NCBI RefSeq assembly: GCF_900182555.1
Contig: NZ_FXTH01000010.1
Location: 62,001-126,000, forward strand
Length of the DNA stretch: 64,000 bases
Direction of reading: 5' to 3'
Origin: Fodinibius sediminis
Lineage (GTDB): Bacteria; Bacteroidota; Rhodothermia; Balneolales; Balneolaceae
Shown: piece by piece, positions 1 to 64,000 of the stretch
How the letters are laid out: every line of letters starts with the position of its first letter
Position numbering within the stretch: the stretch's first letter is position 1
Notes under the pieces: generated by a model
What the model was told of the DNA's origin: nothing
What the model saw: only the letters and a program-made list of their open reading frames with translations
Databases searched by the model: none
Position numbers and translations under genes: made by a program

Positions 1-3000
1 AATCTTTCCAACAGTGAGTGAGGCAGCGAATAATTTAGAGTTACGTCTTGTACTCTAACAAATGTCCCCGGCTCATAAAAATTTATTCCTCCACCGTAAG
101 CTGTATGCTTAGGTCGTAAGCGAGCATATTCATTATTTTTATTTTCTGCTGTCCAATAGGGTAAAGGACCCATATCATAATTTCGCCTGTCATGAGATAA
201 GGTTCCTCTCAAAGCTTCATTAAATGGGATAAGATGCCCCAAGTCTCCCCTAATAAATATGTTGGCACCGAATGGCCCCATATTAAAATTATTTCTTAAC
301 CCTATGTGGAATCGAGGTTTTGTGTGACCTATAAACTGTTTATCCTCTACATCTACATACCTTCCATCATTATTAACATCCTCAGCTTTATAATCCCCCG
401 GCAACATATTGTATTCTGCAGCTTGTTCAGCCTCTTCCATCTGCCAAACACCTGAAATATCATAATCCCATACGGCATCTATAGCGTGACCAGGGAACCA
501 ATTGTTTGAAAAGTCTGGCAGTTCACCTCTGTGCTGCTCCCCTAATAAAGTATATTCACCCAAATCTCCATACAGAGATACAATTTCATTCCTATTGAAA
601 GAAAATGCCAAATCTGTACTCCAGGAAAAATCTGGTTTTATAATGTTGTTGCTCGTTATACTGATATCAAGTCCCCGGTTTTTCAACTCGCCAAGATTAG
701 CTGTTACATTTGAAAAACCTGTAATAATCGGTAAACGCCTGTTCATCAATACATCCTTTGTAGTACCTATATAATAATCTGCACTTATGCCCAAGCGGTC
801 ATTTAATATGCCAATGTCAGTCCCAAAATTAAGAGCTGTAGTTTGCTCCCAAGCCAGATTTTCATTTGCCAGAGAAGAATTCTCAACTCCAACGTTAACA
901 CTTGAACCGTCATAGTCCAGTGTTGAGCTTAACGAAGCTAAAGCAGAATAAGCACCAATTGAACGGTTGCCATTTATACCCCAAGATACCCTTAATTTTA
1001 CTCTGTTGACGAACCAGTCGGTATTATAAAAGTGCTCGTTTGATACTCTCCATGCTCCTGCCAAGGCTGGAAAAACAGCTCGGGGTTGATCCTGACCAAA
1101 AGCAGAATACCCATCCCTGCGGACTGATGCAGTAAGAATATACTTGTCAAGCAGGGTATAATTCACTCGCCCCATCAAGGCATCCGCCGTCTCTTTGGTG
1201 TCTATATTGTTCAAATTCGGACTGTCTCCAAACTGTAGTCCGTGGTATCCCAAATTCGCATTAGGTGCAAAATTTTGATTGGATTGAATTTCATACAAAC
1301 TAGATTTTTTTTCGATATTGTATAAAAAAGTAAGATTTACTGAATGAATGCCAATCTCTTTCTTCCACGTCAATAAATTATCTACCATCCAGTCACTAAC
1401 CTTACTATTAACACGACTGGCATATCCTCCCGGATATGTCTGTGTACCCGTTATCGTTTGTTCTCCCCAAAAATTCAGTTCATTTGTGTATGATAACCTC
1501 GGTTGAAAGGAAAATTCATATTCAATATTAAAAGGAAATGTGATCTGTGTATACAGATTCGAAAAAATCGAGTTTATTTTCCTGTCACGATTGTGCCCAT
1601 AATAGTTCATCAATGGATTGTAGGCACTTGGATCACCATAAGGACGTAATTTGAGGGATCCATCATCATTACGCACCTCACCAAACGGACTGGCAATATA
1701 CATTAAGGCTAGACTTGCTGGTGTATCTCCTTCATCTCTGCTACTATATTGTGTATTTGTCCCTATAACCAGCCAATCATTGATTTCATATTCCAAATTT
1801 AGCCTTGTGCGAAATGTAGAATATTCATCTCCCTTAATTAACCCTTCATTATTTAGATACCCTACCGACCAATAGTAATTTAGATTTTCCAGTCCTCCAC
1901 TAACACTTATATCATAATTTTGCCTTATTCCATCATTCATAACCAAATCATACCAATCCACTGTCTTTCCAGCCAACGCATTTTCTTGCTCAGCCGGATA
2001 TAAATTTAACCTTTGAAGATACTCGGTATAAGGATCCGGATTAGGACTATCATTTAAATTTAACCATTCATCAATACTTAAACTGTTTGGCAAATCATCC
2101 GGATTAGTATAAAAATACTCGGAAATGGTTGGATTATTTCTTGTTGTTTCTCTGAAATAATCTGCCCTAAATGTCAAATACTCTTCTGGTCCCAAAGGTT
2201 TTCGATCTTTTGTTGGCGTAGATACACCTACTTTTGAAGAAAAACTAATTGTGGGTTTACCTTTAGCTCCTTTTTTAGTTGTAACGAGCACGACACCATT
2301 CGCAGCTCTTGACCCATATACAGCTGCAGAACTAGCATCTTTTAATACATCAATTGTTTCAATGTCATTAGGATTAATATCTCGCAAACTCCCATTATAA
2401 ATAACTCCATCAAGAATAATCATAGGATCTGTATTTGCACTTATTGAAGTTGGCCCCCTTACTTCCATAGATCCACCACCAGCAGGAGAAGCTGATTGTT
2501 GAGAATAGAATCCAGGAATGGTTCCGGACAGCATCTCAGTAAGCTGAGAAACAGATTGTTTGTTATAATCATCAGCTTCTATTCGGCTAACAGAGCCTGT
2601 AAAATCTTGCCTTTCTTGCGTCCCATACCCTACCACGATAATTTCATCCCCTGATATTGCCTGTTGCTCCATTTCAATGTTAAGCTCAGTTTGTCCATCA
2701 ATGGGAACCTCCTTGGTTTGGTATCCGATAAAGGATACAACTAAAGTGTCCTGCAAGGAAGGTACCTCCAGCTCAAACGCACCATTTACATCTGTAGAGG
2801 CTCCTCTTGTCGTTCCCTTTACTAAAATATTTACTCCAGGCAGTGTTTCTCCTGACTGGGCATCGATAACAGTTCCAGTTATTTTTTCCTGAATTTTGGA
2901 CAATTGCTGCACTTTTTTTTCTTTGATCACAATCACTTTTCTATTCTCAGATAAGGTAGCATACAGATCGGTCCCTTCGAGAGCAGCTTTTAAAACAGTA

Positions 3001-3311
3001 TAGATGGATTCATTTTTACCTTGGTATGTTATCAATTTTGAAGGAACCACCTGTGTATCATACGAAATCCCAACATTCACTTTACGAGCTAACTTCTGCA
3101 AAACACCAGGCAGAGGTTCATTCTCAAAATGTACCGAAACGAGAGGTCGCTGACTATCATTGGATTTATCCAAGAGTGATGCTGTTACCGGACTTATTTG
3201 ACCTGCAAAAGCCATATTTACCAGCAATATCATACCTATACATAAGGGAAATACTCTGAGAACTATCTTCTTTCTTCTTAAGAATAACGCATACCCGTTG
3301 TTCTTGTCCAT
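1..3311 (-). CDS. SusC/RagA TonB-linked outer membrane receptor with STN domain (3' end outside window)
   Basis: An outer-membrane TonB-dependent transporter of the SusC type, which imports oligosaccharides or peptides with a SusD partner. I read the reverse strand: an open frame starts at 3311 and stays open to base 1, giving about 1,103 residues. Visible in order are a signal peptide, an STN (secretin/TonB N-terminal) domain at about 45-125, a carboxypeptidase-regulatory-like repeat at about 130-215, and a plug with the motifs IIVVGYGT, MIILDGVIYNG and SAAVYGSRAANGVV. At the left edge the frame reads the late barrel motif VRVQDVTLNYSLP, so only the last strands are missing. An in-frame ATG at 3320 is possible, but an AGAGG sits about 9 bases before 3311, which favours 3311. 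The STN domain and the upstream fecR and sigma genes suggest transcription is induced through FecR signalling. No SusD gene is visible; it would lie left of the window. Codon use is AT-rich compared with genes right of 5.9 kb. Confidence 0.93.
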   Translation of the reverse strand, partial: MDKNNGYALFLRRKKIVLRVFPLCIGMILLVNMAFAGQISPVTASLLDKSNDSQRPLVSVHFENEPLPGVLQKLARKVNVGISYDTQVVPSKLITYQGKNESIYTVLKAALEGTDLYATLSENRKVIVIKEKKVQQLSKIQEKITGTVIDAQSGETLPGVNILVKGTTRGASTDVNGAFELEVPSLQDTLVVSFIGYQTKEVPIDGQTELNIEMEQQAISGDEIIVVGYGTQERQDFTGSVSRIEADDYNKQSVSQLTEMLSGTIPGFYSQQSASPAGGGSMEVRGPTSISANTDPMIILDGVIYNGSLRDINPNDIETIDVLKDASSAAVYGSRAANGVVLVTTKKGAKGKPTISFSSKVGVSTPTKDRKPLGPEEYLTFRADYFRETTRNNPTISEYFYTNPDDLPNSLSIDEWLNLNDSPNPDPYTEYLQRLNLYPAEQENALAGKTVDWYDLVMNDGIRQNYDISVSGGLENLNYYWSVGYLNNEGLIKGDEYSTFRTRLNLEYEINDWLVIGTNTQYSSRDEGDTPASLALMYIASPFGEVRNDDGSLKLRPYGDPSAYNPLMNYYGHNRDRKINSIFSNLYTQITFPFNIEYEFSFQPRLSYTNELNFWGEQTITGTQTYPGGYASRVNSKVSDWMVDNLLTWKKEIGIHSVNLTFLYNIEKKSSLYEIQSNQNFAPNANLGYHGLQFGDSPNLNNIDTKETADALMGRVNYTLLDKYILTASVRRDGYSAFGQDQPRAVFPALAGAWRVSNEHFYNTDWFVNRVKLRVSWGINGNRSIGAYSALASLSSTLDYDGSSVNVGVENSSLANENLAWEQTTALNFGTDIGILNDRLGISADYYIGTTKDVLMNRRLPIITGFSNVTANLGELKNRGLDISITSNNIIKPDFSWSTDLAFSFNRNEIVSLYGDLGEYTLLGEQHRGELPDFSNNWFPGHAIDAVWDYDISGVWQMEEAEQAAEYNMLPGDYKAEDVNNDGRYVDVEDKQFIGHTKPRFHIGLRNNFNMGPFGANIFIRGDLGHLIPFNEALRGTLSHDRRNYDMGPLPYWTAENKNNEYARLRPKHTAYGGGINFYEPGTFVRVQDVTLNYSLPHSLLER

Positions 3312-3367
3312 ACAATTCATCCTCTTAATTTACTTTTTCCTTTATCTATGCTGTCATTTTGACAAAA

Positions 3368-4351
3368 CTATTCCATCCAGACAATATAATCCCCTTTCAT
3401 TCTGAAACGTATATCAAAGGTATTTGCAATTGTTTTTATCACTTCTTCCAAATCAACTTTTTCCATTTCTGCTGTTAGCTGCAGATCTTTGAGCTTGTTA
3501 CTTTTGAACACAACCTTTATTCCATAAAGTCGCTCGAGCTGACGACTAACCTGTCCCAGCGGTTCCCCGGAGAATTTCAGTCGATTCTTAAACCAGCTTA
3601 CATAATTTTTAGCATTTGTGTTCTCAATTGTAATTTGGCTGTCAGTAAACCGCAATACACCAAAATTGTTATGTGTCAGCAGTGCACTGGCCGCATTATC
3701 AGTATCTCCACTCTTTAAGGCCACCTTTCCTTCAAGAACGGCAACTTCAACACTGTTAGAATTGGTATCAGCCTTAACATTAAACTTAGTTCCTAGCACC
3801 TCAACAACAGCCCCTTCCATTCTTATTAAAAAAGGGCGTTTTTTATTACTTATTACGTCAAAATATGCCTCCCCTTCTAATTCAACTTCTCTTCTTTCAG
3901 ATTTGAATGCCTCCGGCACAATCAGTTTTGCATCTTCATTCAGTCTTATTCGGGTCCCGTCGGTCAACGTCAACACTTTTTGCTGATCCGACTCGGTTAC
4001 ATAAGTTGTATAAACGGGTTCTGTATTTTCATCCCCCTCCGCAGTGGTAATTCCCCCCCAATACAACAGGGATGAAAGTACGGCTACCAATAGCAAAATG
4101 GAGGCAACGCGCCCCCCCACCCAGCGATGCTTCTTATACTCTTTTTTCTTACTCAGCTGAATACGATTGAATACTTTTTCGGTTTCCACATCCGGATAAA
4201 TTGACAGCTCGTCGTCTTTCGTCAACTGCCGTTCCATATCTTGTTTTAGAAATGCCTGTCCCTCCTCTGTTTGGAACCAATCCAGAACCTTGTCCAACTC
4301 CGCCTCGGAGCACTCGTCACGGAAATATCTGTTCAGCAGCCTGCGGTCCAT
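3368..4351 (-). CDS. FecR-family anti-sigma factor
   Basis: An inner-membrane anti-sigma regulator that passes a signal from the STN domain of a TonB-dependent receptor to an ECF sigma factor. The 327-residue protein has a cytoplasmic N-terminal helical part (about 1-75), one membrane segment at about 80-99, a periplasmic FecR domain at about 120-215 (motifs LTDGTRIRLN, VELEGEAYFDV, VLGTKFNV) and a C-terminal DUF4974/STN-like domain at about 257-325. It lies between the sigma gene (4784-5353) and the SusC gene that starts 57 bases downstream, the usual order for these cassettes. Its likely partners are those two neighbours. Confidence 0.93.
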   Translation of the reverse strand: MDRRLLNRYFRDECSEAELDKVLDWFQTEEGQAFLKQDMERQLTKDDELSIYPDVETEKVFNRIQLSKKKEYKKHRWVGGRVASILLLVAVLSSLLYWGGITTAEGDENTEPVYTTYVTESDQQKVLTLTDGTRIRLNEDAKLIVPEAFKSERREVELEGEAYFDVISNKKRPFLIRMEGAVVEVLGTKFNVKADTNSNSVEVAVLEGKVALKSGDTDNAASALLTHNNFGVLRFTDSQITIENTNAKNYVSWFKNRLKFSGEPLGQVSRQLERLYGIKVVFKSNKLKDLQLTAEMEKVDLEEVIKTIANTFDIRFRMKGDYIVWME

Positions 4352-4783
4352 TAATACTCAAATCTTTGCGGTTGTTGCCTTCTTTACTAATACTACAGCT
4401 GCCAATCGTAAAAGTATTACGCTAAATTTTTTTTGACAAAATTATTAGAAATGAGTAAGAACAAAATAGAAGTTTATGATGGACTTTATTTTTATTATCT
4501 CACATTATTAAATGTTTTTATTCAGCTCATTTTAATCTTGAATAACATCTTGTAAAACACTCTATATATCAAAATCAAAGTTTATTACTAATATCTACTC
4601 CCTATTTATTTTCAGCGGTTTTATTGGTTACAAATCCACCATACCAAGGTCGCAGGAAAGGCCTTACAAAAGACTCAATTAAAAACAAAAAGAAGGAATG
4701 CCAGTTCAAAGTTATCACAGCATACCAATACATATCTAATTATAGATTTCCACACATCAAATACTGATCCATAAAGAAATGTG
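4352..4783. other. Intergenic, 432 bp, AT-rich
   Basis: I see no gene, RNA or clear hairpin here. The gap is long for a sigma-FecR pair, which is often nearly contiguous. It could carry a separate promoter for fecR-susC, but no consensus was recognised. Confidence 0.6.
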
Positions 4784-5353
4784 TTAACTACCTGTTTCTT
4801 TAGTCATTTTTCTGTGTACATACTCTTTTATAAAAACAGATGCCTTATAATACTGTGATTTTACAGTATGAACAGATATATCAAGGTATGCTGCCACTTC
4901 CCTATTATTTAAACCTTCTTCAGTGCGCAGTTTTAAAACTTCACGCCTCTTTTCAGGGAGCTGTTCTACATCAGTTTTATATATATCCCTGTATTTTGAA
5001 AGCTCAATAACATTAGCAGTTTTGAAACGGTCTATTTTTTTCTCATATGAAAGTTTAATGTGTTTCTTGAGCCTTCGCTTGTCCTCATCAATAACATTCA
5101 GTACATGATTTTTGATGGCCGTAAATAAGAATCCCTTTAATGATCCTGATGCTCTGAGTTTCTTTCTATTGTCCCAAAGGGAAACAAAAACTTCATGAAC
5201 AGCATCTTCAGCCAATGGTCTATTTCTCAAATATTTGAAAGCCAGCCTGAACATACGACTGTGATATTTCAAATAGATGCTTCTGAAAGACATTTCATCT
5301 CCCTCCCTCAGCTTTTGCAATAGAACTACATCCTTCTCATCATCCAACCCCAT
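4784..5353 (-). CDS. ECF-type RNA polymerase sigma-70 factor
   Basis: An extracytoplasmic-function sigma factor of 189 residues. Region 2 is at about 25-95, with the FRLAFKYLRNRPLAEDAVHEVF core. Region 4 is at about 130-180 and holds a helix-turn-helix, seen in NREVAAYLDISVHTVKSQY. No region 3 or regulatory extension is visible, which is normal for the FecI/Bacteroidetes type. It sits first in the sigma, FecR, SusC row on the minus strand, so it most likely activates the downstream SusC gene once FecR releases it. A GGA lies a few bases before the ATG at 5353. Confidence 0.93.
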   Translation of the reverse strand: MGLDDEKDVVLLQKLREGDEMSFRSIYLKYHSRMFRLAFKYLRNRPLAEDAVHEVFVSLWDNRKKLRASGSLKGFLFTAIKNHVLNVIDEDKRRLKKHIKLSYEKKIDRFKTANVIELSKYRDIYKTDVEQLPEKRREVLKLRTEEGLNNREVAAYLDISVHTVKSQYYKASVFIKEYVHRKMTKETGS

Positions 5354-5929
5354 TTTCCAAAAATAAATTTAACCTATTCAAATTTTGGACAAGCTCTATA
5401 TACTGCTTAAACTATTTTTGCTCTCCTTAAAATATGCATAAAACTAAATGAAGAATGGACACTTTAAAATTATAAGAGCAAAAATTATTTTGAACTAACC
5501 CTTTTAAAAATCCCTATACACACCATAATTAAAAAGGATATAGTGAAGAAAACAACTTTGAAAGAGTCTTCTCTAACTTTCATCCAAACTTTAACAAATT
5601 ATTCTTTTAAGTAGAATTCAACATTCCAAATGTGTATAAACCGGAATTACAGTACATTCGCTTTTCTCTTAGGGCGTCTATTCATTCAGCTCAGACAGTC
5701 AAATAAAGCGATAAAAAGTAGCTTAAAATCTACGGACACTTCAATCGCAACCAGCTGTCGTTCTTGATACCTCCCCAAAACCCTTTGACTTCATCTGTTC
5801 CTGCTTATTGCGCCCCGCAGGCTGCTTTAAGGGATACCAATAAACAGGTTGCCTCTGCATAAAAAAATTATTAACAATAGATGCGGCTTCCATAATAAAC
5901 CTAAAAACTGAAATTTTCACTGCTTCTCC
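5354..5929. other. Divergent intergenic region, 576 bp
   Basis: This separates the minus-strand sigma gene from the plus-strand transporter and should hold both promoters. No ORF, tRNA or strong hairpin is recognisable. Base composition changes across it: AT-rich on the left, visibly richer in G and C from about 5.75 kb. Confidence 0.55.
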
Positions 5930-7432
5930 ATGCCCACAAGCTCAGATAACAGCAGTTCCGATCTATTTTCATCGAAAATCGGGTTAATTTTAAGTGTTTT
6001 GGGTATTGCAGTAGGCACGGGGAACATCTGGCGGTTTCCACGTATTGCAGCACAAAACGGGGGACAGGAAGGAGCCGGTGCTTTTCTCATTGCATGGATA
6101 TGTTGTCTTTTCCTGTTTTCCATTCCCTTGATTATTGCTGAGTACGGCATCGGCAGGAATGGACGCAAAGGAGTCATCGGTTCCTTCATCAGGCTGGTTG
6201 GTAAAAAATACAGCTGGATGGGGGCCTTCATCGGCTTCGTAGCCACCGCTATCATGTTCTACTACAGCGTTGTCGCCGGCTGGTCGCTGTTTTACCTGGT
6301 CGAATCGATAAGTACTGGTCTGCCCGAAAGCATGCAGCAGGCAAATAGGGTCTGGGAGGGGTTTCAAAACTCACTGTGGCCTTCTGCATTTCACGCCCTG
6401 ATGATGGGGGCGGGAGGATTCGTCGTGGTAAAGGGGGTTTCCTCCATTGAGCGTATCAATAAGATCCTGATCCCTTCACTGCTGCTGGTTGTTGTCATCT
6501 CGCTTGTCCGCGCAGTATCCCTTTCCGGGAGTGTCCAGGGTCTTCAATACCTGTTTACCCCCGACTGGTCTACCCTGGCCACCCCCTCCCTCTGGCTCGA
6601 GGCCCTTACCCAGAACGCCTGGGATACCGGTGCGGCCTGGGGACTCATTCTCACCTATGGCGCATACATGCGGAATCGCGACGATATCAGCGTCAGTGCC
6701 TTTCAAACCGGCATTGGTAACAACATCGTCTCCCTGCTGGCAGCCATGACCATCTTTGCCACTGTATTCGGCACGCTGGGCAGCAACATGACCTCAGGGG
6801 AAGTACTGGAGGTCATGAAAACCTCCGGGCCCGCCTCCACCGGTCTTACGTTCATATGGATGCCCCAGCTTTTCAATGAAATGTCCGGCGGCTCCCTGTT
6901 CGCTATTCTTTTCTTCCTGGGATTAACGTTTGCCGCCTTCAGCTCCCTTATTTCGATGATTGAACTGTCCAGCCGGGTATTTGTAGATATGGGCTATGCA
7001 CGTACTCATTCAACGCTTTTCATCTGCCTCACCGGCTTTTTGATGGGCATGCCCTCAGCCCTCTCCCTGGATGTGCTGGCCAACCAGGATTTCGTCTGGT
7101 CCGTGGGCCTGATGGTCTCAGGAGCCTTTATATCGTTTGCAATTATTCGTTTCGACCCCTCCCGGTTTCGATCTGAGATTGTCAATAACGGCGAGCAGCG
7201 GTACACCCTCGGCCGCTGGTGGGAGATCATCATCAAATATGTGGTTCCGGTGGAGGTCATCTCCCTGCTGCTTTGGTGGATGTACCTGAGCATCACCGCC
7301 TATGCTCCCGACAGCTGGTACAATCCACTCAGTGCCTTTTCTGTGGCAACGATTATCCTGCAATGGGGGCTTGTGATGGGGCTATCCTACCTCTACAAGA
7401 ACCTGCTTGCCGACAGAACAACCATTGACTAA
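5930..7432 (+). CDS. Sodium-dependent transporter, neurotransmitter:sodium symporter (NSS) family
   Basis: An inner-membrane sodium-coupled symporter of the LeuT/NSS family, which usually takes up amino acids or similar amines. The 500-residue protein has about 12 predicted membrane helices. The family signature GTGNIWRFPR is at residues 29-38 in TM1, where it forms the sodium and substrate site, followed by the usual NGGGAF-like stretch (here NGGQEGAGAF). The region around ALTQNAWDTGAAWG matches TM6, the unwound substrate helix. It is a single-gene unit, with the divergent sigma gene to the left and an apparently empty 473 bp to the right. The substrate cannot be assigned. Confidence 0.93.
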   Translation: MPTSSDNSSSDLFSSKIGLILSVLGIAVGTGNIWRFPRIAAQNGGQEGAGAFLIAWICCLFLFSIPLIIAEYGIGRNGRKGVIGSFIRLVGKKYSWMGAFIGFVATAIMFYYSVVAGWSLFYLVESISTGLPESMQQANRVWEGFQNSLWPSAFHALMMGAGGFVVVKGVSSIERINKILIPSLLLVVVISLVRAVSLSGSVQGLQYLFTPDWSTLATPSLWLEALTQNAWDTGAAWGLILTYGAYMRNRDDISVSAFQTGIGNNIVSLLAAMTIFATVFGTLGSNMTSGEVLEVMKTSGPASTGLTFIWMPQLFNEMSGGSLFAILFFLGLTFAAFSSLISMIELSSRVFVDMGYARTHSTLFICLTGFLMGMPSALSLDVLANQDFVWSVGLMVSGAFISFAIIRFDPSRFRSEIVNNGEQRYTLGRWWEIIIKYVVPVEVISLLLWWMYLSITAYAPDSWYNPLSAFSVATIILQWGLVMGLSYLYKNLLADRTTID

Positions 7433-7905
7433 AATGGTCGACCTGTCACCATCCCTGTGTTTACATTACGGCGAGGCACCACGCCATATGGAATCAGGGC
7501 TCGCTTGCACCAAGCCCGTTATTATCAGAGGTAAAGCCAGAAAGTACCGTTGTGCACCGGTCTTGGGCGGACCTCTGATACTGCGCAGGAGACCGTATAC
7601 ACCGTTACCGCCCGGGCGCTGGCAGTCACCGTGCACCTTCCGTTTTAAGTTGGTTGTGATTCTCCCTCGTAATGAGCACCAGCCCTTCTTCAGCGTGGAC
7701 GGAACACCGGGTGCTCGGTGACAACCTGTATAACTACAACCATGAAAAGCCCATCTCCACCAGATCCCTCTTGCCCGTCTGTTTACACAACTGCCCAAAC
7801 ACTCCCTACTTTAAAAAAGAGATTCTGCCACCCATCGTTGTTAAAAATGGTACAAAATTTTTATATATATTGTTACACAGTCTCCATTAAAGTTCATCAG
7901 TACTT
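7433..7905. other. Intergenic, 473 bp, no convincing gene
   Basis: Short open frames exist on both strands (for example 7407-7721 plus and 7466-7798 minus), but they overlap, have Arg/Pro/Cys-rich shadow-like composition and match no family I know. The left two thirds is GC-rich with several short inverted repeats (GTGCACC-type words at about 7552 and 7630), so a structured RNA is possible but was not identified. The last 100 bases are AT-rich and probably hold the promoter of the next gene. Confidence 0.5.
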
Positions 7906-8775
7906 ATGACCATCATCGCGTCTGTTTCGAAAAAAAGTTCGTTACTCATTATGCTTCTTGCCTGGGCCATATCCTCAGCACAGGCCCATTCTTTTGCTGC
8001 AGATAAACCAATACCGGCATCGCCCGCCGGGTGGCATGCTTCACCAGATACCCTTTCACTGCCCGCGCACTCCAATTATGAATCCTCTCTCTCAGCTCTC
8101 CTCGAGGCCTGCCGCAGGAAGGGATATGAAATTGAACCGCTGCTTCGCGACGATCGGTTTGAGATCTATGAGGGCATAGGTGATCGTTTCCGTAAATCTG
8201 CCGAACGGAAGTCCATCAACCTTGAAGAGTATAAAAAAATACTCGGTTTTGATGACAAGAGAGATCGCGGGGCTGACTTTATACGCAAGCACGCCGATCA
8301 GCTGCAAAAGGCCCAGGAAAAGTATGGCATTCCCAAATATGTCATTGCAGCCATCATTGGCATTGAATCAGATTTTGGCCAAAACATCGGCAGCTATAAC
8401 CCTTTCAATGCCTACGTATCAATGTATGCGGTAGATTACCGGGCCGATTTTGCCAAAGCACAGCTGCTCGAACTCCTGGACTTTACCCAGCGAAACAGCA
8501 TCGATGTTTTCGAGTTGAAATCCAGCTATGCAGGAGCCATGTCTTTTGCCCAGTTTATCCCCTACTCGCTGAATAAATGGTTTGTGGGCGACGATATTTT
8601 TGACATGGACAATAACATCATGTCGGTAGCCAACTATCTGGCCTATTTCCAACAGCGCACCAATAGCCTGCGAACCTCCGTGCTCCGTTATAATCCAAGC
8701 GGCCTCTATGCCGATGCCGTAATGGATCTGGCAAAAGAAGTTGAACTCGCCACGGAAATGAGCGCCACTCATTGA
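7906..8775 (+). CDS. Lytic murein transglycosylase, MltB-like (SLT_2 family)
   Basis: A peptidoglycan-cleaving lytic transglycosylase of the MltB/SLT_2 family, acting in the periplasm. The 289-residue protein starts with a Sec signal peptide ending near AQAHSFA (about residue 27). The catalytic domain has the motif GIESDFG, with the likely catalytic glutamate at residue 154, followed by AGAMSFAQFIPYS at 209-221, which corresponds to the GAxGxxQFMPSS motif of MltB. Later residues (NYLAYF, VLRYNPS) also fit the family. It lacks a lipobox, so it is probably soluble or peripherally attached. It is convergent with the next gene, with a hairpin between them. Confidence 0.9.
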   Translation: MTIIASVSKKSSLLIMLLAWAISSAQAHSFAADKPIPASPAGWHASPDTLSLPAHSNYESSLSALLEACRRKGYEIEPLLRDDRFEIYEGIGDRFRKSAERKSINLEEYKKILGFDDKRDRGADFIRKHADQLQKAQEKYGIPKYVIAAIIGIESDFGQNIGSYNPFNAYVSMYAVDYRADFAKAQLLELLDFTQRNSIDVFELKSSYAGAMSFAQFIPYSLNKWFVGDDIFDMDNNIMSVANYLAYFQQRTNSLRTSVLRYNPSGLYADAVMDLAKEVELATEMSATH

Positions 8776-8785
8776 TGGCCATAAG

Positions 8786-8809
8786 AAAAAGGGGGAACAC
8801 GGTTTCCCC
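8786..8809 (-). terminator. Rho-independent terminator for the 8843-10720 gene
   Basis: An 8-bp stem (8791-8798 with 8802-8809, one G-U pair) and a 3-base loop. Read on the minus strand it is followed by five T residues (8786-8790 complement). It lies just past the stop of the minus-strand beta-propeller gene. Confidence 0.75.
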
Positions 8810-8842
8810 TGCCCCCCCTTGAGATCACAGCTTCTCATCTGT

Positions 8843-10720
8843 TCAATATATTTCAAAGCTTTTGATGCCTCCGTCCGTGATGGTGATTAGCTGCTGAAAA
8901 TCAGCGGTCGGATTATATCCCTGACGGCCCAGGCGTCCGTGAAGATCTTTATCAGGGCCTCCCAGCGTGAAGTTTGCAACTTCCGAGGGACTGCTGATGT
9001 TGAAAACATGGATATTTTCCTGGCCCGAAAGCAGCCGCTCCATTTTAATCACCAAAAATTGATCATTGATGTCAAAACTCCTCAGGCGCCCTTTGGGTGC
9101 TTTGCTAAACTGCGTTGTGAGATCTGCCTTGCTGACAATAGCTACCCCTTTGAACCCCACCAGAACCAGCTTGTCACCCGACTCATGGATATACTTTATT
9201 TCTCCCATCCCATGGTCTTCGTAGGATGAATCGGCGAGGACGCTGCCATCCACCAGGCTGAACTTGTACAATGATTTTCCTCCGGCGGCCCAGGCATGAT
9301 CCTCTTCATAAATGACATTGGAAACATGATTTTCAAAAGGCTCCGTCAGTTCCCAGGCCGGTTCACCGCTCTTTTTTGAAAAAGCATAAAATCCGAGCGG
9401 CTTCACCTTTCCTACAATACTGGAAACATTCCCCGACATCGTATCCGGCTGCTGGGCCGAAAGTCGTACAATGAGATGATCATCCCGGAACCGCATATCC
9501 CGGATATCCGTGGTATTTTCCATTTCGACCTGCCACAACATTTCGCCGGTGGTGTAGTCAAACTTCTGGATCTGCTTATCGGGCAAGCCAACGGCTTTAA
9601 CCTCCTCTGGATTTACGGCGTAGACCGCATCACCTTCCAATTTTGGCGCAGCCGTCTCGGGCGTCTCCATCGGGTTGTAATCCGTCGTAAAACTGGCCAG
9701 CTTGGCATTGCTTTCCTGAATACCGTCACGGGTTCCAAACAGGCGCTCCCCACTGTCAAAATCAAAGATCTCTACGGAGCCCCCGTTGAAATCCAGATGT
9801 ACATTTTCTCCCTGCTTCCTGACAACCCTTAGCTGTTCGCTTCGGCCGGTATAGCTTGATTTCCATTCTGTCTGTCCCGTGGTGGCATCCAGTAATGCCA
9901 CCTGCTTGAGCTCGCGGTCCACATTGGCATTTTCCAAGACATCTCTTAGCCCAGCCATGCTGGTAGCCAACAAAAGCTGATTCGTAGCAGGCAGGTATTC
10001 AACATCAGCAATTCCGGTTCCCGCCATTTCTTCATTTTCCCAGAGTATTTCCCCGCTTTTACCCTCGATGAAATACAATTTTTCCACCGTTCGAAACAGA
10101 AATCCGTTTTGCTCAGGCACTTCCCGGATCATGCTTTCAATCATGCGGGTCTGCAGGGCCACAGCTGACATCCCCTTGGCCCCGAGACTGCCTCCCATCA
10201 GCTCATTGATGGCAATGTTAGCAATGTCCTGATACTTGTCCAGGTTCCATACATACGACGTCGAAGACCAATTTTCCTGCCCGCTGTCAAGATTAATACT
10301 TCGCACCCGGTCTCCTTTCTCCACCTGATTAAAAAGAAGCATCGCTCCCAGCTGCGGCAATTCCTTGTGGTAATATTTGATATCCACTCGCTGGCTTACC
10401 AGCAGATCTTCCTTGACCTGTTCTTTGAAATCACGCCCGATTTCCGAGAAGAATCCGCCTCGTTCGCGGATGTCATTAACTACTACCCGGCCGCTGTTTC
10501 CGTCCAGCATTACCATATCCTCTTTGCTTTGAACAATCAGATAATCTGACGGTGTAATCTCTGCACTGTTAAAATTCTCCCAGTTCAGGTTATAGCTCCA
10601 TCCCTGCGGTATGGATGCCTTTTTGGTGGATGCACAATTCTGTAGAAAGACAGCCAGACATAGCAGTGCCATCCCCCTGCAGAAGGTCTTCGTATTTGCT
10701 CTCATAGTGATGTTTTTCAT
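8843..10720 (-). CDS. PQQ-like beta-propeller repeat lipoprotein of unknown role
   Basis: A 625-residue predicted lipoprotein. The N-terminus has a signal with a lipobox ending at Cys29 (FLQNC). The body shows repeated beta-propeller blades of the PQQ-like/BamB type, for example LLDATTGQTEWKS, FDYTTGEMLWQV, AFSKKSGEPAWEL and KFSLVDGSVLAD, each an Asp-x-x-Ser/Thr-Gly-x-x-x-Trp pattern. No cytochrome motif or other catalytic signature is visible, so a scaffold or binding role is more likely than PQQ-dependent oxidation. It is longer than BamB (about 390 residues) and its contents do not identify a partner. Both ends carry terminators, so it is probably transcribed alone. Confidence 0.8.
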   Translation of the reverse strand: MKNITMRANTKTFCRGMALLCLAVFLQNCASTKKASIPQGWSYNLNWENFNSAEITPSDYLIVQSKEDMVMLDGNSGRVVVNDIRERGGFFSEIGRDFKEQVKEDLLVSQRVDIKYYHKELPQLGAMLLFNQVEKGDRVRSINLDSGQENWSSTSYVWNLDKYQDIANIAINELMGGSLGAKGMSAVALQTRMIESMIREVPEQNGFLFRTVEKLYFIEGKSGEILWENEEMAGTGIADVEYLPATNQLLLATSMAGLRDVLENANVDRELKQVALLDATTGQTEWKSSYTGRSEQLRVVRKQGENVHLDFNGGSVEIFDFDSGERLFGTRDGIQESNAKLASFTTDYNPMETPETAAPKLEGDAVYAVNPEEVKAVGLPDKQIQKFDYTTGEMLWQVEMENTTDIRDMRFRDDHLIVRLSAQQPDTMSGNVSSIVGKVKPLGFYAFSKKSGEPAWELTEPFENHVSNVIYEEDHAWAAGGKSLYKFSLVDGSVLADSSYEDHGMGEIKYIHESGDKLVLVGFKGVAIVSKADLTTQFSKAPKGRLRSFDINDQFLVIKMERLLSGQENIHVFNISSPSEVANFTLGGPDKDLHGRLGRQGYNPTADFQQLITITDGGIKSFEIY

Positions 10721-10783
10721 TAAAAAGGTAGCTGTTCACTCCTATATACGAAGACCAACAGAGGAACAGCTCAATTCAAATAA

Positions 10784-10821
10784 AAAGCCCCACTCTTCCA
10801 TCAGCTGGAAAAGTGGGGCTT
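10784..10821 (-). terminator. Strong terminator downstream of groEL
   Basis: A long stem: AAGCCCCACT (from 10785) pairs with AGTGGGGCTT (to 10821), extended by TCCA/TGGA near a 5-base loop. On the minus strand a T-tract follows. It sits between the groEL stop and the next minus-strand gene. Confidence 0.85.
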
Positions 10822-10872
10822 GACGTTGTTAGAACGTCCTCAGCCGTAAGGCTTTAAGAGCGTGGAGTGGAT

Positions 10873-12564
<1,692 letters not shown>

Positions 12565-12618
12565 CTATAAATTTTAATTGTTTGTAATTGGTTATGTATC
12601 AAAAATAAGGTGAGATGC

Positions 12619-12912
12619 TTAGGAAACGATTCCAAGAATATCGGCTTCACGCATGATCAAGTACTCTTCACCATCCAGTGTAATCTCCGTACCTGAATAT
12701 TTTCCATAGAGCACTTTGTCGCCTTCTTTTACCGACATGTCAATCTTGGTTCCGTTTTCTACTTTGCCGGGACCTGCGGCAACCACCGTTCCTTCCTGGG
12801 GCTTTTCTTTAGCCGTATCAGGAATAATAATTCCGGAACTGGTTTTCTCTTCGGCAGGTTCTGGCTGAACCAAAACGCGATCGCTTAACGGTTTGATTTT
12901 AGATTTAGCCAT
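12619..12912 (-). CDS. groS: Co-chaperonin GroES (10 kDa)
   Basis: The heptameric lid of the GroEL chaperonin. The 97-residue protein has the N-terminal [10 protein letters not shown] strand, the GroEL-binding mobile loop around [13 protein letters not shown] (about 26-38) and the C-terminal [16 protein letters not shown] strand. The start at 12912 is supported by AGGAG about 8 bases upstream. It is the first gene of groES-groEL. No CIRCE element (TTAGCACTC-N9-GAGTGCTAA) is present upstream, so HrcA control of that form is not seen; an alternative inverted repeat is listed separately. Confidence 0.98.
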
Positions 12913-12966
12913 AAGTATGACTCCTACAATTTAAGGTTATTAGTTGAAGTTGAAATTCATCACTAT

Positions 12967-12982
12967 CAGCATAATAATGCTG
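12967..12982. promoter_or_regulatory. Inverted repeat upstream of groES
   Basis: Perfect 6-bp arms CAGCAT/ATGCTG with a 4-base spacer, about 55 bases before the groES start. It could be an operator or part of a leader hairpin. No function is known to me. Confidence 0.3.
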
Positions 12983-13168
12983 GAAATACGTTCAAAAATC
13001 GTACAAAGCAAATGACTTTGTTAAGACATATAAGTGAGCAAGGATCGTACCAAACTATTGCTAATAACCAATTAATATCACAAAGGGCGCTTTAAGCTGG
13101 CGAAATCCCGTTTTATGGGTTAATTCATTGCCAAGTTGAAAGATGGCGATAAAAGAGTAGCCGAAATT

Positions 13169-13945
13169 TCAGGTCAAAATGCCACTTTTCTCGAATAGTG
13201 CTGTCAACTTTTCATATTCGGATGGCGGCCAGGCTTCAGCCCGTTTATCAAAATCGAAACCTGCAGGTAGCCGGTCCTTGGCAATCAGGGGCTTGAGGGC
13301 ATTACTCAATTTTTTTCGCCGCTGGTTAAAGGCCGTTCGCACAACAGTCTTTAGATGCTTATCCGTACAACGCAGGGCCCCCTTGTCAAAAGTTAATTTT
13401 ACCATGGCACTTTCCACATTGGGCTGGGGACTGAAACAATGGCGTGAAACGGGGAACAGGATTTCCGGCGTACTCATCAGCTGAGTCTGTACACTCAAAA
13501 TCCCGTAATCCTTGGTCCGCGGTACGGCCACCAGGCGTTCTGCCACTTCTTTCTGCATCATCAATACAGCATCAGATAGCAAGGCCCGTGACTCAAGCAG
13601 GGAAAAGAGAATCTGGCTGGTGATATAATACGGAAGATTGCCCACCAGATGCGTCCGCTCCTTGCCAATGGAATAGTCCGTCCAATCCACTTCCAGCACA
13701 TTACGGTGATGGATCACGAGGTTATCAAACTTCTCTTCCAGGAAGGCGATGGCTCGTTCATCCAGCTCCAGGGCCAACAGATTTTCGAAACGGCGAACCA
13801 GTGCTTCAGTAAGTGCCCCCGTACCCGGACCAATTTCAATCACCCGATCGTCTGGGCGGGCCGGTATGGCATCGGCAATTTTGTTGATAATATTGTCGTC
13901 CGTTAAAAAATGCTGTCCTAAACTCTTCTTGGGGCGTAAACTCAT
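13169..13945 (-). CDS. rsmA: 16S rRNA (adenine1518-N6/adenine1519-N6) dimethyltransferase
   Basis: Dimethylates two adjacent adenines in the 3' hairpin of 16S rRNA during small-subunit assembly (KsgA). The 258-residue protein opens with the family motif KKSLGQHFL. It then has the SAM-binding loop IGPGTGALTEAL at about 38-49 and the catalytic NLPYYIT at 103-109. The C-terminal RRKKLSNAL helix that contacts rRNA is also present. Length is typical. It runs with groESL on the minus strand, but a 256-bp gap separates them. The divergent ald gene begins 148 bp to the right. Confidence 0.97.
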   Translation of the reverse strand: MSLRPKKSLGQHFLTDDNIINKIADAIPARPDDRVIEIGPGTGALTEALVRRFENLLALELDERAIAFLEEKFDNLVIHHRNVLEVDWTDYSIGKERTHLVGNLPYYITSQILFSLLESRALLSDAVLMMQKEVAERLVAVPRTKDYGILSVQTQLMSTPEILFPVSRHCFSPQPNVESAMVKLTFDKGALRCTDKHLKTVVRTAFNQRRKKLSNALKPLIAKDRLPAGFDFDKRAEAWPPSEYEKLTALFEKSGILT

Positions 13946-14093
13946 CAGTGAATATTGAATTCAGAATTAGAAATGCAGGGCTGCTTTTATTGCTAATGCA
14001 CCATTCCGCATTCATATTTTAAATTGTCTTTTTGCTTACTGTAGTTGTGTCAATTAAATTATCAGAAATAAGGTCTCTGCAAAACATTCGTTT

Positions 14094-15308
14094 ATGGACA
14101 TAAAGCCGCTTGAAACCGAACAAATTGGTATCCAGACGCTGGAAAAGCGACTCATAGAATCCGAATCCAAAGTATCCCTTAAGATAGGACTCCCCAGAGA
14201 GGTTTCCAATGATGAACGCCGGGTTTCCCTGACGCCCGGGGGAGTATCAATACTCAAAGCCAACGGCCACGAAATTTTTGTGGAAAAAAAGGCAGGGGAA
14301 GAGGCTAATTTCACTGACCAGGAATATGCCGATGCCGGCGCAGAGATAGCCTATGGCATTGATGAAATTTACCGTAAAGCTGAAATGATTGTCAAAGTGG
14401 CGCCCCCCTGCGAGGAAGAACTTGATCTGCTGGAAGAAAGCCACATCCTCTTTTCCGCCCTGCACCTGGGAAATGCGAAAGAGTCTTTTATTAACACCCT
14501 TATTGAACAGTCTGTCACCGCCTTTGGTTTTGAATTTATACAGGGAGAGGATAAAGAATTTCCCATTGTACGGATGATGCATGAGATCACGGGATCCATG
14601 GCAGTACAGATCGGCGCCCATTACCTTGAGAAGGGAGAAGGGGGGCAAGGCATCATGCTGGGGGGCATTTCAGGAATCCCCCCCGCGACAGTGGTTATCC
14701 TGGGCGCCGGCATTACGGCTGAATACGCGGCCCGCACAGCCCTGGGTTACGGGGCCCAGGTGTTTGTCATGGACAATGACCTGGCCCGGCTGCGCCACCT
14801 TGAAAATGCTCTCGACCGTCGTATTATCACCGCCACAGCCAACTACCAGTATATCTCTTCCGCCCTTGAGCATGCCGATGTAGTTATCGGGGCCGCGATG
14901 CAGGAAGGAGACCGGGCTCCCTGCCTGGTGACCGAGCCCATGGTAATGAACATGAAGGCTGGCAGCGTTATCGTGGATACCGTCATTGACCAAGGAGGCT
15001 GTGTGGCCACGAGCCGGGCTACGACCCATTCGAAACCTACCTTCCTGGCCCATGATGTCATTCATTACTGTGTGCCGAATATCCCGTCGAATGTTGCCCG
15101 GACGGCTACCTATGCCCTCAACAACGTGATTGTACCCTACCTGCTTGCTATCGGTGATGCCGGCGGTATTGAAGAATGCCTCTGGAGCAACACGGCCCTG
15201 CGCAACGGCACCTACGTCTACAAAAAAAACCTCACCAAGAAATCGCTGGCCAACCTCTTCAATCTGCCCTACCGAAGTATAGAAATGCTTATTGCCAGCC
15301 AGATATAA
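14094..15308 (+). CDS. ald: Alanine dehydrogenase
   Basis: Catalyses the reversible NAD-dependent deamination of L-alanine to pyruvate and ammonia in the cytosol. The 404 residues comprise a normal alanine dehydrogenase core of about 370 plus an N-terminal extension of about 28 residues before the KIGLPREV start of the fold. Core motifs are RRVSLTPGGV, the substrate-binding VKVAPP stretch, a catalytic histidine in LHLGNA (residue 124, about 96 without the extension), the Rossmann LGAGITAEYAA at about 203-213, and the C-terminal CVPNIPSNVARTATYALNN. The usual VKVKEP is VKVAPP here. The family also includes NAD(P) transhydrogenase alpha subunits, but the full motif set and length fit Ald. Extensions like this are common in Bacteroidetes relatives. 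Confidence 0.9.
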   Translation: MDIKPLETEQIGIQTLEKRLIESESKVSLKIGLPREVSNDERRVSLTPGGVSILKANGHEIFVEKKAGEEANFTDQEYADAGAEIAYGIDEIYRKAEMIVKVAPPCEEELDLLEESHILFSALHLGNAKESFINTLIEQSVTAFGFEFIQGEDKEFPIVRMMHEITGSMAVQIGAHYLEKGEGGQGIMLGGISGIPPATVVILGAGITAEYAARTALGYGAQVFVMDNDLARLRHLENALDRRIITATANYQYISSALEHADVVIGAAMQEGDRAPCLVTEPMVMNMKAGSVIVDTVIDQGGCVATSRATTHSKPTFLAHDVIHYCVPNIPSNVARTATYALNNVIVPYLLAIGDAGGIEECLWSNTALRNGTYVYKKNLTKKSLANLFNLPYRSIEMLIASQI

Positions 15309-15381
15309 GGGTATTGCCTATGGGTATCCATGTCGTTAGAATCATATTGTTAACTTCTTTTAATAGCCGACAGCTGAAACC

Positions 15382-15756
15382 TTGAAACACTCCGAGCTGA
15401 GCCATAAGAATTTCAGGCGAATCAATATCATCAACTGGCTGCTCTGCCTGCCCCTGCTTCTTCTTTTTACCTGGCCGTATATCTACATTGCCCGGTACCT
15501 CATGATCCAGGATGTGCTGATGTATGCCGGGGCGGCTTTTTTTGCCGTACCTTTTATGATCACCATCCTTCACGGACATGTGACGATGGTTTTAGGCAGC
15601 GCCCACCGCCATCATTACTACAACTGGCTTACCGACTATCCCCTGACGTTCGGACTGTTATTTCATCCGCTTATGATGCGGACGCGCTTTCGACTTGTTC
15701 TGCTTATCGTCAGCCTGGTATTCTTTGCGGCGGGATGGATTCTTGCTGGGAGATAA
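15382..15756 (+). CDS. Small membrane protein of unknown function
   Basis: A 124-residue protein with three likely membrane segments: about 19-37 (WLLCLPLLLLFTW), about 46-67 (VLMYAGAAFFAVPFMI) and about 104-122 (VLLIVSLVFFAAGWIL). Between the second and third lies a His-rich loop with AHRHHYY. I do not recognise a family. It starts 73 bases after ald on the same strand, so co-transcription is possible. It ends a few bases before the hairpin shared with the convergent acs gene. Confidence 0.7.
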   Translation: MKHSELSHKNFRRINIINWLLCLPLLLLFTWPYIYIARYLMIQDVLMYAGAAFFAVPFMITILHGHVTMVLGSAHRHHYYNWLTDYPLTFGLLFHPLMMRTRFRLVLLIVSLVFFAAGWILAGR

Positions 15757-15787
15757 AAAAAGGCACACCAACCTAATGGTGTGCCTT
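15754..15787 (-). terminator. Terminator downstream of acs
   Basis: A perfect 11-bp stem AAGGCACACCA/TGGTGTGCCTT (15760-15770 with 15777-15787) and a 6-base loop. On the minus strand it is followed by a run of T residues, so it ends acs transcripts. Confidence 0.88.
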
Positions 15788-15818
15788 GGATATTGGATTG
15801 ACAGGTGGCGGTTTGTCA

Positions 15819-17717
15819 CTAGTACGCCTTACCGGCAATAATCTCATCCACTACGCTGGGATCGAGCAGGGTGGACGTATCTCCCATGTCGTCCGTTTCC
15901 CCGGCGGCAACGTTGCGCAATATACGGCGCATGATTTTTCCGGATCTTGTTTTAGGAAGCCCATCCACGATCTGAATTTTATCAGGCTTTGCGATTGGGC
16001 TGATAATCTTCGAGACCAAGTCATGAATTTCTTTCTTGAAATCCTCTGGTTCAGAGACCCCGTTGTCGCACGTCATGAATGCAAATATTCCTTCGCCTTT
16101 CACATCATGGGGATACCCCACAATTGCAGCTTCAATCACCTTGGGATGTTCATCGATGGCATTTTCAATTTCTGCCGTTCCCAAGCGGTGGCCCGATACA
16201 TTTAATACATCGTCCACCCGGCCTGTAATACGGTAATAACCATCCTCATCGCGGCGGCATCCATCACCCGTAAAATAGTATCCGGGATAGTCGGCAAAAT
16301 AGGTTTCCTTGTAGCGTTCCTCATTGCCCCAGATACCCCGCGTCATACCCGGCCACGGATATTTGATCACAAGATTGCCCTGCACGCCATTGCCATCGAT
16401 TTCTTTTCCGTTCTTATCGACCAGGGCCGGTTGAATGCCGGGCAGCGGAAGTGTGGCGAATCCCGGTTTGGTAGGCGTAACACCAGCCAGAGGCGAAATC
16501 ATTATACCGCCTGTCTCTGTCTGCCACCACGTATCCACGATAGGGCATTGTCCATTACCGATCTTGTCGTGATACCAGTGCCAGGCCTCTTCATTAATGG
16601 GTTCGCCTACACTGCCGAGTACTTTGAGCGAGCTGAGATCATACTTGTTCACATATTCGATATCCTCCTTCATCAGCGCACGGATGGCTGTTGGCGAGGT
16701 GTAAAAGTGCGTGACGCCATACTTTTCGCAAACTTCCCAGAGACGGCCTGCATCCGGGTAGGTGGGGGTTCCTTCAAAAATAATGCTGGAAGCCCCATTG
16801 AGCAGCGGTCCATAAAGAATGTAAGAGTGACCGGTGATCCATCCTGCGTCAGCTGTACACCAATAAACATCCTCCTCTTCAACCTGGAAGACATTCCGGA
16901 AGGTGTAGCTGGTGTAAACCATGTATCCACCGCATGTATGAACCTGTCCCTTGGGTTTGCCGGTAGAGCCGGAAGTATAGAGAATGAAGAGCGGATCCTC
17001 GGCATCCATTTCGACCGCTTCATGTTCTTTCGGGGCATTGCGGATCAACAGGTGCCACCACTCATCGCGGCCTTCCACCCAGTCGATATCCCGGTTGGTA
17101 CGCTGGCAAACAATCACTTTTTTGACGGAGGGACAATCTTCCAGAGCCTCATCGGAAATATCCTTGAGCGGAACATGTTTCTCCCCCCGGCGCAGCCCGT
17201 CGTTGGTAATCAGCATCTTGGCGTCACAGTCCTGGATACGCTCGGCCAGCGACTGCGCAGAGAAACCGGCAAATACGATAGAGTGAACCGCACCGATTCG
17301 GGCACAAGCCAGAGCCGCAATCATCAGTTCAGGCGTCATGGCCATGTAAATAGCCACACGGTCTCCCTTTTCAATACCTTTTGATTCCAGGACATTCGCA
17401 AAGCGGCATACATCTTCATGAAGCTGGCGATAGGTGATTGTCCGGCGAAAGGAGTCGGGATGGTTGGGTTCAAAAATGAAGGCCGTCTTATTGCCAATGG
17501 TATTGAGATGGCGGTCAAGACAATTTTCGGTGATATTGAGCTTTCCGCCTTCAAACCACTTCACATCCCCGTTTTTGAAACTGCCGCTGTGCGTTTCTTC
17601 CCACCGCTTTCGCCAATAAAAGGTCCCTGCTTCGTGCTCCCAAAACTCTTCGGGATTTTCAACGCTTTCCTTGTAAACATCCTTGTATTCTTCAAATGAA
17701 TCGATATTCAGCCACAT
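15819..17717 (-). CDS. acs: Acetyl-CoA synthetase (AMP-forming)
   Basis: Activates acetate to acetyl-CoA through acetyl-AMP in the cytosol. The 632-residue protein shows the adenylation-family A3 loop YTSGSTGKPKG at about 247-257, the A5 motif WWQTETGG, the hinge region GRVDDVLNVSGHRLGTAEIE and the C-terminal TRSGKIMRR, whose lysine is the site usually controlled by acetylation. Length and N-terminal YKESVENPEEFWE fit Acs rather than other acyl-CoA synthetases. It lies downstream of the acetate-type symporter genes on the same strand (145-bp gap), which suggests a module for taking up and activating acetate or a related short acid. Confidence 0.97.
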   Translation of the reverse strand: MWLNIDSFEEYKDVYKESVENPEEFWEHEAGTFYWRKRWEETHSGSFKNGDVKWFEGGKLNITENCLDRHLNTIGNKTAFIFEPNHPDSFRRTITYRQLHEDVCRFANVLESKGIEKGDRVAIYMAMTPELMIAALACARIGAVHSIVFAGFSAQSLAERIQDCDAKMLITNDGLRRGEKHVPLKDISDEALEDCPSVKKVIVCQRTNRDIDWVEGRDEWWHLLIRNAPKEHEAVEMDAEDPLFILYTSGSTGKPKGQVHTCGGYMVYTSYTFRNVFQVEEEDVYWCTADAGWITGHSYILYGPLLNGASSIIFEGTPTYPDAGRLWEVCEKYGVTHFYTSPTAIRALMKEDIEYVNKYDLSSLKVLGSVGEPINEEAWHWYHDKIGNGQCPIVDTWWQTETGGIMISPLAGVTPTKPGFATLPLPGIQPALVDKNGKEIDGNGVQGNLVIKYPWPGMTRGIWGNEERYKETYFADYPGYYFTGDGCRRDEDGYYRITGRVDDVLNVSGHRLGTAEIENAIDEHPKVIEAAIVGYPHDVKGEGIFAFMTCDNGVSEPEDFKKEIHDLVSKIISPIAKPDKIQIVDGLPKTRSGKIMRRILRNVAAGETDDMGDTSTLLDPSVVDEIIAGKAY

Positions 17718-17862
17718 ATAACAATCAAATTTAAATTGAACCTATTTTTATATCAGTAAATCCTATATTAAATATTATTGAGACATAATCAAGTGCTTGC
17801 AGATTAAAAAAGCAAAAAAATGTTACTTTTTGTGCAACTATTTTTCTCTGTTTCCCACTGCC

Positions 17863-19554
17863 TTAGTGCTTGATTTCTCTCGGTTTGCCGGGATACCTGA
17901 TTTCTTCCACCATATCCTGCACATCCTCGGGGGGATCCGCCGTCAGCCTGGATACCACCACTGCAATAACGAGGTTCACCAGCATGGCTACGGTACCGAA
18001 GCCCTCCGGTGAAATGCCGAACCACCAGTCGTCGGGCGTTCCTCCTCCGAAACCTCCCAACTTGTACTTTATCATATAAAACAGCATCAGCACTATACCG
18101 ACAATCATGCCGGTTATTGCTCCCTGTCGATTCATCCTCTTGTCAAAGATGCCCAACAGGATCGCCGGGAAAAAGGAGGCAGCTGCCAGGCCAAAGGCCA
18201 GAGCAACCGTCGCTGCCACAAAACCGGGCGGGTTAATACCAAAATATCCGGCCACCAGGACGGCAAAAGCCGCGGCAATACGAGCCCATACCAATTCGCC
18301 CTTTTCAGAGATAGACGGCTTGATTTGTTTCTTGATCAGGTCGTGGGCAATACTGGTTGATATTACCAACAGCAAACCAGCTGCCGTCGAAAGCGCGGCG
18401 GCCAGTCCACCGGCAGCCACCAGAGCAATCACCCAGTTGGGGAGATCCGCAATCTCCGGGTTTGCCAGTACCATGATATCCTGGTCGATGGTCAACTCAT
18501 TGGTCTGCTCATCGGCGACATACTGGATTCTCCCGTCGTTATTCTTGTCATCAAAACCCAGGAGGCCCGTCTGTTCCCAGTTGCTGAACCAGGCCGGGAC
18601 TTCTTCATATTCTTCATTGGAGACGGTTTCAATAAGATTGACCCGGGCAAAGGCTGCAATAGCCGGGGCGGTCGTATACAGAATTGCAATAAACAGAAGC
18701 GCATAGCCCACAGACTTTCGTGCATCCCGCACTTTGGGAACAGTAAAAAATCGAACAATTACGTGCGGCAGGCCCGCTGTTCCTACCATCAGGGCCAGTG
18801 TTATGGCAAAGACGTCGATGGTTGATTTGGTGCCGGAGGTATACTCCGCAAAACCCAGTTCCACGTGCAGCTGGTTCAGCTTCTCCAGCAGATAGGTTCC
18901 TGAACCGTCAGCGATGGTACTCCCAAAACCAATCTGTGGAAATACACTCCCTGTCAGCTGAAATGAGATGAAAAAGGCCGGAACCATATAGGCAAAAATC
19001 AGGATGCAGTACTGAGCCACCTGGGTGTAGGTAATGCCTTTCATGCCTCCCAGCACGGCATAGAAAAAAACAATGATCATTCCGATATAAACGCCCATGT
19101 CGATGGAAACTTCCAGAAACCGGGCGAAAACCACGCCCACGCCCCGCATTTGTCCGGCCACATAAGTAAAGGAGACAATGATGGCGCATATCACGGCCAC
19201 GGTTCGGGCGACATTGGAATAATAGCGGTCTCCTATAAAATCGGGAACCGTGAATTTACCAAACTTCCTGAGGTAAGGGGCCAGCAGAAGAGCCAGCAGT
19301 ACATATCCCCCGGTCCAGCCCATCAAATAGACGCCGCCGTCATACCCCATAAATGATATGAGGCCGGCCATGGAAATAAAAGAAGCCGCCGACATCCAAT
19401 CCGCCGCTGTTGCCATGCCGTTTGCCAGTGGGTGAACCCCGCCGCCGGCAATATAAAAATCACTGGTGGAACCAACTCTCGACCATATTGCGATACCCAT
19501 ATATACGGCAAAGGTGGCCCCTACCAGTATATACGTCCACGCTTGAATATCCAT
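17863..19554 (-). CDS. Sodium/solute symporter, VC_2705-type (acetate permease-like)
   Basis: An inner-membrane sodium:solute symporter (SSS family) of 563 residues with about 13 membrane helices. Signatures include the early FYIAGGGVHPLANGMATAADWMSAASF region and the later GLAAALSTAAGLLLVISTSIAHDL, typical of ActP/VC_2705-type carriers. A long extramembrane insert between about residues 305 and 360 (rich in Glu, Asp and Asn) fits the VC_2705 subfamily. The DUF4212 gene directly upstream (38-bp gap) is the small partner that goes with this subfamily, and acs follows. Acetate or a related monocarboxylate is the likeliest substrate, by context only. Confidence 0.92.
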   Translation of the reverse strand: MDIQAWTYILVGATFAVYMGIAIWSRVGSTSDFYIAGGGVHPLANGMATAADWMSAASFISMAGLISFMGYDGGVYLMGWTGGYVLLALLLAPYLRKFGKFTVPDFIGDRYYSNVARTVAVICAIIVSFTYVAGQMRGVGVVFARFLEVSIDMGVYIGMIIVFFYAVLGGMKGITYTQVAQYCILIFAYMVPAFFISFQLTGSVFPQIGFGSTIADGSGTYLLEKLNQLHVELGFAEYTSGTKSTIDVFAITLALMVGTAGLPHVIVRFFTVPKVRDARKSVGYALLFIAILYTTAPAIAAFARVNLIETVSNEEYEEVPAWFSNWEQTGLLGFDDKNNDGRIQYVADEQTNELTIDQDIMVLANPEIADLPNWVIALVAAGGLAAALSTAAGLLLVISTSIAHDLIKKQIKPSISEKGELVWARIAAAFAVLVAGYFGINPPGFVAATVALAFGLAAASFFPAILLGIFDKRMNRQGAITGMIVGIVLMLFYMIKYKLGGFGGGTPDDWWFGISPEGFGTVAMLVNLVIAVVVSRLTADPPEDVQDMVEEIRYPGKPREIKH

Positions 19555-19592
19555 ATAACTATAACCCTGCTATTATAAAATTACCCTTATTA

Positions 19593-19859
19593 TTACCCTT
19601 CGTGCACATCATATTTTTTATCCAGCCGGTTCATAAGCCAGACATAGACAAAAATAAGAACAACGAATACATAGATGGACCCCTGCTGTGCAAACCAGAA
19701 GCCCAATTCAAATCCGCCCATCTCTATGGTATTCAGCTGATCAGCAAATAGAATACCGAAGCCGAACGACACCATGAACCAGATGACCAGGAGAATGCTG
19801 ACATAGCGAAGATTAGCATGCCAATACTCTTCCATCTTTTCCTTCTTCTTTCCCATCAC
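19593..19859 (-). CDS. DUF4212 protein, small subunit of sodium/solute symporter
   Basis: An 88-residue membrane protein with two helices (about 17-37 and 52-74). The family pattern includes an N-terminal EYWHANLRYVSILL, a central FGFGILFADQLN and GFWFAQQGSIYVFV. DUF4212 proteins are encoded beside VC_2705-type symporters and are thought to be an accessory subunit. Here it is 38 bases upstream of that symporter and surely in the same transcript. Confidence 0.92.
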   Translation of the reverse strand: MMGKKKEKMEEYWHANLRYVSILLVIWFMVSFGFGILFADQLNTIEMGGFELGFWFAQQGSIYVFVVLIFVYVWLMNRLDKKYDVHEG

Positions 19860-19914
19860 CCTATTTTTTGATTAGCTGTTCCATTACTCCGAGAACGATG
19901 GCCCTTCTCTTAAC

Positions 19915-19953
19915 GTTGAAAAGAATCCGCCTGACAGGTGCCTGTAAGGCGGA
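19915..19953 (-). promoter_or_regulatory. Leader hairpin upstream of the DUF4212-symporter-acs genes
   Basis: A stem of TCCGCCT/AGGCGGA continuing through one mismatch into ACAGG/CCTGT with a 2-base loop (19926-19953). On the minus strand it is followed by TTCTTTT. It lies 67 bases before the DUF4212 start with no gene ahead of it on that strand, so it would be in the 5' leader. It looks like a terminator, hence possibly an attenuator. The role is inference. Confidence 0.5.
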
Positions 19954-20142
19954 GAGAAAAGCCGTCCGAAAATTTCCTTTACAACTTAATAATATAAATC
20001 CAAAGCGCAAGCAATAAATTTTGTATGGTTTCCCTTCGATTTGTGAAATATCTCTTGCAAAACGAAACTTTCAGTTTATCTTAGGATCCTCCGCATTCAT
20101 GGCGAGCCGTTATCATGCCCAAAAATTCAGCAATATGTTATC

Positions 20143-21597
20143 ATGAGTCTTTGCTCCATGTCATTCCGCAAAATTATTCTCATCGCTTTTCTGCTGGTAA
20201 CTGCCTCCTGTGCCCAAAAGGAGCAGGGAGCATCTATCTCAGGCTCTGTTGACTATGTGGGATCAGCTCAATTTTATATCAGCCAGCAGCCGCTGCACTA
20301 CAAATATTCTGACAAGATTGAGCATCCCGTCGCCGTAGATGAAAACGGAAACTTCAGCCTTTCTATACCCGTAGATTCTGCACAGCTCGTGCGTTTTCAT
20401 ATTGATGAACAGTCCTATCCTTTGTATCTGAAGCCGGGCCGCGGTCTGCAGCTGACCATCAGTCGCGCCGATTTTCCGGCCGCGGTAGATGTGGATGGCT
20501 ATTCTGAACCCTGGGATGAAACCTATGCGACCTACCTTGAGAAGGAACAACCGCTGCTGATGCAAATTAATAACCACCTTCCCGCTTTCCGGGAAGGAGA
20601 TTCCACGGCCGTCCTGGACCTGTACAAAAAACGATACGAATTAGCCAAAGAATATTTTGCCTCCACTCCTTTTGAGGATCTTTATTTTAAGGCCATAGGC
20701 GAATACCTGGTCAAGCGGCTTGAATCGATCACCTATCAACGAACAACACCCGGTTTCCACCCGCAAGAAGAGCGAGCAGAGGTGTTGCAGACCGCCCAAA
20801 AGCTTGATTTTTTCACGTTCCGTTCGCTTCATGCCCAGCGGGCCGGCATCCGTGACTTCACCAATGCCTTTGCCAATACCTTTGGTGTTGCAGACCGCCT
20901 GGAAAAAAAGCTGGGGCAATCCCTGATGCAATACGACGTGAAGCGCCTCGGGTACCCCACCCTCGATTCAGCACGCACCTCTGTTCTGAAACATATCGAC
21001 GGCCGCCGTGCCAAAGCCTATGCACGGCTGTATCTTGTGGCCGAACGTATCGGGGAGATGCCGCTGAAAACAGCCGAACCCAGCTACAGGGCTTTCCTGG
21101 ATGACTATACAGACTTCCCCCGTTATACAGACTTTCTGATCTCCTTTTACAAGGAAATTAAGCGTGTTTCCCCGGGCCAGCCGGCCATTCCTTTTACACT
21201 CCCTACCGCAGCAGGTGAAACCCTCCGGATGCAGGACTTCCGCGGCCGGTATGTACTGCTTGATTTCTGGGCCAGCTGGTGCATCCCGTGCCTCGATGAA
21301 TTTCCCCATATGCGGAAATTGTACAACAACTATTCGCGGGATCAGTTTGAGATCCTGGCAATATCCATCGAAGAAGACAGCCTCCGCTGGCGACAGGCGA
21401 CGGAACAATTCCAGAACCCCTGGCCCCAGCTTTATGGAGGCCATGGCTTTGAACAAGAAACCTTTTCAGCCTACCGCGGCGGGGGGATTCCTTTTTATAT
21501 CCTGGTGGGGCCGGAGGGGAATATCCTCCGTTACAACGATGCACGCCCCTCCTTCAACCTGCCCCAGATCCTGGACAGCCTGATCACTCAACCTTAA
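20143..21597 (+). CDS. TlpA-like thiol-disulfide oxidoreductase lipoprotein
   Basis: A 484-residue predicted lipoprotein with a signal ending in the lipobox TASC. The N-terminal half (about 30-330) is a DUF4369-like beta domain followed by helices, as in many Bacteroidetes TlpA-type proteins. The C-terminal thioredoxin-fold domain (about 345-480) holds the redox motif WCIPC with cysteines at 380 and 383, preceded by [11 protein letters not shown], and a cis-proline region [11 protein letters not shown]. It should act in the periplasm as a thiol reductant or disulfide enzyme. An alternative ATG lies at 20158. The hexosaminidase gene follows after 24 bases. Confidence 0.9.
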
Positions 21598-21621
21598 CCC
21601 ATACGTTTTTACAGACTGATC

Positions 21622-22755
21622 ATGATGAAATCAACCGCCTTGTTTGCCACCCTGATTACGGCCTTTTTTGCCACCGGCGCCTGCAGCCAGGACGGCACCC
21701 CCGACACGACGAACGAACCGGTCTCCCTGGATCAAAAAATAGGCCAGATGCTGAATGTCGGGTTTCGTGGCACCAGCCTCTCAGACACCAATCACATCGT
21801 ACGGGATATTAACCAATATCACCTGGGAAGTGTTACCCTTTTTGACTATGACGTCCCGAAAGACACGGCTCTGCGCAATATTCAATCTCCCGACCAAGTC
21901 AAAACACTCATCAGCGACCTTCAGGAGCAGGCACAGACTCCGCTCTTTGTTGCCGTTGACCAAGAGGGCGGCCAGGTAGCCCGACTCAAGCCGGAACGAG
22001 GCTTTCCGTCCACGGTATCGGCACAGTACCTCGGAGAGCTCAACAATAGCGACAGCACGCGCCACTATGCACGACAAATGGCCCGAACGCTCTCTGAACT
22101 GGGATTCAACCTTAATTTTACACCGGTGGTAGACCTTAACACCAATCCCGGCAATCCCGTTATCGGGGGATTGAAGCGCAGTTTCTCTGCAGATCCGCAA
22201 ACCGTGGTCAAACACGCTTCCATTTATATCCAAGCATTGCACGAACAGGATATCGTGACGGTGCTCAAACATTTCCCGGGACACGGCAGCTCGGAAAAAG
22301 ATTCCCATCTCGTCGTAGTGGATGTAACCGAAACATGGTCGAAAGAGGAACTTATTCCCTACCGGAAGCTGATTAATGACGGCCTGATAGATATGATTAT
22401 GACGGCTCATATCTTTAACGCCCAATGGGATACGACCTATCCCGCTACCCTCTCGAAACCGGTCATCACCGGCATGCTGCGCGATCAGCTGAATTTCGAA
22501 GGGGTCATTATTTCCGACGATCTGATGATGGGAGCCATCCGCAAGGAGTACGGCCTTGAAACCGCGGTCAGGCAAGCGCTTCTGGCGGGTGTTGATATTC
22601 TTACCTTCGGCAACAATGCCATTTACGATCCCGAGATTGTACCCAAAGTAAACAGCATCATCCATCGTCTGCTTGAAGAGGGAGCCATCAGCCCGGAAAG
22701 AATTGATCAATCCTATCAGCGGATCATGGCCCTTAAAAAGCAGCGGCTCCGGTAG
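21622..22755 (+). CDS. Glycoside hydrolase family 3 beta-N-acetylhexosaminidase, NagZ-like lipoprotein
   Basis: A GH3 enzyme that removes beta-N-acetylglucosamine, either from peptidoglycan fragments or from chitin-like chains. The 377-residue protein has a lipobox (TGAC) near residue 20, so it is exported, unlike cytosolic NagZ. Motifs are VDQEGGQVARL (substrate site), the general acid/base loop KHFPGHGSSEKDSH from residue 216, and GVIISDDLMM with the likely nucleophile Asp299. It has only the NagZ-type TIM barrel and lacks the second beta-glucosidase domain. It follows the TlpA-like gene by 24 bases and is probably in its operon. Confidence 0.92.
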   Translation: MMKSTALFATLITAFFATGACSQDGTPDTTNEPVSLDQKIGQMLNVGFRGTSLSDTNHIVRDINQYHLGSVTLFDYDVPKDTALRNIQSPDQVKTLISDLQEQAQTPLFVAVDQEGGQVARLKPERGFPSTVSAQYLGELNNSDSTRHYARQMARTLSELGFNLNFTPVVDLNTNPGNPVIGGLKRSFSADPQTVVKHASIYIQALHEQDIVTVLKHFPGHGSSEKDSHLVVVDVTETWSKEELIPYRKLINDGLIDMIMTAHIFNAQWDTTYPATLSKPVITGMLRDQLNFEGVIISDDLMMGAIRKEYGLETAVRQALLAGVDILTFGNNAIYDPEIVPKVNSIIHRLLEEGAISPERIDQSYQRIMALKKQRLR

Positions 22756-22809
22756 CCCTGTCGGCTTCATTATCTATACAACAGAAACCAGAAGCTTTTT
22801 ACACGAAGA

Positions 22810-23706
22810 TCAGCTGCGATCGCTATTAGGCGTTTTGAAAGAACGCTCCCGGTAGCTGACCTCCCCCCCGAACATCCGGGTGTACTCCCTGGTGAAAAAA
22901 GCACCCACCAGCACAATCTGCACATTGTAATAGATCCAAATCAGAAAAATGACGAACGATCCGGCTGTCTTGTAGGCCGGCTCAAGCGCTGACTCGGAAA
23001 GATACCATCCGACCAGCATTTTGCCCACCATAAAAAGAAGGGTGGTGAATAGAGCACCAGCAGCAACATCCCGCAGCCGCATGACCACATCAGGCAGTAC
23101 CTTGAAAAGCGTCACAAAAAAGGCCATCGCCAGCAGTATGTTAGTCACGGTGCTGCTCATTTGCACCATAAAAAGATCGCCTGTCCCCCAAAACAATATA
23201 AGCACCCGCTCCATCCCGTAGAGAATGCTTTCGGAAATCAAACCGAGCAGCAAAAGAAGGCTCACAGCCCCGATAAACAGCAGGGCCTTAAAACGGTTCC
23301 ACAGGAAGACCACGACCATGCCTGTCTCCGGCTCCGGGACCTCCCAGATCATATTGAGACTGTATTTAAACTGGGACAACAGCGTAGTGGCTCCAAAAAG
23401 AAGCGTAACCGCCGCAGCCAGCGAAGACCAGAAACCCGAGGAACTACGTGAAGCGGTAACCGCCATTTCCTGGATCGAGTCGGCAATATCATTGCCCACA
23501 ATCGCATACAGAGTTTGCTGGAGTTGAGCCTGTCCTGTCTCCCCTCCCAGCACGAGACTGAGCACCCATACCACAATAATGATCAGCGGGGCCGTAGAAA
23601 AAATAGCAAAAAATGCGATAGCAGCCCCATGCAAACCCATATCGAAGTTCCGTATCTGCTCAAATAGCTGTTTAAACAGCCGCTTTATTTTGTCCATTAA
23701 TTTCAA
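22810..23706 (-). CDS. YihY/virulence factor BrkB family membrane protein
   Basis: A 298-residue inner-membrane protein with about six helices. Typical YihY features are the early HGAAIAFFAIFSTAPLIII, the central FGATTLLSQFKYSLNMIWEVPE, and the late KMLVGWYLSESALEPAYKTAGSFVIFLIWIYYNVQIVLVGAFFTREY. The family was once annotated as RNase BN but has no proven enzymatic role. It is convergent with the GH3 gene and divergent from the DinB gene. Confidence 0.92.
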   Translation of the reverse strand: MKLMDKIKRLFKQLFEQIRNFDMGLHGAAIAFFAIFSTAPLIIIVVWVLSLVLGGETGQAQLQQTLYAIVGNDIADSIQEMAVTASRSSSGFWSSLAAAVTLLFGATTLLSQFKYSLNMIWEVPEPETGMVVVFLWNRFKALLFIGAVSLLLLLGLISESILYGMERVLILFWGTGDLFMVQMSSTVTNILLAMAFFVTLFKVLPDVVMRLRDVAAGALFTTLLFMVGKMLVGWYLSESALEPAYKTAGSFVIFLIWIYYNVQIVLVGAFFTREYTRMFGGEVSYRERSFKTPNSDRS

Positions 23707-23806
23707 AACGCTATCCCCAATGACTATGTTATAATAGCAAATCGCACAGTTGATGCTATCTCTAATCTATCCCTTAAGATAACCCTTCACAAGGATATTT
23801 CTTCCC

Positions 23807-24400
23807 ATGATTCTCCGATACAGCTATGACTGGTTTATTCAACAGTTTGAACAGGCCGGGGAAACCGCTGAAACTTTTCTTCTCTCCGTCGATGAGGCGC
23901 ATTTCCTTCAGTCCCCTTCCGCCCAGCAATGGTCCATTGCCGAATGCTATCACCACCTCATCAAATTTGGGAATATTTATCACCGGAACCTGGACCGCCG
24001 TCTCTCAGGTAATCCCGCCACTACCAATGATATTGATCAGGATTTTCCACCCCGCTGGTTCTGGAAAAAAGTTGCTGATTTCTTCGAACCGCCCTACACC
24101 TTCAAAATGAAAACGGTATCCCCGATGCGCCCCGATGCAGTGAGCAGATACAACCGGCTGGAGCTGCTGGACGAGTTTATAAATTTGCAGGAACGATTTG
24201 TGAGCCAGCTCAGATACGCGAGAAAGGAAAGCGTCAGCTTGAGAGGCACCAAGGTGCCCCATCCCCTTCTAAGCCTGCTGCGGCTGACCTTTTCCGAGTA
24301 CTACCTCCTGACGCTGGCTCACCAGCGGCGCCACCAGTGGCAGGCCGAACAAACTCTGTCAGCATTAGAGGAAAGCTACGACAAGTCTGCCAATACCTAG
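23807..24400 (+). CDS. DinB superfamily protein
   Basis: A 197-residue cytosolic protein with a four-helix DinB-like fold. The pattern AQQWSIAECYHHLIKFGNIYHRNL (about 45-68) and the C-terminal SEYYLLTLAHQRRHQWQAEQ (about 165-185) supply the histidines expected for the metal site of this superfamily. Members are often thiol-dependent (bacillithiol or mycothiol) transferases or of unknown activity. A bacilliredoxin-like gene lies 2.6 kb away, but no functional link is shown. It is monocistronic in appearance. Confidence 0.88.
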   Translation: MILRYSYDWFIQQFEQAGETAETFLLSVDEAHFLQSPSAQQWSIAECYHHLIKFGNIYHRNLDRRLSGNPATTNDIDQDFPPRWFWKKVADFFEPPYTFKMKTVSPMRPDAVSRYNRLELLDEFINLQERFVSQLRYARKESVSLRGTKVPHPLLSLLRLTFSEYYLLTLAHQRRHQWQAEQTLSALEESYDKSANT

Positions 24401-24710
24401 CAGAGCCTGGGTTTCATGAGCCGGCGGCCTCCTCTGTATTCCGGACATGACTTCCCGCAACATGCCGGCAAAAAACATTACACCAGGGGATTGAATCGGA
24501 GACAATCTTTGTTAATCCTATACACTGCAAACGAACTGACATTATGCAAAAATAACATCATTAATTGATAACCTTCCAGCAGAGGATATAATGAAACGGG
24601 CGATTCATACGTTTTCCCTACGAATCGTCAAAATGCACCTGCAGCACCGGCCCTGGAGTGATTATCCGTACAGCCCTAGCAACAATATCTAACTAGAAAC
24701 AATTTTCACC
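24401..24710. other. Intergenic, 310 bp
   Basis: This holds one possible small ORF (24591-24692, listed separately) and probably the promoter of the TetR-AarF genes. No terminator or RNA was recognised. Confidence 0.5.
24591..24692 (+). CDS. Possible small ORF (33 aa) or leader peptide
   Basis: A 33-codon frame starting MKRAIHTFSLRIVK, preceded by AGAGGA with a 4-base spacer, and ending 18 bases before the TetR gene. The ribosome site and position are the only evidence; no homologue is known to me, and chance is a real possibility. Confidence 0.22.
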   Translation: MKRAIHTFSLRIVKMHLQHRPWSDYPYSPSNNI

Positions 24711-25409
24711 ATGTCGACTCTTGATCCTGAAACGCTCGAAATAAAATATGCCATTGCAGACGCCGCTGTGGATCTGTATCTCAAGGGCAACGGCTATTTT
24801 GTGATAAAAGATGTGGCAAAAGCCACAGGCATCGATCCTGCTGATGTATTTGACTACTTCCCGAACAAAGAAGCCATACTTCAGTTTTATTATACCGCCA
24901 TTATTTACCGCTACCGTTTCATGATTGATGAAATCAGCGGTTTCGAAGCCTACTCGATCAGTGAAAAATTTTCAAACTTTGCCTATGCAAGCTTTGACAT
25001 GCTGGATGAAAAACCGGCTTTCGTGGATAACACCTTTGAGCAGCTCATCCTGCAGTCACACACCACAACCGATTTTGAGCAGGAAGTGGAAAAACTGCTA
25101 AAGGAGTTCCTGGAAGAAGACTCCCGGTTGTCGACCGGCTCTACCATCATCATGAATAGCTGCTTCTACGCTTTTCTCCGGCGCAAGTACCTGGAGACCA
25201 TTCGATTCCGAATTTACGATACGAGTGAGGGGCACGAGCTGACCATGGAATTCATCGATAAGCTGACCAGCCTTTTGCAGGAGCTGCTGTACAACACCAT
25301 TCTCGACCAGGGATTTGAACTCGGAAAGTTCCTGTATTCCAACAAAAAGACTTTCCTTAACCAGATGCCCCTTATTAAAAAGATCTTTTCCAAAATAGAA
25401 ATTCGATAA
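24711..25409 (+). CDS. TetR/AcrR family transcriptional regulator
   Basis: A 232-residue regulator with an N-terminal TetR helix-turn-helix at about 12-58: YFVIKDVAKATGIDPADVFDYFPNKEAILQFYY, in which the DYFPNKEAIL recognition stretch matches the family. The C-terminal ligand domain is not diagnostic. It overlaps no gene but is only 3 bases upstream of the AarF-like kinase gene, so the two are co-transcribed and the regulator probably controls its own operon. The ligand is unknown. Confidence 0.88.
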   Translation: MSTLDPETLEIKYAIADAAVDLYLKGNGYFVIKDVAKATGIDPADVFDYFPNKEAILQFYYTAIIYRYRFMIDEISGFEAYSISEKFSNFAYASFDMLDEKPAFVDNTFEQLILQSHTTTDFEQEVEKLLKEFLEEDSRLSTGSTIIMNSCFYAFLRRKYLETIRFRIYDTSEGHELTMEFIDKLTSLLQELLYNTILDQGFELGKFLYSNKKTFLNQMPLIKKIFSKIEIR

Positions 25410-25412
25410 TTT

Positions 25413-26741
25413 ATGAACGAAGATTTTCCATCCTCAAAGTTCGAACGCGGCAAAATTTTTGCCAAAACCGGCCTTAAAGTCGGCACCAATTATGCCAAAC
25501 GATACCTGAAAAAATCAATTGGACAGAAAGAGAGCCAGGAAGAGGGGCGGCAGTTCCACTCCGAGAATGCCCGGCAGATTTTTAATGAATTTACAAAACT
25601 GCGCGGAACTGCCCTCAAGATTGCCCAGTCGCTGAGTATGGACGAGGGCATGCTCCCCGATGAATTCGCCGAAGTGATGAGTGAAGCGCAGTACAGCGTA
25701 CCCCCCATCAACAAGGCACTGGCCCGCTCCATCATCAAGAAAGAGCTCGGAGACTACCCGGAAGCACTGTTCAGTCATTTTAAACCGGATGCCATTGCCG
25801 CGGCCTCCATTGGACAGGTGCACGAGGCCCGCCTCAAAGACGGTGAGAAGGTTGCCGTCAAGATTCAATATCCCAACGTGCGCAATACCATCCACTCGGA
25901 TATGGCCATGGCCAAGTCGCTGGTCAAACGACTGGCCAAGCGGGGGGCTAACCTCGATGACTATTTTGATGAGGTGGAAGCCACCCTGCTGGAAGAAACC
26001 GACTACCGGCAGGAAGGGCAGTATATCGAGTACTTTCACCAGCGGTTTCACGGTGACACTATTGTCACTCCCCGCTGGATTAAAGAATTGTCCTCCCGGA
26101 AAGTACTGACCATGACTTTTGTGGAGGGCCGGCACCTCAAAGAGCTCCTCGAAATGAATCCCAGCCAGGAAGAACGCAATCATTTCGGACAGCTGCTCTG
26201 GGATTTCTTCCACGACCAGGTGGAGCAGCGCAACTTCATCCATGCTGACACCCATCCCGGCAATTTCTTTTTTCGGGACGACGGCCGACTGGGTGTTATT
26301 GATTTCGGATGTGTCAAAAAGTTTGATGAGGAGTTTACGCAAAATTATATGCAACTGCTGCCAATGCACCTCAATGGCGATGAAAAAGCCATCCGGGAAC
26401 TATACACCCGGCTGGATATCGTCAAGGAACATCCGGACAACCCCCGGAAGGAGGAAGAGTTCTTCCAGTTTTGCAAGAATTACGGCAATACCTTTGCTCT
26501 GCCCTACATGAATAATGAGTTTGACTTTGGCGATCCGTCGTTTAAGCGGAAAATCAACCATTACGCCAAAAGGATGCCGATTATGAATGAGCCCCGCGGC
26601 GACAAGAACTTCATTTACAGCACGAAGGTTCATATGGGGCTGTACAGTATCCTCATGAAATTGAAAGCCAGAATCGACACTCGGCAAAGCAAGGAGATTA
26701 CCCAGAAGGTGCTGGGTGAGATGGAGCAGGAACAGTTGTAA
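25413..26741 (+). CDS. AarF/UbiB (ABC1) family atypical kinase-like protein
   Basis: A 442-residue protein of the ABC1/UbiB/ADCK family of atypical kinases or ATPases, members of which support quinone biosynthesis or lipid handling. Signatures are the alanine-rich loop AAASIGQVHEA at about 129-139, the ATP-site lysine in VAVKIQYP at about 146-153, the catalytic-loop-like HADTHPGNFFF at about 277-287 and the metal-binding VIDFG at about 295-299. The KxGQ-type motif seen in many members appears as LKIAQSLS. Translation follows the TetR gene after 3 bases. The exact substrate is not known. Confidence 0.92.
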   Translation: MNEDFPSSKFERGKIFAKTGLKVGTNYAKRYLKKSIGQKESQEEGRQFHSENARQIFNEFTKLRGTALKIAQSLSMDEGMLPDEFAEVMSEAQYSVPPINKALARSIIKKELGDYPEALFSHFKPDAIAAASIGQVHEARLKDGEKVAVKIQYPNVRNTIHSDMAMAKSLVKRLAKRGANLDDYFDEVEATLLEETDYRQEGQYIEYFHQRFHGDTIVTPRWIKELSSRKVLTMTFVEGRHLKELLEMNPSQEERNHFGQLLWDFFHDQVEQRNFIHADTHPGNFFFRDDGRLGVIDFGCVKKFDEEFTQNYMQLLPMHLNGDEKAIRELYTRLDIVKEHPDNPRKEEEFFQFCKNYGNTFALPYMNNEFDFGDPSFKRKINHYAKRMPIMNEPRGDKNFIYSTKVHMGLYSILMKLKARIDTRQSKEITQKVLGEMEQEQL

Positions 26742-26920
26742 TCTATTGGCGTTCTATCCTATGCTGAAAGTTGCCAACATCTTCAAGAACGAAGGCCAGA
26801 CATAAGGGGGCAAGGCAATGGTTGATGAGAGGCACGGTCATTCAGGGGAGGAGAACCCGATGCCTGTCCCAGTCGTCATGAAATCAGGTGTACAACGACC
26901 TTCTTTATTCCTTCAACTAT

Positions 26921-26952
26921 AAAAAGCCGGTGATAAGAACCACCGGCTTTTT
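26921..26952. terminator. Bidirectional terminator between aarF-like and bacilliredoxin genes
   Basis: A perfect 12-bp stem AAAAAGCCGGTG/CACCGGCTTTTT with an 8-base loop (26933-26940). Both strands end in T runs, which suits the convergent neighbours. Confidence 0.92.
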
Positions 26953-26971
26953 ATGAAACGATTATTCTCAG

Positions 26972-27421
26972 TTATTCTTCCTCTTCCTGGCCGTTGAAAG
27001 CCTCAAAAACCATCTTCAGGTCGCTGGCTACTTCCTGCTTGGTACGCCCCTCAATACGGTGGCGTGGAATCATAGCCTTGATCTCGCCATCCTGGAAATA
27101 GGCAAATGCCGGTGAAGATGGCGGATACTCGCTGAAATATTCACGGGCGCGGGCGGTGGCTTCCTTGTCCTGCCCCGCGAAAACAGTCACCATATGATCC
27201 GGTTTGGTATCGGATTCGTCAAGGGCAATCTTTACACCCGGCCGGGCATTACCCGCTGCACAGCCACATACCGAATTAATCACCATCAGCATAGTGCCTT
27301 CGTTATACTCTTTCATCGCGCGGTCAACATCATCAACCGTTTTTAACTCCTCGACGCCTAAATCGGTCAGTTCCTCACGCATCCAAGAAACATCGGGACC
27401 AGTTCCTAATCCAAATTGCAT
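26972..27421 (-). CDS. BrxA/BrxB-type bacilliredoxin (YphP/YqiW family)
   Basis: A 149-residue thioredoxin-fold protein with the family CGC motif at residues 52-54 (INSVCGCAAGNARPG). Bacilliredoxins remove bacillithiol from mixed disulfides on oxidised proteins. Conserved flanks include FAGQDKEATARAREYF, YPPSSPAFAYFQDGEI and a PRHRIEGR turn. Balneolales and related bacteria may use bacillithiol, though no bacillithiol biosynthesis gene is in this window. A terminator lies just downstream and a superoxide dismutase gene just upstream, in keeping with a redox-stress neighbourhood. Confidence 0.93.
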   Translation of the reverse strand: MQFGLGTGPDVSWMREELTDLGVEELKTVDDVDRAMKEYNEGTMLMVINSVCGCAAGNARPGVKIALDESDTKPDHMVTVFAGQDKEATARAREYFSEYPPSSPAFAYFQDGEIKAMIPRHRIEGRTKQEVASDLKMVFEAFNGQEEEE

Positions 27422-27495
27422 AATAAAAACATTCTTTCGTTACGGCTACTATTAAATAATAAATATAATAACCTTTTGTGAAGTATTGAAGAAGA

Positions 27496-27525
27496 AAACG
27501 CCCCACAGCTGTCCGTGGAGCGTTT
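27496..27525 (-). terminator. Terminator downstream of superoxide dismutase
   Basis: Stem AAACGCCCCAC/GTGGAGCGTTT with one mismatch and an 8-base loop. On the minus strand it is followed by TTCTTCTTC, so it is a moderate terminator. Confidence 0.7.
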
Positions 27526-27551
27526 CCTGAAGCAGACTATATCAGCGGCTA

Positions 27552-28160
27552 TTACGTAGCATCCGCATAGTTCTCATTCACCTGATCCCAGTTGATCAGA
27601 TTCCAGAAATGTTCAACATAGTCGCCGCGCTTATTTTGGTAATGCAGGTAGTAAGCATGCTCCCACACATCCACGCCGAGAATTGGGGTCAGCCCATTCA
27701 TATAGGGACTGTTCTGGTTGGCCGTCGAAAGCACTTCCAGGCTTCCATCATCTTTGACGCACAACCATCCCCATCCGGAACCAAATTGTCCGGTAGCCGC
27801 GTTGTTGAACTGCTCCTTGAAAGAAGCAAAGCTGCCAAATTCATCGTCGATGGCGTCCGCAATATCGCCAGTTGCCGGTCCTCCTCCGTTCGGAGTGAGA
27901 ATGGTCCAGAATAATTTGTGATTGGCGTAACCTCCGCCGTTGTTGATCACAGCCTGACGGATATCCTCGGGCACTTCGTTAATCCGCTGCAACACTTCTT
28001 CAATGGGAAGATCAGCAAACTCATGTCCTTCCAATGCTGCATTCACCTTATTCGTATATCCCTGATGATGCTTGGTGTGATGAATTCTCATCGTTCGCTC
28101 ATCAATGTGAGGTTCCAATGCATCATAATCGTATGGAAGATCGGGTAATTCGTAAGCCAT
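27552..28160 (-). CDS. sodA: Superoxide dismutase, Fe/Mn family (probably Mn)
   Basis: Converts superoxide to oxygen and hydrogen peroxide. The 202-residue protein carries the four metal ligands: His27 (in [11 protein letters not shown]), His81 ([11 protein letters not shown]), Asp164 and His168 ([13 protein letters not shown]). Glycine in GGGYANH and glutamine in TANQNSP are the residues usually found in manganese enzymes, so Mn is favoured, although cambialistic use cannot be excluded. No signal peptide is seen. A terminator follows the gene, and sthA is divergent to the right. Confidence 0.96.
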
Positions 28161-28394
28161 AATTATTACAAGTTTAAAATTTTAGAGTTAGTAATAGTGT
28201 ATGAATATGATATAACTCTTTACAAATCAATGTGTTAAATTTAGCATCTTATTCGCATACTCCCAATCAAAAACGGTGATTAATTCGTTCCAATTTAAAA
28301 AAAATTAAAACTATAGCTGAAAACAGAGAAATCCTTCGCAAATTCATCTATTTTACTTTTATTGTCACAAAACAATTAGCTACTAATAAATACC

Positions 28395-29852
28395 ATGAGC
28401 CGAGATTATAATGTAATTATTATTGGCAGCGGACCGGCAGGATTTTCGTGTGCCATGCAGAGTTCCAAATTTGACCAGAAGGTATTGGTTGTCGAATCCC
28501 ATGAAGACTATTTGGGCGGTACCTGGATCAATACCGGCACCGTTCCCAGCAAAGCCCTGCGCGAGGCTGCCAAAACCATTCTGGAATTCAACAATCAGTT
28601 CGGCGATCATGAAAGCAGAAAGCCCTATGAGCGGTTTCGTATGGCCGACCTTCTGCAGTACAAGCAGGAAATCCTGGAAAAAGAAAACCGCAAAGTTAAA
28701 AATGATTTCATCAACAACAACGTAGATGTAGCCCGCGGTTTTGGCCGACTGCTCGACGACCATACCGTCGAAGTGGAGACGCACCTGGGAACTACCGAAA
28801 CCTACACGGCTGATTATATCCTGCTGTGCACGGGAAGCAGTCCCACCGAGCCGGGGACTTTTGAAATAGAGCATAACAAGATCCTGGATTATAAATCCAT
28901 CCTTGACCTCACGCATATTCCCCGCCGGCTCGTTGTTATCGGCTCCAGCGTCAGCGCTTTTGAATACGCCACCATTTTTGCGGCACTCGGAACCCGCATT
29001 ACGCTTCTCAACGAACAGGACGACTACCTGACCTTCCTGGATCATGAAATCAAGGAGCATTTTCAACAGGCGCTTCACGACCGCGGCATTACCGTAAAAA
29101 ATGGTATTTCAATCCAGGATGTGGAGTTCAATCCCCTGCGAAATAACACGGAGGTCAAGTTCAAGGCCAATACCGGCGAACAACAGCTCCAGGTTCTCGA
29201 GACTGAACATGTGCTGTATCTGGGAGGTCGCAAGCCCAACGTTGGTAACCTTAACCTCGACAAGGCCGGCGTCAAAACGGATGAAGATAATTTTATTATT
29301 GTCGATGAGAACTATAAAACCAATGTTGACAGTATCTATGCTGCCGGCGATGTGATCGGCTTCCCGAGTCTGGCATCGGCCTCCTTTACACAGGGACGGC
29401 TGGCAGCCTGCAATATGTTCAGCATTTCAAGTTTAGAAATGCCCGAGCAGATTCCCTATGGCATCTATACCATTCCGGAAATCTCCAACATCGGCATGAC
29501 CGAGCAGGAAGCTGAGAAAATGGGCCTTGATATCACCGTGGGACGTGCATACTTCAGTGAGATCACCAAGGCCGACATGACCAATCACAACGACGGGCTG
29601 CTCAAGCTGGTTTTTAATACGGAGTCACTCAAGCTGCTGGGCGTCCATATTCTCGGCAATGAAGCTGCCAACCTTGTGCACCTCGGGCAAGCGGTCATGG
29701 CTCTGGACGGAGACGTGCGGTACTTTATCCAGCACGTGATGAACTACCCTACCCTGAGTGAGGCCTACCGCATTGCTGCCTTCAATGGCGTCAACAGCGT
29801 CTACAAGGAGGGTGTGCAATACAAACAGATCCTGGAAGAAAAAAACTGCTGA
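28395..29852 (+). CDS. sthA: Soluble pyridine nucleotide transhydrogenase (Si-specific)
   Basis: A flavoprotein that exchanges reducing equivalents between NADPH and NAD in the cytosol. The 485-residue protein has an N-terminal FAD-binding GSGPAGF at 12-18, a second Rossmann motif VVIGSSVSAFEYA, the late FAD contact IYAAGDVIGFP and a C-terminal dimerisation domain. At the place where lipoamide dehydrogenases carry the redox CxxxxC it reads GGTWINTGTVPSKALREA, with no cysteine pair, as expected for SthA. The gene ends 3 bases before the convergent DUF429 gene. Confidence 0.93.
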   Translation: MSRDYNVIIIGSGPAGFSCAMQSSKFDQKVLVVESHEDYLGGTWINTGTVPSKALREAAKTILEFNNQFGDHESRKPYERFRMADLLQYKQEILEKENRKVKNDFINNNVDVARGFGRLLDDHTVEVETHLGTTETYTADYILLCTGSSPTEPGTFEIEHNKILDYKSILDLTHIPRRLVVIGSSVSAFEYATIFAALGTRITLLNEQDDYLTFLDHEIKEHFQQALHDRGITVKNGISIQDVEFNPLRNNTEVKFKANTGEQQLQVLETEHVLYLGGRKPNVGNLNLDKAGVKTDEDNFIIVDENYKTNVDSIYAAGDVIGFPSLASASFTQGRLAACNMFSISSLEMPEQIPYGIYTIPEISNIGMTEQEAEKMGLDITVGRAYFSEITKADMTNHNDGLLKLVFNTESLKLLGVHILGNEAANLVHLGQAVMALDGDVRYFIQHVMNYPTLSEAYRIAAFNGVNSVYKEGVQYKQILEEKNC

Positions 29853-29855
29853 TCG

Positions 29856-30566
29856 CTATACGTAGTGAATAGCCATTTTCAGCCCGGTAGCATCGGTGGG
29901 GGGATCTTCCGGAAGAGTCTTAACCTCCCGGTCGAGCGAATACCGGGCGAACAGGGCCAACACCATTGCATCCACAATGTCGTCCTCATCCACCTGGTTG
30001 CGGCGGTACTCTTCCTTGATATCCCGGAAAAAGTCGTCCGCAAATTTGCTTTTTTCCTTGAGCAGCCCCAATCGATGGCGCAGCCCCTTCTTGGTTGCTT
30101 TTTTCTGGAGGATGGCGTTCCCACCATTGAGCTTTTGAAACAACAACTCGGGGTGACTCTCATACACTTTCTCCCTGAGCGTCTCATCCTGCTGCAAAAA
30201 CTGGTCGACTGTCTTGATGTTGGGTGTAATATTCCACGACTGGATAGACACCTTCTTGCCCGTTATTTCGTAGCTGGTCATAGAGGCTTCCGCATAGGTG
30301 GGGGCATGCAGGGCCGGGCGAATGGGAGGATTGAAGACACTGGCCGTATAATCTGGTCCCAGCACATCACGCAACTCACGATCGCAATCCCGCACATAGG
30401 CCTCTTCTTCAAGACCGATGGGCACATCAATAAAGATGCGGTCGTAAGACTCAAAAAAATTACCCAGCTCCTGGTCCGATTCCAGCAGCCAGTAGCCCGC
30501 ATTGTTGTTATCCAGGGATATGGCAATCCATCCCGCCCGGCAGCCGTCAACACCTAAGGTTTTCAA
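29856..30566 (-). CDS. DUF429 protein, predicted RNase H-fold nuclease
   Basis: A 236-residue protein of the DUF429 family, which has a predicted RNase H-like fold and no settled function. Visible signatures are the N-terminal GVDGCRAGWIA, a second acidic strand FIDVPIGLEE, the CDRELRDVLG segment and a late acidic DEDDIVDAMVLALFAR. These supply the acidic residues expected at the active site. It begins 20 bases after the aspS stop on the same strand and is probably co-transcribed with it. Confidence 0.88.
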   Translation of the reverse strand: MKTLGVDGCRAGWIAISLDNNNAGYWLLESDQELGNFFESYDRIFIDVPIGLEEEAYVRDCDRELRDVLGPDYTASVFNPPIRPALHAPTYAEASMTSYEITGKKVSIQSWNITPNIKTVDQFLQQDETLREKVYESHPELLFQKLNGGNAILQKKATKKGLRHRLGLLKEKSKFADDFFRDIKEEYRRNQVDEDDIVDAMVLALFARYSLDREVKTLPEDPPTDATGLKMAIHYV

Positions 30567-30586
30567 AGTTCAGCTCCATTCATTTT

Positions 30587-32374
30587 TTATTCGTGTTCTG
30601 GTCCCACTCCTCGCTTCAGACGGATATGCAGCTCATCCAGCTGCTCCTGGTCTACGTAGTCGGGGCTGTTGTCCATCAGGCTCTGTGCTTTCTGGTTTTT
30701 GGGGAAGGCAATCACATCGCGCAGGCTGTTGCCCCCGGAAAGAATCATAATAATTCTATCCACGCCGAGTGCGATGCCTCCATGGGGCGGCGCCCCGTAT
30801 TTAAACGCTTCGAGGAGGAATCCAAACCGCTCTTCGGCTTCCTCCTCATCGATGCCCAGCAGGCTGAACATGCGCTTCTGCAGCTCCCGGTCATGGATAC
30901 GAATGGATCCTCCTCCTATTTCATAACCGTTGAGAACCAGGTCATAGGCCCGCGAACGCACAGACACGGGGTCTTCTTCCAGCTTGTCAACATCTTCCTG
31001 GTAGGGAGCCGTAAATGGGTGATGCAGGGCCTGGTAACGCTGTTCTTCGCGGCTCCACTTCACCAGCGGAAAGTCGGTTACCCAGAGAAAATCAAATTCG
31101 TCTTCGTTGATAAGGTTGTGCTCTTCGCCCATCATCAGTCGCAGCTTGCTCATCTGGTGGTAAACATCCGGGCTCGGTCCGGCCAGGATAAGTACCAGGT
31201 CCCCCATAGCGGCATCGGCCTTTTCAACCATGGCCTCCACGGTTTCCTCCTTGAGGAATTTCTCCACACTGCACTTCACCCCGTCTTCTTCATTGAGTTT
31301 GATATAAATAAGCCCGCCGGCCCCGGTCTCGTCCTGGACCCGCTCGGTCAGCCGGTCAATGGCACCGCGCCCCATGCTTCCCTGCCCGGGCACCGTAATG
31401 CCAAGCACCGCACCGCCTTTCTCAACAGTGCCTGAAAAGATCTTGAACTCTGAGTCCTCAACCAGCTCCGAGAAGTCCGCAAACTCCAATCCAAAACGGG
31501 TATCCGGCTTGTCGGTGCCATAGGTTTTCATCGCCTCTTCATAGGTCATTCGCTTGAACGAGGGCTCAATGTCCTCCCCGATGGTCTCCTTCATCAGCTT
31601 CTGCATCAGATCCTCGGTACTGCTCATCACGGCATCCTCATCCACGAACGACATTTCGACATCGATCTGGGTAAATTCAGGCTGCCGGTCGGCCCGGAGG
31701 TCTTCGTCCCGGAAACATTTTACAATCTGGAAATAGCGGTCATATCCCGACACCATCAGCAGTTGCTTGTAGGTCTGCGGGCTCTGCGGCAAAGCAAAAA
31801 ACTTGCCCGGGTTGACCCTGCTGGGCACCAGATAATCGCGGGCGCCTTCCGGCGTGCTTTTCATCAGCACCGGTGTTTCCACTTCTACAAAATCACGTTC
31901 ATGATAAAACGAGCGAACGGACTGATAAAAGTCGGAACGGAGTATCATATTGCGCTGCAGGTCCGGCCGCCGTAGATCAAGGTAGCGATAGGTCAACCGA
32001 ATTTCCTCGCCCGTCGCTATATCCTCTTTGATTTCAAAAGGCGGTGTTTCCGCTTTCGCATAGATCTGCAGATCTGTGACCGTAATTTCAATATCGCCGG
32101 TATAAAGCTCAGGATTAACATTCTCTTCATCCCGCTCTTCAACCATTCCCTTTACCCCGATGACGTATTCGCCGCGCAGTTGCTCAGCCTTTTCGTGGAG
32201 TTCCTTATCGGTTTCATTAAATACAATCTGGGTGATGCCGTACCGATCCCGGAGATCGATAAAGATAACCCCGCCCAGATCTCGCCGGGTGGATACCCAT
32301 CCATTCAGGATGATTTCTTCGCCCGTATTTTCCGCTGTCAGTTCTCCACAGTTGTGGGTTCGTTTCCACGTCAT
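30587..32374 (-). CDS. aspS: Aspartyl-tRNA synthetase
   Basis: Charges tRNA-Asp, class IIb. The 595-residue bacterial-type enzyme has an N-terminal OB anticodon-binding domain (GWVSTRRDLGGVIFIDLRDRYG), class II motif 2 FRDEDLRADRQPEFTQ, the bacterial GAD insertion (about 290-410) and motif 3 GGIALGVDRIIMIL. The GAD insertion and length show the bacterial type rather than the archaeal one. No amidotransferase genes are visible, so discriminating versus non-discriminating charging cannot be judged. Confidence 0.98.
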   Translation of the reverse strand: MTWKRTHNCGELTAENTGEEIILNGWVSTRRDLGGVIFIDLRDRYGITQIVFNETDKELHEKAEQLRGEYVIGVKGMVEERDEENVNPELYTGDIEITVTDLQIYAKAETPPFEIKEDIATGEEIRLTYRYLDLRRPDLQRNMILRSDFYQSVRSFYHERDFVEVETPVLMKSTPEGARDYLVPSRVNPGKFFALPQSPQTYKQLLMVSGYDRYFQIVKCFRDEDLRADRQPEFTQIDVEMSFVDEDAVMSSTEDLMQKLMKETIGEDIEPSFKRMTYEEAMKTYGTDKPDTRFGLEFADFSELVEDSEFKIFSGTVEKGGAVLGITVPGQGSMGRGAIDRLTERVQDETGAGGLIYIKLNEEDGVKCSVEKFLKEETVEAMVEKADAAMGDLVLILAGPSPDVYHQMSKLRLMMGEEHNLINEDEFDFLWVTDFPLVKWSREEQRYQALHHPFTAPYQEDVDKLEEDPVSVRSRAYDLVLNGYEIGGGSIRIHDRELQKRMFSLLGIDEEEAEERFGFLLEAFKYGAPPHGGIALGVDRIIMILSGGNSLRDVIAFPKNQKAQSLMDNSPDYVDQEQLDELHIRLKRGVGPEHE

Positions 32375-32777
32375 AAATAAAAACTATTCTTAACTTATAT
32401 TGACAATCTGTTTTCAGAAGCCTTGAAAATAAGTATTATGAAGACCAATCGCCTATGTTTTTTAAAATCATGGTATTCCTTATCGCATTCAGCTCATTCC
32501 CCCCATCACAACCATTCAACTATCCGTGCAACCCCATACATTGACTGCAGTTATAAACATCTGAACTATTTCCCTCGGATACCCGTACCGGTTACAAAAA
32601 GGGGTGTTCCCGACAGGCCAATATGAACCGTATTTTCAGGCTGCTCGTGATCCGGGACGGGACATCTTCAAATGGATTGCAGACAGCATGGTAGGATTTA
32701 ACGATCTGTTGCGGCAAGTTCCATGCCCTGCTTCCTTGACCTCTGCCACGAAGTTTGAGGAATGTAGAGCTCATCCA
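32375..32777. other. Intergenic, 403 bp
   Basis: Short frames on the plus strand (from 32423 and 32604) have no ribosome site or recognisable product. The right end is downstream of the minus-strand sigma gene, but no clear terminator was found. The left end should carry the aspS promoter. Confidence 0.5.
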
Positions 32778-33350
32778 TTAGAGAAATGATGAAAATTTAT
32801 CTCTCAGGGTTTGCAAGGCTCTACATATCTGTGTATCAACGGTATTCACTGAAATGTCAAGCTCCTTGGCAATTTCCTTGTAGGTCATCCCTTCATAGCG
32901 GCTGAGAATAAACACCAACCGACGGCGTGAAGGCAGTTCTTCTATGGCTTTCTTTACTTCTTTGAGCATAAATTTGTTATGGAGCTTTTCATCCACTCTT
33001 TTTTTATCCGATGAGTATGAATGAAGGGCTTTTTTTTCTTTTTCCCACTCTCTGACAATTTTTTTGTGACGGCTATGATCTATGGCAAGGTTCCTACCAA
33101 CTTTATATAAATAGTTTTTTACCTTTTCATTCGGATTTAATTCCCCTCTGTTTTCCCAGACCCTCACGAATACTTCCTGCACCATATCTTCCGCCACCTG
33201 ACTATTTTGCACATATCCCCATAGAAACCGGTGCAGTCCCGAGTAATATCTTCGGAATAATTTTTCAAAAGCCTCTTTATTGCTGTTGCGTATTTGCTCA
33301 ACTAACGTTTTGTCAGTCGGCAACGGGCTAAATTTATGAGCAGAATCCAT
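32778..33350 (-). CDS. ECF-type RNA polymerase sigma-70 factor, without adjacent anti-sigma gene
   Basis: A 190-residue ECF sigma factor. Region 2 is at about 25-95 (FRRYYSGLHRFLWGYVQNSQVAEDMVQEVFVRVW) and region 4 at about 130-185 (LPSRRRLVFILSRYEGMTYKEIAKELDISVNTVDTQI), a clear helix-turn-helix. No FecR gene is next to it. It lies 193 bases downstream of the PQQ dehydrogenase gene, at the end of the long minus-strand sugar locus, whose own FecR (56386-57531) has no sigma neighbour. A cognate pairing across 23 kb is therefore an attractive inference. The sequence is more AT-rich than the genes beside it. Confidence 0.9.
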   Translation of the reverse strand: MDSAHKFSPLPTDKTLVEQIRNSNKEAFEKLFRRYYSGLHRFLWGYVQNSQVAEDMVQEVFVRVWENRGELNPNEKVKNYLYKVGRNLAIDHSRHKKIVREWEKEKKALHSYSSDKKRVDEKLHNKFMLKEVKKAIEELPSRRRLVFILSRYEGMTYKEIAKELDISVNTVDTQICRALQTLRDKFSSFL

Positions 33351-33543
33351 AATCCCATCCCTTTTCTTAAAATCTGCTAAATTTTGTACGTAATCCCTTG
33401 CTACTATTATCCCTTTTTAAGTTACCAATAAAAAATTAACAATCAACCTTTGGGCCGAATTGGCCACAGAAGAATAAGGGATAACAGCTTCAATGAACGG
33501 GAACACCTTTTCACCACGACAGGGAAGGAGCTTCAGGGCTTTT

Positions 33544-35724
33544 TTAACCGGGTAAAGCAAACGCCACGTAACAGTCATCGGGAGGAGTCCCCCTTCCCCC
33601 GCCCACGGCGATAACGACATACTGCCTGCCGTTACTCATATAGGTTGAAGGGGTTGCAAATCCACCCGTCGGCAGCGTTGTTTCCCAAAGTAATGCACCC
33701 GTATCCTTGTCAAAAGCGCGAAATTTTTTGTCTCTGGTACCACCGATAAAGACTAAGCCGCCTGCTGTCACGATGGGGCCACCTGCACTTTCGAGTCCTG
33801 TAAGACCGGAGGACTCCAGTTCAGGGTCCGTCCCCAGCGGAATGCGCCACGCTATTTCGCCGGTATGCAAGTTAATGGCATTTAATGTTCCCCAGGGAGG
33901 CGTGACAGCCGGAAATCCATCGGGATCCTCAAAACGGCTGTAGGCCGTTACATTGATGTATCTGCCTTTATTTTCAAATCCATTCTCCCCTTCGTGTACC
34001 GCCGGCTTTTCCCGATCCCCCTTCTGGTTGAATAGAAAAGCTATAATGGCTTCTTTTTCGGCTTGCGATATATCAGTAAACGCCGGCATCATGCCCCCAC
34101 CCTGCCTGATAATCTCCAGCACTTCATCTTCTGATCTTTTCTGTGCTATATCTGATAGTGGAGGATAAGTAGGCTGCTGGCCTTTCAGCTTGGAGCCATG
34201 GCAGGAAGCACAATTCTGCAGATAGAAGGTTTCGCCCCGTTCAAAAAGGGATTTATCCGGCGAGGGTTCCTGTTTGACCTTTTTAACGGTGGAAATTTCG
34301 GGTGTTTCGTTGGCATTGACATAAAGTAATCCCGAATGCGGATCATAAGCCGCACCTCCCCAGTTAGCCCCTCCGCGGGTGCTGGGAAACAGCACTGTTC
34401 CCCGGGGATCAGGGGGAGTAAAGAGTCCTTCGTTGCGAAGGGTTCCGAGTTTTTCCTGAACAGCATCATGGGCGGCCTGCGATCTTTCTGTAACGTCTTC
34501 TTCTCTGAATCCCTGACGAACGAACGGCTCCGGCTTGACCGGAACAGGCTGGGTTCGCCAGGTCTGTTCGGATGCAATATTGGAAGATGGAAAAGGTTTC
34601 TCTTCAATGGGAAAAAGCGGCGTCCCCGTTTCCCGGTTGAATACAAATGTAAATCCGGTTTTGGTGACCTGGGCTACGGCGTCTACCTCCCTGCCATCAT
34701 GTTGTACGGTAACCAAATTGGGAGGCGCCGGCAAATCATAGTCCCACAAATCATGGTGGACCGTCTGATAATGCCAGACATATTTACCTGTTGAAGCATC
34801 CAGCGCAACCAGGGAATTGCCGTACAGGTTTTTTCCCTTGCGATTGCCCCCGTAGAAATCATAGACTGGAGAGCCCAGCGGGATATAGACGATGCCTCGC
34901 TCCCTATCCAGGCTCATCCCTGCCCAGTTATTTACTCCCCCGCGGTTCTGCAATGAATCCTGGCTTCCACCGGCCCATGTTTCCGCTCCCTTCTCTCCGG
35001 GTTGCGGGATCGTGTGAAATGTCCACTCGACGTCGCCCGTACGAACATTATAAGCACGGATATGTCCGGGCGGTGCCTTATAGCTTTCCCCCACGGCCGA
35101 ACCCATGATGAGTAAATTTTCATACATGATACCAGGCGAGGAGGCTTTTACCGAAATTTTATCCGGATCCCTTCCCAGGCCAACATTCAGATCTACTTTA
35201 CCCTCAGTACCAAAATTAGCTATTAATTCTCCGGTTGATGCATCCAGGGCATAGAGATGGGGGCCTGCTGAAAACAGTATGCGCTGGTCGTTGCTATCTT
35301 CCCAGTAAACAACCGATCTCATATAGCCCCGGGCCCGGCCGCCTTCAAAAGGATCGAACCGCCACAGTTCTTCCCCCGTTTCTGCGTTCAGAGCAAACAC
35401 TTTTAAGTACGGTGAGGCCCCGTAAAGCACATTATCAACGATTAATGGATTCGTTTCTATGGTCGAATAATCCTCCTCTTTGGCATCTCCAACTTCGTAC
35501 TTCCAGGCGACCTCCAGCTGATTGACATTCTGCTTATTAATCTGGCTAAGCGTGGAATAGCTTGAGCTGGCCGCATCACTCTTGTATACTGCCCAATCAC
35601 TTTCACTCACACCGGAATGGCATCCGACCAAGGCGGTCCCCCCAAAGATAATAGCACATACGATAAAAGAATAAGACCTTATCTTCACTGGAACAGGATT
35701 AAAAGACTTCATAGACGGCAGCAA
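33544..35724 (-). CDS. PQQ-dependent dehydrogenase with internal cytochrome c domain
   Basis: A 726-residue quinoprotein of the membrane glucose-dehydrogenase-like PQQ family, which oxidises an alcohol or the anomeric carbon of a sugar outside the cytoplasm. A signal with lipobox ALVGC ends at Cys35 (an ATG at residue 5 is an equally good start). Propeller blades include EELWRFDPFEGG, LYALDASTGELIANF and LVALDASTGKYVWHYQ, with the family stretch HHDLWDYDLPAPP. A class I cytochrome c unit is inserted at about 490-575, with heme motif CASCH at 505-509 and axial-ligand candidate MMPAF. The propeller then resumes (INLHTGEIAWRIPLG, FRAFDKDTGALLWE). Electrons would go to the built-in heme. It begins 5 bases after the AGE-type gene stop, so they are co-transcribed. 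No pqq biosynthesis genes are visible. Confidence 0.92.
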   Translation of the reverse strand: MLPSMKSFNPVPVKIRSYSFIVCAIIFGGTALVGCHSGVSESDWAVYKSDAASSSYSTLSQINKQNVNQLEVAWKYEVGDAKEEDYSTIETNPLIVDNVLYGASPYLKVFALNAETGEELWRFDPFEGGRARGYMRSVVYWEDSNDQRILFSAGPHLYALDASTGELIANFGTEGKVDLNVGLGRDPDKISVKASSPGIMYENLLIMGSAVGESYKAPPGHIRAYNVRTGDVEWTFHTIPQPGEKGAETWAGGSQDSLQNRGGVNNWAGMSLDRERGIVYIPLGSPVYDFYGGNRKGKNLYGNSLVALDASTGKYVWHYQTVHHDLWDYDLPAPPNLVTVQHDGREVDAVAQVTKTGFTFVFNRETGTPLFPIEEKPFPSSNIASEQTWRTQPVPVKPEPFVRQGFREEDVTERSQAAHDAVQEKLGTLRNEGLFTPPDPRGTVLFPSTRGGANWGGAAYDPHSGLLYVNANETPEISTVKKVKQEPSPDKSLFERGETFYLQNCASCHGSKLKGQQPTYPPLSDIAQKRSEDEVLEIIRQGGGMMPAFTDISQAEKEAIIAFLFNQKGDREKPAVHEGENGFENKGRYINVTAYSRFEDPDGFPAVTPPWGTLNAINLHTGEIAWRIPLGTDPELESSGLTGLESAGGPIVTAGGLVFIGGTRDKKFRAFDKDTGALLWETTLPTGGFATPSTYMSNGRQYVVIAVGGGRGTPPDDCYVAFALPG

Positions 35725-35729
35725 AACCT

Positions 35730-37094
35730 CTACTCTGAGCTTTCGTTCTGAGCCATCGCCTTCAGAAGCTCCTTCGATCTAAGTAGTCCACGGATGGTGT
35801 GATAGTTTCCTTTCCAGATCGTAGCCTTCGGCGTCTTCCGGGCTTCCGGCTCCTCATCCAACCCACTCCGATACCACCCGCCATGTTCCCGGTCAAGCAT
35901 ATACTGTTTAATGTAGGCCCACTGCCGGGCAAACAGATCGAAGTAATTATGCGGATCATCCGGAAAATACCGGGCCATTATCAACAGGGAATGCAGGGCC
36001 TCCACCTGAGACCACCACACCTTGGCCTTGGATGTCACGGTCAGGCTGTCATCGCCCTGGAAGTAATAGCCATAATCATAGATCCCACCCTCTTCCTCAT
36101 CCCAGGCATGTTCGACTGTGTGATCGACCATCTGCTTTGCCTTTGAAAGAGTGGAATCGGCAGGAAACCCCAGGGCGTGAGCGGCCTCCAGCAGGAGGAA
36201 GGCGGTCTCAATATCATGACCAAAAGTGATGTGATCAGTATCGAGATGGGCTTTCTGCAGGGCCCGCGACGAGTCGGTATAGACCACCGGCGACCAATCG
36301 GCCCGGAAGTTGAGGTTCAAATACCCTTTGTCGGTCACCATGCGGTCGCGCACAATACGGTACATCTCATGCAGTCGCTCGCGGAGCAGAGCGTCCGGCC
36401 ATACCTGGTACAACTCCGCCAGAGCCTCCAGAATATGGATGCTGCTGTTGTAATCCTTGGGAAACCCCTCGGAATAGGGCTTTCCCTCCCGGGTCAGGCT
36501 ATTGAAATAGCCCCCGTTTTCAGGGTCATAGGCGCCTTCGTCCAGCCAGCGGAACGCCTCCCTGGCCAAATCCAGCACTTCCGGATCCTTGGAGACCTGG
36601 TAGTAGGCGGCCAGGCCATAGATACCGAAGGCATTGCCATAAAGCTGTTTCCGGACGGTATCTCCCTCCGCTATAACCTCACCCTCACGGCTGACCAGCT
36701 CATAGAACCCGCCATGTTCCTGATCCCACATGCCCCCCCGGAGAAATTGATAGCCGTGGCGTCCATAATCTTCGAATGCAGTCAGGCCGTTATCGGCCGC
36801 GGCTATTTTTGAAGTCGACCAGACATGACGGGCCTGCGTCACGATAAATTTATCCTGGTCTCCCTCTGGCTTCCAGTCGTAGGTAAACTGGCTCAGGTAA
36901 CCACCGTGCTGCCGGTCCATCACCCGCGGGTACCACAGCTGATACTGATCATTCAGTACGCTGTCTATTTCATTCATAATGGTCCGGGCCCGATCCTGAA
37001 CCGGGGGCGGACCTGCCTGCGAATCCTTGTTTTCGCACTTCGCCAGGACAAACCCTCCCAGTATTACAACGACCAGTACTCTCAATAGCCTCAT
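35730..37094 (-). CDS. AGE-family (N-acylglucosamine 2-epimerase-like) lipoprotein
   Basis: A predicted (alpha/alpha)6-barrel sugar epimerase or isomerase of the AGE/cellobiose-2-epimerase family. I use the ATG at 37094, giving 454 residues, because it starts directly at a signal peptide (MRLLRVLVVVILGG) with lipobox LAKC; the longer frame from 37169 would overlap the upstream gene. Conserved parts are RQHGGYLSQFTYDW, ARHVWSTSKIA, WDQEHGGFYELV, a central HILEALAELY, HDIETAFLLLEAAHALG and the late WWSQVEALHSLL and LDREHGGWYRSGL. Paired histidines and Trp-rich motifs match family active sites. It lies 35 bases after the enolase-superfamily gene and 5 before the PQQ dehydrogenase. Family members act on aldoses or disaccharides; here the lipobox puts it in the periplasm or outer membrane. 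Confidence 0.88.
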   Translation of the reverse strand: MRLLRVLVVVILGGFVLAKCENKDSQAGPPPVQDRARTIMNEIDSVLNDQYQLWYPRVMDRQHGGYLSQFTYDWKPEGDQDKFIVTQARHVWSTSKIAAADNGLTAFEDYGRHGYQFLRGGMWDQEHGGFYELVSREGEVIAEGDTVRKQLYGNAFGIYGLAAYYQVSKDPEVLDLAREAFRWLDEGAYDPENGGYFNSLTREGKPYSEGFPKDYNSSIHILEALAELYQVWPDALLRERLHEMYRIVRDRMVTDKGYLNLNFRADWSPVVYTDSSRALQKAHLDTDHITFGHDIETAFLLLEAAHALGFPADSTLSKAKQMVDHTVEHAWDEEEGGIYDYGYYFQGDDSLTVTSKAKVWWSQVEALHSLLIMARYFPDDPHNYFDLFARQWAYIKQYMLDREHGGWYRSGLDEEPEARKTPKATIWKGNYHTIRGLLRSKELLKAMAQNESSE

Positions 37095-37129
37095 AGCTTC
37101 TACCTGTCTAATGTTGATCTTGTATGCCT

Positions 37130-38560
37130 TCAGCTCCACAAGCGGTCCCAGGAACGCACCTCGTTCCACTCCGGGGTGGGCTCGAAAAAGCCTGCATCCT
37201 CAATAAGGCTGTCCTTGACCACATCCATGTTCAGCTCCACTCCCAGCCCCGGTTTCTCCGGCACCGTGGCATAGCCATCATCGAAAATCATGGCCGGATC
37301 CCCGTCGTACATGTCATACCACCGGTCAACACCCACCGAGTGATGCTCAAGGGTATTGAAGTTCTGAGTGGCCGCCGCTACATGAACCGAAGCCATAAAA
37401 CCGATGGGCGAGCCCGCAAAATGAAGGTTCATCGCTACCCCGTTGGCCTGGGCATAGTCGCCGATCTTCTTGGTCCCCAGGACGCCCGTCGAGCCCGGGT
37501 CCGGGTGAATAATATCTACTGCCCGCTTGTCAATCAGCGGTTTGCACCCCTCCCAGGTGCCAATGTCTTCACCGGTCTGAGTGGGTGTAGTGGTGGCATC
37601 GGTGATTTCTTTCCACAGGTTGGTCCACTTCCACGCAACCAGATCCTCGGCATAGGCGATGGTATAGGGTTCCAGCATGCGAGCAATCTTAATAGCCTCG
37701 TTGACTCCAAAATGACCAAAATGATCGATTCCCAGCGGGATTTCATAGCCGATGGTATCACGCATGACGCGCACGTACTCCTCCATCAGCTCCAGTCCTT
37801 TCTCAGTAATCTGGATGCGCGTGAACGGGTGGTCAATCTGACCGTATTCTCCGGGAGTCCCCGAGTACTGGCTCTGCAGGCGGGAATCGCCCTTGGGGAT
37901 ATGGGCTCCGGAGTTCACCAGGGTGCCCGGGGTCTGCGAGAGCAATTCAATTCCGATGTCCATCTTCAGGGCCTTGTAACCTTGATCCACCCGGGTCTTC
38001 TTCATCCGGCGGGCAAATTCGTGAGGGTCCTTGGCCCCTGCCGTGTCGGCATAAAGCTGAATCTTGTCACGATACTTTCCGCCCAACATCTGGTAGACGG
38101 GTACACCGTAGGCCTTGCCGGCGATGTCCCAAAGTGCCATCTCCACGGCCGCCACGCCGCCGGCCTGCCGGCCTTCGCCGCGAAACTGTTCAATAATTCC
38201 AAGCAGTTTCTCCACATTGCAGGGATTGTGACCCAGAATCCGGCTCTTGAGCATCAGGGCATACTCCTTGGCGCCGCCGTCGCGTACCTCTCCGTAGCCG
38301 GAGATCCCCTGATTGGTATCAATGCGGACCAGCGGTACCCGGAAGGGAATGCCGTCCACTTCTGCAATACGCAAGTCGGTAATTTCAAGTTCCGAGGGAG
38401 CTGAATTTCTGTTGATATTTGACGCCAGGTGACCGACTTGCTCCTCCAGGGGGCGCATCATCAGGGAACCGAGCCCCAGACCGCCCATCCCGGCCTTCTT
38501 CAGAAAATCGCGCCGGCTCTTCCCCTGATATTCCGTGTCATTGCTCTTCCTGTCTGACAT
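37130..38560 (-). CDS. Tat-exported enolase-superfamily (mandelate racemase/muconate lactonizing type) sugar-acid dehydratase, copy 1
   Basis: A 476-residue member of the MR/MLE enolase superfamily, close in layout to mannonate and galactonate dehydratases. It starts with a twin-arginine signal (SRRDFLKKAGMGGLGLGSL). The catalytic barrel shows a KMD motif after strand 2 (YKALKMDIG), metal ligands likely Asp in GIDHFGHFG, Glu in YAEDLVAWK and Glu in TQTGEDIG, and a candidate base histidine in NLHFAGSPIG. Enzymes of this group abstract the proton alpha to a carboxylate and usually dehydrate aldonates to 2-keto-3-deoxy acids. It lies 33 bases downstream of the RraA-like gene and has a paralogue at 39696-41102. 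The substrate is unknown, and racemase or cycloisomerase activity is possible. Confidence 0.87.
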   Translation of the reverse strand: MSDRKSNDTEYQGKSRRDFLKKAGMGGLGLGSLMMRPLEEQVGHLASNINRNSAPSELEITDLRIAEVDGIPFRVPLVRIDTNQGISGYGEVRDGGAKEYALMLKSRILGHNPCNVEKLLGIIEQFRGEGRQAGGVAAVEMALWDIAGKAYGVPVYQMLGGKYRDKIQLYADTAGAKDPHEFARRMKKTRVDQGYKALKMDIGIELLSQTPGTLVNSGAHIPKGDSRLQSQYSGTPGEYGQIDHPFTRIQITEKGLELMEEYVRVMRDTIGYEIPLGIDHFGHFGVNEAIKIARMLEPYTIAYAEDLVAWKWTNLWKEITDATTTPTQTGEDIGTWEGCKPLIDKRAVDIIHPDPGSTGVLGTKKIGDYAQANGVAMNLHFAGSPIGFMASVHVAAATQNFNTLEHHSVGVDRWYDMYDGDPAMIFDDGYATVPEKPGLGVELNMDVVKDSLIEDAGFFEPTPEWNEVRSWDRLWS

Positions 38561-38593
38561 AATAGTTGGTAAGTATTTATTGATTGCGTGTGG

Positions 38594-39538
38594 TTAGTCG
38601 TTGAGCAGATTATCGATGGTCCTGGAACTGACCCCCAGCTCGGATTGCAGCCGTTCGCTGTTGGCCTGCAACCACGCCCGAAAATCCTCCTCGATCGCAT
38701 CGGTCCATTCGGTATCCATCTGACCAGCGGTATAGGTGCCGCTGCGCACCCGTTCGTGGGCGAAGGCGTCGCGGGCACGAATCACCTCTGAGCGCGTCAC
38801 CACCTGTTCGGCCAGGTGGGGCGGGATAAAAATCACTCCCTCTGGCTTGGCCAGCACCACATCACCGGGCAGCACTGTCACTGAGCCGATCCGCGTCGGC
38901 CCGTTGATGGCTGCCAGCATCATTTCCTGGATAAAGGAGGGGTGCCAGTCGCGCACAAAGGCGTTGAAGCCCTCGATTTCGGCCAGGCCCTCACGGTCTC
39001 GTGAGGAACCGTTGAATACCACCCCGTTGCCGGAATTGGCATAGATCGTATTGCCCAGGCGATCGCCTATGAGCGTGCCATCCTTTACTTTTCCATAGCC
39101 GTCGGCCACGTATACATCGCCCTGCTCGAGCATGTCGATGGGCCAGGTGTTGGGCGGGCCCGACCGATCGGCCTTTTTGCCCTCGCCATCAATGTACTCC
39201 TGCACCCCGGGGCGCGCCGGCATATAGGTAGCGGTCAGCGCCCGGCCCACTATGGGCTCCTCCGGATGCAGAATCCTCCACTGCCCTCCTTCAAACTGGT
39301 TGTGGTATCCCTCGCCACGGATGATGCCCCAGGCCTCTTCAATAGTTACATGCTCCATGCGCTCCAGGATGTGGTCCGGCACCCGCGGGCGTCCATCATC
39401 AAAACGCTCCCCCTCCCAGTGGGGGGTGAGGGCAATAAGCTTTTCCTCTGGGATCGTCTGCGCATTCACCCGAAACGGGAAACATAAACAGAAGATGAAA
39501 ACAAAAATTGACCAAGACTTTACATATTTCATAATCAT
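38594..39538 (-). CDS. Exported RraA-family protein (aldolase/decarboxylase-like)
   Basis: A protein of the RraA/4-hydroxy-4-methyl-2-oxoglutarate aldolase family with a cleavable signal peptide ending FRVNAQ. I place the start at 39538 (about 314 residues); upstream ATG 39565 and downstream ATG 39532 are possible. The family core is at about 110-235: GRALTATYMP, DRLGNTIYAN and GVVFNGSSRDREG, in which the Arg-Asp pair of the metal-dependent aldolases is kept, although the preceding Asp of DGxxRD is Asn. VLPGDVVLAKPEGVIFIPP follows. A C-terminal helical tail has FRAWLQANSERLQ. Family enzymes cleave or decarboxylate 2-keto acids. It sits between the two enolase-superfamily genes. Confidence 0.82.
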   Translation of the reverse strand: MIMKYVKSWSIFVFIFCLCFPFRVNAQTIPEEKLIALTPHWEGERFDDGRPRVPDHILERMEHVTIEEAWGIIRGEGYHNQFEGGQWRILHPEEPIVGRALTATYMPARPGVQEYIDGEGKKADRSGPPNTWPIDMLEQGDVYVADGYGKVKDGTLIGDRLGNTIYANSGNGVVFNGSSRDREGLAEIEGFNAFVRDWHPSFIQEMMLAAINGPTRIGSVTVLPGDVVLAKPEGVIFIPPHLAEQVVTRSEVIRARDAFAHERVRSGTYTAGQMDTEWTDAIEEDFRAWLQANSERLQSELGVSSRTIDNLLND

Positions 39539-39695
39539 TGATTTATACTTTTGGTATCTAATCATTCGTAATGTTAGGTATTCTGAATCGGTGGCCCAAA
39601 CCGTCCGTGCCTGCCCGGGGTATTATTGCAACAGATCGTCTTAAGCACTTACACAACCAGGAAAACCATGCCAACCCATCACCAGGGGTCCCCTG

Positions 39696-41102
39696 TCAGC
39701 TCCATAGACGGTCCCACGAACGTTGCTGATCCCACTCCGGAGTGGGGGCAAAAAATTCGGCATCATCCATAAGATGTTCTTTTACAACGTCCTCATTCAG
39801 TTCCACTCCAATACCCGGCTTCTCGGGGACCCTCACATATCCATCCTGAACAATAGGCTTATCGATGCCCGTAACAAGGTCCTCCCACCATGGATCGTCC
39901 ACAGAATGATGTTCCAGCCACATAAAGTTTTCAGTAGCGGCTGCACTGTGTACACAACCTAAAAAGGAGACCGGGGAAGCGGCATGATGATGCATGAAAC
40001 CGATCCCATGCCGGGAGGCATAATCTCCTATGCGTTTGGTCTCTAAAATTCCCCCCGCCGAATTTGGATCGGGATGAACGATGCTCACAGCCTGGTTGTC
40101 AATCAGGGGCTTAAATCCTTCCAAGCCAAAAATATCTTCCCCTGTCAGCGTAGGGGTCGTTGAGGAGGTGGTAATTTCTCGCCATTGTTCTGTATACTGC
40201 CAGGGGATGATATCTTCGGAGTATGCCAGGTTATACGGTTCGGCCGCGCGATTTATTTTAATAGCCTCGTTTATCCCGAAGTGCCCCCAGTGATCGACCC
40301 CCAGTGGTATTTCATACCCAATCTTTGATCTTGTAACATCAATGTACTCCATGAGCCGGTCAATACCTTTATCCGTGATCTGGATCCTTGTAAATGGATG
40401 CTTCGTATTTGAATAACTGCCGGCTATCGAGTTCCAGCCTGACAATCCTCCCGGCTGGTTTCTCCAAAACTCGGCATTGACCAGTGTCCCGGGGACATCA
40501 GCAATGAGCCCTATACCCACATCCATTTTAAGTGCTGTATACCCCTGATCAATTCTTCCCTGCAACCTGTCGGCAAAAACTTCTGGATCCTTGGATGTGG
40601 GAGTATCAGCATAAACCCGAACTTCGTCTCTGTATTTGCCTCCCAGCATTTGATACACCGGCACGCCATATGCTTTCCCGGCCAAATCCCACAGAGCCAT
40701 TTCAACGCCTGAAACACCTCCCCCCTGCCGCCCGTGACCTCCGAATTGTTTTATTATTCTAAATAATTTTTCCACATTGCAGGGATTCATGCCCAGAATC
40801 CGGCTTTTCAGCATCAGTGCATATCGGGGGTCTGCCCCGTCCCTGACATCTCCGTATCCATGGATTTCCTGGTTGGTACTAATCCGAATAATCGGCGCAG
40901 CATCATCGACATGGGCAATGCGCATATCGGTAATCTGTAGATCAGAGGGGGCGGAATTCCTGTTAATCCTGGAAGTCAACTGTTCAATCTGACTCCGCTG
41001 CGGTGCCATGATCAGTGATCCAAGGCTCATTCCACCCAGGGCGGTTTGCCGCAAAAAATCCCGTCGCTTAATGCCTTTTTTCTCCTTTTTTGATTCTTTC
41101 AT
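39696..41102 (-). CDS. Tat-exported enolase-superfamily sugar-acid dehydratase, copy 2
   Basis: A 468-residue paralogue of the gene at 37130-38560. A Tat signal (IKRRDFLRQTALGGMSLGSL) is followed by the MR/MLE fold, with the same KMD motif (YTALKMDVG), Asp-His in GVDHWGHFG, Glu in YSEDIIPWQ and TLTGEDIFG, and a His-rich GFMHHHAASPVSF where copy 1 has NLHFAGSPIG. Both copies end in PTPEW-x(2-5)-RSWDRLWS, so they share a C-terminus. The differences near the active site suggest different sugar acids or stereoisomers. It is 157 bases before the RraA-like gene and 362 bases after the second AGE-like gene. Confidence 0.87.
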   Translation of the reverse strand: MKESKKEKKGIKRRDFLRQTALGGMSLGSLIMAPQRSQIEQLTSRINRNSAPSDLQITDMRIAHVDDAAPIIRISTNQEIHGYGDVRDGADPRYALMLKSRILGMNPCNVEKLFRIIKQFGGHGRQGGGVSGVEMALWDLAGKAYGVPVYQMLGGKYRDEVRVYADTPTSKDPEVFADRLQGRIDQGYTALKMDVGIGLIADVPGTLVNAEFWRNQPGGLSGWNSIAGSYSNTKHPFTRIQITDKGIDRLMEYIDVTRSKIGYEIPLGVDHWGHFGINEAIKINRAAEPYNLAYSEDIIPWQYTEQWREITTSSTTPTLTGEDIFGLEGFKPLIDNQAVSIVHPDPNSAGGILETKRIGDYASRHGIGFMHHHAASPVSFLGCVHSAAATENFMWLEHHSVDDPWWEDLVTGIDKPIVQDGYVRVPEKPGIGVELNEDVVKEHLMDDAEFFAPTPEWDQQRSWDRLWS

Positions 41103-41464
41103 AGACGCATTCGTTTAAAGTTATTTACCATCATTACTGCAGGTACAGAGCCGTAATGTACAGAAATGGTCACCCTTGGGCCTGCTCTTCTGTGAGCTCA
41201 GGAACTGCACCACACCATGCTTTAGAAGCTAACTGAACATCCAAAGGCAGGGCATTATAAAATCATATTCCCTGTATCCTTTTTTACTTCTGCTGTATGC
41301 CCTGCTCATTTTCATATCTTATAACGAATTAAAAGCAAAATACCACCACAACTATTTAAATCACCGCGTTGACGACAGGTCCTGTAGTGCTGCCCTGTCC
41401 TCCGCCGGCCAACAAAGAGAATCCGGCAGACCTACTCCCTCCCCAATTAGCATATTTTCGCTAC
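41103..41464. other. Intergenic, 362 bp
   Basis: Between two minus-strand genes. No gene or clear terminator was recognised. It may carry an internal promoter for the enolase-RraA-enolase-AGE-PQQ set. Confidence 0.45.
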
Positions 41465-42919
41465 TCATCGCATCAACTCCACCTCTATTTTTTTATTCCC
41501 GGGAGGCAATGTAATAAACCCCTCCTCCGCATTGAACTGATCCCAGATTTCACCATCTATTCGAACACTGTTAATGTAGACTTCAGAATCCTCCGTGATA
41601 TTCGGATACAGTCTCCCCCCCTTTGTGGGGCCATCAACCTTGAAATATAATGTCACGGGCTGCTCTGCTACCCAGAAATTAAGATAGAGATAATTTAACA
41701 GCCCATGCTCCATGGAATGATATGAGGTCTTCGAACGCACCGCTTTGTTACCCTCAACCAGCCTGCCCTCCACCCCCACTTTCAGAAAGGCGCCACCGAA
41801 CTCTTTGTCCATAATATGATCATTCCAAAAATCGGCTCCCTTCTGAAAATTTTGAAGATGATTCCGATCACCGGTAATCCGGTACATATACAGCTCCAGC
41901 ATGTTTCCGTACGCCTGGATCCACCAGGAGGTACTGGCTCTTTTTTTATTTGAATCCCGGAGAAAACTGTGATGCCATGCCCCTGTTTCGCGGTTAAAGG
42001 CAACTTCATACAAGGGAGTATACAACTCCATAGCCCTCTCCCTGTACCGATCTTTGCCGGTAAGAAGGTGCACCCTGAGCAAGAGCCATACCAGTTCCAG
42101 GTTGTGCCCCACATTGATTCTGTTACTCCGTTCGCCATTGAGCTGCCACTGCCGGTCGAAGCTTTCCAGCAGCCATCCTTGCTCCGGAGCCCTCATTTTA
42201 TCCAGCATTAGTTCTATTCCCCTAACCTGTTCATCCAGATACCGGGTACTCTGTGTAACAGGATACAGGTAAGCAAGATAACCGGACAGGGACGCCAGCT
42301 GAGGAGTAGCCTTCTTGGTGTCATCCTCAACCATAAGATCCCGAGCCAGGATATTAACATATCCCCCGTTTTCAGCATCCCAGGCATGCCTGTTCAACAA
42401 TTCGATTGATTTTTCAAGATTATTTAAAACCCGTTTATCACGGGTCACAACATAGTACATGGAAAGCCCGGTCACGGCATAAAGCTGCATAAACATGTCT
42501 TTTTGGCTATCGACAGGCTCCCCCTGCATATCAAGCTCATTAAACCACAATCCATATTCCGAATCCCATCCATTTTCCAGCAGGTCATCAACAATGCCTT
42601 CGGCTATCTCCAGGTATCGGTCTTCGCCGGTGAGCAGATAGGCCGTCGAATAGCTGAAAATATGGCGGGAAACCATTCCGGGGAACTGGCTATCTCCCTG
42701 GAACGGCTGCCATTCCCGATCCATATATGACGGAAAGGATCCCGTATCAGCGTCGTAGGCATACTCTGTCCACGGAATAATGATTTCGTTAAGAGCCTGG
42801 CTTTTCCAAAAATCACCCTCTTTTACATCACTATTTGAAGCGTCCCTTTCCCTACCGCATCCCCCAAAAAGCAATATAACACACACGCCCACTAAATGAC
42901 TCAATTTCACCTTATCCAT
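41465..42919 (-). CDS. AGE-like (alpha/alpha)6-barrel lipoprotein with C-terminal beta domain
   Basis: A 484-residue lipoprotein (lipobox FGGC, Cys21). Residues about 35-400 resemble AGE-family or related six-hairpin barrels: SRHIFSYSTAYLLTGEDRYLE, YGLWFNELD, QLYAVTGLSMYYVVTRDKRVL, HAWDAENGGYVNIL, VGHNLELVWLLLRVHLLTG and ASTSWWIQAYGNMLELYMYRITG. After about residue 410 comes a short beta-rich tail (VTLYFKVDG, ITLPPGNKKIEVELM), not found in the AGE1 gene at 35730-37094. Sequence identity between the two looks low, so the function could be epimerase or glycosidase-like. It is the first gene of the minus-strand enzyme block and divergent from the first CRTAC1 gene. Confidence 0.75.
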   Translation of the reverse strand: MDKVKLSHLVGVCVILLFGGCGRERDASNSDVKEGDFWKSQALNEIIIPWTEYAYDADTGSFPSYMDREWQPFQGDSQFPGMVSRHIFSYSTAYLLTGEDRYLEIAEGIVDDLLENGWDSEYGLWFNELDMQGEPVDSQKDMFMQLYAVTGLSMYYVVTRDKRVLNNLEKSIELLNRHAWDAENGGYVNILARDLMVEDDTKKATPQLASLSGYLAYLYPVTQSTRYLDEQVRGIELMLDKMRAPEQGWLLESFDRQWQLNGERSNRINVGHNLELVWLLLRVHLLTGKDRYRERAMELYTPLYEVAFNRETGAWHHSFLRDSNKKRASTSWWIQAYGNMLELYMYRITGDRNHLQNFQKGADFWNDHIMDKEFGGAFLKVGVEGRLVEGNKAVRSKTSYHSMEHGLLNYLYLNFWVAEQPVTLYFKVDGPTKGGRLYPNITEDSEVYINSVRIDGEIWDQFNAEEGFITLPPGNKKIEVELMR

Positions 42920-43208
42920 AGTATATTTTCTGATTTAATACCCTGTCAACTAACAAAATCAATTATACCATTGTATTAATGCAAAAGGAAATAGCCAAAT
43001 GGCACCTGTTTTACAGGTCCGCTTAAATCCTTCAATCAATTCCTTCCTCTCATGATGACGGCCCATCTGCCAAATCCTCAATTAATATTTGATGGATTCG
43101 GATATAAATTGAATATTCATTTCAGATACTTAACAACAGGGTTTTTTATACTGCTTCAAGATAAGGGATACAGCACCTCGTCAATAGCTGAATAGTTGAT
43201 CTGCCTCC

Positions 43209-46200
43209 ATGACTCAGTCAAAAAAAACAGTTCTTTTTCCGGGTCTTCTCACATGCATCCCATTGCTGGCCGTCCTCATCCTCACCAATTGTGCTGCCTC
43301 AACTGATGCACCACCCCTTTTTGAATTGGTACCCCATGAACAAACAGGCATTAATTTCATTAATAATGTGGAAGAAGGTGTAGGAAGCAACATCCTGGAA
43401 ACCGAATTTTTCTATAACGGCGGCGGGGTAGCGACAGGAGATATTAACAATGATGGACTGACAGATATTTATTTTACTGCCAATACAGGGGAAAACGCCT
43501 TATATCTTAACCAGGGTAACTTTCAGTTTAAAAACATCACGGCCAAAGCAATGGTCGGCGATGCTTCGGGCTGGTCGGCCGGAACAGCTATGGTCGACAT
43601 CAACGGGGATGGGTTTTTGGATATTTATGTTTGCAAGGCGGGAGAAACGACATTAAAAAATCGTCATAACAAGCTGTTTATTAACAATGGGGATATGACG
43701 TTTACCGAGGCAGCCGAAAGCTATGGGCTGGATGACCCGGGCTACTGTACACAGCCCGCTTTCCTTGATTATGACCGTGATGGTGACCTCGATCTCTATA
43801 TCGTCAACTATTCCGTTAAACCGCTGACCGGCTTTGACCTTGATGATATCAGGACACAAGTGGATCGTTACGCCGGTGACAGGCTTTACAGGAATGACAA
43901 CGGAACGTTTAGGGATGTCAGCAGGGAAGCCGGTATTGAACAAAATCCCATTGGCTTCGGACTCAGTGCAACGGTCTCTGATTTAAACAGGGATGGCTGG
44001 CCCGACATTTTCGTTACCAACGATTTTATTGAAAGAGACTACCTGTACATCAATCAGGGTGATGGAACCTTCGAGGACGAGATATTTAGCAGGACGGACC
44101 TCACCTCTTACTTTTCGATGGGGTCGGACATCGCCGATATTAACAACGATGCGTCACCTGACATCCTGGTCGCTGATATGCTGCCATACGAATATGCCCG
44201 CAGAAGGGTTTTTAAAAAACCCGACTATAGCATGTATGAGCAGTTGACCGCCCATGGATACCACCGGCAGAACATGAGAAACACCCTGCAAATCAACAGT
44301 GGGAATGGGACATTCACAGAAGTGGGGCGTCTTGCAGGTATTTCCAATACAGACTGGAGCTGGGCTCCCCTGCTGGCTGATTTTAACAACGACGGCCGGA
44401 AAGACATTGTCGTCACCAACGGTTTTGGCCGGTTCTACACCGATCTGGACTACCTGAATAATATTCTATGGGAAAAATATCCCCATGAGGAATTACCGGA
44501 AGATCCGAAGCTCCTCTATAAGCTCGTCCAGCAGATGAAACCGGTTGAGCTGCATAATTTCGCCTTTAAAAATGAGGGAAACCTGTCGTTCAGAGATGTA
44601 TCGGAGACCTGGGGCGTTAATCAGCAGGGCCTCTCTACCGGCGCAGCCTATGCGGACCTGGACAATGACGGGGCGCTGGATTATATCGTGAATAATATCA
44701 ATGAACCCCCCTTCATACTCAGAAACAGGACCCGGACCAGAAAGGAGAACAACTACCTGAAGATTCGCCTGCAGGGAGCCGGCATGAATACTTACGGCAT
44801 CGGGGCCAAAATTACCGTCACCGGTAAAGACAGTACCATCTTCTTCCAGGAAAACTTTCCTGTACGCGGCTTTCAATCATCTGTCGATCCCGTCCTTCAT
44901 TTCGGTCTTGGTTCCCATCAACAGGTTGACATTGAGGTTATCTGGCCCGACCAGTCTCATCAGAAGATAACTGATGTCAGTGCCAACCAGCTCGTCAGGC
45001 TTCACCAGAACAGGGCCGGGAAGCCTTCTTCGGTCCATAAGGATTCCATGTCGCAGCAAAACCAGATGTTTTTATTTCTTGACAACGCTGCCATGGGAAT
45101 GGATTTCACTCACCAGGAGAGCATACAACGCGACCGAATTGACACTCCCCTCATGCCCCATACCTTGACTAACCTCGGCCCGGCACTGGCCAGTGGAGAT
45201 GTCAATAATGATAAACTCGCCGACTTGTTTGTAGGTGGAGGCCAGGGACAAACAGCTGCTCTCTACCTTCAACAACCCAACGGCACATTCAACGAAGTAC
45301 CGATAACTGCCTTCGAAGAGCACCGGCAGCAGGAAGACACCGATGCGCTTTTTATGGATATCACCGGCAACGGGAGCCTCGATCTGTATGTAGTCAGCGG
45401 TGGCAACTCTGATCCGGCTAATGGGCCCGGATACCAGGACCGCCTGTATATTAATGACGGATTTGGCAACTTCGCCTATGCTCCCGATGCACTGCCCCGG
45501 ATGCATAGCAGCGGAGGAACCGTGACCCCGGTAGAACTCAATGGAGACGGCGCCCCGGACCTCTTTGTCGGAGGCCGGGTGAACTCCGGTCGCTATCCCT
45601 CTGCACCCCGGAGTTACCTGCTTAAAAACAACAATGGTCAATTCAGAGATATCACTCAACAAGCGGCACCTCAGCTCGCTTCACCGGGTATGGTCACAGA
45701 TGCCGTCTGGGGAGACTTCAACAGCAATGGCCGGCCGGAGCTTGTTATTGCCGGCGAATGGATGCCGATTCGCATCTTTGAGAAAAACAATGACCATACC
45801 TTCCATGAAATTACCAAAGCGGCTGGACTCCAAACCAGCGCCGGCTGGTGGAACGTCCTGAAAGCAGCTGACCTCAACAGTGACGGGCACCTGGACCTTA
45901 TTGCAGGTAACAGGGGGCTTAATGCCTTTTGGGATGCCTCCACCAAATCACCGGCAATCGTGTATGCCGGTGATTTCAACCATAATGGTTATTACGATCC
46001 CATCCTGACACAGGTCATCGAAGAGAATCGCTACCCCGTGCCCGGCAGAGATCTGTTGCTTCGACAACTGCCTGAACTGGAAAAAAAATTCCCGACCTAT
46101 GCCTCTTATTCAACAGCTACCATCGAAGACATTCTCACCGATGAACAAATGGAGGATGCCATAAAACTTGAAGCTCACACCTTTGCATCAACGGTATTCC

Positions 46201-46559
46201 AGAATAAGGGCGATGGCACATTCCGTTCTATCCCACTGCCCCGGCAAGCACAAACAGCCCCGATTTTCGATATGGTAGTATCCGATTTTGACCATGACTC
46301 CATTCCTGATCTACTGGTTGCCGGCAGCAACTTTGGAACCCGTCCTGAAAATGGTCCCACAGCCAACGAAGGAATGTTACTAAAAGGCCAGGGAACTTTT
46401 GACTTTAGCCCGATCAGTTCTCATGCAACAGGCTTTCTGGGTGTAGGTGATGTTCGAAATATCGAGGTGCTCTCCAGTGGTATTGGGCCACTGATCATTG
46501 TAGGCCGGCATGGAGATACGCTCATTCCCTATCTGTACCAGGGTCCGCAAGGACAGTAA
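43209..46559 (+). CDS. CRTAC1-family lipoprotein with FG-GAP/VCBS repeats and ASPIC/UnbV domain (copy 1)
   Basis: A 1,116-residue surface or periplasmic protein with lipobox LTNC (Cys28). It carries two blocks of calcium-binding FG-GAP/VCBS blades with the pattern D-x-N-x-D-G-x-x-D-I/L-Y: block one at about 70-510 (GDINNDGLTDIYF, DINGDGFLDIYV, DYDRDGDLDLYI, DLNRDGWPDIFV, DFNNDGRKDIVV, DLDNDGALDYIV), block two after about 660 (GDVNNDKLADLFV, DITGNGSLDLYV, ELNGDGAPDLFV, DFNSNGRPELVI, DLNSDGHLDLIA). Between them is an ASPIC/UnbV unit at about 518-595 (VRGFQSSVDPVLHFGLG). No enzymatic motif is seen; a binding role is likely. It is the only plus-strand gene in the sugar locus and converges on its paralogue with an 18-bp gap. 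Confidence 0.9.
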   Translation: MTQSKKTVLFPGLLTCIPLLAVLILTNCAASTDAPPLFELVPHEQTGINFINNVEEGVGSNILETEFFYNGGGVATGDINNDGLTDIYFTANTGENALYLNQGNFQFKNITAKAMVGDASGWSAGTAMVDINGDGFLDIYVCKAGETTLKNRHNKLFINNGDMTFTEAAESYGLDDPGYCTQPAFLDYDRDGDLDLYIVNYSVKPLTGFDLDDIRTQVDRYAGDRLYRNDNGTFRDVSREAGIEQNPIGFGLSATVSDLNRDGWPDIFVTNDFIERDYLYINQGDGTFEDEIFSRTDLTSYFSMGSDIADINNDASPDILVADMLPYEYARRRVFKKPDYSMYEQLTAHGYHRQNMRNTLQINSGNGTFTEVGRLAGISNTDWSWAPLLADFNNDGRKDIVVTNGFGRFYTDLDYLNNILWEKYPHEELPEDPKLLYKLVQQMKPVELHNFAFKNEGNLSFRDVSETWGVNQQGLSTGAAYADLDNDGALDYIVNNINEPPFILRNRTRTRKENNYLKIRLQGAGMNTYGIGAKITVTGKDSTIFFQENFPVRGFQSSVDPVLHFGLGSHQQVDIEVIWPDQSHQKITDVSANQLVRLHQNRAGKPSSVHKDSMSQQNQMFLFLDNAAMGMDFTHQESIQRDRIDTPLMPHTLTNLGPALASGDVNNDKLADLFVGGGQGQTAALYLQQPNGTFNEVPITAFEEHRQQEDTDALFMDITGNGSLDLYVVSGGNSDPANGPGYQDRLYINDGFGNFAYAPDALPRMHSSGGTVTPVELNGDGAPDLFVGGRVNSGRYPSAPRSYLLKNNNGQFRDITQQAAPQLASPGMVTDAVWGDFNSNGRPELVIAGEWMPIRIFEKNNDHTFHEITKAAGLQTSAGWWNVLKAADLNSDGHLDLIAGNRGLNAFWDASTKSPAIVYAGDFNHNGYYDPILTQVIEENRYPVPGRDLLLRQLPELEKKFPTYASYSTATIEDILTDEQMEDAIKLEAHTFASTVFQNKGDGTFRSIPLPRQAQTAPIFDMVVSDFDHDSIPDLLVAGSNFGTRPENGPTANEGMLLKGQGTFDFSPISSHATGFLGVGDVRNIEVLSSGIGPLIIVGRHGDTLIPYLYQGPQGQ

Positions 46560-46577
46560 AGCCCGATGACCCCGCAC

Positions 46578-49500
46578 CTAATCTCGTCCGCTGGACCGGG
46601 GCTCAGCATTCACTTTAACCAGCTGCAAATAATCATCATTTTTGGCAATCAAAATTCCCCTTTCCCCATTCCGGCCTAATCGAATACGTTCCAGATCCTT
46701 GACATCTCCTCCTGCATATAATCCACTTTCACGGGCGGGAATCGAACGCAGGCTACCATCCTCATTTCTTGCCAGGAACAGACCGATACTTGCATCATTC
46801 CTGGGGATATGCGTTTCGGAGCTGTAGAGGTTTCCTGCAATGACAACATCAGTACGATTGTCTCCATTAAAATCTTCGGTCAGAATACCGTTTACCGAGG
46901 ATAGCTGAGCCATATTCGGAAGAGGTGAAACCGTAAACCTACCATTCTCCCCATTCTCCAGGTAACTACTGGCAAAGGTCCGTGCCTTATAGTTCAGGGC
47001 CTCACTCAATTTCTGCTGGCCGAATATATCATCAAGTGTAGCTCGTCCATAGGCATCAAAGGTGGTAAACTTCTTCTTGATAAAAGGAAATTGCTGCTGC
47101 ATGATCTCCTTTCCGCGGCGGGGATAAAGGTGACCGCCATTATAATAGCCCATAACAATTTCCTGGCGACCGTCCTCATTGAAATCACCACTAAACAGCT
47201 GAAAAGGTTCCTTTTTTGAGGTGCGAAAGGTATAGTTCAGTCCCAGATTTCCCCCGATATAGTCCATATTTCCGTGTTCATTTATCCCCGCCTCGGCAAT
47301 GCTGAACCACCATCCATTGGTATCTGAAAGCCCCGCCTCTGATGTTTTGTTGATGAATACCCCTTCCTCATTTTCCATAACCAGAATCGACATCCATTCC
47401 CCCACTACCATCAGGTCCACCTGCTTGTCCCCATTATAATCCGACCATATCGCATCTGTGACCATACCTGCTTCATGTAAATCCGGGGCTATCTCATCAG
47501 TTACATCAATGAATGTTCCCCCGTCATTTTTGAGAATGTAACTTCGGGGAGGTGAAGGATAACGGCCCGGAATAAGCCGACCTCCGACAAAGAGATCGGT
47601 CTGCCCGTCGTCATTGAAATCCCCCGGTGCTACCACCGAACCGCTCGTCAACATCTCGGGCAGGGCCGCTGAAGATTTCTCAAAATTCCCCTCCCCATCG
47701 TTCAGGTAGAGACGATCCTGCAGTTCCGGTGAATGGGGATCAAACTCACTCCCCCCGCTCACTACGTACAGGTCCAGGCTTCCATCCCCGTCAGCATCAA
47801 AAAAGGCGGCCTCCATATCTTCACTCCGGCTGTCAAAACGCCAGGGCTGTGATTCAGCCGGTGAGAACGATACCTCCTCGTTCTGTATATACAGGGTGCC
47901 GCTCTGCTCATGCGCTCCCCCGACAAAAAAATCGTCAAGACCGTCGGCATTGACATCTCCCACCGCTATGCCCGGACCAAAGTTCGACATTTTATGGGGC
48001 AGCAGGGGTTCTTTGGCAAAATCATCATATGCATTTTCCTGATGCTGGTATGACAGATCGGCCTGCCGTGTTATATCACTGAAAAGGGGTTCCTGCTGTT
48101 GCTTCTGCTTCTCAACAGGATGAGAGGCATCACCATAGTTCAATACTTTCGTCTGGTCTGCCGCGATGTTATAGATTGTCTGCTGTTTACCGTCCGGCCA
48201 TCTCACAACAGCACTGTCAGCCTGCAAATGGTTTCCCAGTCCAAAGTGAACAACATCCTCCATGGAAGATTGAAATCCACGGTTCAGGTAGTGCTCAATC
48301 ATCTGCTGCTCTCCCCCGCTATAGACTGTTACCCGGCTACCCAATCCGCTCCGGTTATTTGAAGGCCCATCCAGTTTGATCCTGAGATAATGCCGGCCGG
48401 CGGCGGCCGTGTTTCTGTAGATGTAGGGTTTGTCATTTACATTGGTTATAACAAGATCAAGCGCCCCGTCGTTGTTTAAGTCGGCATAGGCGGCCCCGGT
48501 TGAAAAGCCCGGATGATCCATGCCCCATGCCGCATTTTTTTTCGTAAAGGTCAGGTCCCCATTATTCCTGAATATATAGTTTGAGATCGGAGTTGACGGA
48601 ATTCGGGCCAGCAGCTTCGGCATAAAATCCAGGATGCTCAGATCCTCCTCGGCCCGTACCCTGTCCAGTATTTTATTTTCATATCTATCATAATCCTTGT
48701 CTGCCACCTCTTTGTAATACCCATTGGCAATAAAGATATCCTTAAGGCGGTCGTTATCGAAATCGGCCATCAGGGCAGCCCAGCTCCAGTCTGTATTGGA
48801 AATACCTGCAAGCTGCCCAACATCACTGAACACCGCCCTGCCATTGTTAAGCTGCAGCGTATTGCTCATATACTGATAATGGAATCCGTCTTCCACCATA
48901 TAACCAAAGGTAGTGGGATCCATGCCCGTCATATTTGTTTTTTGGCGATAATTCCCTTCCGCAATCATATCGGCAGCCAGGATATCAAGCCATCCATCGT
49001 TGTTAAAATCAGCAATATCGTTCCCCATGGAAAACTGAACAATATGAGGCATCGCCTTCTTCAGTTTCTCGGTAAACGTTCCATCTCCGTTGTTTATGTA
49101 AAGATAGTCCCTTTCCAGGAAGTCATTTCCTACATAAATATCCGGACGACCGTTATTGTTCAGGTCACCGATGGCGATGCCCAATCCATAACCGACGGGA
49201 TTACCGATTATACCGGCTTCTTCACTGACATCCACAAATCCATTGCCCGTGTTTTTATACAGCTTGTCTCCCACATAGGGATCCCGCTGCCCGACGACCT
49301 CCGCAGGGTTAAATGACTCCATTTGCCGGATATTATGGTTCAGCAGATACATATCCAGCAGGCCATCCCCGTTATAATCTAAAAAGGCTGCCTGCGTCGC
49401 ATATCCCCGGTCATCCAGGCCATACTCAGCGGCTCTTTCGGTAAATGTCATATTCCCATTATTAATATAGAGCTCATTGGCCCGCAGCTCGGGTTCCAGA

Positions 49501-49919
49501 GGCCCCGAACGGCATACATAAATATCGAGGTAGCCGTCATTGTTTATATCCACCATTGACACCCCGGTATCCCAGCCCTGGCTGCCCAGTATTCCCGCCT
49601 CAGCCGCCACCTCCTCAAACCGCATATTGCCATTATTTTTGTACAGCCTGTTTTTCACGAAGTTGCCCGTAAAATAGATATCCGCCAGCCCGTCATTGTC
49701 CAGGTCGCCCGTTGCTACACCGCCTCCGTTATGCAGATATTCGTAGGTAAGAATATTAAGGTGTTTGGATTCCGGAATATTATTACTGAACTGAACATTA
49801 GTAGCGGAAGGATCCAAAAGCTTTAAACGGGGGGGGGCGGCCTTACTGTCAGATTGCCCCCTGGAAGAAGTGGGAACGACCATCAAAGCAAGCGCAAGCG
49901 TTAAAAAGCGATATATCAT
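46578..49919 (-). CDS. CRTAC1-family protein with FG-GAP/VCBS repeats and ASPIC/UnbV domain (copy 2)
   Basis: A 1,113-residue paralogue of copy 1 with the same architecture: repeats (GDLDNDGLADIYF, DINNDGYLDIYV, DYNGDGLLDMYL, DLNNNGRPDIYV, DFDNDRLKDIFI, DLNNDGALDLVI), an ASPIC/UnbV unit (GLGSRVTVYSGG, LNRGFQSSMEDVVHFGLG) and a second repeat block (GDVNADGLDDFFV, DADGDGSLDLYV, DFNDDGQTDLFV, DYNGDKQVDLMV). Unlike copy 1 it has an ordinary signal peptide ending SSRGQ, with no lipobox, so it is secreted or soluble in the periplasm. Its ATG is one base after the stop of the small plug-like gene, which implies translational coupling. Confidence 0.9.
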   Translation of the reverse strand: MIYRFLTLALALMVVPTSSRGQSDSKAAPPRLKLLDPSATNVQFSNNIPESKHLNILTYEYLHNGGGVATGDLDNDGLADIYFTGNFVKNRLYKNNGNMRFEEVAAEAGILGSQGWDTGVSMVDINNDGYLDIYVCRSGPLEPELRANELYINNGNMTFTERAAEYGLDDRGYATQAAFLDYNGDGLLDMYLLNHNIRQMESFNPAEVVGQRDPYVGDKLYKNTGNGFVDVSEEAGIIGNPVGYGLGIAIGDLNNNGRPDIYVGNDFLERDYLYINNGDGTFTEKLKKAMPHIVQFSMGNDIADFNNDGWLDILAADMIAEGNYRQKTNMTGMDPTTFGYMVEDGFHYQYMSNTLQLNNGRAVFSDVGQLAGISNTDWSWAALMADFDNDRLKDIFIANGYYKEVADKDYDRYENKILDRVRAEEDLSILDFMPKLLARIPSTPISNYIFRNNGDLTFTKKNAAWGMDHPGFSTGAAYADLNNDGALDLVITNVNDKPYIYRNTAAAGRHYLRIKLDGPSNNRSGLGSRVTVYSGGEQQMIEHYLNRGFQSSMEDVVHFGLGNHLQADSAVVRWPDGKQQTIYNIAADQTKVLNYGDASHPVEKQKQQQEPLFSDITRQADLSYQHQENAYDDFAKEPLLPHKMSNFGPGIAVGDVNADGLDDFFVGGAHEQSGTLYIQNEEVSFSPAESQPWRFDSRSEDMEAAFFDADGDGSLDLYVVSGGSEFDPHSPELQDRLYLNDGEGNFEKSSAALPEMLTSGSVVAPGDFNDDGQTDLFVGGRLIPGRYPSPPRSYILKNDGGTFIDVTDEIAPDLHEAGMVTDAIWSDYNGDKQVDLMVVGEWMSILVMENEEGVFINKTSEAGLSDTNGWWFSIAEAGINEHGNMDYIGGNLGLNYTFRTSKKEPFQLFSGDFNEDGRQEIVMGYYNGGHLYPRRGKEIMQQQFPFIKKKFTTFDAYGRATLDDIFGQQKLSEALNYKARTFASSYLENGENGRFTVSPLPNMAQLSSVNGILTEDFNGDNRTDVVIAGNLYSSETHIPRNDASIGLFLARNEDGSLRSIPARESGLYAGGDVKDLERIRLGRNGERGILIAKNDDYLQLVKVNAEPRSSGRD

Positions 49920-49920
49920 T

Positions 49921-50526
49921 TCAGTGATCTTTCTTCCCGTTGTTTTTCTGTTCCCTCATCAGTTCCTGCATGCCGAGCGAGGCAGCATCACCTCTGGTAT
50001 ACACCGTGTCGCCCGAGGATTCAATATAACTCACCTTCCCCTTTTTCCCTCTTTTGGTCTTAATGATAACAACTCCATTCCTGCCGCGCTCCCCATAGAG
50101 CGCAATTGCTTCTGCCCCCGTCAGCACCTCGACCGACTCTCTTTCCTCCGGGGGGATATCCAGTGGCGTGTTATATTCTTTTTCTCCCCAGCTTCCCGCG
50201 CTGGCCCGTCGATGCTGCTCCCTCACAACGCCATCGATCACATACAGGGGCTGCTGCAAGCCGGAACTCACGGCCGTCCCCGCCTTTCCGGTATCGTGCT
50301 CACTTTGAACTTTCTTCACAGCCACAGGGTCCGGTTCCACCAATTTCCTGATCTGTTCTTTGTTGTTTGCCTCTTTCGAATTAGCCGCCGTGATATCAAT
50401 AAAATCTCCCCTTGTGCTATTTTTCTCTACAGAAAGATCGCTCTTTTTCCCACCCTTCCCCGGCTGCTCAGTACTACAGAAGCAGCATAAAACCATCGGA
50501 ATCAGCAAAATAGAAAACCTCATCAT
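49921..50526 (-). CDS. Small stand-alone TonB-receptor-plug-like protein
   Basis: A 201-residue protein with a signal and Cys cluster at 14-17, compatible with a lipoprotein. Residues 93-160 look like a SusC plug without a barrel: PLYVIDGVV, SAGSWGE, ESVEVLTGAEAIALYGERG and NGVVIIKTKRG. The SusC two genes upstream (52389-56012) has PLYVVDGVP, SAGRWGG, AEISVLKGPNAAALYGQRG and NGVILITTKSG, so this protein copies the plug of its neighbour including the SAGxWG word. It may be a decoy, a partner that interacts with SusC, or a duplicated fragment put to new use. It is translationally coupled (1-base gap) to the CRTAC1 gene, and a terminator lies upstream, so it probably has its own promoter. Confidence 0.78.
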   Translation of the reverse strand: MMRFSILLIPMVLCCFCSTEQPGKGGKKSDLSVEKNSTRGDFIDITAANSKEANNKEQIRKLVEPDPVAVKKVQSEHDTGKAGTAVSSGLQQPLYVIDGVVREQHRRASAGSWGEKEYNTPLDIPPEERESVEVLTGAEAIALYGERGRNGVVIIKTKRGKKGKVSYIESSGDTVYTRGDAASLGMQELMREQKNNGKKDH

Positions 50527-50742
50527 GAATCCAACCCCACGTTGTTAGCAGATGTCCCTTATCACTTCCTTAAAGAATATAAAATGCAGCCATCTAAATT
50601 GCACACCTGCAGGAGGACATTAATTTTGCTCAAGGTACGCTCTGTGAGCAAAAGCGAATGGTAAAATAGGTTCTGGACGATATGAGTTCTGAAAAAATAT
50701 CCTGCTGACTCTTGTTCATTGTCAACTATGCTGTTGCCTTAA

Positions 50743-50772
50743 AAAAGGCAAGCCGGATACGACTTGCCTTTT
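50743..50772 (-). terminator. Terminator downstream of the SusCD pair
   Basis: A 10-bp stem AAAAGGCAAG/CTTGCCTTTT (50743-50752 and 50763-50772) with a 10-base loop, T-rich on both strands. On the minus strand it ends SusD transcripts before the plug-like gene. Confidence 0.85.
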
Positions 50773-50800
50773 CATAGAGCACCATTACGGTTTAAAGCTG

Positions 50801-52345
50801 TCACTGCTGTCCGTTACTCGGATTAGCATCGATCCAGACTTTTGTCATAACTTCATCCGGGCCCTGGCGCTGTATCGCTTCTTGATAGTTCGTTGGATTG
50901 AGCGAAGCCTCATCCCGGTGATAGAGACCTCTCCGGGGGATGTTTCCATTGGTCACCCCCTGGGCACTGCCGGGATCCAGCCGTGGATAGGACGTCCTTC
51001 GCCATTCGATATAGGCCTGCATCGACTGGTCAAAAAAGGCCAGCCATTTTTGCGTCATAATTTGCTCCATCTGGTCTGCATGGGTTCCGCTTAGAGAACC
51101 TTCATTCGCGAGGTAAGCTTCAATATCTCCCTGCGACACATTATAAGGGAATCTGCTCAAATCAGCCTGAATGCCATCCTGGTAATACTCCTCGGCCGCA
51201 GCCGGTGCTGCGCCCCAACCTTCCAGAGCCGCCTCGGCCTTAAGGAATGCAACTTCTGGATACATAAACACCTTCATGGGACGGGCCAGGGCTTCATTCA
51301 CAAAGATGCTGCTGCTGGGATAGGAATAGTCCCCCACATCGACCTGATCGGCTTCAGCATTGGTCATGCCGTGGGGAATACCCCGATACTCCAATGGTGG
51401 GTCATTTTTGGAATTTGCTGTCGGTTCTGCAATGAGTGTCAAGCGCGGATCATCTTTCGCTTTCAAGGTTTCGATGATGGTTTCCCCAACCTGCGACTTC
51501 CCCACCGGTTGACGGAAGATAGCCAGTATGGGGTGAGCCTGGAAATCAGAACCGCCTCCCGAAGTAGTGGGAACCGTGGCTGATTCGGCATTACTTGCCA
51601 GCAGCGGACCGCCCATGGCATCGGTCACGGCCTCCTCGGCAGCCGCCGGATCGATATATTTTAGCCGCATACCTATTCTCAGCTTCAGGGAGTTCCCAAA
51701 TTTTCTCCACAGATCTATGTCACCACCGTAGAAAAAGTCGGCCTCCCCAAAAGACTGGTCCCCGTTATTCAACTTACCAATATACTTGTCCAGCGTATCC
51801 AACAGTGCGGGATAGATATCCTGCTGGGCATCATAGACGGGGGTTGAAATGCCCGAGATCCCCTGTACCGCCTCAAAATAAGGCATATCGCCTACAAGCG
51901 CTGTCAATCGCTCTGCCACATACACATGCAGAAACTTCACCATGGCCATTTTTGAGCGGATTGCCGGATCGTCCGGGTTGCTGCCTTCCACACTGCCAAG
52001 CAGCAATTTTTCTGCCTGGGACAGCTCTTTGAGCTGGTTGTAATGCCATTCCCAGTCATTATCGTGCCATGCCAGCATCGGGATATAGAAGGGCGCCGTC
52101 TGGTTACGGTCGGAGATACCCCAGTGCTGAACCCAGGCGCCGTATTGCATCGTATTGGTCTTCCAGTAGTCGTTCGAACTGTCATACATCATATCCCGTT
52201 GAGTACTGCTGAAGACCAGGGCCGGGTCTATCTCAGTCACTGAGGTAGGTGGCTCATTCAGTTCCTCAAAATGATCCGTGCAGGAAACAACGGCAATAAT
52301 TGTCAACAGGGCAACCGACAGAGAGTTATAAATATCGCGCTTCAT
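50801..52345 (-). CDS. SusD/RagB-family outer-membrane lipoprotein
   Basis: The surface lipoprotein that caps a SusC transporter and captures substrate. I use the ATG at 52345 (514 residues), which places the signal (MKRDIYNSLSVALLTII) and the lipobox ending at CTDHFEELN directly at the N-terminus; the longer frame to 52420 would overlap the SusC gene. The early SusD-like pattern NEPPTSVTEIDPALVFSS and TPR-like helices such as AEKLLLGSVEG, PALLDTLDKYIGKL and WRKFGNSLKLRIGMRLKY are typical of the SusD-like type 2 group. It follows SusC by 43 bases and ends just before a terminator. Confidence 0.93.
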   Translation of the reverse strand: MKRDIYNSLSVALLTIIAVVSCTDHFEELNEPPTSVTEIDPALVFSSTQRDMMYDSSNDYWKTNTMQYGAWVQHWGISDRNQTAPFYIPMLAWHDNDWEWHYNQLKELSQAEKLLLGSVEGSNPDDPAIRSKMAMVKFLHVYVAERLTALVGDMPYFEAVQGISGISTPVYDAQQDIYPALLDTLDKYIGKLNNGDQSFGEADFFYGGDIDLWRKFGNSLKLRIGMRLKYIDPAAAEEAVTDAMGGPLLASNAESATVPTTSGGGSDFQAHPILAIFRQPVGKSQVGETIIETLKAKDDPRLTLIAEPTANSKNDPPLEYRGIPHGMTNAEADQVDVGDYSYPSSSIFVNEALARPMKVFMYPEVAFLKAEAALEGWGAAPAAAEEYYQDGIQADLSRFPYNVSQGDIEAYLANEGSLSGTHADQMEQIMTQKWLAFFDQSMQAYIEWRRTSYPRLDPGSAQGVTNGNIPRRGLYHRDEASLNPTNYQEAIQRQGPDEVMTKVWIDANPSNGQQ

Positions 52346-52388
52346 TTTTTTCCATGGTTTAATTGCAGATTTCCGTCTTTTCATAAGT

Positions 52389-55300
52389 TTACAGACCCAG
52401 GCTGAGGTTAAAGCGAACATTTCTGGTCATGGGAAAAGCCGCTGATTCCAGACCTATTGAATTGCTGGAAACATTAAAGCTGGCGGATTCCGGAGAAAAA
52501 CCGTCGGTATGCCTCTCCAGGTAGAGCAGGTTTCTGCCGATAATCGAAAATCTCAGGGAGTTTATTACCGATAAACGCTCTACAAGCGATGGAAAGGTGT
52601 AACCTATACTTACCTCCCTGAGCGCGATGTAGCTCGCATCGTTGGTAAACGCTTCAGCAACAGACTGTTCCGATCCGGGAGCAGCTTGCGTCCAGTAATC
52701 CTCCGCACTGATTTGCATGGTGTTTTCCTGGCCGGTCGAGGTCCATCCCCCATTCCCGTCCGGTTCTGCAATTACGCCTTCAGCCACCAGCGTACCGTCC
52801 CGTCCTTTCAGGGTCCGCTTGGTGGTTCCGTGGATGGCCTCGTTTACATTTGACATCGAAACGATCAATCCCCCCTGCGAAATATCGATGAGAGAATTTA
52901 TATCAAAGCCCCTGTAGCGGAAGGTATTCGTGATTCCTCCCGTCCAGTCGGGCACGGCATTGCCGACACGGTATTGTCCCGTTTCCCGGATGGGAAGTCC
53001 GGTATTGGGATTAATGAGACGGTTCCCCGCTTCATCTCTCAACCATCGCGCGGCGGCAGAATAGATCTCTCCATACGGTTGACCTGGATTAGCCGTGATA
53101 ATAGCTCCCCGGTCAATACCAAGCTGAAAGCTCTCTACACCTTCCGTAAGGGCAACGACCTCATTCTGGTTGGTCGCATAGTTAAGGCTGATATCCCACT
53201 GGAATCCTCCGGTATACTGGATGGGAGTCCCGGAGAGCAACAGCTCGATCCCCTGGTTTTTAATTTCACCGGCGTTAATGCGCTTGTTGGTAAAGCCGGA
53301 GGAGGGCGGAACCGCGATACTCAGTATCTGGTTCTCTGTAACGGCATTATAATAGGTGATATCCGCCCGCAATCTGCCTGAAAAAAACCTGAAGTCCGTA
53401 CCTACCTCGATGGATGTTGTAAGCTCATTTTCCAGATCCTGCAGCGGAATCGTGTTGGTAAAGTTTGCAAGTGCTCGTCCATCCTGGGTTTCATTCGCCA
53501 GCGAATAGGTCCCCGTCAGCTGATAGGGGTCACCCGAATTGCCCGCCTGCGCCCAGGATGCTCGCACCGAACCATAGGAAAGCACATCCGAGTCCAGCCC
53601 AAGAGCATCCGACCAGATAAAGTTTGTACTGATGGATGGATAAAAGAAAGAAGCATTATCGGCGGGCAGCGTAGAAGACCAGTCATTGCGGGCCGTCCAG
53701 TCAATATACCAGAAATCCCTGAAACTGATCTGTCCAAAAGCGAAGAGAGAGTGAATTTCATACTCCGACAGACCGAAGCTGGTGCTCTGAACTTCAGTAT
53801 TGCCGATAGTAATCAGATCCGGTACTGAAAACCTGTTGCCACTTTGCCCTACAGAACGGTAGAAACTCTTCAGGTAATTACCACCGATATTTCCGGTTAC
53901 GGTTATATCTTCGGTGACAGCTTTTTCTGCCGATGCCAGGAATTCCACATTGTCTTCGCGGAAGCGGTCAACCGATTCACTCATCGATCCCGGTATATCA
54001 ACCCTTGTTCCGATGGTACTGTAGTTGAAGAACTGGTCGGTATAGGTATCCCTGGATGCTTTGGCCGAAAGAGACGCCCAGTCGCTGAGGTCATACTGCA
54101 GGGAAACATGACCTATAATACGCTGCCTGGTATCATTGGCCGTTGTATTGTTTACCGTCCAGTACGGCTGTTCGGTAAATGTAGCGTTAGTCCAGTGCCG
54201 GGTATACCCTTCTGTCAGCTGCTCATCCGTGTACCCATGGAACCCATTGGGATTTTGGAGATCCTCCTGGGTTAGTTCATACCGGTATAAACTCTCCAGC
54301 CTGGTATTCCGCGGCATGTAGCGAAAAGCGTAAGCCACATTTCTTTGCTGGTCGGAAAGCCCGGGCCGGTTGTCGACATCCTGCGAAACGAAATTAACCT
54401 GGGCTTCTGCAGAAAATCGATCCGTAAACTGATGGGAACCCCGGAAGTTTACCGTATTTTTCTTCAACCTGTTTTGCGGTAACAGCCCGTTGTTTGTCAC
54501 ATTAGCAAGAGAGAGGCGAAATGTGGTTGATTCGTTACCTCCCGTCAAAGCCAGGGAATTTTCGTAGGTCGTTTCGGTATTGTAGAAATCGCGGACGTTG
54601 TTGGGCTGCGGGCTGAAGGGCATCAGCTTGCCGTCCCAGGTGTACACTTCACTGCCATCCATGCGAGGGCCCCAGCTAACGGGACTTTCCGTTCCGTCAT
54701 TGATGGTCGTAATTTGCGGGGTATAATTGCCCGGCTGTCCCATTTCATTCCACTCGGCCCGGGAGATGATCTTGCCATTACCGTCATTATAGAATCTGTG
54801 CGACCCTTCATTGCCCAGGCCATATTTATTTTGATAGTCCGGCAATATCCAGGGTTCACCAAGTGTAATACTGCTGTTGATCTCCACGCCAATGCCTTCC
54901 CGGCTTCCACCCGATTTGGTGGTGATCAGGATGACACCGTTGGCCCCGCGCTGACCATACAGCGCAGCAGCATTCGGCCCCTTCAGCACCGATATTTCAG
55001 CAATATCATTGGAATTGATATTTTGAATGCCATCGCCCCGGTCATATCCTCCCCATCGGCCTGCAGACCCCCTGTTGGTATTATCAATGGGGACTCCATC
55101 CACTACATACAAAGGCTGATTATTACCGCCGAGCGATGTGTTACCCCGAATAATCACCCTTGAAGAACCACCCGAACCACTGGACGCACTGCTGACGCGC
55201 ACACCGGACACCTTACCCGACAGCGAATTGGCTACATTCAGATTGGGAGATTCCGCTATCTCCTCGCCTGTCACATTACCTACAGCCGTGCCCAGTGATC

Positions 55301-56012
55301 GCTGCTCCCTTTGCACATTAAAGGCAGTAACCACCATTTCTTCCAGCGAAGTTGCTTCCGACTGCAGCTCGAAATTGACTGTTACCGTCTCTTGCCCCTC
55401 CGAAATAGTGACTTCACGCGAACTTTCCTGATAGCCTATAAACGTAGCGACGAGCTCGTAGGTACCCGGTTCAACATCCGTAATAGTAAACTGCCCGTCT
55501 TCTCCGGTAGAGGCTCCTTGCGTTGTTCCTGCAATCGACACATTCGCACCGGGCAACACTTCCCCGGTCTCAGCGTCCGTAACGGTACCCGTCAATGTAG
55601 TCTGAAGGATCTCCTGCTGTTTCGGTGTTTTCTTCTTCAGAACAACATACCCCCCCTTGATCGGCAAATACTCTATTTCCGAATGTTCAAAGATCATCGC
55701 CAGTGCCTCCTTAAATGAGACCTCCGTCACTTGAATAGAATATGAACCGGTCTCATCCAATATATTTTCCCGATAGGAAAAAATGATCGGCACCTTATCT
55801 TCCAATGCCGCCAATATTTCTTTCAGGGGCTGATCCCGGGCATTGAGACTTACCTTCTGCGTCATATACGGTGCTTCATCCTCAATCATGGCCGGGTACC
55901 TCGACTTGGCCAGCAGATCCTCCACTTTCTGTGCTTCAGCGTATGGATTACATAGCATTATTATACAAAGGATCATTAAAGTGGTGCTGAATCCCTGTCT
56001 CCTTTTCCTCAT
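52389..56012 (-). CDS. SusC/RagA TonB-linked outer membrane receptor with STN domain
   Basis: A TonB-dependent importer of 1,207 residues if translation begins at 56012, where AAAGGAGGGG sits just upstream, an unusually strong ribosome site for this group. It has a signal peptide to about residue 28, an STN domain at about 53-122, a carboxypeptidase-regulatory-like unit at about 135-215 (GTVTDAETGEVLPGANV), a plug with VVTAFNV, PLYVVDGVP and AAALYGQRGANGVI, and a 22-strand barrel ending FNLSLGL. The STN domain should signal to the FecR gene 373 bases upstream. It pairs with the SusD gene to import the product or substrate of the locus, probably a sugar. Confidence 0.95.
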   Translation of the reverse strand: MRKRRQGFSTTLMILCIIMLCNPYAEAQKVEDLLAKSRYPAMIEDEAPYMTQKVSLNARDQPLKEILAALEDKVPIIFSYRENILDETGSYSIQVTEVSFKEALAMIFEHSEIEYLPIKGGYVVLKKKTPKQQEILQTTLTGTVTDAETGEVLPGANVSIAGTTQGASTGEDGQFTITDVEPGTYELVATFIGYQESSREVTISEGQETVTVNFELQSEATSLEEMVVTAFNVQREQRSLGTAVGNVTGEEIAESPNLNVANSLSGKVSGVRVSSASSGSGGSSRVIIRGNTSLGGNNQPLYVVDGVPIDNTNRGSAGRWGGYDRGDGIQNINSNDIAEISVLKGPNAAALYGQRGANGVILITTKSGGSREGIGVEINSSITLGEPWILPDYQNKYGLGNEGSHRFYNDGNGKIISRAEWNEMGQPGNYTPQITTINDGTESPVSWGPRMDGSEVYTWDGKLMPFSPQPNNVRDFYNTETTYENSLALTGGNESTTFRLSLANVTNNGLLPQNRLKKNTVNFRGSHQFTDRFSAEAQVNFVSQDVDNRPGLSDQQRNVAYAFRYMPRNTRLESLYRYELTQEDLQNPNGFHGYTDEQLTEGYTRHWTNATFTEQPYWTVNNTTANDTRQRIIGHVSLQYDLSDWASLSAKASRDTYTDQFFNYSTIGTRVDIPGSMSESVDRFREDNVEFLASAEKAVTEDITVTGNIGGNYLKSFYRSVGQSGNRFSVPDLITIGNTEVQSTSFGLSEYEIHSLFAFGQISFRDFWYIDWTARNDWSSTLPADNASFFYPSISTNFIWSDALGLDSDVLSYGSVRASWAQAGNSGDPYQLTGTYSLANETQDGRALANFTNTIPLQDLENELTTSIEVGTDFRFFSGRLRADITYYNAVTENQILSIAVPPSSGFTNKRINAGEIKNQGIELLLSGTPIQYTGGFQWDISLNYATNQNEVVALTEGVESFQLGIDRGAIITANPGQPYGEIYSAAARWLRDEAGNRLINPNTGLPIRETGQYRVGNAVPDWTGGITNTFRYRGFDINSLIDISQGGLIVSMSNVNEAIHGTTKRTLKGRDGTLVAEGVIAEPDGNGGWTSTGQENTMQISAEDYWTQAAPGSEQSVAEAFTNDASYIALREVSIGYTFPSLVERLSVINSLRFSIIGRNLLYLERHTDGFSPESASFNVSSNSIGLESAAFPMTRNVRFNLSLGL

Positions 56013-56385
56013 AACCCCTCCTTTTATTTCTGAATACATTGTCAGTTATCGAAAGCGATTTGCAAGACCATCCCTTATCCCTTTCCTGCCTTACAACCCC
56101 TGCTTGAAACCCAAAAAAGCAAGTAGCTGCCCTTATTTTCAGCTTCTTATAAGTAAATACGAACAAACTACCGCTCTCCATGACAGAAAAATATTATTTC
56201 TCTGCTGCTGAAAAAGCCACACCGCGAATACCAACAGCAGGCATACAAGTTCAACGTAGGCTTTGCGGTGACCGTCTACATCCAGTGGGATTGTGGGAAA
56301 GGGGAAAATCAACCATAAACAGGGGGGATGACTGTCTGTTAATGAGGTTGCTGGCATGAAATACACCGATTGCTGCGCTGGGTTT
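56013..56385. other. Intergenic, 373 bp, between fecR and susC
   Basis: Leader and promoter region for the SusC-SusD genes. Apart from the strong ribosome site near 56015-56025 nothing was recognised. A sigma target should lie here if the FecR system drives SusC. Confidence 0.5.
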
Positions 56386-57531
56386 CTATTCCTCATTGCC
56401 ATGGACAGGCCCAGCACCCGGCGGGTACCGCTCCAGATAAATCAGGGAGTCGGCCTGCCTGTATTTCAGATCCATTGCAACTGAAAGAACATCCAATACT
56501 TTCGAGAGCGGTTTCTTTTTGAAGGCAGCTGTAAATTTATGATCCAGGAGCCCGGGGTCGGCTACCTTGAAATCACGATTATAATACAGTTCCAATCTCC
56601 GGATTACTTCCCTCAATGGGGTAGCTTCAAATATCAGGTTCCCGTCCACCCAGCCCAGGTGGTATTCCATTGAGGCTGCCCTGACAGGTGTGGTCGGCAA
56701 AGCTCCTTCCCTTACCGCAGTGTATTCGCCCTTCCGTACAACAACTTCATTCCTTGAGCTGGTCAAGGATACTGTATCTTTGTCCCCCGAATTTGGCTCA
56801 GCTGTAACCGCTACCCTGCCCTCTGCCACCACCACTTCCACATCCACTTTTTCTGAGTAGGCACTAATATTAAATTCAGTTCCCAAAACCCGTACACTGG
56901 CTTTCGCTGTATGTACAATAAAGGGTTCCGACTCATTCCTCGCTACATCAAAATAGGCCTCCCCCTCCAATTCTACCTCGCGTATAGCCTCTCTGAATTG
57001 CGGCGGATAACGCAGCATGCTTCCCGAATTCAGCACAACCCTCGTTCCATCCCCCAGTGTAAGATTCAGGCGTTGCCCTCGGCCAACCTCTACTTCTTCC
57101 ATGGCAGACGCAGGTGGTTCATTTCCTTTTTCCTCGGGCGCATAATAATGTGCTGCATACAGGATGCCGAACAGAAGAAGAAAGGCAGCAGCAGCACGGA
57201 ATACCCACGGCAGGTACGCATGCTTTTTTCTCGGATATAGGGTATCAAGAGATCCTGTCGGCTGTTCTTCTGCCCGGCCGGTGTTGTCAAGGCGATGAAT
57301 TTTCAGATGACTGGGGCGTGAAATACGCTCTGACAGCTTTGCCCATGCCTGATCTTCATTTTGCCAAAGATCCAAACGCCCTGCTATACGCCATGTCTCC
57401 TGTAGCTTCTCGAATTTTTCTTTATTCCCCCGGTCCTCCTTTATCCACTCCGCAACCCTTTCACGATCTCTCCAGGAACAATCCCCGGTAATGACGCGTA
57501 TGATCTCTTCTCTGCTTACGGGCTGATCCAT
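56386..57531 (-). CDS. FecR-family anti-sigma factor without adjacent sigma gene
   Basis: A 381-residue inner-membrane regulator. An N-terminal cytoplasmic domain (about 1-100) precedes a membrane segment at about 107-127, a FecR domain at about 145-250 (LGDGTRVVLNSG, VELEGEAYFDVARNE, VRVLGTEFNIS) and a C-terminal STN/DUF4974 domain at about 295-370 (FEATPLREVIRRLELYY, LSKVLDVLSVAMDLKYR). It should receive the signal from the STN domain of the SusC gene just downstream. No sigma gene lies upstream, where a sugar isomerase-like gene is found instead. Confidence 0.94.
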   Translation of the reverse strand: MDQPVSREEIIRVITGDCSWRDRERVAEWIKEDRGNKEKFEKLQETWRIAGRLDLWQNEDQAWAKLSERISRPSHLKIHRLDNTGRAEEQPTGSLDTLYPRKKHAYLPWVFRAAAAFLLLFGILYAAHYYAPEEKGNEPPASAMEEVEVGRGQRLNLTLGDGTRVVLNSGSMLRYPPQFREAIREVELEGEAYFDVARNESEPFIVHTAKASVRVLGTEFNISAYSEKVDVEVVVAEGRVAVTAEPNSGDKDTVSLTSSRNEVVVRKGEYTAVREGALPTTPVRAASMEYHLGWVDGNLIFEATPLREVIRRLELYYNRDFKVADPGLLDHKFTAAFKKKPLSKVLDVLSVAMDLKYRQADSLIYLERYPPGAGPVHGNEE

Positions 57532-57967
57532 CTTATGGCTCTGAAATGTTTATTATTTGATCATTCTTCTATTCGTACTATTATAACGGCTAAAAATGGG
57601 TATACCACTACAACCGAAAGCCGCTTATTGCACATTCACAGATAATAGCTGCCCGGCAGGTGGCAAAGTACGGATCATCCCATGTTACGCCTACCACCAA
57701 CGGAGGCAGAACCACGCGCCGCTTCCAAAGCTTCAGTACAGATCCTTCTCTCTTTTGCAGCAGGAAAAATATACCTAATACTATTGAAGAGGCAGTTTTC
57801 CGAACCAGCTATGGATATACAAACAGTACCAATTTTTCACCAACGTTTCCGGTCAACAACCCGTATCGTCCGTTATTTGCCCCTCTCCATACTGTTACAA
57901 TATCCCCTTGCAACATAAAAAAAGCCGCATCCCTCCGGGAAGAAGAGATGCGGCTCAATGGCACTTG
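57532..57967. other. Intergenic, 436 bp
   Basis: Contains the terminator of the isomerase-like gene at its right end (listed separately) and presumably the fecR promoter on its left. No sigma-factor remnant, RNA or ORF with a believable product was found. Confidence 0.5.
57921..57956 (-). terminator. Terminator downstream of the sugar isomerase-like gene
   Basis: A 9-bp stem AGCCGCATC/GATGCGGCT (57924-57932 and 57948-57956). On the minus strand it is followed by a T-run. It separates the isomerase-like gene from fecR. Confidence 0.85.
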
Positions 57968-58972
57968 TTATTCCTTCTCCGAGAAAGCGGAATCGAAGGC
58001 AGCTGAAGGCGGCGAGAAATCGATATCCTTCACATACTGGCAGGATTCTTCCGCACCGAACTCGCGGTCCATGCCACTGTCTTCCCACTCGATAGAGAGC
58101 GGCCCGCGGTAGCCGATGCGGTTCAGTGCCCGGATAACCCGGTCGAAGTCGATGTTGCCACGGCCGATGGAGACAAAGTCCCAGCAGCGGTCCTCATGGC
58201 CAAAATCCAGATGTCCGCCAAAGACGCCAGCCCGCTTGCGCTCGTCCGACCACCACACATCCTTCATATGGGCATGATAGATGCGCTCGCCAAACTCGAG
58301 GATAAACTGCACGTAATCCACCCCTTGATAGCCAAAATGGCTGGGATCGTAGTTGAAGCCGAAGGCCTCGCGCCCGTCCAGGGCATCAATGGCCTGCTGC
58401 GCCGAAGAGATGTCGAAAGCAATTTCTGTCGGGTGCACCTCCAGTCCAAAGCGCACGCCCACCTCATCAAACACATCCAGGATGGGGTTCCACCGGTCGG
58501 CAAAATCCTGGTAGCCGTCATCGATCATGCCCGGTGTGTTAGGTGGAAAGGAATACATTTTTGACCAGATCTTACTACCCGTGAAGCCGTTAACCACTTC
58601 CACGCCCAGTTTCGAAGCCGCGCGAGCCGTATCCTTCATCTCATCGGCAGCCCGCTGGCGCACGTCTTCCGGATCGCCGTCGCCCCATACGTGTTCGGGC
58701 ACGATCTCTTTGTGCCGTTCGTCAATGGGGTCACATACGGCCTGCCCCACCAGGTGATTGCTGATTGACCAGACCTTCAAATCATACTTTGCCAAAAGTT
58801 TCTTGCGCTCCTCACAGTATCCGTCTTCACTGAGTGCCTTCTGCACATTGAAGTGATCACCCCAGCAAGCGAGCTCCAGTCCGTCATAACCCCATGACGA
58901 TGCTTTTTCCGCTAACTCTTCCAGCGACATATCGGCCCATTGACCGGTAAATAGTGTTACAGGACGTGCCAT
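57968..58972 (-). CDS. Sugar phosphate isomerase/epimerase (xylose isomerase-like TIM barrel)
   Basis: A 334-residue cytosolic TIM-barrel enzyme of the AP endonuclease 2/xylose isomerase-like family. Ordered features are [14 protein letters not shown], a metal-binding Glu in GLEVHPTEI, Asp and His in [11 protein letters not shown], a His in [11 protein letters not shown], and a final Glu in LSIEWEDSG. These give the usual metal-site set for keto/aldose isomerases or 3-epimerases. No signal peptide is seen, so it works inside the cell, probably on the imported sugar or its product. It lies upstream of fecR behind a terminator, so it is not strictly in the same transcript. Confidence 0.9.
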
Positions 58973-59255
58973 AGTTGGTAACTTTATTTAGTTAATATTT
59001 TCTCTTATTGGAATGTGGTTAGTCTCGCCTATTTGCTGTAAAATGTCAACCCGGAATGCCGTTCTTTTGGGGAAACACAGCAAGACTATCGCTTCCGCTG
59101 AACCTGCGTGAAGATCTCAGACGAACCATTGGCCAGGGGATGGGATGTAAGGAAGAACTTTCTTTTCCGTGCTCAAAGCCTGAAATATGATAATGGATAG
59201 GCCCCGTACAGTACATTAGAGGGGATCAGCAACCTTATGGTTCGTCGCCAAGCAA

Positions 59256-59295
59256 AAAATCCCTGACCAGCCGTTTACGACTACTCAGGGATTTT
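59256..59295 (-). terminator. Terminator downstream of tRNA-Met
   Basis: An 11-bp stem AAAATCCCTGA/TCAGGGATTTT (59256-59266 and 59285-59295) with an 18-base loop, ending in a T-run on the minus strand just past the tRNA 3' end. Confidence 0.82.
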
Positions 59296-59301
59296 CCATT
59301 G

Positions 59302-59375
59302 TAGCGTGGGGCGGAATCGAACCGCCGACCTCCGGGTTATGAATCCGACGCTCTCACCAACTGAGCTACCACGCC
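59302..59375 (-). tRNA. tRNA-Met (CAT anticodon, elongator-like)
   Basis: A 74-base tRNA on the minus strand. The acceptor stem GGCGTGG pairs with CCACGCT with one G-U at the first pair, so it lacks the C-A mismatch of initiator tRNA. The anticodon loop TTCATAA gives CAT. The T-arm GGCGGTTCGATTCCGCC is perfect. The 3' CCA is not encoded. One A-C mismatch closes the anticodon stem. A tRNA-Ile with modified CAT anticodon is a less likely alternative. Confidence 0.92.
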
Positions 59376-59550
59376 ATCGCGATCAAGAGTTGCCAAATAT
59401 AAGGCATTTGAAAATAAATATTAAGTCTTTTTGCGATCTTTTTCGCATGACGACCACTTCTTTTTTTGAGGCTCTTCAATTTCATCTTATTTTTAGCATT
59501 TACATTTCAACACAGCTAAACCTTATTTCAACCAGCGCATAAACATTCTC

Positions 59551-61017
59551 ATGGCTAAAAAAATCACTTCTAAATCTGAAGATTTTTCACAGTGGTATCA
59601 AGATGTAATCCGGGAGGCCAAGCTGGCCGACCACTCCCCCGTTCGCGGCAGCATGGTTATCCGACCCAACGGGTTTGCGCTCTGGGAAAATATGAAGGAG
59701 GCCCTCGACCAGATGTTCAAAGATACCGGCCACGAGAATGCCTATTTTCCTCTTTTTATCCCCAAATCGTTCCTCTCCAAAGAAGCTCAGCACGTGGAAG
59801 GCTTTGCCAAGGAGTGTGCGGTGGTAACTCACAGCCGGCTCAAAAGCGCCAACGGCGGCGTGGAAGTGGACCCTGAGTCGAAGCTGGAAGAAGAGCTGAT
59901 TGTCCGTCCCACCTCAGAAACCATCATCTGGGACTCCTACCGAAACTGGATCCAGTCGTACCGCGACCTGCCCATCCTCATCAACCAGTGGGCCAATGTG
60001 GTACGCTGGGAGATGCGCACGCGGCTGTTCCTGCGGACGATGGAATTCCTGTGGCAGGAGGGCCATACGGCCCACGCCACCAAAGAGGAGGCAGTAGAAG
60101 AAACTCGCAGAATGTTGGAAGTATACCGTACCTTTGCCGAAGAATTCATGGCCATGCCGGTAATCACCGGGGTCAAAACAGAGTCAGAACGCTTTGCCGG
60201 TGCCGTCGACACCTATTGTATTGAAACGCTGCTGCAGGACAACAAGGCCCTGCAGGCAGGCACCTCACACTTCCTCGGCCAGAATTTTGCCAAAGCCTTT
60301 GACGTTAAGTTCCAGAGTTCCGAGGGCCAGCACGAATATGTGTGGGCTACCAGCTGGGGCGTCTCCACCCGGCTGATCGGGGGACTTATTATGACGCATT
60401 CCGACGACCAGGGCCTGATCATCCCGCCGAAGCTGGCTCCCAGTCAGGTGGTTATAGTCCCCATCTGGAAGAGTGAGGAAGAAAAAACCGGGGTGCTCGA
60501 CTACTGCGGGGAAATCATCAAGGAGCTCAAAGAACTGAACGTGCGGGTGAAACTGGACGACCGCGAGAACATGAGCCCCGGCTGGAAGTTCAACGAACAT
60601 GAGGCCGCCGGCATCCCGGTACGGCTCACAATCGGTCCCCGAGACCTGAAGAACAACAACGCTGAGCTCGCCCGCCGCGATACCGGCAACAAAGAAATTA
60701 CCGACCGCCAAGGCCTGGCCCGGAAAGTCGCTGACCTGCTCACCACCATCCAGGATGAGCTTTTTGAAGCAGCACAGAACCGGATCGAGTCCAATACCCA
60801 TTCTGTGGATTCCTACGAGTCATTTAAAGAGATCATTGAAAACGAGGGTGGCTTTGTCTACGCACACTGGGACGGCACCGCCGAGACGGAAGAAAAGATA
60901 AAAGAAGAAACCAAGGCTACCATTCGCTGCATTCCCCTGGAAGAAGGCGAGGAGGGCGAATGCATGGTAACCGGCAAGCCTTCCAGGCAAAAAGTACTTT
61001 TTGCCCGGGCATATTAA
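59551..61017 (+). CDS. proS: Prolyl-tRNA synthetase, eukaryote/archaeal-like type
   Basis: Charges tRNA-Pro, class II. The 488-residue enzyme is of the short eukaryotic/archaeal-like type, without the bacterial editing insertion: it goes from the N-terminal [19 protein letters not shown] straight to [32 protein letters not shown] and the motif 2 region [24 protein letters not shown]. The C-terminal anticodon domain and zinc-like tail are present ([15 protein letters not shown]). This type is common in Bacteroidetes. The gene starts a plus-strand run with the next three genes. Confidence 0.97.
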
Positions 61018-61035
61018 GAAAAAAGAGAGGACGCA

Positions 61036-61710
61036 TTGGATCGGATATCAGTGGATAAAAGTGGTAAGGCGCCTCATCGCAGCGGGTACGGCGCGGCCCG
61101 GCTGATCTCTGACCTGATGAATCCCTTGCTGTTTCCTCCAGTCATGCTGGCGGTTACCGGCTGGTTACTTGGTCTTTCAACGGTCGCCATCGGCTCCCTG
61201 TTTGGCTTTGCCCTTCTTTTCTATTCCTTCATACCGCTGGCCAGCACCCTGTACCTGTACCGTTCCAAGCGAATCCGCTCGCTCGACCTACCGGACCGGA
61301 AAACCAGGAACCCGCTCTATCTGTGTTCGATCCTCAGCGCCCTTGCTGCTGTTGCTCTCAGCTTGGCAGCGGGTGTCCTCATCCCCACGGGTGTGCTGGT
61401 AATTACCATGGTGTACCTCCTGAACCTCATTGCCGGCTACCTCATCAATCTGCGTTGGAAGATGAGCATGCATGCCGCCGGCCTGGCCACTTCCGGAGCC
61501 ATCCTTTTCTGCTTCTCCCTGCTCCCGTTCTACCCCTTTTCCCTCACCGCTGGTATTTTATCCTTAATAATCCTTTTGCTACTTTTACCTGTAACGATCT
61601 GGGCACGGTACCGCCTGAGTGTCCACTCGCTGCCCGAACTGTTTGGAGGCACAGCAGCCGGCCTGCTGTTAACTACAATTGAATTGGTTCTGCTCAACAA
61701 CCTGTGGTGA
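61036..61710 (+). CDS. PAP2-like membrane protein
   Basis: A 224-residue membrane protein with about six helices. The start is a TTG at 61036 with GAGAGGA a few bases upstream, so it is probably real. The region WKMSMHAAG and the later RYRLSVHSLPELFGGTAAG resemble a divergent PAP2 phosphatase, but the canonical KxxxxxxRP, PSGH and SRxxxxxHxxxD residues are not complete, so catalysis is uncertain. It is 18 bases after proS and 4 bases before the NAD(P)HX repair gene, so it is in that transcript. Confidence 0.7.
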   Translation: MDRISVDKSGKAPHRSGYGAARLISDLMNPLLFPPVMLAVTGWLLGLSTVAIGSLFGFALLFYSFIPLASTLYLYRSKRIRSLDLPDRKTRNPLYLCSILSALAAVALSLAAGVLIPTGVLVITMVYLLNLIAGYLINLRWKMSMHAAGLATSGAILFCFSLLPFYPFSLTAGILSLIILLLLLPVTIWARYRLSVHSLPELFGGTAAGLLLTTIELVLLNNLW

Positions 61711-61714
61711 TATC

Positions 61715-63223
61715 ATGCTGAATGCTACCCTGCCGCACTACCTGTTTACTGCATCCCAAAGCCGGGAGATTGACCGGCGCACCATTGAAGAAACCGGTAT
61801 GGACGGCTTTACACTGATGGAGATCGCAGGCTTATCGGCTGCCAAACACCTGCTCGGCAGCGATATTAACCTCTCCCATGGCGTGTACCTGTGTGGAAAA
61901 GGCAATAATGGCGGTGATGCCATGGTGGTGGCCCGCTACCTCCTCCAGAACGAGATTGCAGCCACCCTCGTTTTCCTGAGTGGAACCGACAACCTCTCCC
62001 CCGACGCCCAGCGAAACCTCGAACTGCTGCAGCAATTCGACGATCATCATCGTATTGAGGTGTACGAAAGCTGGGACACCCTTGAACAGACAGAGCATTG
62101 GGACTTTATTATTGACGGCATGCTGGGCACCGGCCTCGACAGCAACCTGCGTGGTGATTACCTGGAGGCCGTTCACTGGGCCAACGAACAGGACCTACCG
62201 GTAGCTTCCATGGACATTCCGACGGGTCTGCATGCCGATACAGGACAGCTGATGGGGGCCTGCATCGAAGCTGACTATACCTTTGCTTTCGGGGGACGCA
62301 AACAGGGACTCTATTTGGAAGAGGGGCCCTTTCAAACCGGTTCCGTCCTCTACTGTGAACTTCCATTTCCCAATTCATATAAAGCACGCTGCGATACCTT
62401 TCTGCTCGATGAATCCTGGGTTTCCCTGGAACAGGCGCGCCCGGGCCGACACAAATACGCCTCCGGCGTACTCTATCTCATTGCCGGCTCCGAAGGACTT
62501 ACCGGTGCCGCCATGCTGGCGGCACGCAGTGCCTGGGCCGAGGGACTCGGGGCTGTAATCCTGGTTTGTCCCCGTGGACTGCTGCCTGTTTACGAGATCG
62601 GTCTTCCCTCCATCATCAAAAAAGCTGTCGGCAATAAATCCGATGATTTTTTCAAACCGGACCACCTGCCCGAGGTGCTGGACATCCTCGAGGAAAAAGA
62701 GGGAGCCGTATTGCTTGGGCCGGGCATCGGGCGACAGGACGATACGGTTGCCTTCATAAACCGGTTTCTCCCGCGCAATCCCCGGAATACCGTCATCGAT
62801 GCCGACGGGCTCTGGGCCCTTGCACAGTGGGAGCAGTGGGAGAAACCCCGCGGCAGCCAGTGGATATTGACTCCCCATCCGGGCGAGCTGTCGCGTTTTT
62901 CTGATAAGCCGATTAAATCAGATGCCCATCGCCTTCATTTTGTCCGGAACTTTTCATCGCGCCGGCAATTGACTATACTTTCGAAAGGGATGCCCGGAAT
63001 TATCGGAACGTCATCAGGAGAATGCTATTTAACCAACTATGATACCCGGTATTTTTCCCGCGCCGGCAGCGGCGACGTCTTAGCCGGCAAAGTCGGGGCT
63101 TCCCTGGCACGCGGCCGTGCACCGGATGCCAGCTGTGCCGAAGGGCTGCTTAGAGGCAAGAAAAAACTGGATCACTACTTAACGAACGCAGACGATTTAC
63201 CAGAACCGAGAGATTTTATATGA
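61715..63223 (+). CDS. nnr: Bifunctional NAD(P)HX epimerase/dehydratase
   Basis: Repairs hydrated NADH and NADPH in the cytosol. The N-terminal epimerase part (about 1-215) has DRRTIEETGMDGFTLME, the GKGNNGGDAMVVARYL loop and the DGMLGTGLDSNLRGDY region. The C-terminal ADP-dependent dehydratase part has the motifs AVLLGPGIGRQ, VIDADGLWAL, TPHPGEL and AGSGDVLAGKVG. I place the start at 61715 (502 residues); the longer frame from 61679 would overlap the preceding gene by 32 bases. The VanZ-like gene overlaps its stop by 4 bases (ATGA). Confidence 0.93.
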   Translation: MLNATLPHYLFTASQSREIDRRTIEETGMDGFTLMEIAGLSAAKHLLGSDINLSHGVYLCGKGNNGGDAMVVARYLLQNEIAATLVFLSGTDNLSPDAQRNLELLQQFDDHHRIEVYESWDTLEQTEHWDFIIDGMLGTGLDSNLRGDYLEAVHWANEQDLPVASMDIPTGLHADTGQLMGACIEADYTFAFGGRKQGLYLEEGPFQTGSVLYCELPFPNSYKARCDTFLLDESWVSLEQARPGRHKYASGVLYLIAGSEGLTGAAMLAARSAWAEGLGAVILVCPRGLLPVYEIGLPSIIKKAVGNKSDDFFKPDHLPEVLDILEEKEGAVLLGPGIGRQDDTVAFINRFLPRNPRNTVIDADGLWALAQWEQWEKPRGSQWILTPHPGELSRFSDKPIKSDAHRLHFVRNFSSRRQLTILSKGMPGIIGTSSGECYLTNYDTRYFSRAGSGDVLAGKVGASLARGRAPDASCAEGLLRGKKKLDHYLTNADDLPEPRDFI

Positions 63224-63615
63224 ATTCCAACCCTTTCTATTCCTTCCTGTCGGACCGCAGCTACCTGTTGACGTCTGCTATTGCCATCTTAACAATTGTA
63301 ACCCTGCTCTTGACCCTTCTGCCCGCAGAAACGTTTTCACAGAACGAAATCTGGAGCTATGACAAGGTTGGCCACCTGCTAATCTTCGGCACCTGGACCC
63401 TGCTGCTCGGCCTCAACCATAGCATCAGCCGGGCGGGCAACACGAATTTATGGATCATCTTCCTGCTCGGTATTTCCTTCGGCATTATCATCGAGATCCT
63501 GCAATACAGCCTGCCCAGCCTCAACCGCCATGCGGATGTTTATGATGTCGTATTCGATACGATTGGCTGCCTGCTCGCCCTCGGCGTGCTGAAAATAATC
63601 ATTCCCAAAAAATAA
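63220..63615 (+). CDS. VanZ-like family membrane protein
   Basis: A 131-residue protein with about four membrane segments. The family pattern is YDKVGHLLIFGTWTLLLGL (with the conserved D-K-x-x-H) and later GIIIEILQYSLPSLNRHADVYDVVFDTIGCLLAL. VanZ-like proteins have no settled role in non-resistant bacteria. The start codon overlaps the stop of the NAD(P)HX repair gene, so they are translationally coupled. Confidence 0.9.
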   Translation: MNSNPFYSFLSDRSYLLTSAIAILTIVTLLLTLLPAETFSQNEIWSYDKVGHLLIFGTWTLLLGLNHSISRAGNTNLWIIFLLGISFGIIIEILQYSLPSLNRHADVYDVVFDTIGCLLALGVLKIIIPKK

Positions 63616-63686
63616 ATTACTCTTTCTTGATTCCCTTCATAATACATTTTTACTTACTATTAATTTAGTATTAATAAGTTAATATT

Positions 63687-64000
63687 ATGATTGTATACCG
63701 AAAAGAACCATCTATCGTCCTGAAAACCATTATACTATCTTCCTGCAGGTAGCCTCCATAATCATCCTCCTGGGTTTCATCTTCATTGCCAGCATGGATA
63801 TCAGGTCAAGCCGGCAGGAGGCAAATCTTGTCCAGGAGCAGGAAATAGTACAGATGGGGGGGAGATCGTCCAGACCCGCCAGTCCGAAAATACTGGTGGA
63901 AGTGCCCGACGATGATATTATCGAGGGCCGGGCGATCAACCTTGATGCGGCTCTCAGTCTGAATGAACCCCTCGAAATGCCCCCTCTGCTGGAGAAGAGG
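63687..64000 (+). pseudogene. TonB-like energy transducer, frameshifted and cut by the window edge
   Basis: This looks like the start of an inner-membrane TonB protein in broken frames. From the ATG at 63687 the frame reads MIVYRKEPSIVLKT and stops at 63750-63752. The next frame, from about 63731, continues YTIFLQVASIIILLGFIF (membrane anchor) and then MDIRSSRQEANLVQEQEIVQM. A run of seven G (63856-63862) then moves the sensible reading to a third frame (EIVQTRQSE), which returns near 63890 to VEVPDDDIIEG and the Leu/Pro-rich LEMPP. Two or three indels, one at a homopolymer, would explain it. It may be a decayed gene or sequencing error; the 3' part is not in the window. Confidence 0.6.

Follow-up and report, generated by a model that had tools for sequence, protein, structure and literature searches.

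Tat-exported enolase-superfamily and secreted RraA-like proteins as the probable core of an exported sugar-acid module in Fodinibius sediminis

Sugar-acid dehydration and cleavage are textbook cytosolic steps, and pathways of the DeLey-Doudoroff or non-phosphorylative Entner-Doudoroff type combine oxidation, a lactonase, an MR-type dehydratase and cleavage of a keto-deoxy acid. Sugar oxidation outside the inner membrane is known from periplasmic PQQ-dependent glucose/gluconate oxidation and from periplasmic 3-keto-glycoside pathways; to our knowledge neither route, as generally described, includes dehydration to a keto-deoxy acid or an RraA protein. RraA proteins themselves are named in profile libraries after an RNase regulator. 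A periplasmic 3-keto-glycoside route has been described for lactose (PMC9007349). Within the RraA family, FlDet from Flavobacterium sp. UMI-01, a polysaccharide-using member of the Bacteroidota, is a KDGR dehydratase/decarboxylase that is inactive on KDG and whose gene lies near an alginate lyase (PMC8563752).

The window analysed here is a 64,000-nucleotide stretch of the Fodinibius sediminis (Balneolota) genome. The six enzyme genes of the block, all on the minus strand, lie at the coordinates that a sequence-only reading had given them, and Pfam and NCBIfam searches confirmed their families. The features of the block and its surroundings are as follows.

32778..33350, minus strand: ECF sigma factor (Sigma70_r2/r4_2), bordering the block on its downstream side
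33544..35724, minus strand: PQQ-family dehydrogenase lipoprotein with an inserted c-type cytochrome, accessory (PF01011, 666 bits; Cytochrome_CBB3, 50 bits; CASCH)
35730..37094, minus strand: AGE2, exported AGE-type protein with the non-canonical lipobox LAKC (PF07221, 133 bits)
37130..38560, minus strand: ENO2, Tat-exported MR/MLE acid-sugar dehydratase-like protein, core (MR_MLE_C, 152 bits; TAT signal domain)
38594..39565, minus strand: RraA-like protein with a Sec-like signal, core (PF03737, 61 bits against a cut-off of 24.5)
39696..41102, minus strand: ENO1, second Tat-exported MR/MLE protein (Pfam/NCBIfam)
41465..42919, minus strand: AGE1, divergent AGE-type lipoprotein, FGGC (PF07221, 105 bits)
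43209..46559, plus (opposite) strand: FG-GAP/ASPIC-UnbV repeat protein 1 (domain search)
46578..49919, minus strand: FG-GAP/ASPIC-UnbV repeat protein 2 (domain search)
50801..52420, minus strand: SusD-like lipoprotein (PF12771, 267 bits)
52389..56039, minus strand: SusC-type TonB-dependent transporter (TIGR04056, 552 bits)
56386..57531, minus strand: FecR anti-sigma factor, upstream of SusC (FecR, 69.6 bits)
57968..58972, minus strand: cytosolic xylose-isomerase-like TIM barrel protein (AP_endonuc_2, 157 bits)

We regard it as probable, from sequence, that this block is an exported sugar-acid module with a core of Tat-exported ENO and Sec-exported RraA, usually joined by an SBF-family carrier, which suggests that sugar-acid steps that are usually intracellular may take place outside the inner membrane. 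The run RraA-ENO2-AGE2-PQQ is tightly spaced, with gaps of 33, 35 and 5 bases. The N-terminus of SusC is STN-like (24.1 bits, slightly under the Pfam cut-off of 28.4), and a tRNA was the only structured RNA found in the window. Orthologues of the sigma factor stand at the same end of the block in two same-genus genomes (75%, L063; 79%, L168), and a counterpart of the TIM barrel gene, 83% identical, lies immediately upstream of RraA in another (L064). GC3 is 50-53 in PQQ, ENO1 and AGE1 versus 66-70 in RraA, ENO2 and AGE2, and because of this difference the block appears to have been assembled from pieces.

Export signals, assigned by inspection of the sequence and by a simple motif search script, were recovered largely as the sequence-only reading had proposed for all six proteins. 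Tat motifs are present in ENO1 (KRRDFLRQ) and ENO2 (SRRDFLKK), a Sec-like signal ending VNA-Q in RraA, and lipoboxes in AGE1 (FGGC) and the PQQ dehydrogenase (LVGC). The lipobox claimed for AGE2 did not stand: from its best start (ATG 37094) the protein has a hydrophobic Sec-like signal followed by VLAKC, with K at -1. Several AGE2 orthologues carry canonical lipoboxes (IGGC, VASC, SSAC) and two others have N at -1, and since LAKC is non-canonical and the orthologues are mixed, lipidation of the window protein is uncertain. The motif script found a Tat motif in every one of the 36 ENO orthologues whose N-terminus is intact versus 31 of 768 unassigned ORFs, and a Sec-like hydrophobic stretch in 100 of 104 RraA proteins, here against a weaker background (356/768); the predicted signals are therefore not chance occurrences. 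TatC is encoded in the genome.

The window RraA carries a D-x20-R-D motif (D168, R189, D190), of which R189-D190 is invariant in 33 relatives and aligns with the RD pair (Arg-123/Asp-124) of the HMG/CHA aldolase 3noj, where the roles of both residues have been described (PMC5065237). The full motif is found in 97 of 103 relatives; the six that lack its first Asp count against the exported-module reading. An AF2 model of the protein (pLDDT 91.4) matched 5x15 (VIA Z 24.0, rmsd 1.7, 196 aligned) and 3noj (Z 21.8, rmsd 3.5, 211 aligned), with isatin hydrolase and the C-terminal domain of dihydroxyacid dehydratase among the matches under Z 8. Sequence and model together place the protein in the RraA / class II pyruvate aldolase fold with a predicted Arg-Asp metal/enolate pair, and it stayed below both NCBIfam HMG/CHA aldolase equivalog cut-offs (47.2/179 and 43.8/304.5 bits). 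An activity on carbohydrate polymers or oligosaccharides, as for 5ir2, a structure entered as a gut-microbe cellulase, would suit the extracellular location, and 5ir2 is the first match by Foldseek E-value (3.8e-15) and the second by VIA (Z 22.5, rmsd 4.4, 217 aligned). We consider such an activity very improbable: the class II aldolase residues are kept, 3noj lies within about 1 Z unit of 5ir2, and the cellulase label is the depositor's, with no paper on 5ir2 found in a literature search.

ENO1 and ENO2 are 60% identical, ENO1 falling in a separate clade. Across 29 ENO proteins K199/D201, D279, E305, E331, D354, H380 and E405 are invariant, residues that we take to be the metal ligands and the Lys/His-Asp catalysts of the MR subgroup. 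Structure comparison with characterised dehydratases, proposed earlier as a check, returned acid-sugar dehydratases as the best fold matches, the AF2 model of ENO2 being closest to 2qq6, 2gl5 and the gluconate dehydratases 3t6c/3twa. By their N- and C-terminal domains, ligands, catalysts and modelled fold, the proteins are assigned to the mandelate racemase subgroup of the enolase superfamily. Identity with any one named dehydratase was rejected and no substrate is named, because the equivalog cut-offs (galactonate, gluconate, mannonate, arabinonate and others) were unreached, galactonate coming closest at 183/311 bits, and because a conserved DHxGH stretch replaces the DxHG of 2qq6, the closest structural match. 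The unreached dehydratase cut-offs, like the lack of SBF and lactonase genes in the window block, count against the exported-module reading.

Linkage of the core is widely conserved. In 245 genomes of the class, ENO adjoins RraA in 26 of 29 matches (18 genomes), and such pairs recur in Bacteroidota, Planctomycetota and Verrucomicrobiota, four phyla with Balneolota. SBF, an inner-membrane sodium symporter family and the usual third partner of RraA and ENO, adjoins RraA in 22 of 35 matches. Genome co-occurrence (both/partner only/RraA only/neither) was 19/2/6/218 for ENO and 23/10/2/210 for SBF (Fisher 3.5e-21 and 2e-22, kinship ignored). The window's own block is without SBF, and the genome's one copy adjoins a second RraA. 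These results support the earlier idea of an exported sugar-acid module. The proposed check for a conserved neighbourhood succeeded for RraA-ENO and failed at the flanks; likewise, of the claim that all six genes form one pathway, secreted RraA and Tat-ENO stand and AGE2 stands in part (linked to the core in 11/31 matches), while the PQQ gene is linked in 3 genomes and AGE1, with 9 matches in the 245 genomes, lies beside RraA only in the Fodinibius sediminis genome. A chance gathering of exported proteins with no relation to one another, from families common in Bacteroidota and Balneolota, would fit AGE1, the PQQ gene and the mosaic GC3, and could apply to those two genes at most; the cross-phylum RraA-ENO and RraA-SBF linkage contradicts it for the core, and chance is rejected for RraA-ENO-SBF. 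For the block as a whole we find it hardly credible.

Flavobacteriia place the RraA-SBF pair in a different, equally exported block with a quinoprotein, a deacetylase, a Tat-exported DgaE-like ammonia lyase (TIGR01437, 199 bits) and RidA. Among 102 loci, 34 are of the enolase type, 60 of the DgaE type and none of both. Judged by their enzyme families, the two routes would converge on a 2-keto-3-deoxy sugar acid, so that RraA and SBF most probably act on this compound beyond the inner membrane. FlDet, a family member that acts on a 2-keto-3-deoxy sugar acid, supports the exported-module reading (PMC8563752).

For the exported module, ENO would most likely act as a periplasmic or surface-located dehydratase converting an aldonic acid to a 2-keto-3-deoxy acid, on which RraA would act as a metal-dependent pyruvate aldolase or as a dehydratase/decarboxylase, and an SBF carrier encoded elsewhere in the genome would import a keto acid. 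In Fodinibius sediminis this core is joined to SusCD, the FG-GAP proteins, the AGE lipoproteins and the PQQ/cytochrome dehydrogenase, the last possibly supplying aldonic acid from an aldose. A broader version, towards which we are tentative and somewhat sceptical, is a widespread extracytoplasmic lower pathway in which Tat-ENO (neutral sugars, oxidised and dehydrated) and Tat-DgaE with RidA (amino sugars, oxidised, deacetylated and deaminated) would be interchangeable sources of the 2-keto-3-deoxy acid, with RraA cleaving it and SBF importing pyruvate or a keto acid. Cytosolic KDG kinase and KDPG aldolase adjoin the block in one relative (L071) and also occur in a hexuronate locus of the Fodinibius sediminis genome, which speaks for the exported module; against it, these enzymes in L071 would need KDG to arrive intact in the cytosol, leaving little for RraA. 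Also against it, FlDet is inactive on KDG and so offers no precedent for a KDG aldolase of the RraA type (PMC8563752).

RraA might instead be an FlDet-like 2-keto-3-deoxy-aldarate dehydratase/decarboxylase, the block handling uronic or aldaric acids towards alpha-ketoglutarate semialdehyde. FlDet does act on a 2-keto-3-deoxy sugar acid, KDGR alone among those tested, but it is a protein of 237 residues with its native N-terminus at Met and so without a cleaved signal (PMC8563752). The DgaE-type block, moreover, would yield KDG rather than an aldarate, and the glucarate/galactarate dehydratase profiles score below the galactonate/gluconate ones on ENO; we judge this reading distinctly unlikely.

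The accessory proteins bear on a chain through all six genes, in which AGE epimerises an aldose, PQQ oxidises it, Tat-ENO dehydrates the acid and RraA cleaves the product. By sequence, the PQQ gene product is of the PQQ quinohemoprotein dehydrogenase type, a predicted propeller (PQQ matches 44-486 and 612-704) with a c-type heme motif in the cytochrome c at residues 495-564 inside it, and it scores under the known subfamily cut-offs (glucose/quinate/shikimate 482/833; methanol/ethanol 266/480 bits). Both AGE proteins have the GlcNAc_2-epim domain well above its cut-off of 23.4 bits and retain two histidines from PDB alignments, and AGE2 is 69-73% identical to same-genus orthologues adjoining RraA/ENO. 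The tight RraA-ENO2-AGE2-PQQ order favours the full chain, as do F. salsisoli (L083/L065), ordered SusCD-FGG-RraA-ENO2-SBF-ENO1-AGE2-PQQ-SGL, the similar set in L071, these two relatives both having the lactonase (SGL) next to the PQQ gene, and the Flavobacteriia block, where 50 of the 60 loci also encode a quinoprotein-like GSDH that bears heme. Against it stand the sparse linkage of PQQ and AGE1, the divergent GC3, the absence from the Fodinibius sediminis block of the lactonase on which the chain depends, the lack of a PqqE match in the 98% complete genome, where PQQ could be taken up by the cell, and AGE scores far from the cellobiose 2-epimerase cut-off (167 and 83 of 800 bits). On balance the full chain seems rather unlikely.

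No earlier description of the module was found in open-access papers, the search covering neither subscription papers nor preprints. A conserved module outside the inner membrane would change the view of how sugar carbon enters cells of Bacteroidota, Balneolota and Planctomycetes, give exported RraA proteins a physiological role, make the substrate of an SBF carrier subfamily directly testable and imply a possible loss of keto acids to neighbours.

Set beside known systems, the block shares SusCD and sigma/FecR with polysaccharide utilisation loci but differs in that no glycoside hydrolase or lyase family was found across 32.8-59 kb of the window. FlDet belongs to the same family as the window RraA; it lacks a cleaved signal, and the available sections mention no enolase-superfamily partner (PMC8563752). 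The ong pathway for oxidised chitin in Pseudoalteromonas shares the deacetylase, PLP deaminase, RidA and path to KDG with the Flavobacteriia block, whereas OngB, OngC and KdgK are cytoplasmic, acting once an SSS transporter has brought in GlcNAc1A, and no RraA is among the genes described in the available sections (PMC9537276). The HMG/CHA aldolase works in aromatic acid catabolism, and the window RraA, under its profile cut-offs, shares its fold and Arg-Asp active-site pair (PMC5065237). Compared with cytosolic oxidative sugar pathways, the aldolase family differs, and both the dehydratase and the RraA protein of the window carry export signals.

All six enzyme genes described in the sequence-only reading were located at the following positions of the window, on the minus strand, and their family assignments were borne out by Pfam and NCBIfam. 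The list also gives two genes upstream of the block.

33544-35724, minus strand: PQQ dehydrogenase with cytochrome (PQQ)
35730-37094, minus strand: AGE-type protein (AGE2)
37130-38560, minus strand: Tat-exported MR/MLE protein (ENO2)
38594-39565, minus strand: secreted RraA-like protein (RraA)
39696-41102, minus strand: Tat-exported MR/MLE protein (ENO1)
41465-42919, minus strand: AGE-type protein (AGE1)
49921-50526: small protein resembling a lipoprotein, encoded between SusD and an FG-GAP protein; it has a TonB plug domain but lacks a barrel
57968-58972: xylose-isomerase-like TIM-barrel gene (TIM)

Gaps of only 33, 35 and 5 bases separate RraA, ENO2, AGE2 and PQQ. Export signals were seen on all six proteins, and an extracytoplasmic location is predicted for the enzymes of the block; the lipobox previously attributed to AGE2, however, is not canonical (VLAKC), although several AGE2 orthologues carry a canonical one. 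Upstream of the block lie the TIM-barrel gene, FecR, SusC, SusD, the plug-domain protein and two FG-GAP proteins, with an ECF sigma factor downstream. No glycoside hydrolase families were found in the window between the TIM and sigma factor genes.

The expectation that these genes would be linked in other genomes held for part of the block. In a survey of 245 genomes of the class, in which RraA was present in 25 genomes and ENO in 21, ENO matches lay within 8 kb of RraA in 26 of 29 cases and AGE2 matches adjoined RraA or ENO in 11 of 31, but only one of nine AGE1 matches showed linkage and the PQQ gene was linked in just 3 genomes. SBF-family sodium symporter (SBF) matches were found within 8 kb of RraA in 22 of 35 cases. 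Fisher values for co-occurrence with RraA across the class genomes are uncorrected for kinship. Among 80 loci retrieved by RraA similarity from named genomes, in which Flavobacteriaceae are over-represented, ENO-RraA pairs occur in Bacteroidota, Planctomycetota and Verrucomicrobiota. At loci L177 and L178 a far more distant enolase-superfamily protein (33-34% identical) adjoins RraA, and at L177 SBF is adjacent as well; the pairing of RraA with an enolase-superfamily protein therefore predates the present ENO clade. No prior description of an exported RraA-ENO module was found in the open-access literature searched.

In one genome of the same genus (L064), the matching proS-aspS interval reads TIM-RraA-ENO2-SBF-ENO1-AGE2, and in a second (L063) the order RraA-ENO2-AGE2-sigma stands ahead of aspS. 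Within the window, GC3 is 66-70 for TIM, RraA, ENO2 and AGE2, comparable to the neighbouring ProS (68) and AspS (63) genes, and 49-59 for PQQ, ENO1, AGE1, FG-GAP, SusCD and FecR, with the sigma gene at 42. From this difference between gene sets we infer an older core joined by later arrivals.

The blocks of relatives add Tat-tagged UxuA-like dehydratases, a gluconolactonase-like lipoprotein (SGL) adjoining PQQ, and an SBF symporter, which among NCBIfam models comes nearest to PanS, a ketopantoate transporter, but scores under its cut-off; 2-keto-3-deoxygluconate (KDG) kinase and KDPG aldolase join the block in one relative's genome. In the window's genome, these last two enzymes are encoded in a standard hexuronate locus, and the sole SBF copy sits at a contig end with a second RraA and an amidohydrolase. 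The hexuronate locus L174 (G000:C14, 14-34 kb) comprises UxaC, KDG kinase, KDPG aldolase, a TRAP transporter, a UxaB-like protein and UxuA, and adjoins SusCD and an FG-GAP protein. At loci L156 and L157, an alpha-L-rhamnosidase is encoded beside ENO-SBF-RraA, a hint that rhamnonate is among the substrates in these genomes.

No PqqE match was found in the window's genome, and the PQQ enzyme would therefore require externally sourced PQQ. Its family, with the cytochrome inserted in the propeller, is present in 67 of the 245 class genomes, at several copies per genome. A second PQQ-cytochrome dehydrogenase lies inside a run of eight sulfatases (L166; G000:C11, about 117-132 kb), a sulfated-glycan locus.

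In predicted structure, the ENO2 model (pLDDT 81) matches acid-sugar dehydratases, and a full MR-type residue set is invariant in the ENO proteins compared. The RraA model (pLDDT 91) has matches among proteins of the RraA fold, HMG/CHA aldolase being one, and retains the Arg-Asp pair of that enzyme. The reaction of RraA could be either that of an aldolase or that of a dehydratase/decarboxylase like FlDet, the RraA-family KDGR enzyme of Flavobacterium sp. UMI-01, for which KDG is no substrate (PMC8563752). PDB entry 5ir2 has the RraA fold, yet its depositor names it a gut-microbe cellulase; either this label or the current view of the fold wants checking.

RraA and SBF also occur in an alternative exported block, found in Flavobacteriia, in other groups and in a same-genus genome (L170). 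Its other products are a GSDH-cytochrome protein, an amidohydrolase/deacetylase, an ammonia lyase of the DgaE family with a Tat signal, and RidA and YjgF proteins. The arrangement of GSDH-cytochrome, amidohydrolase, SBF, RraA, RidA and Tat-DgaE-like lyase was observed at L089, L170 and 58 further loci. Across 102 loci, SBF is nearby in 74, ENO in 34 and DgaE or amidohydrolase genes in 60, and none combines ENO with the latter. On the RraA tree, the DgaE-type context requires four changes, and the ENO context is scattered throughout, including the window's own clade. DgaE-type lyases and MR-type dehydratases both yield 2-keto-3-deoxy acids, so the most economical explanation would have RraA and SBF acting on such an acid common to both blocks. 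The DgaE-type block resembles the ong route for oxidised chitin and appears to be an extracytoplasmic relative of it; its enzymes bear export signals.
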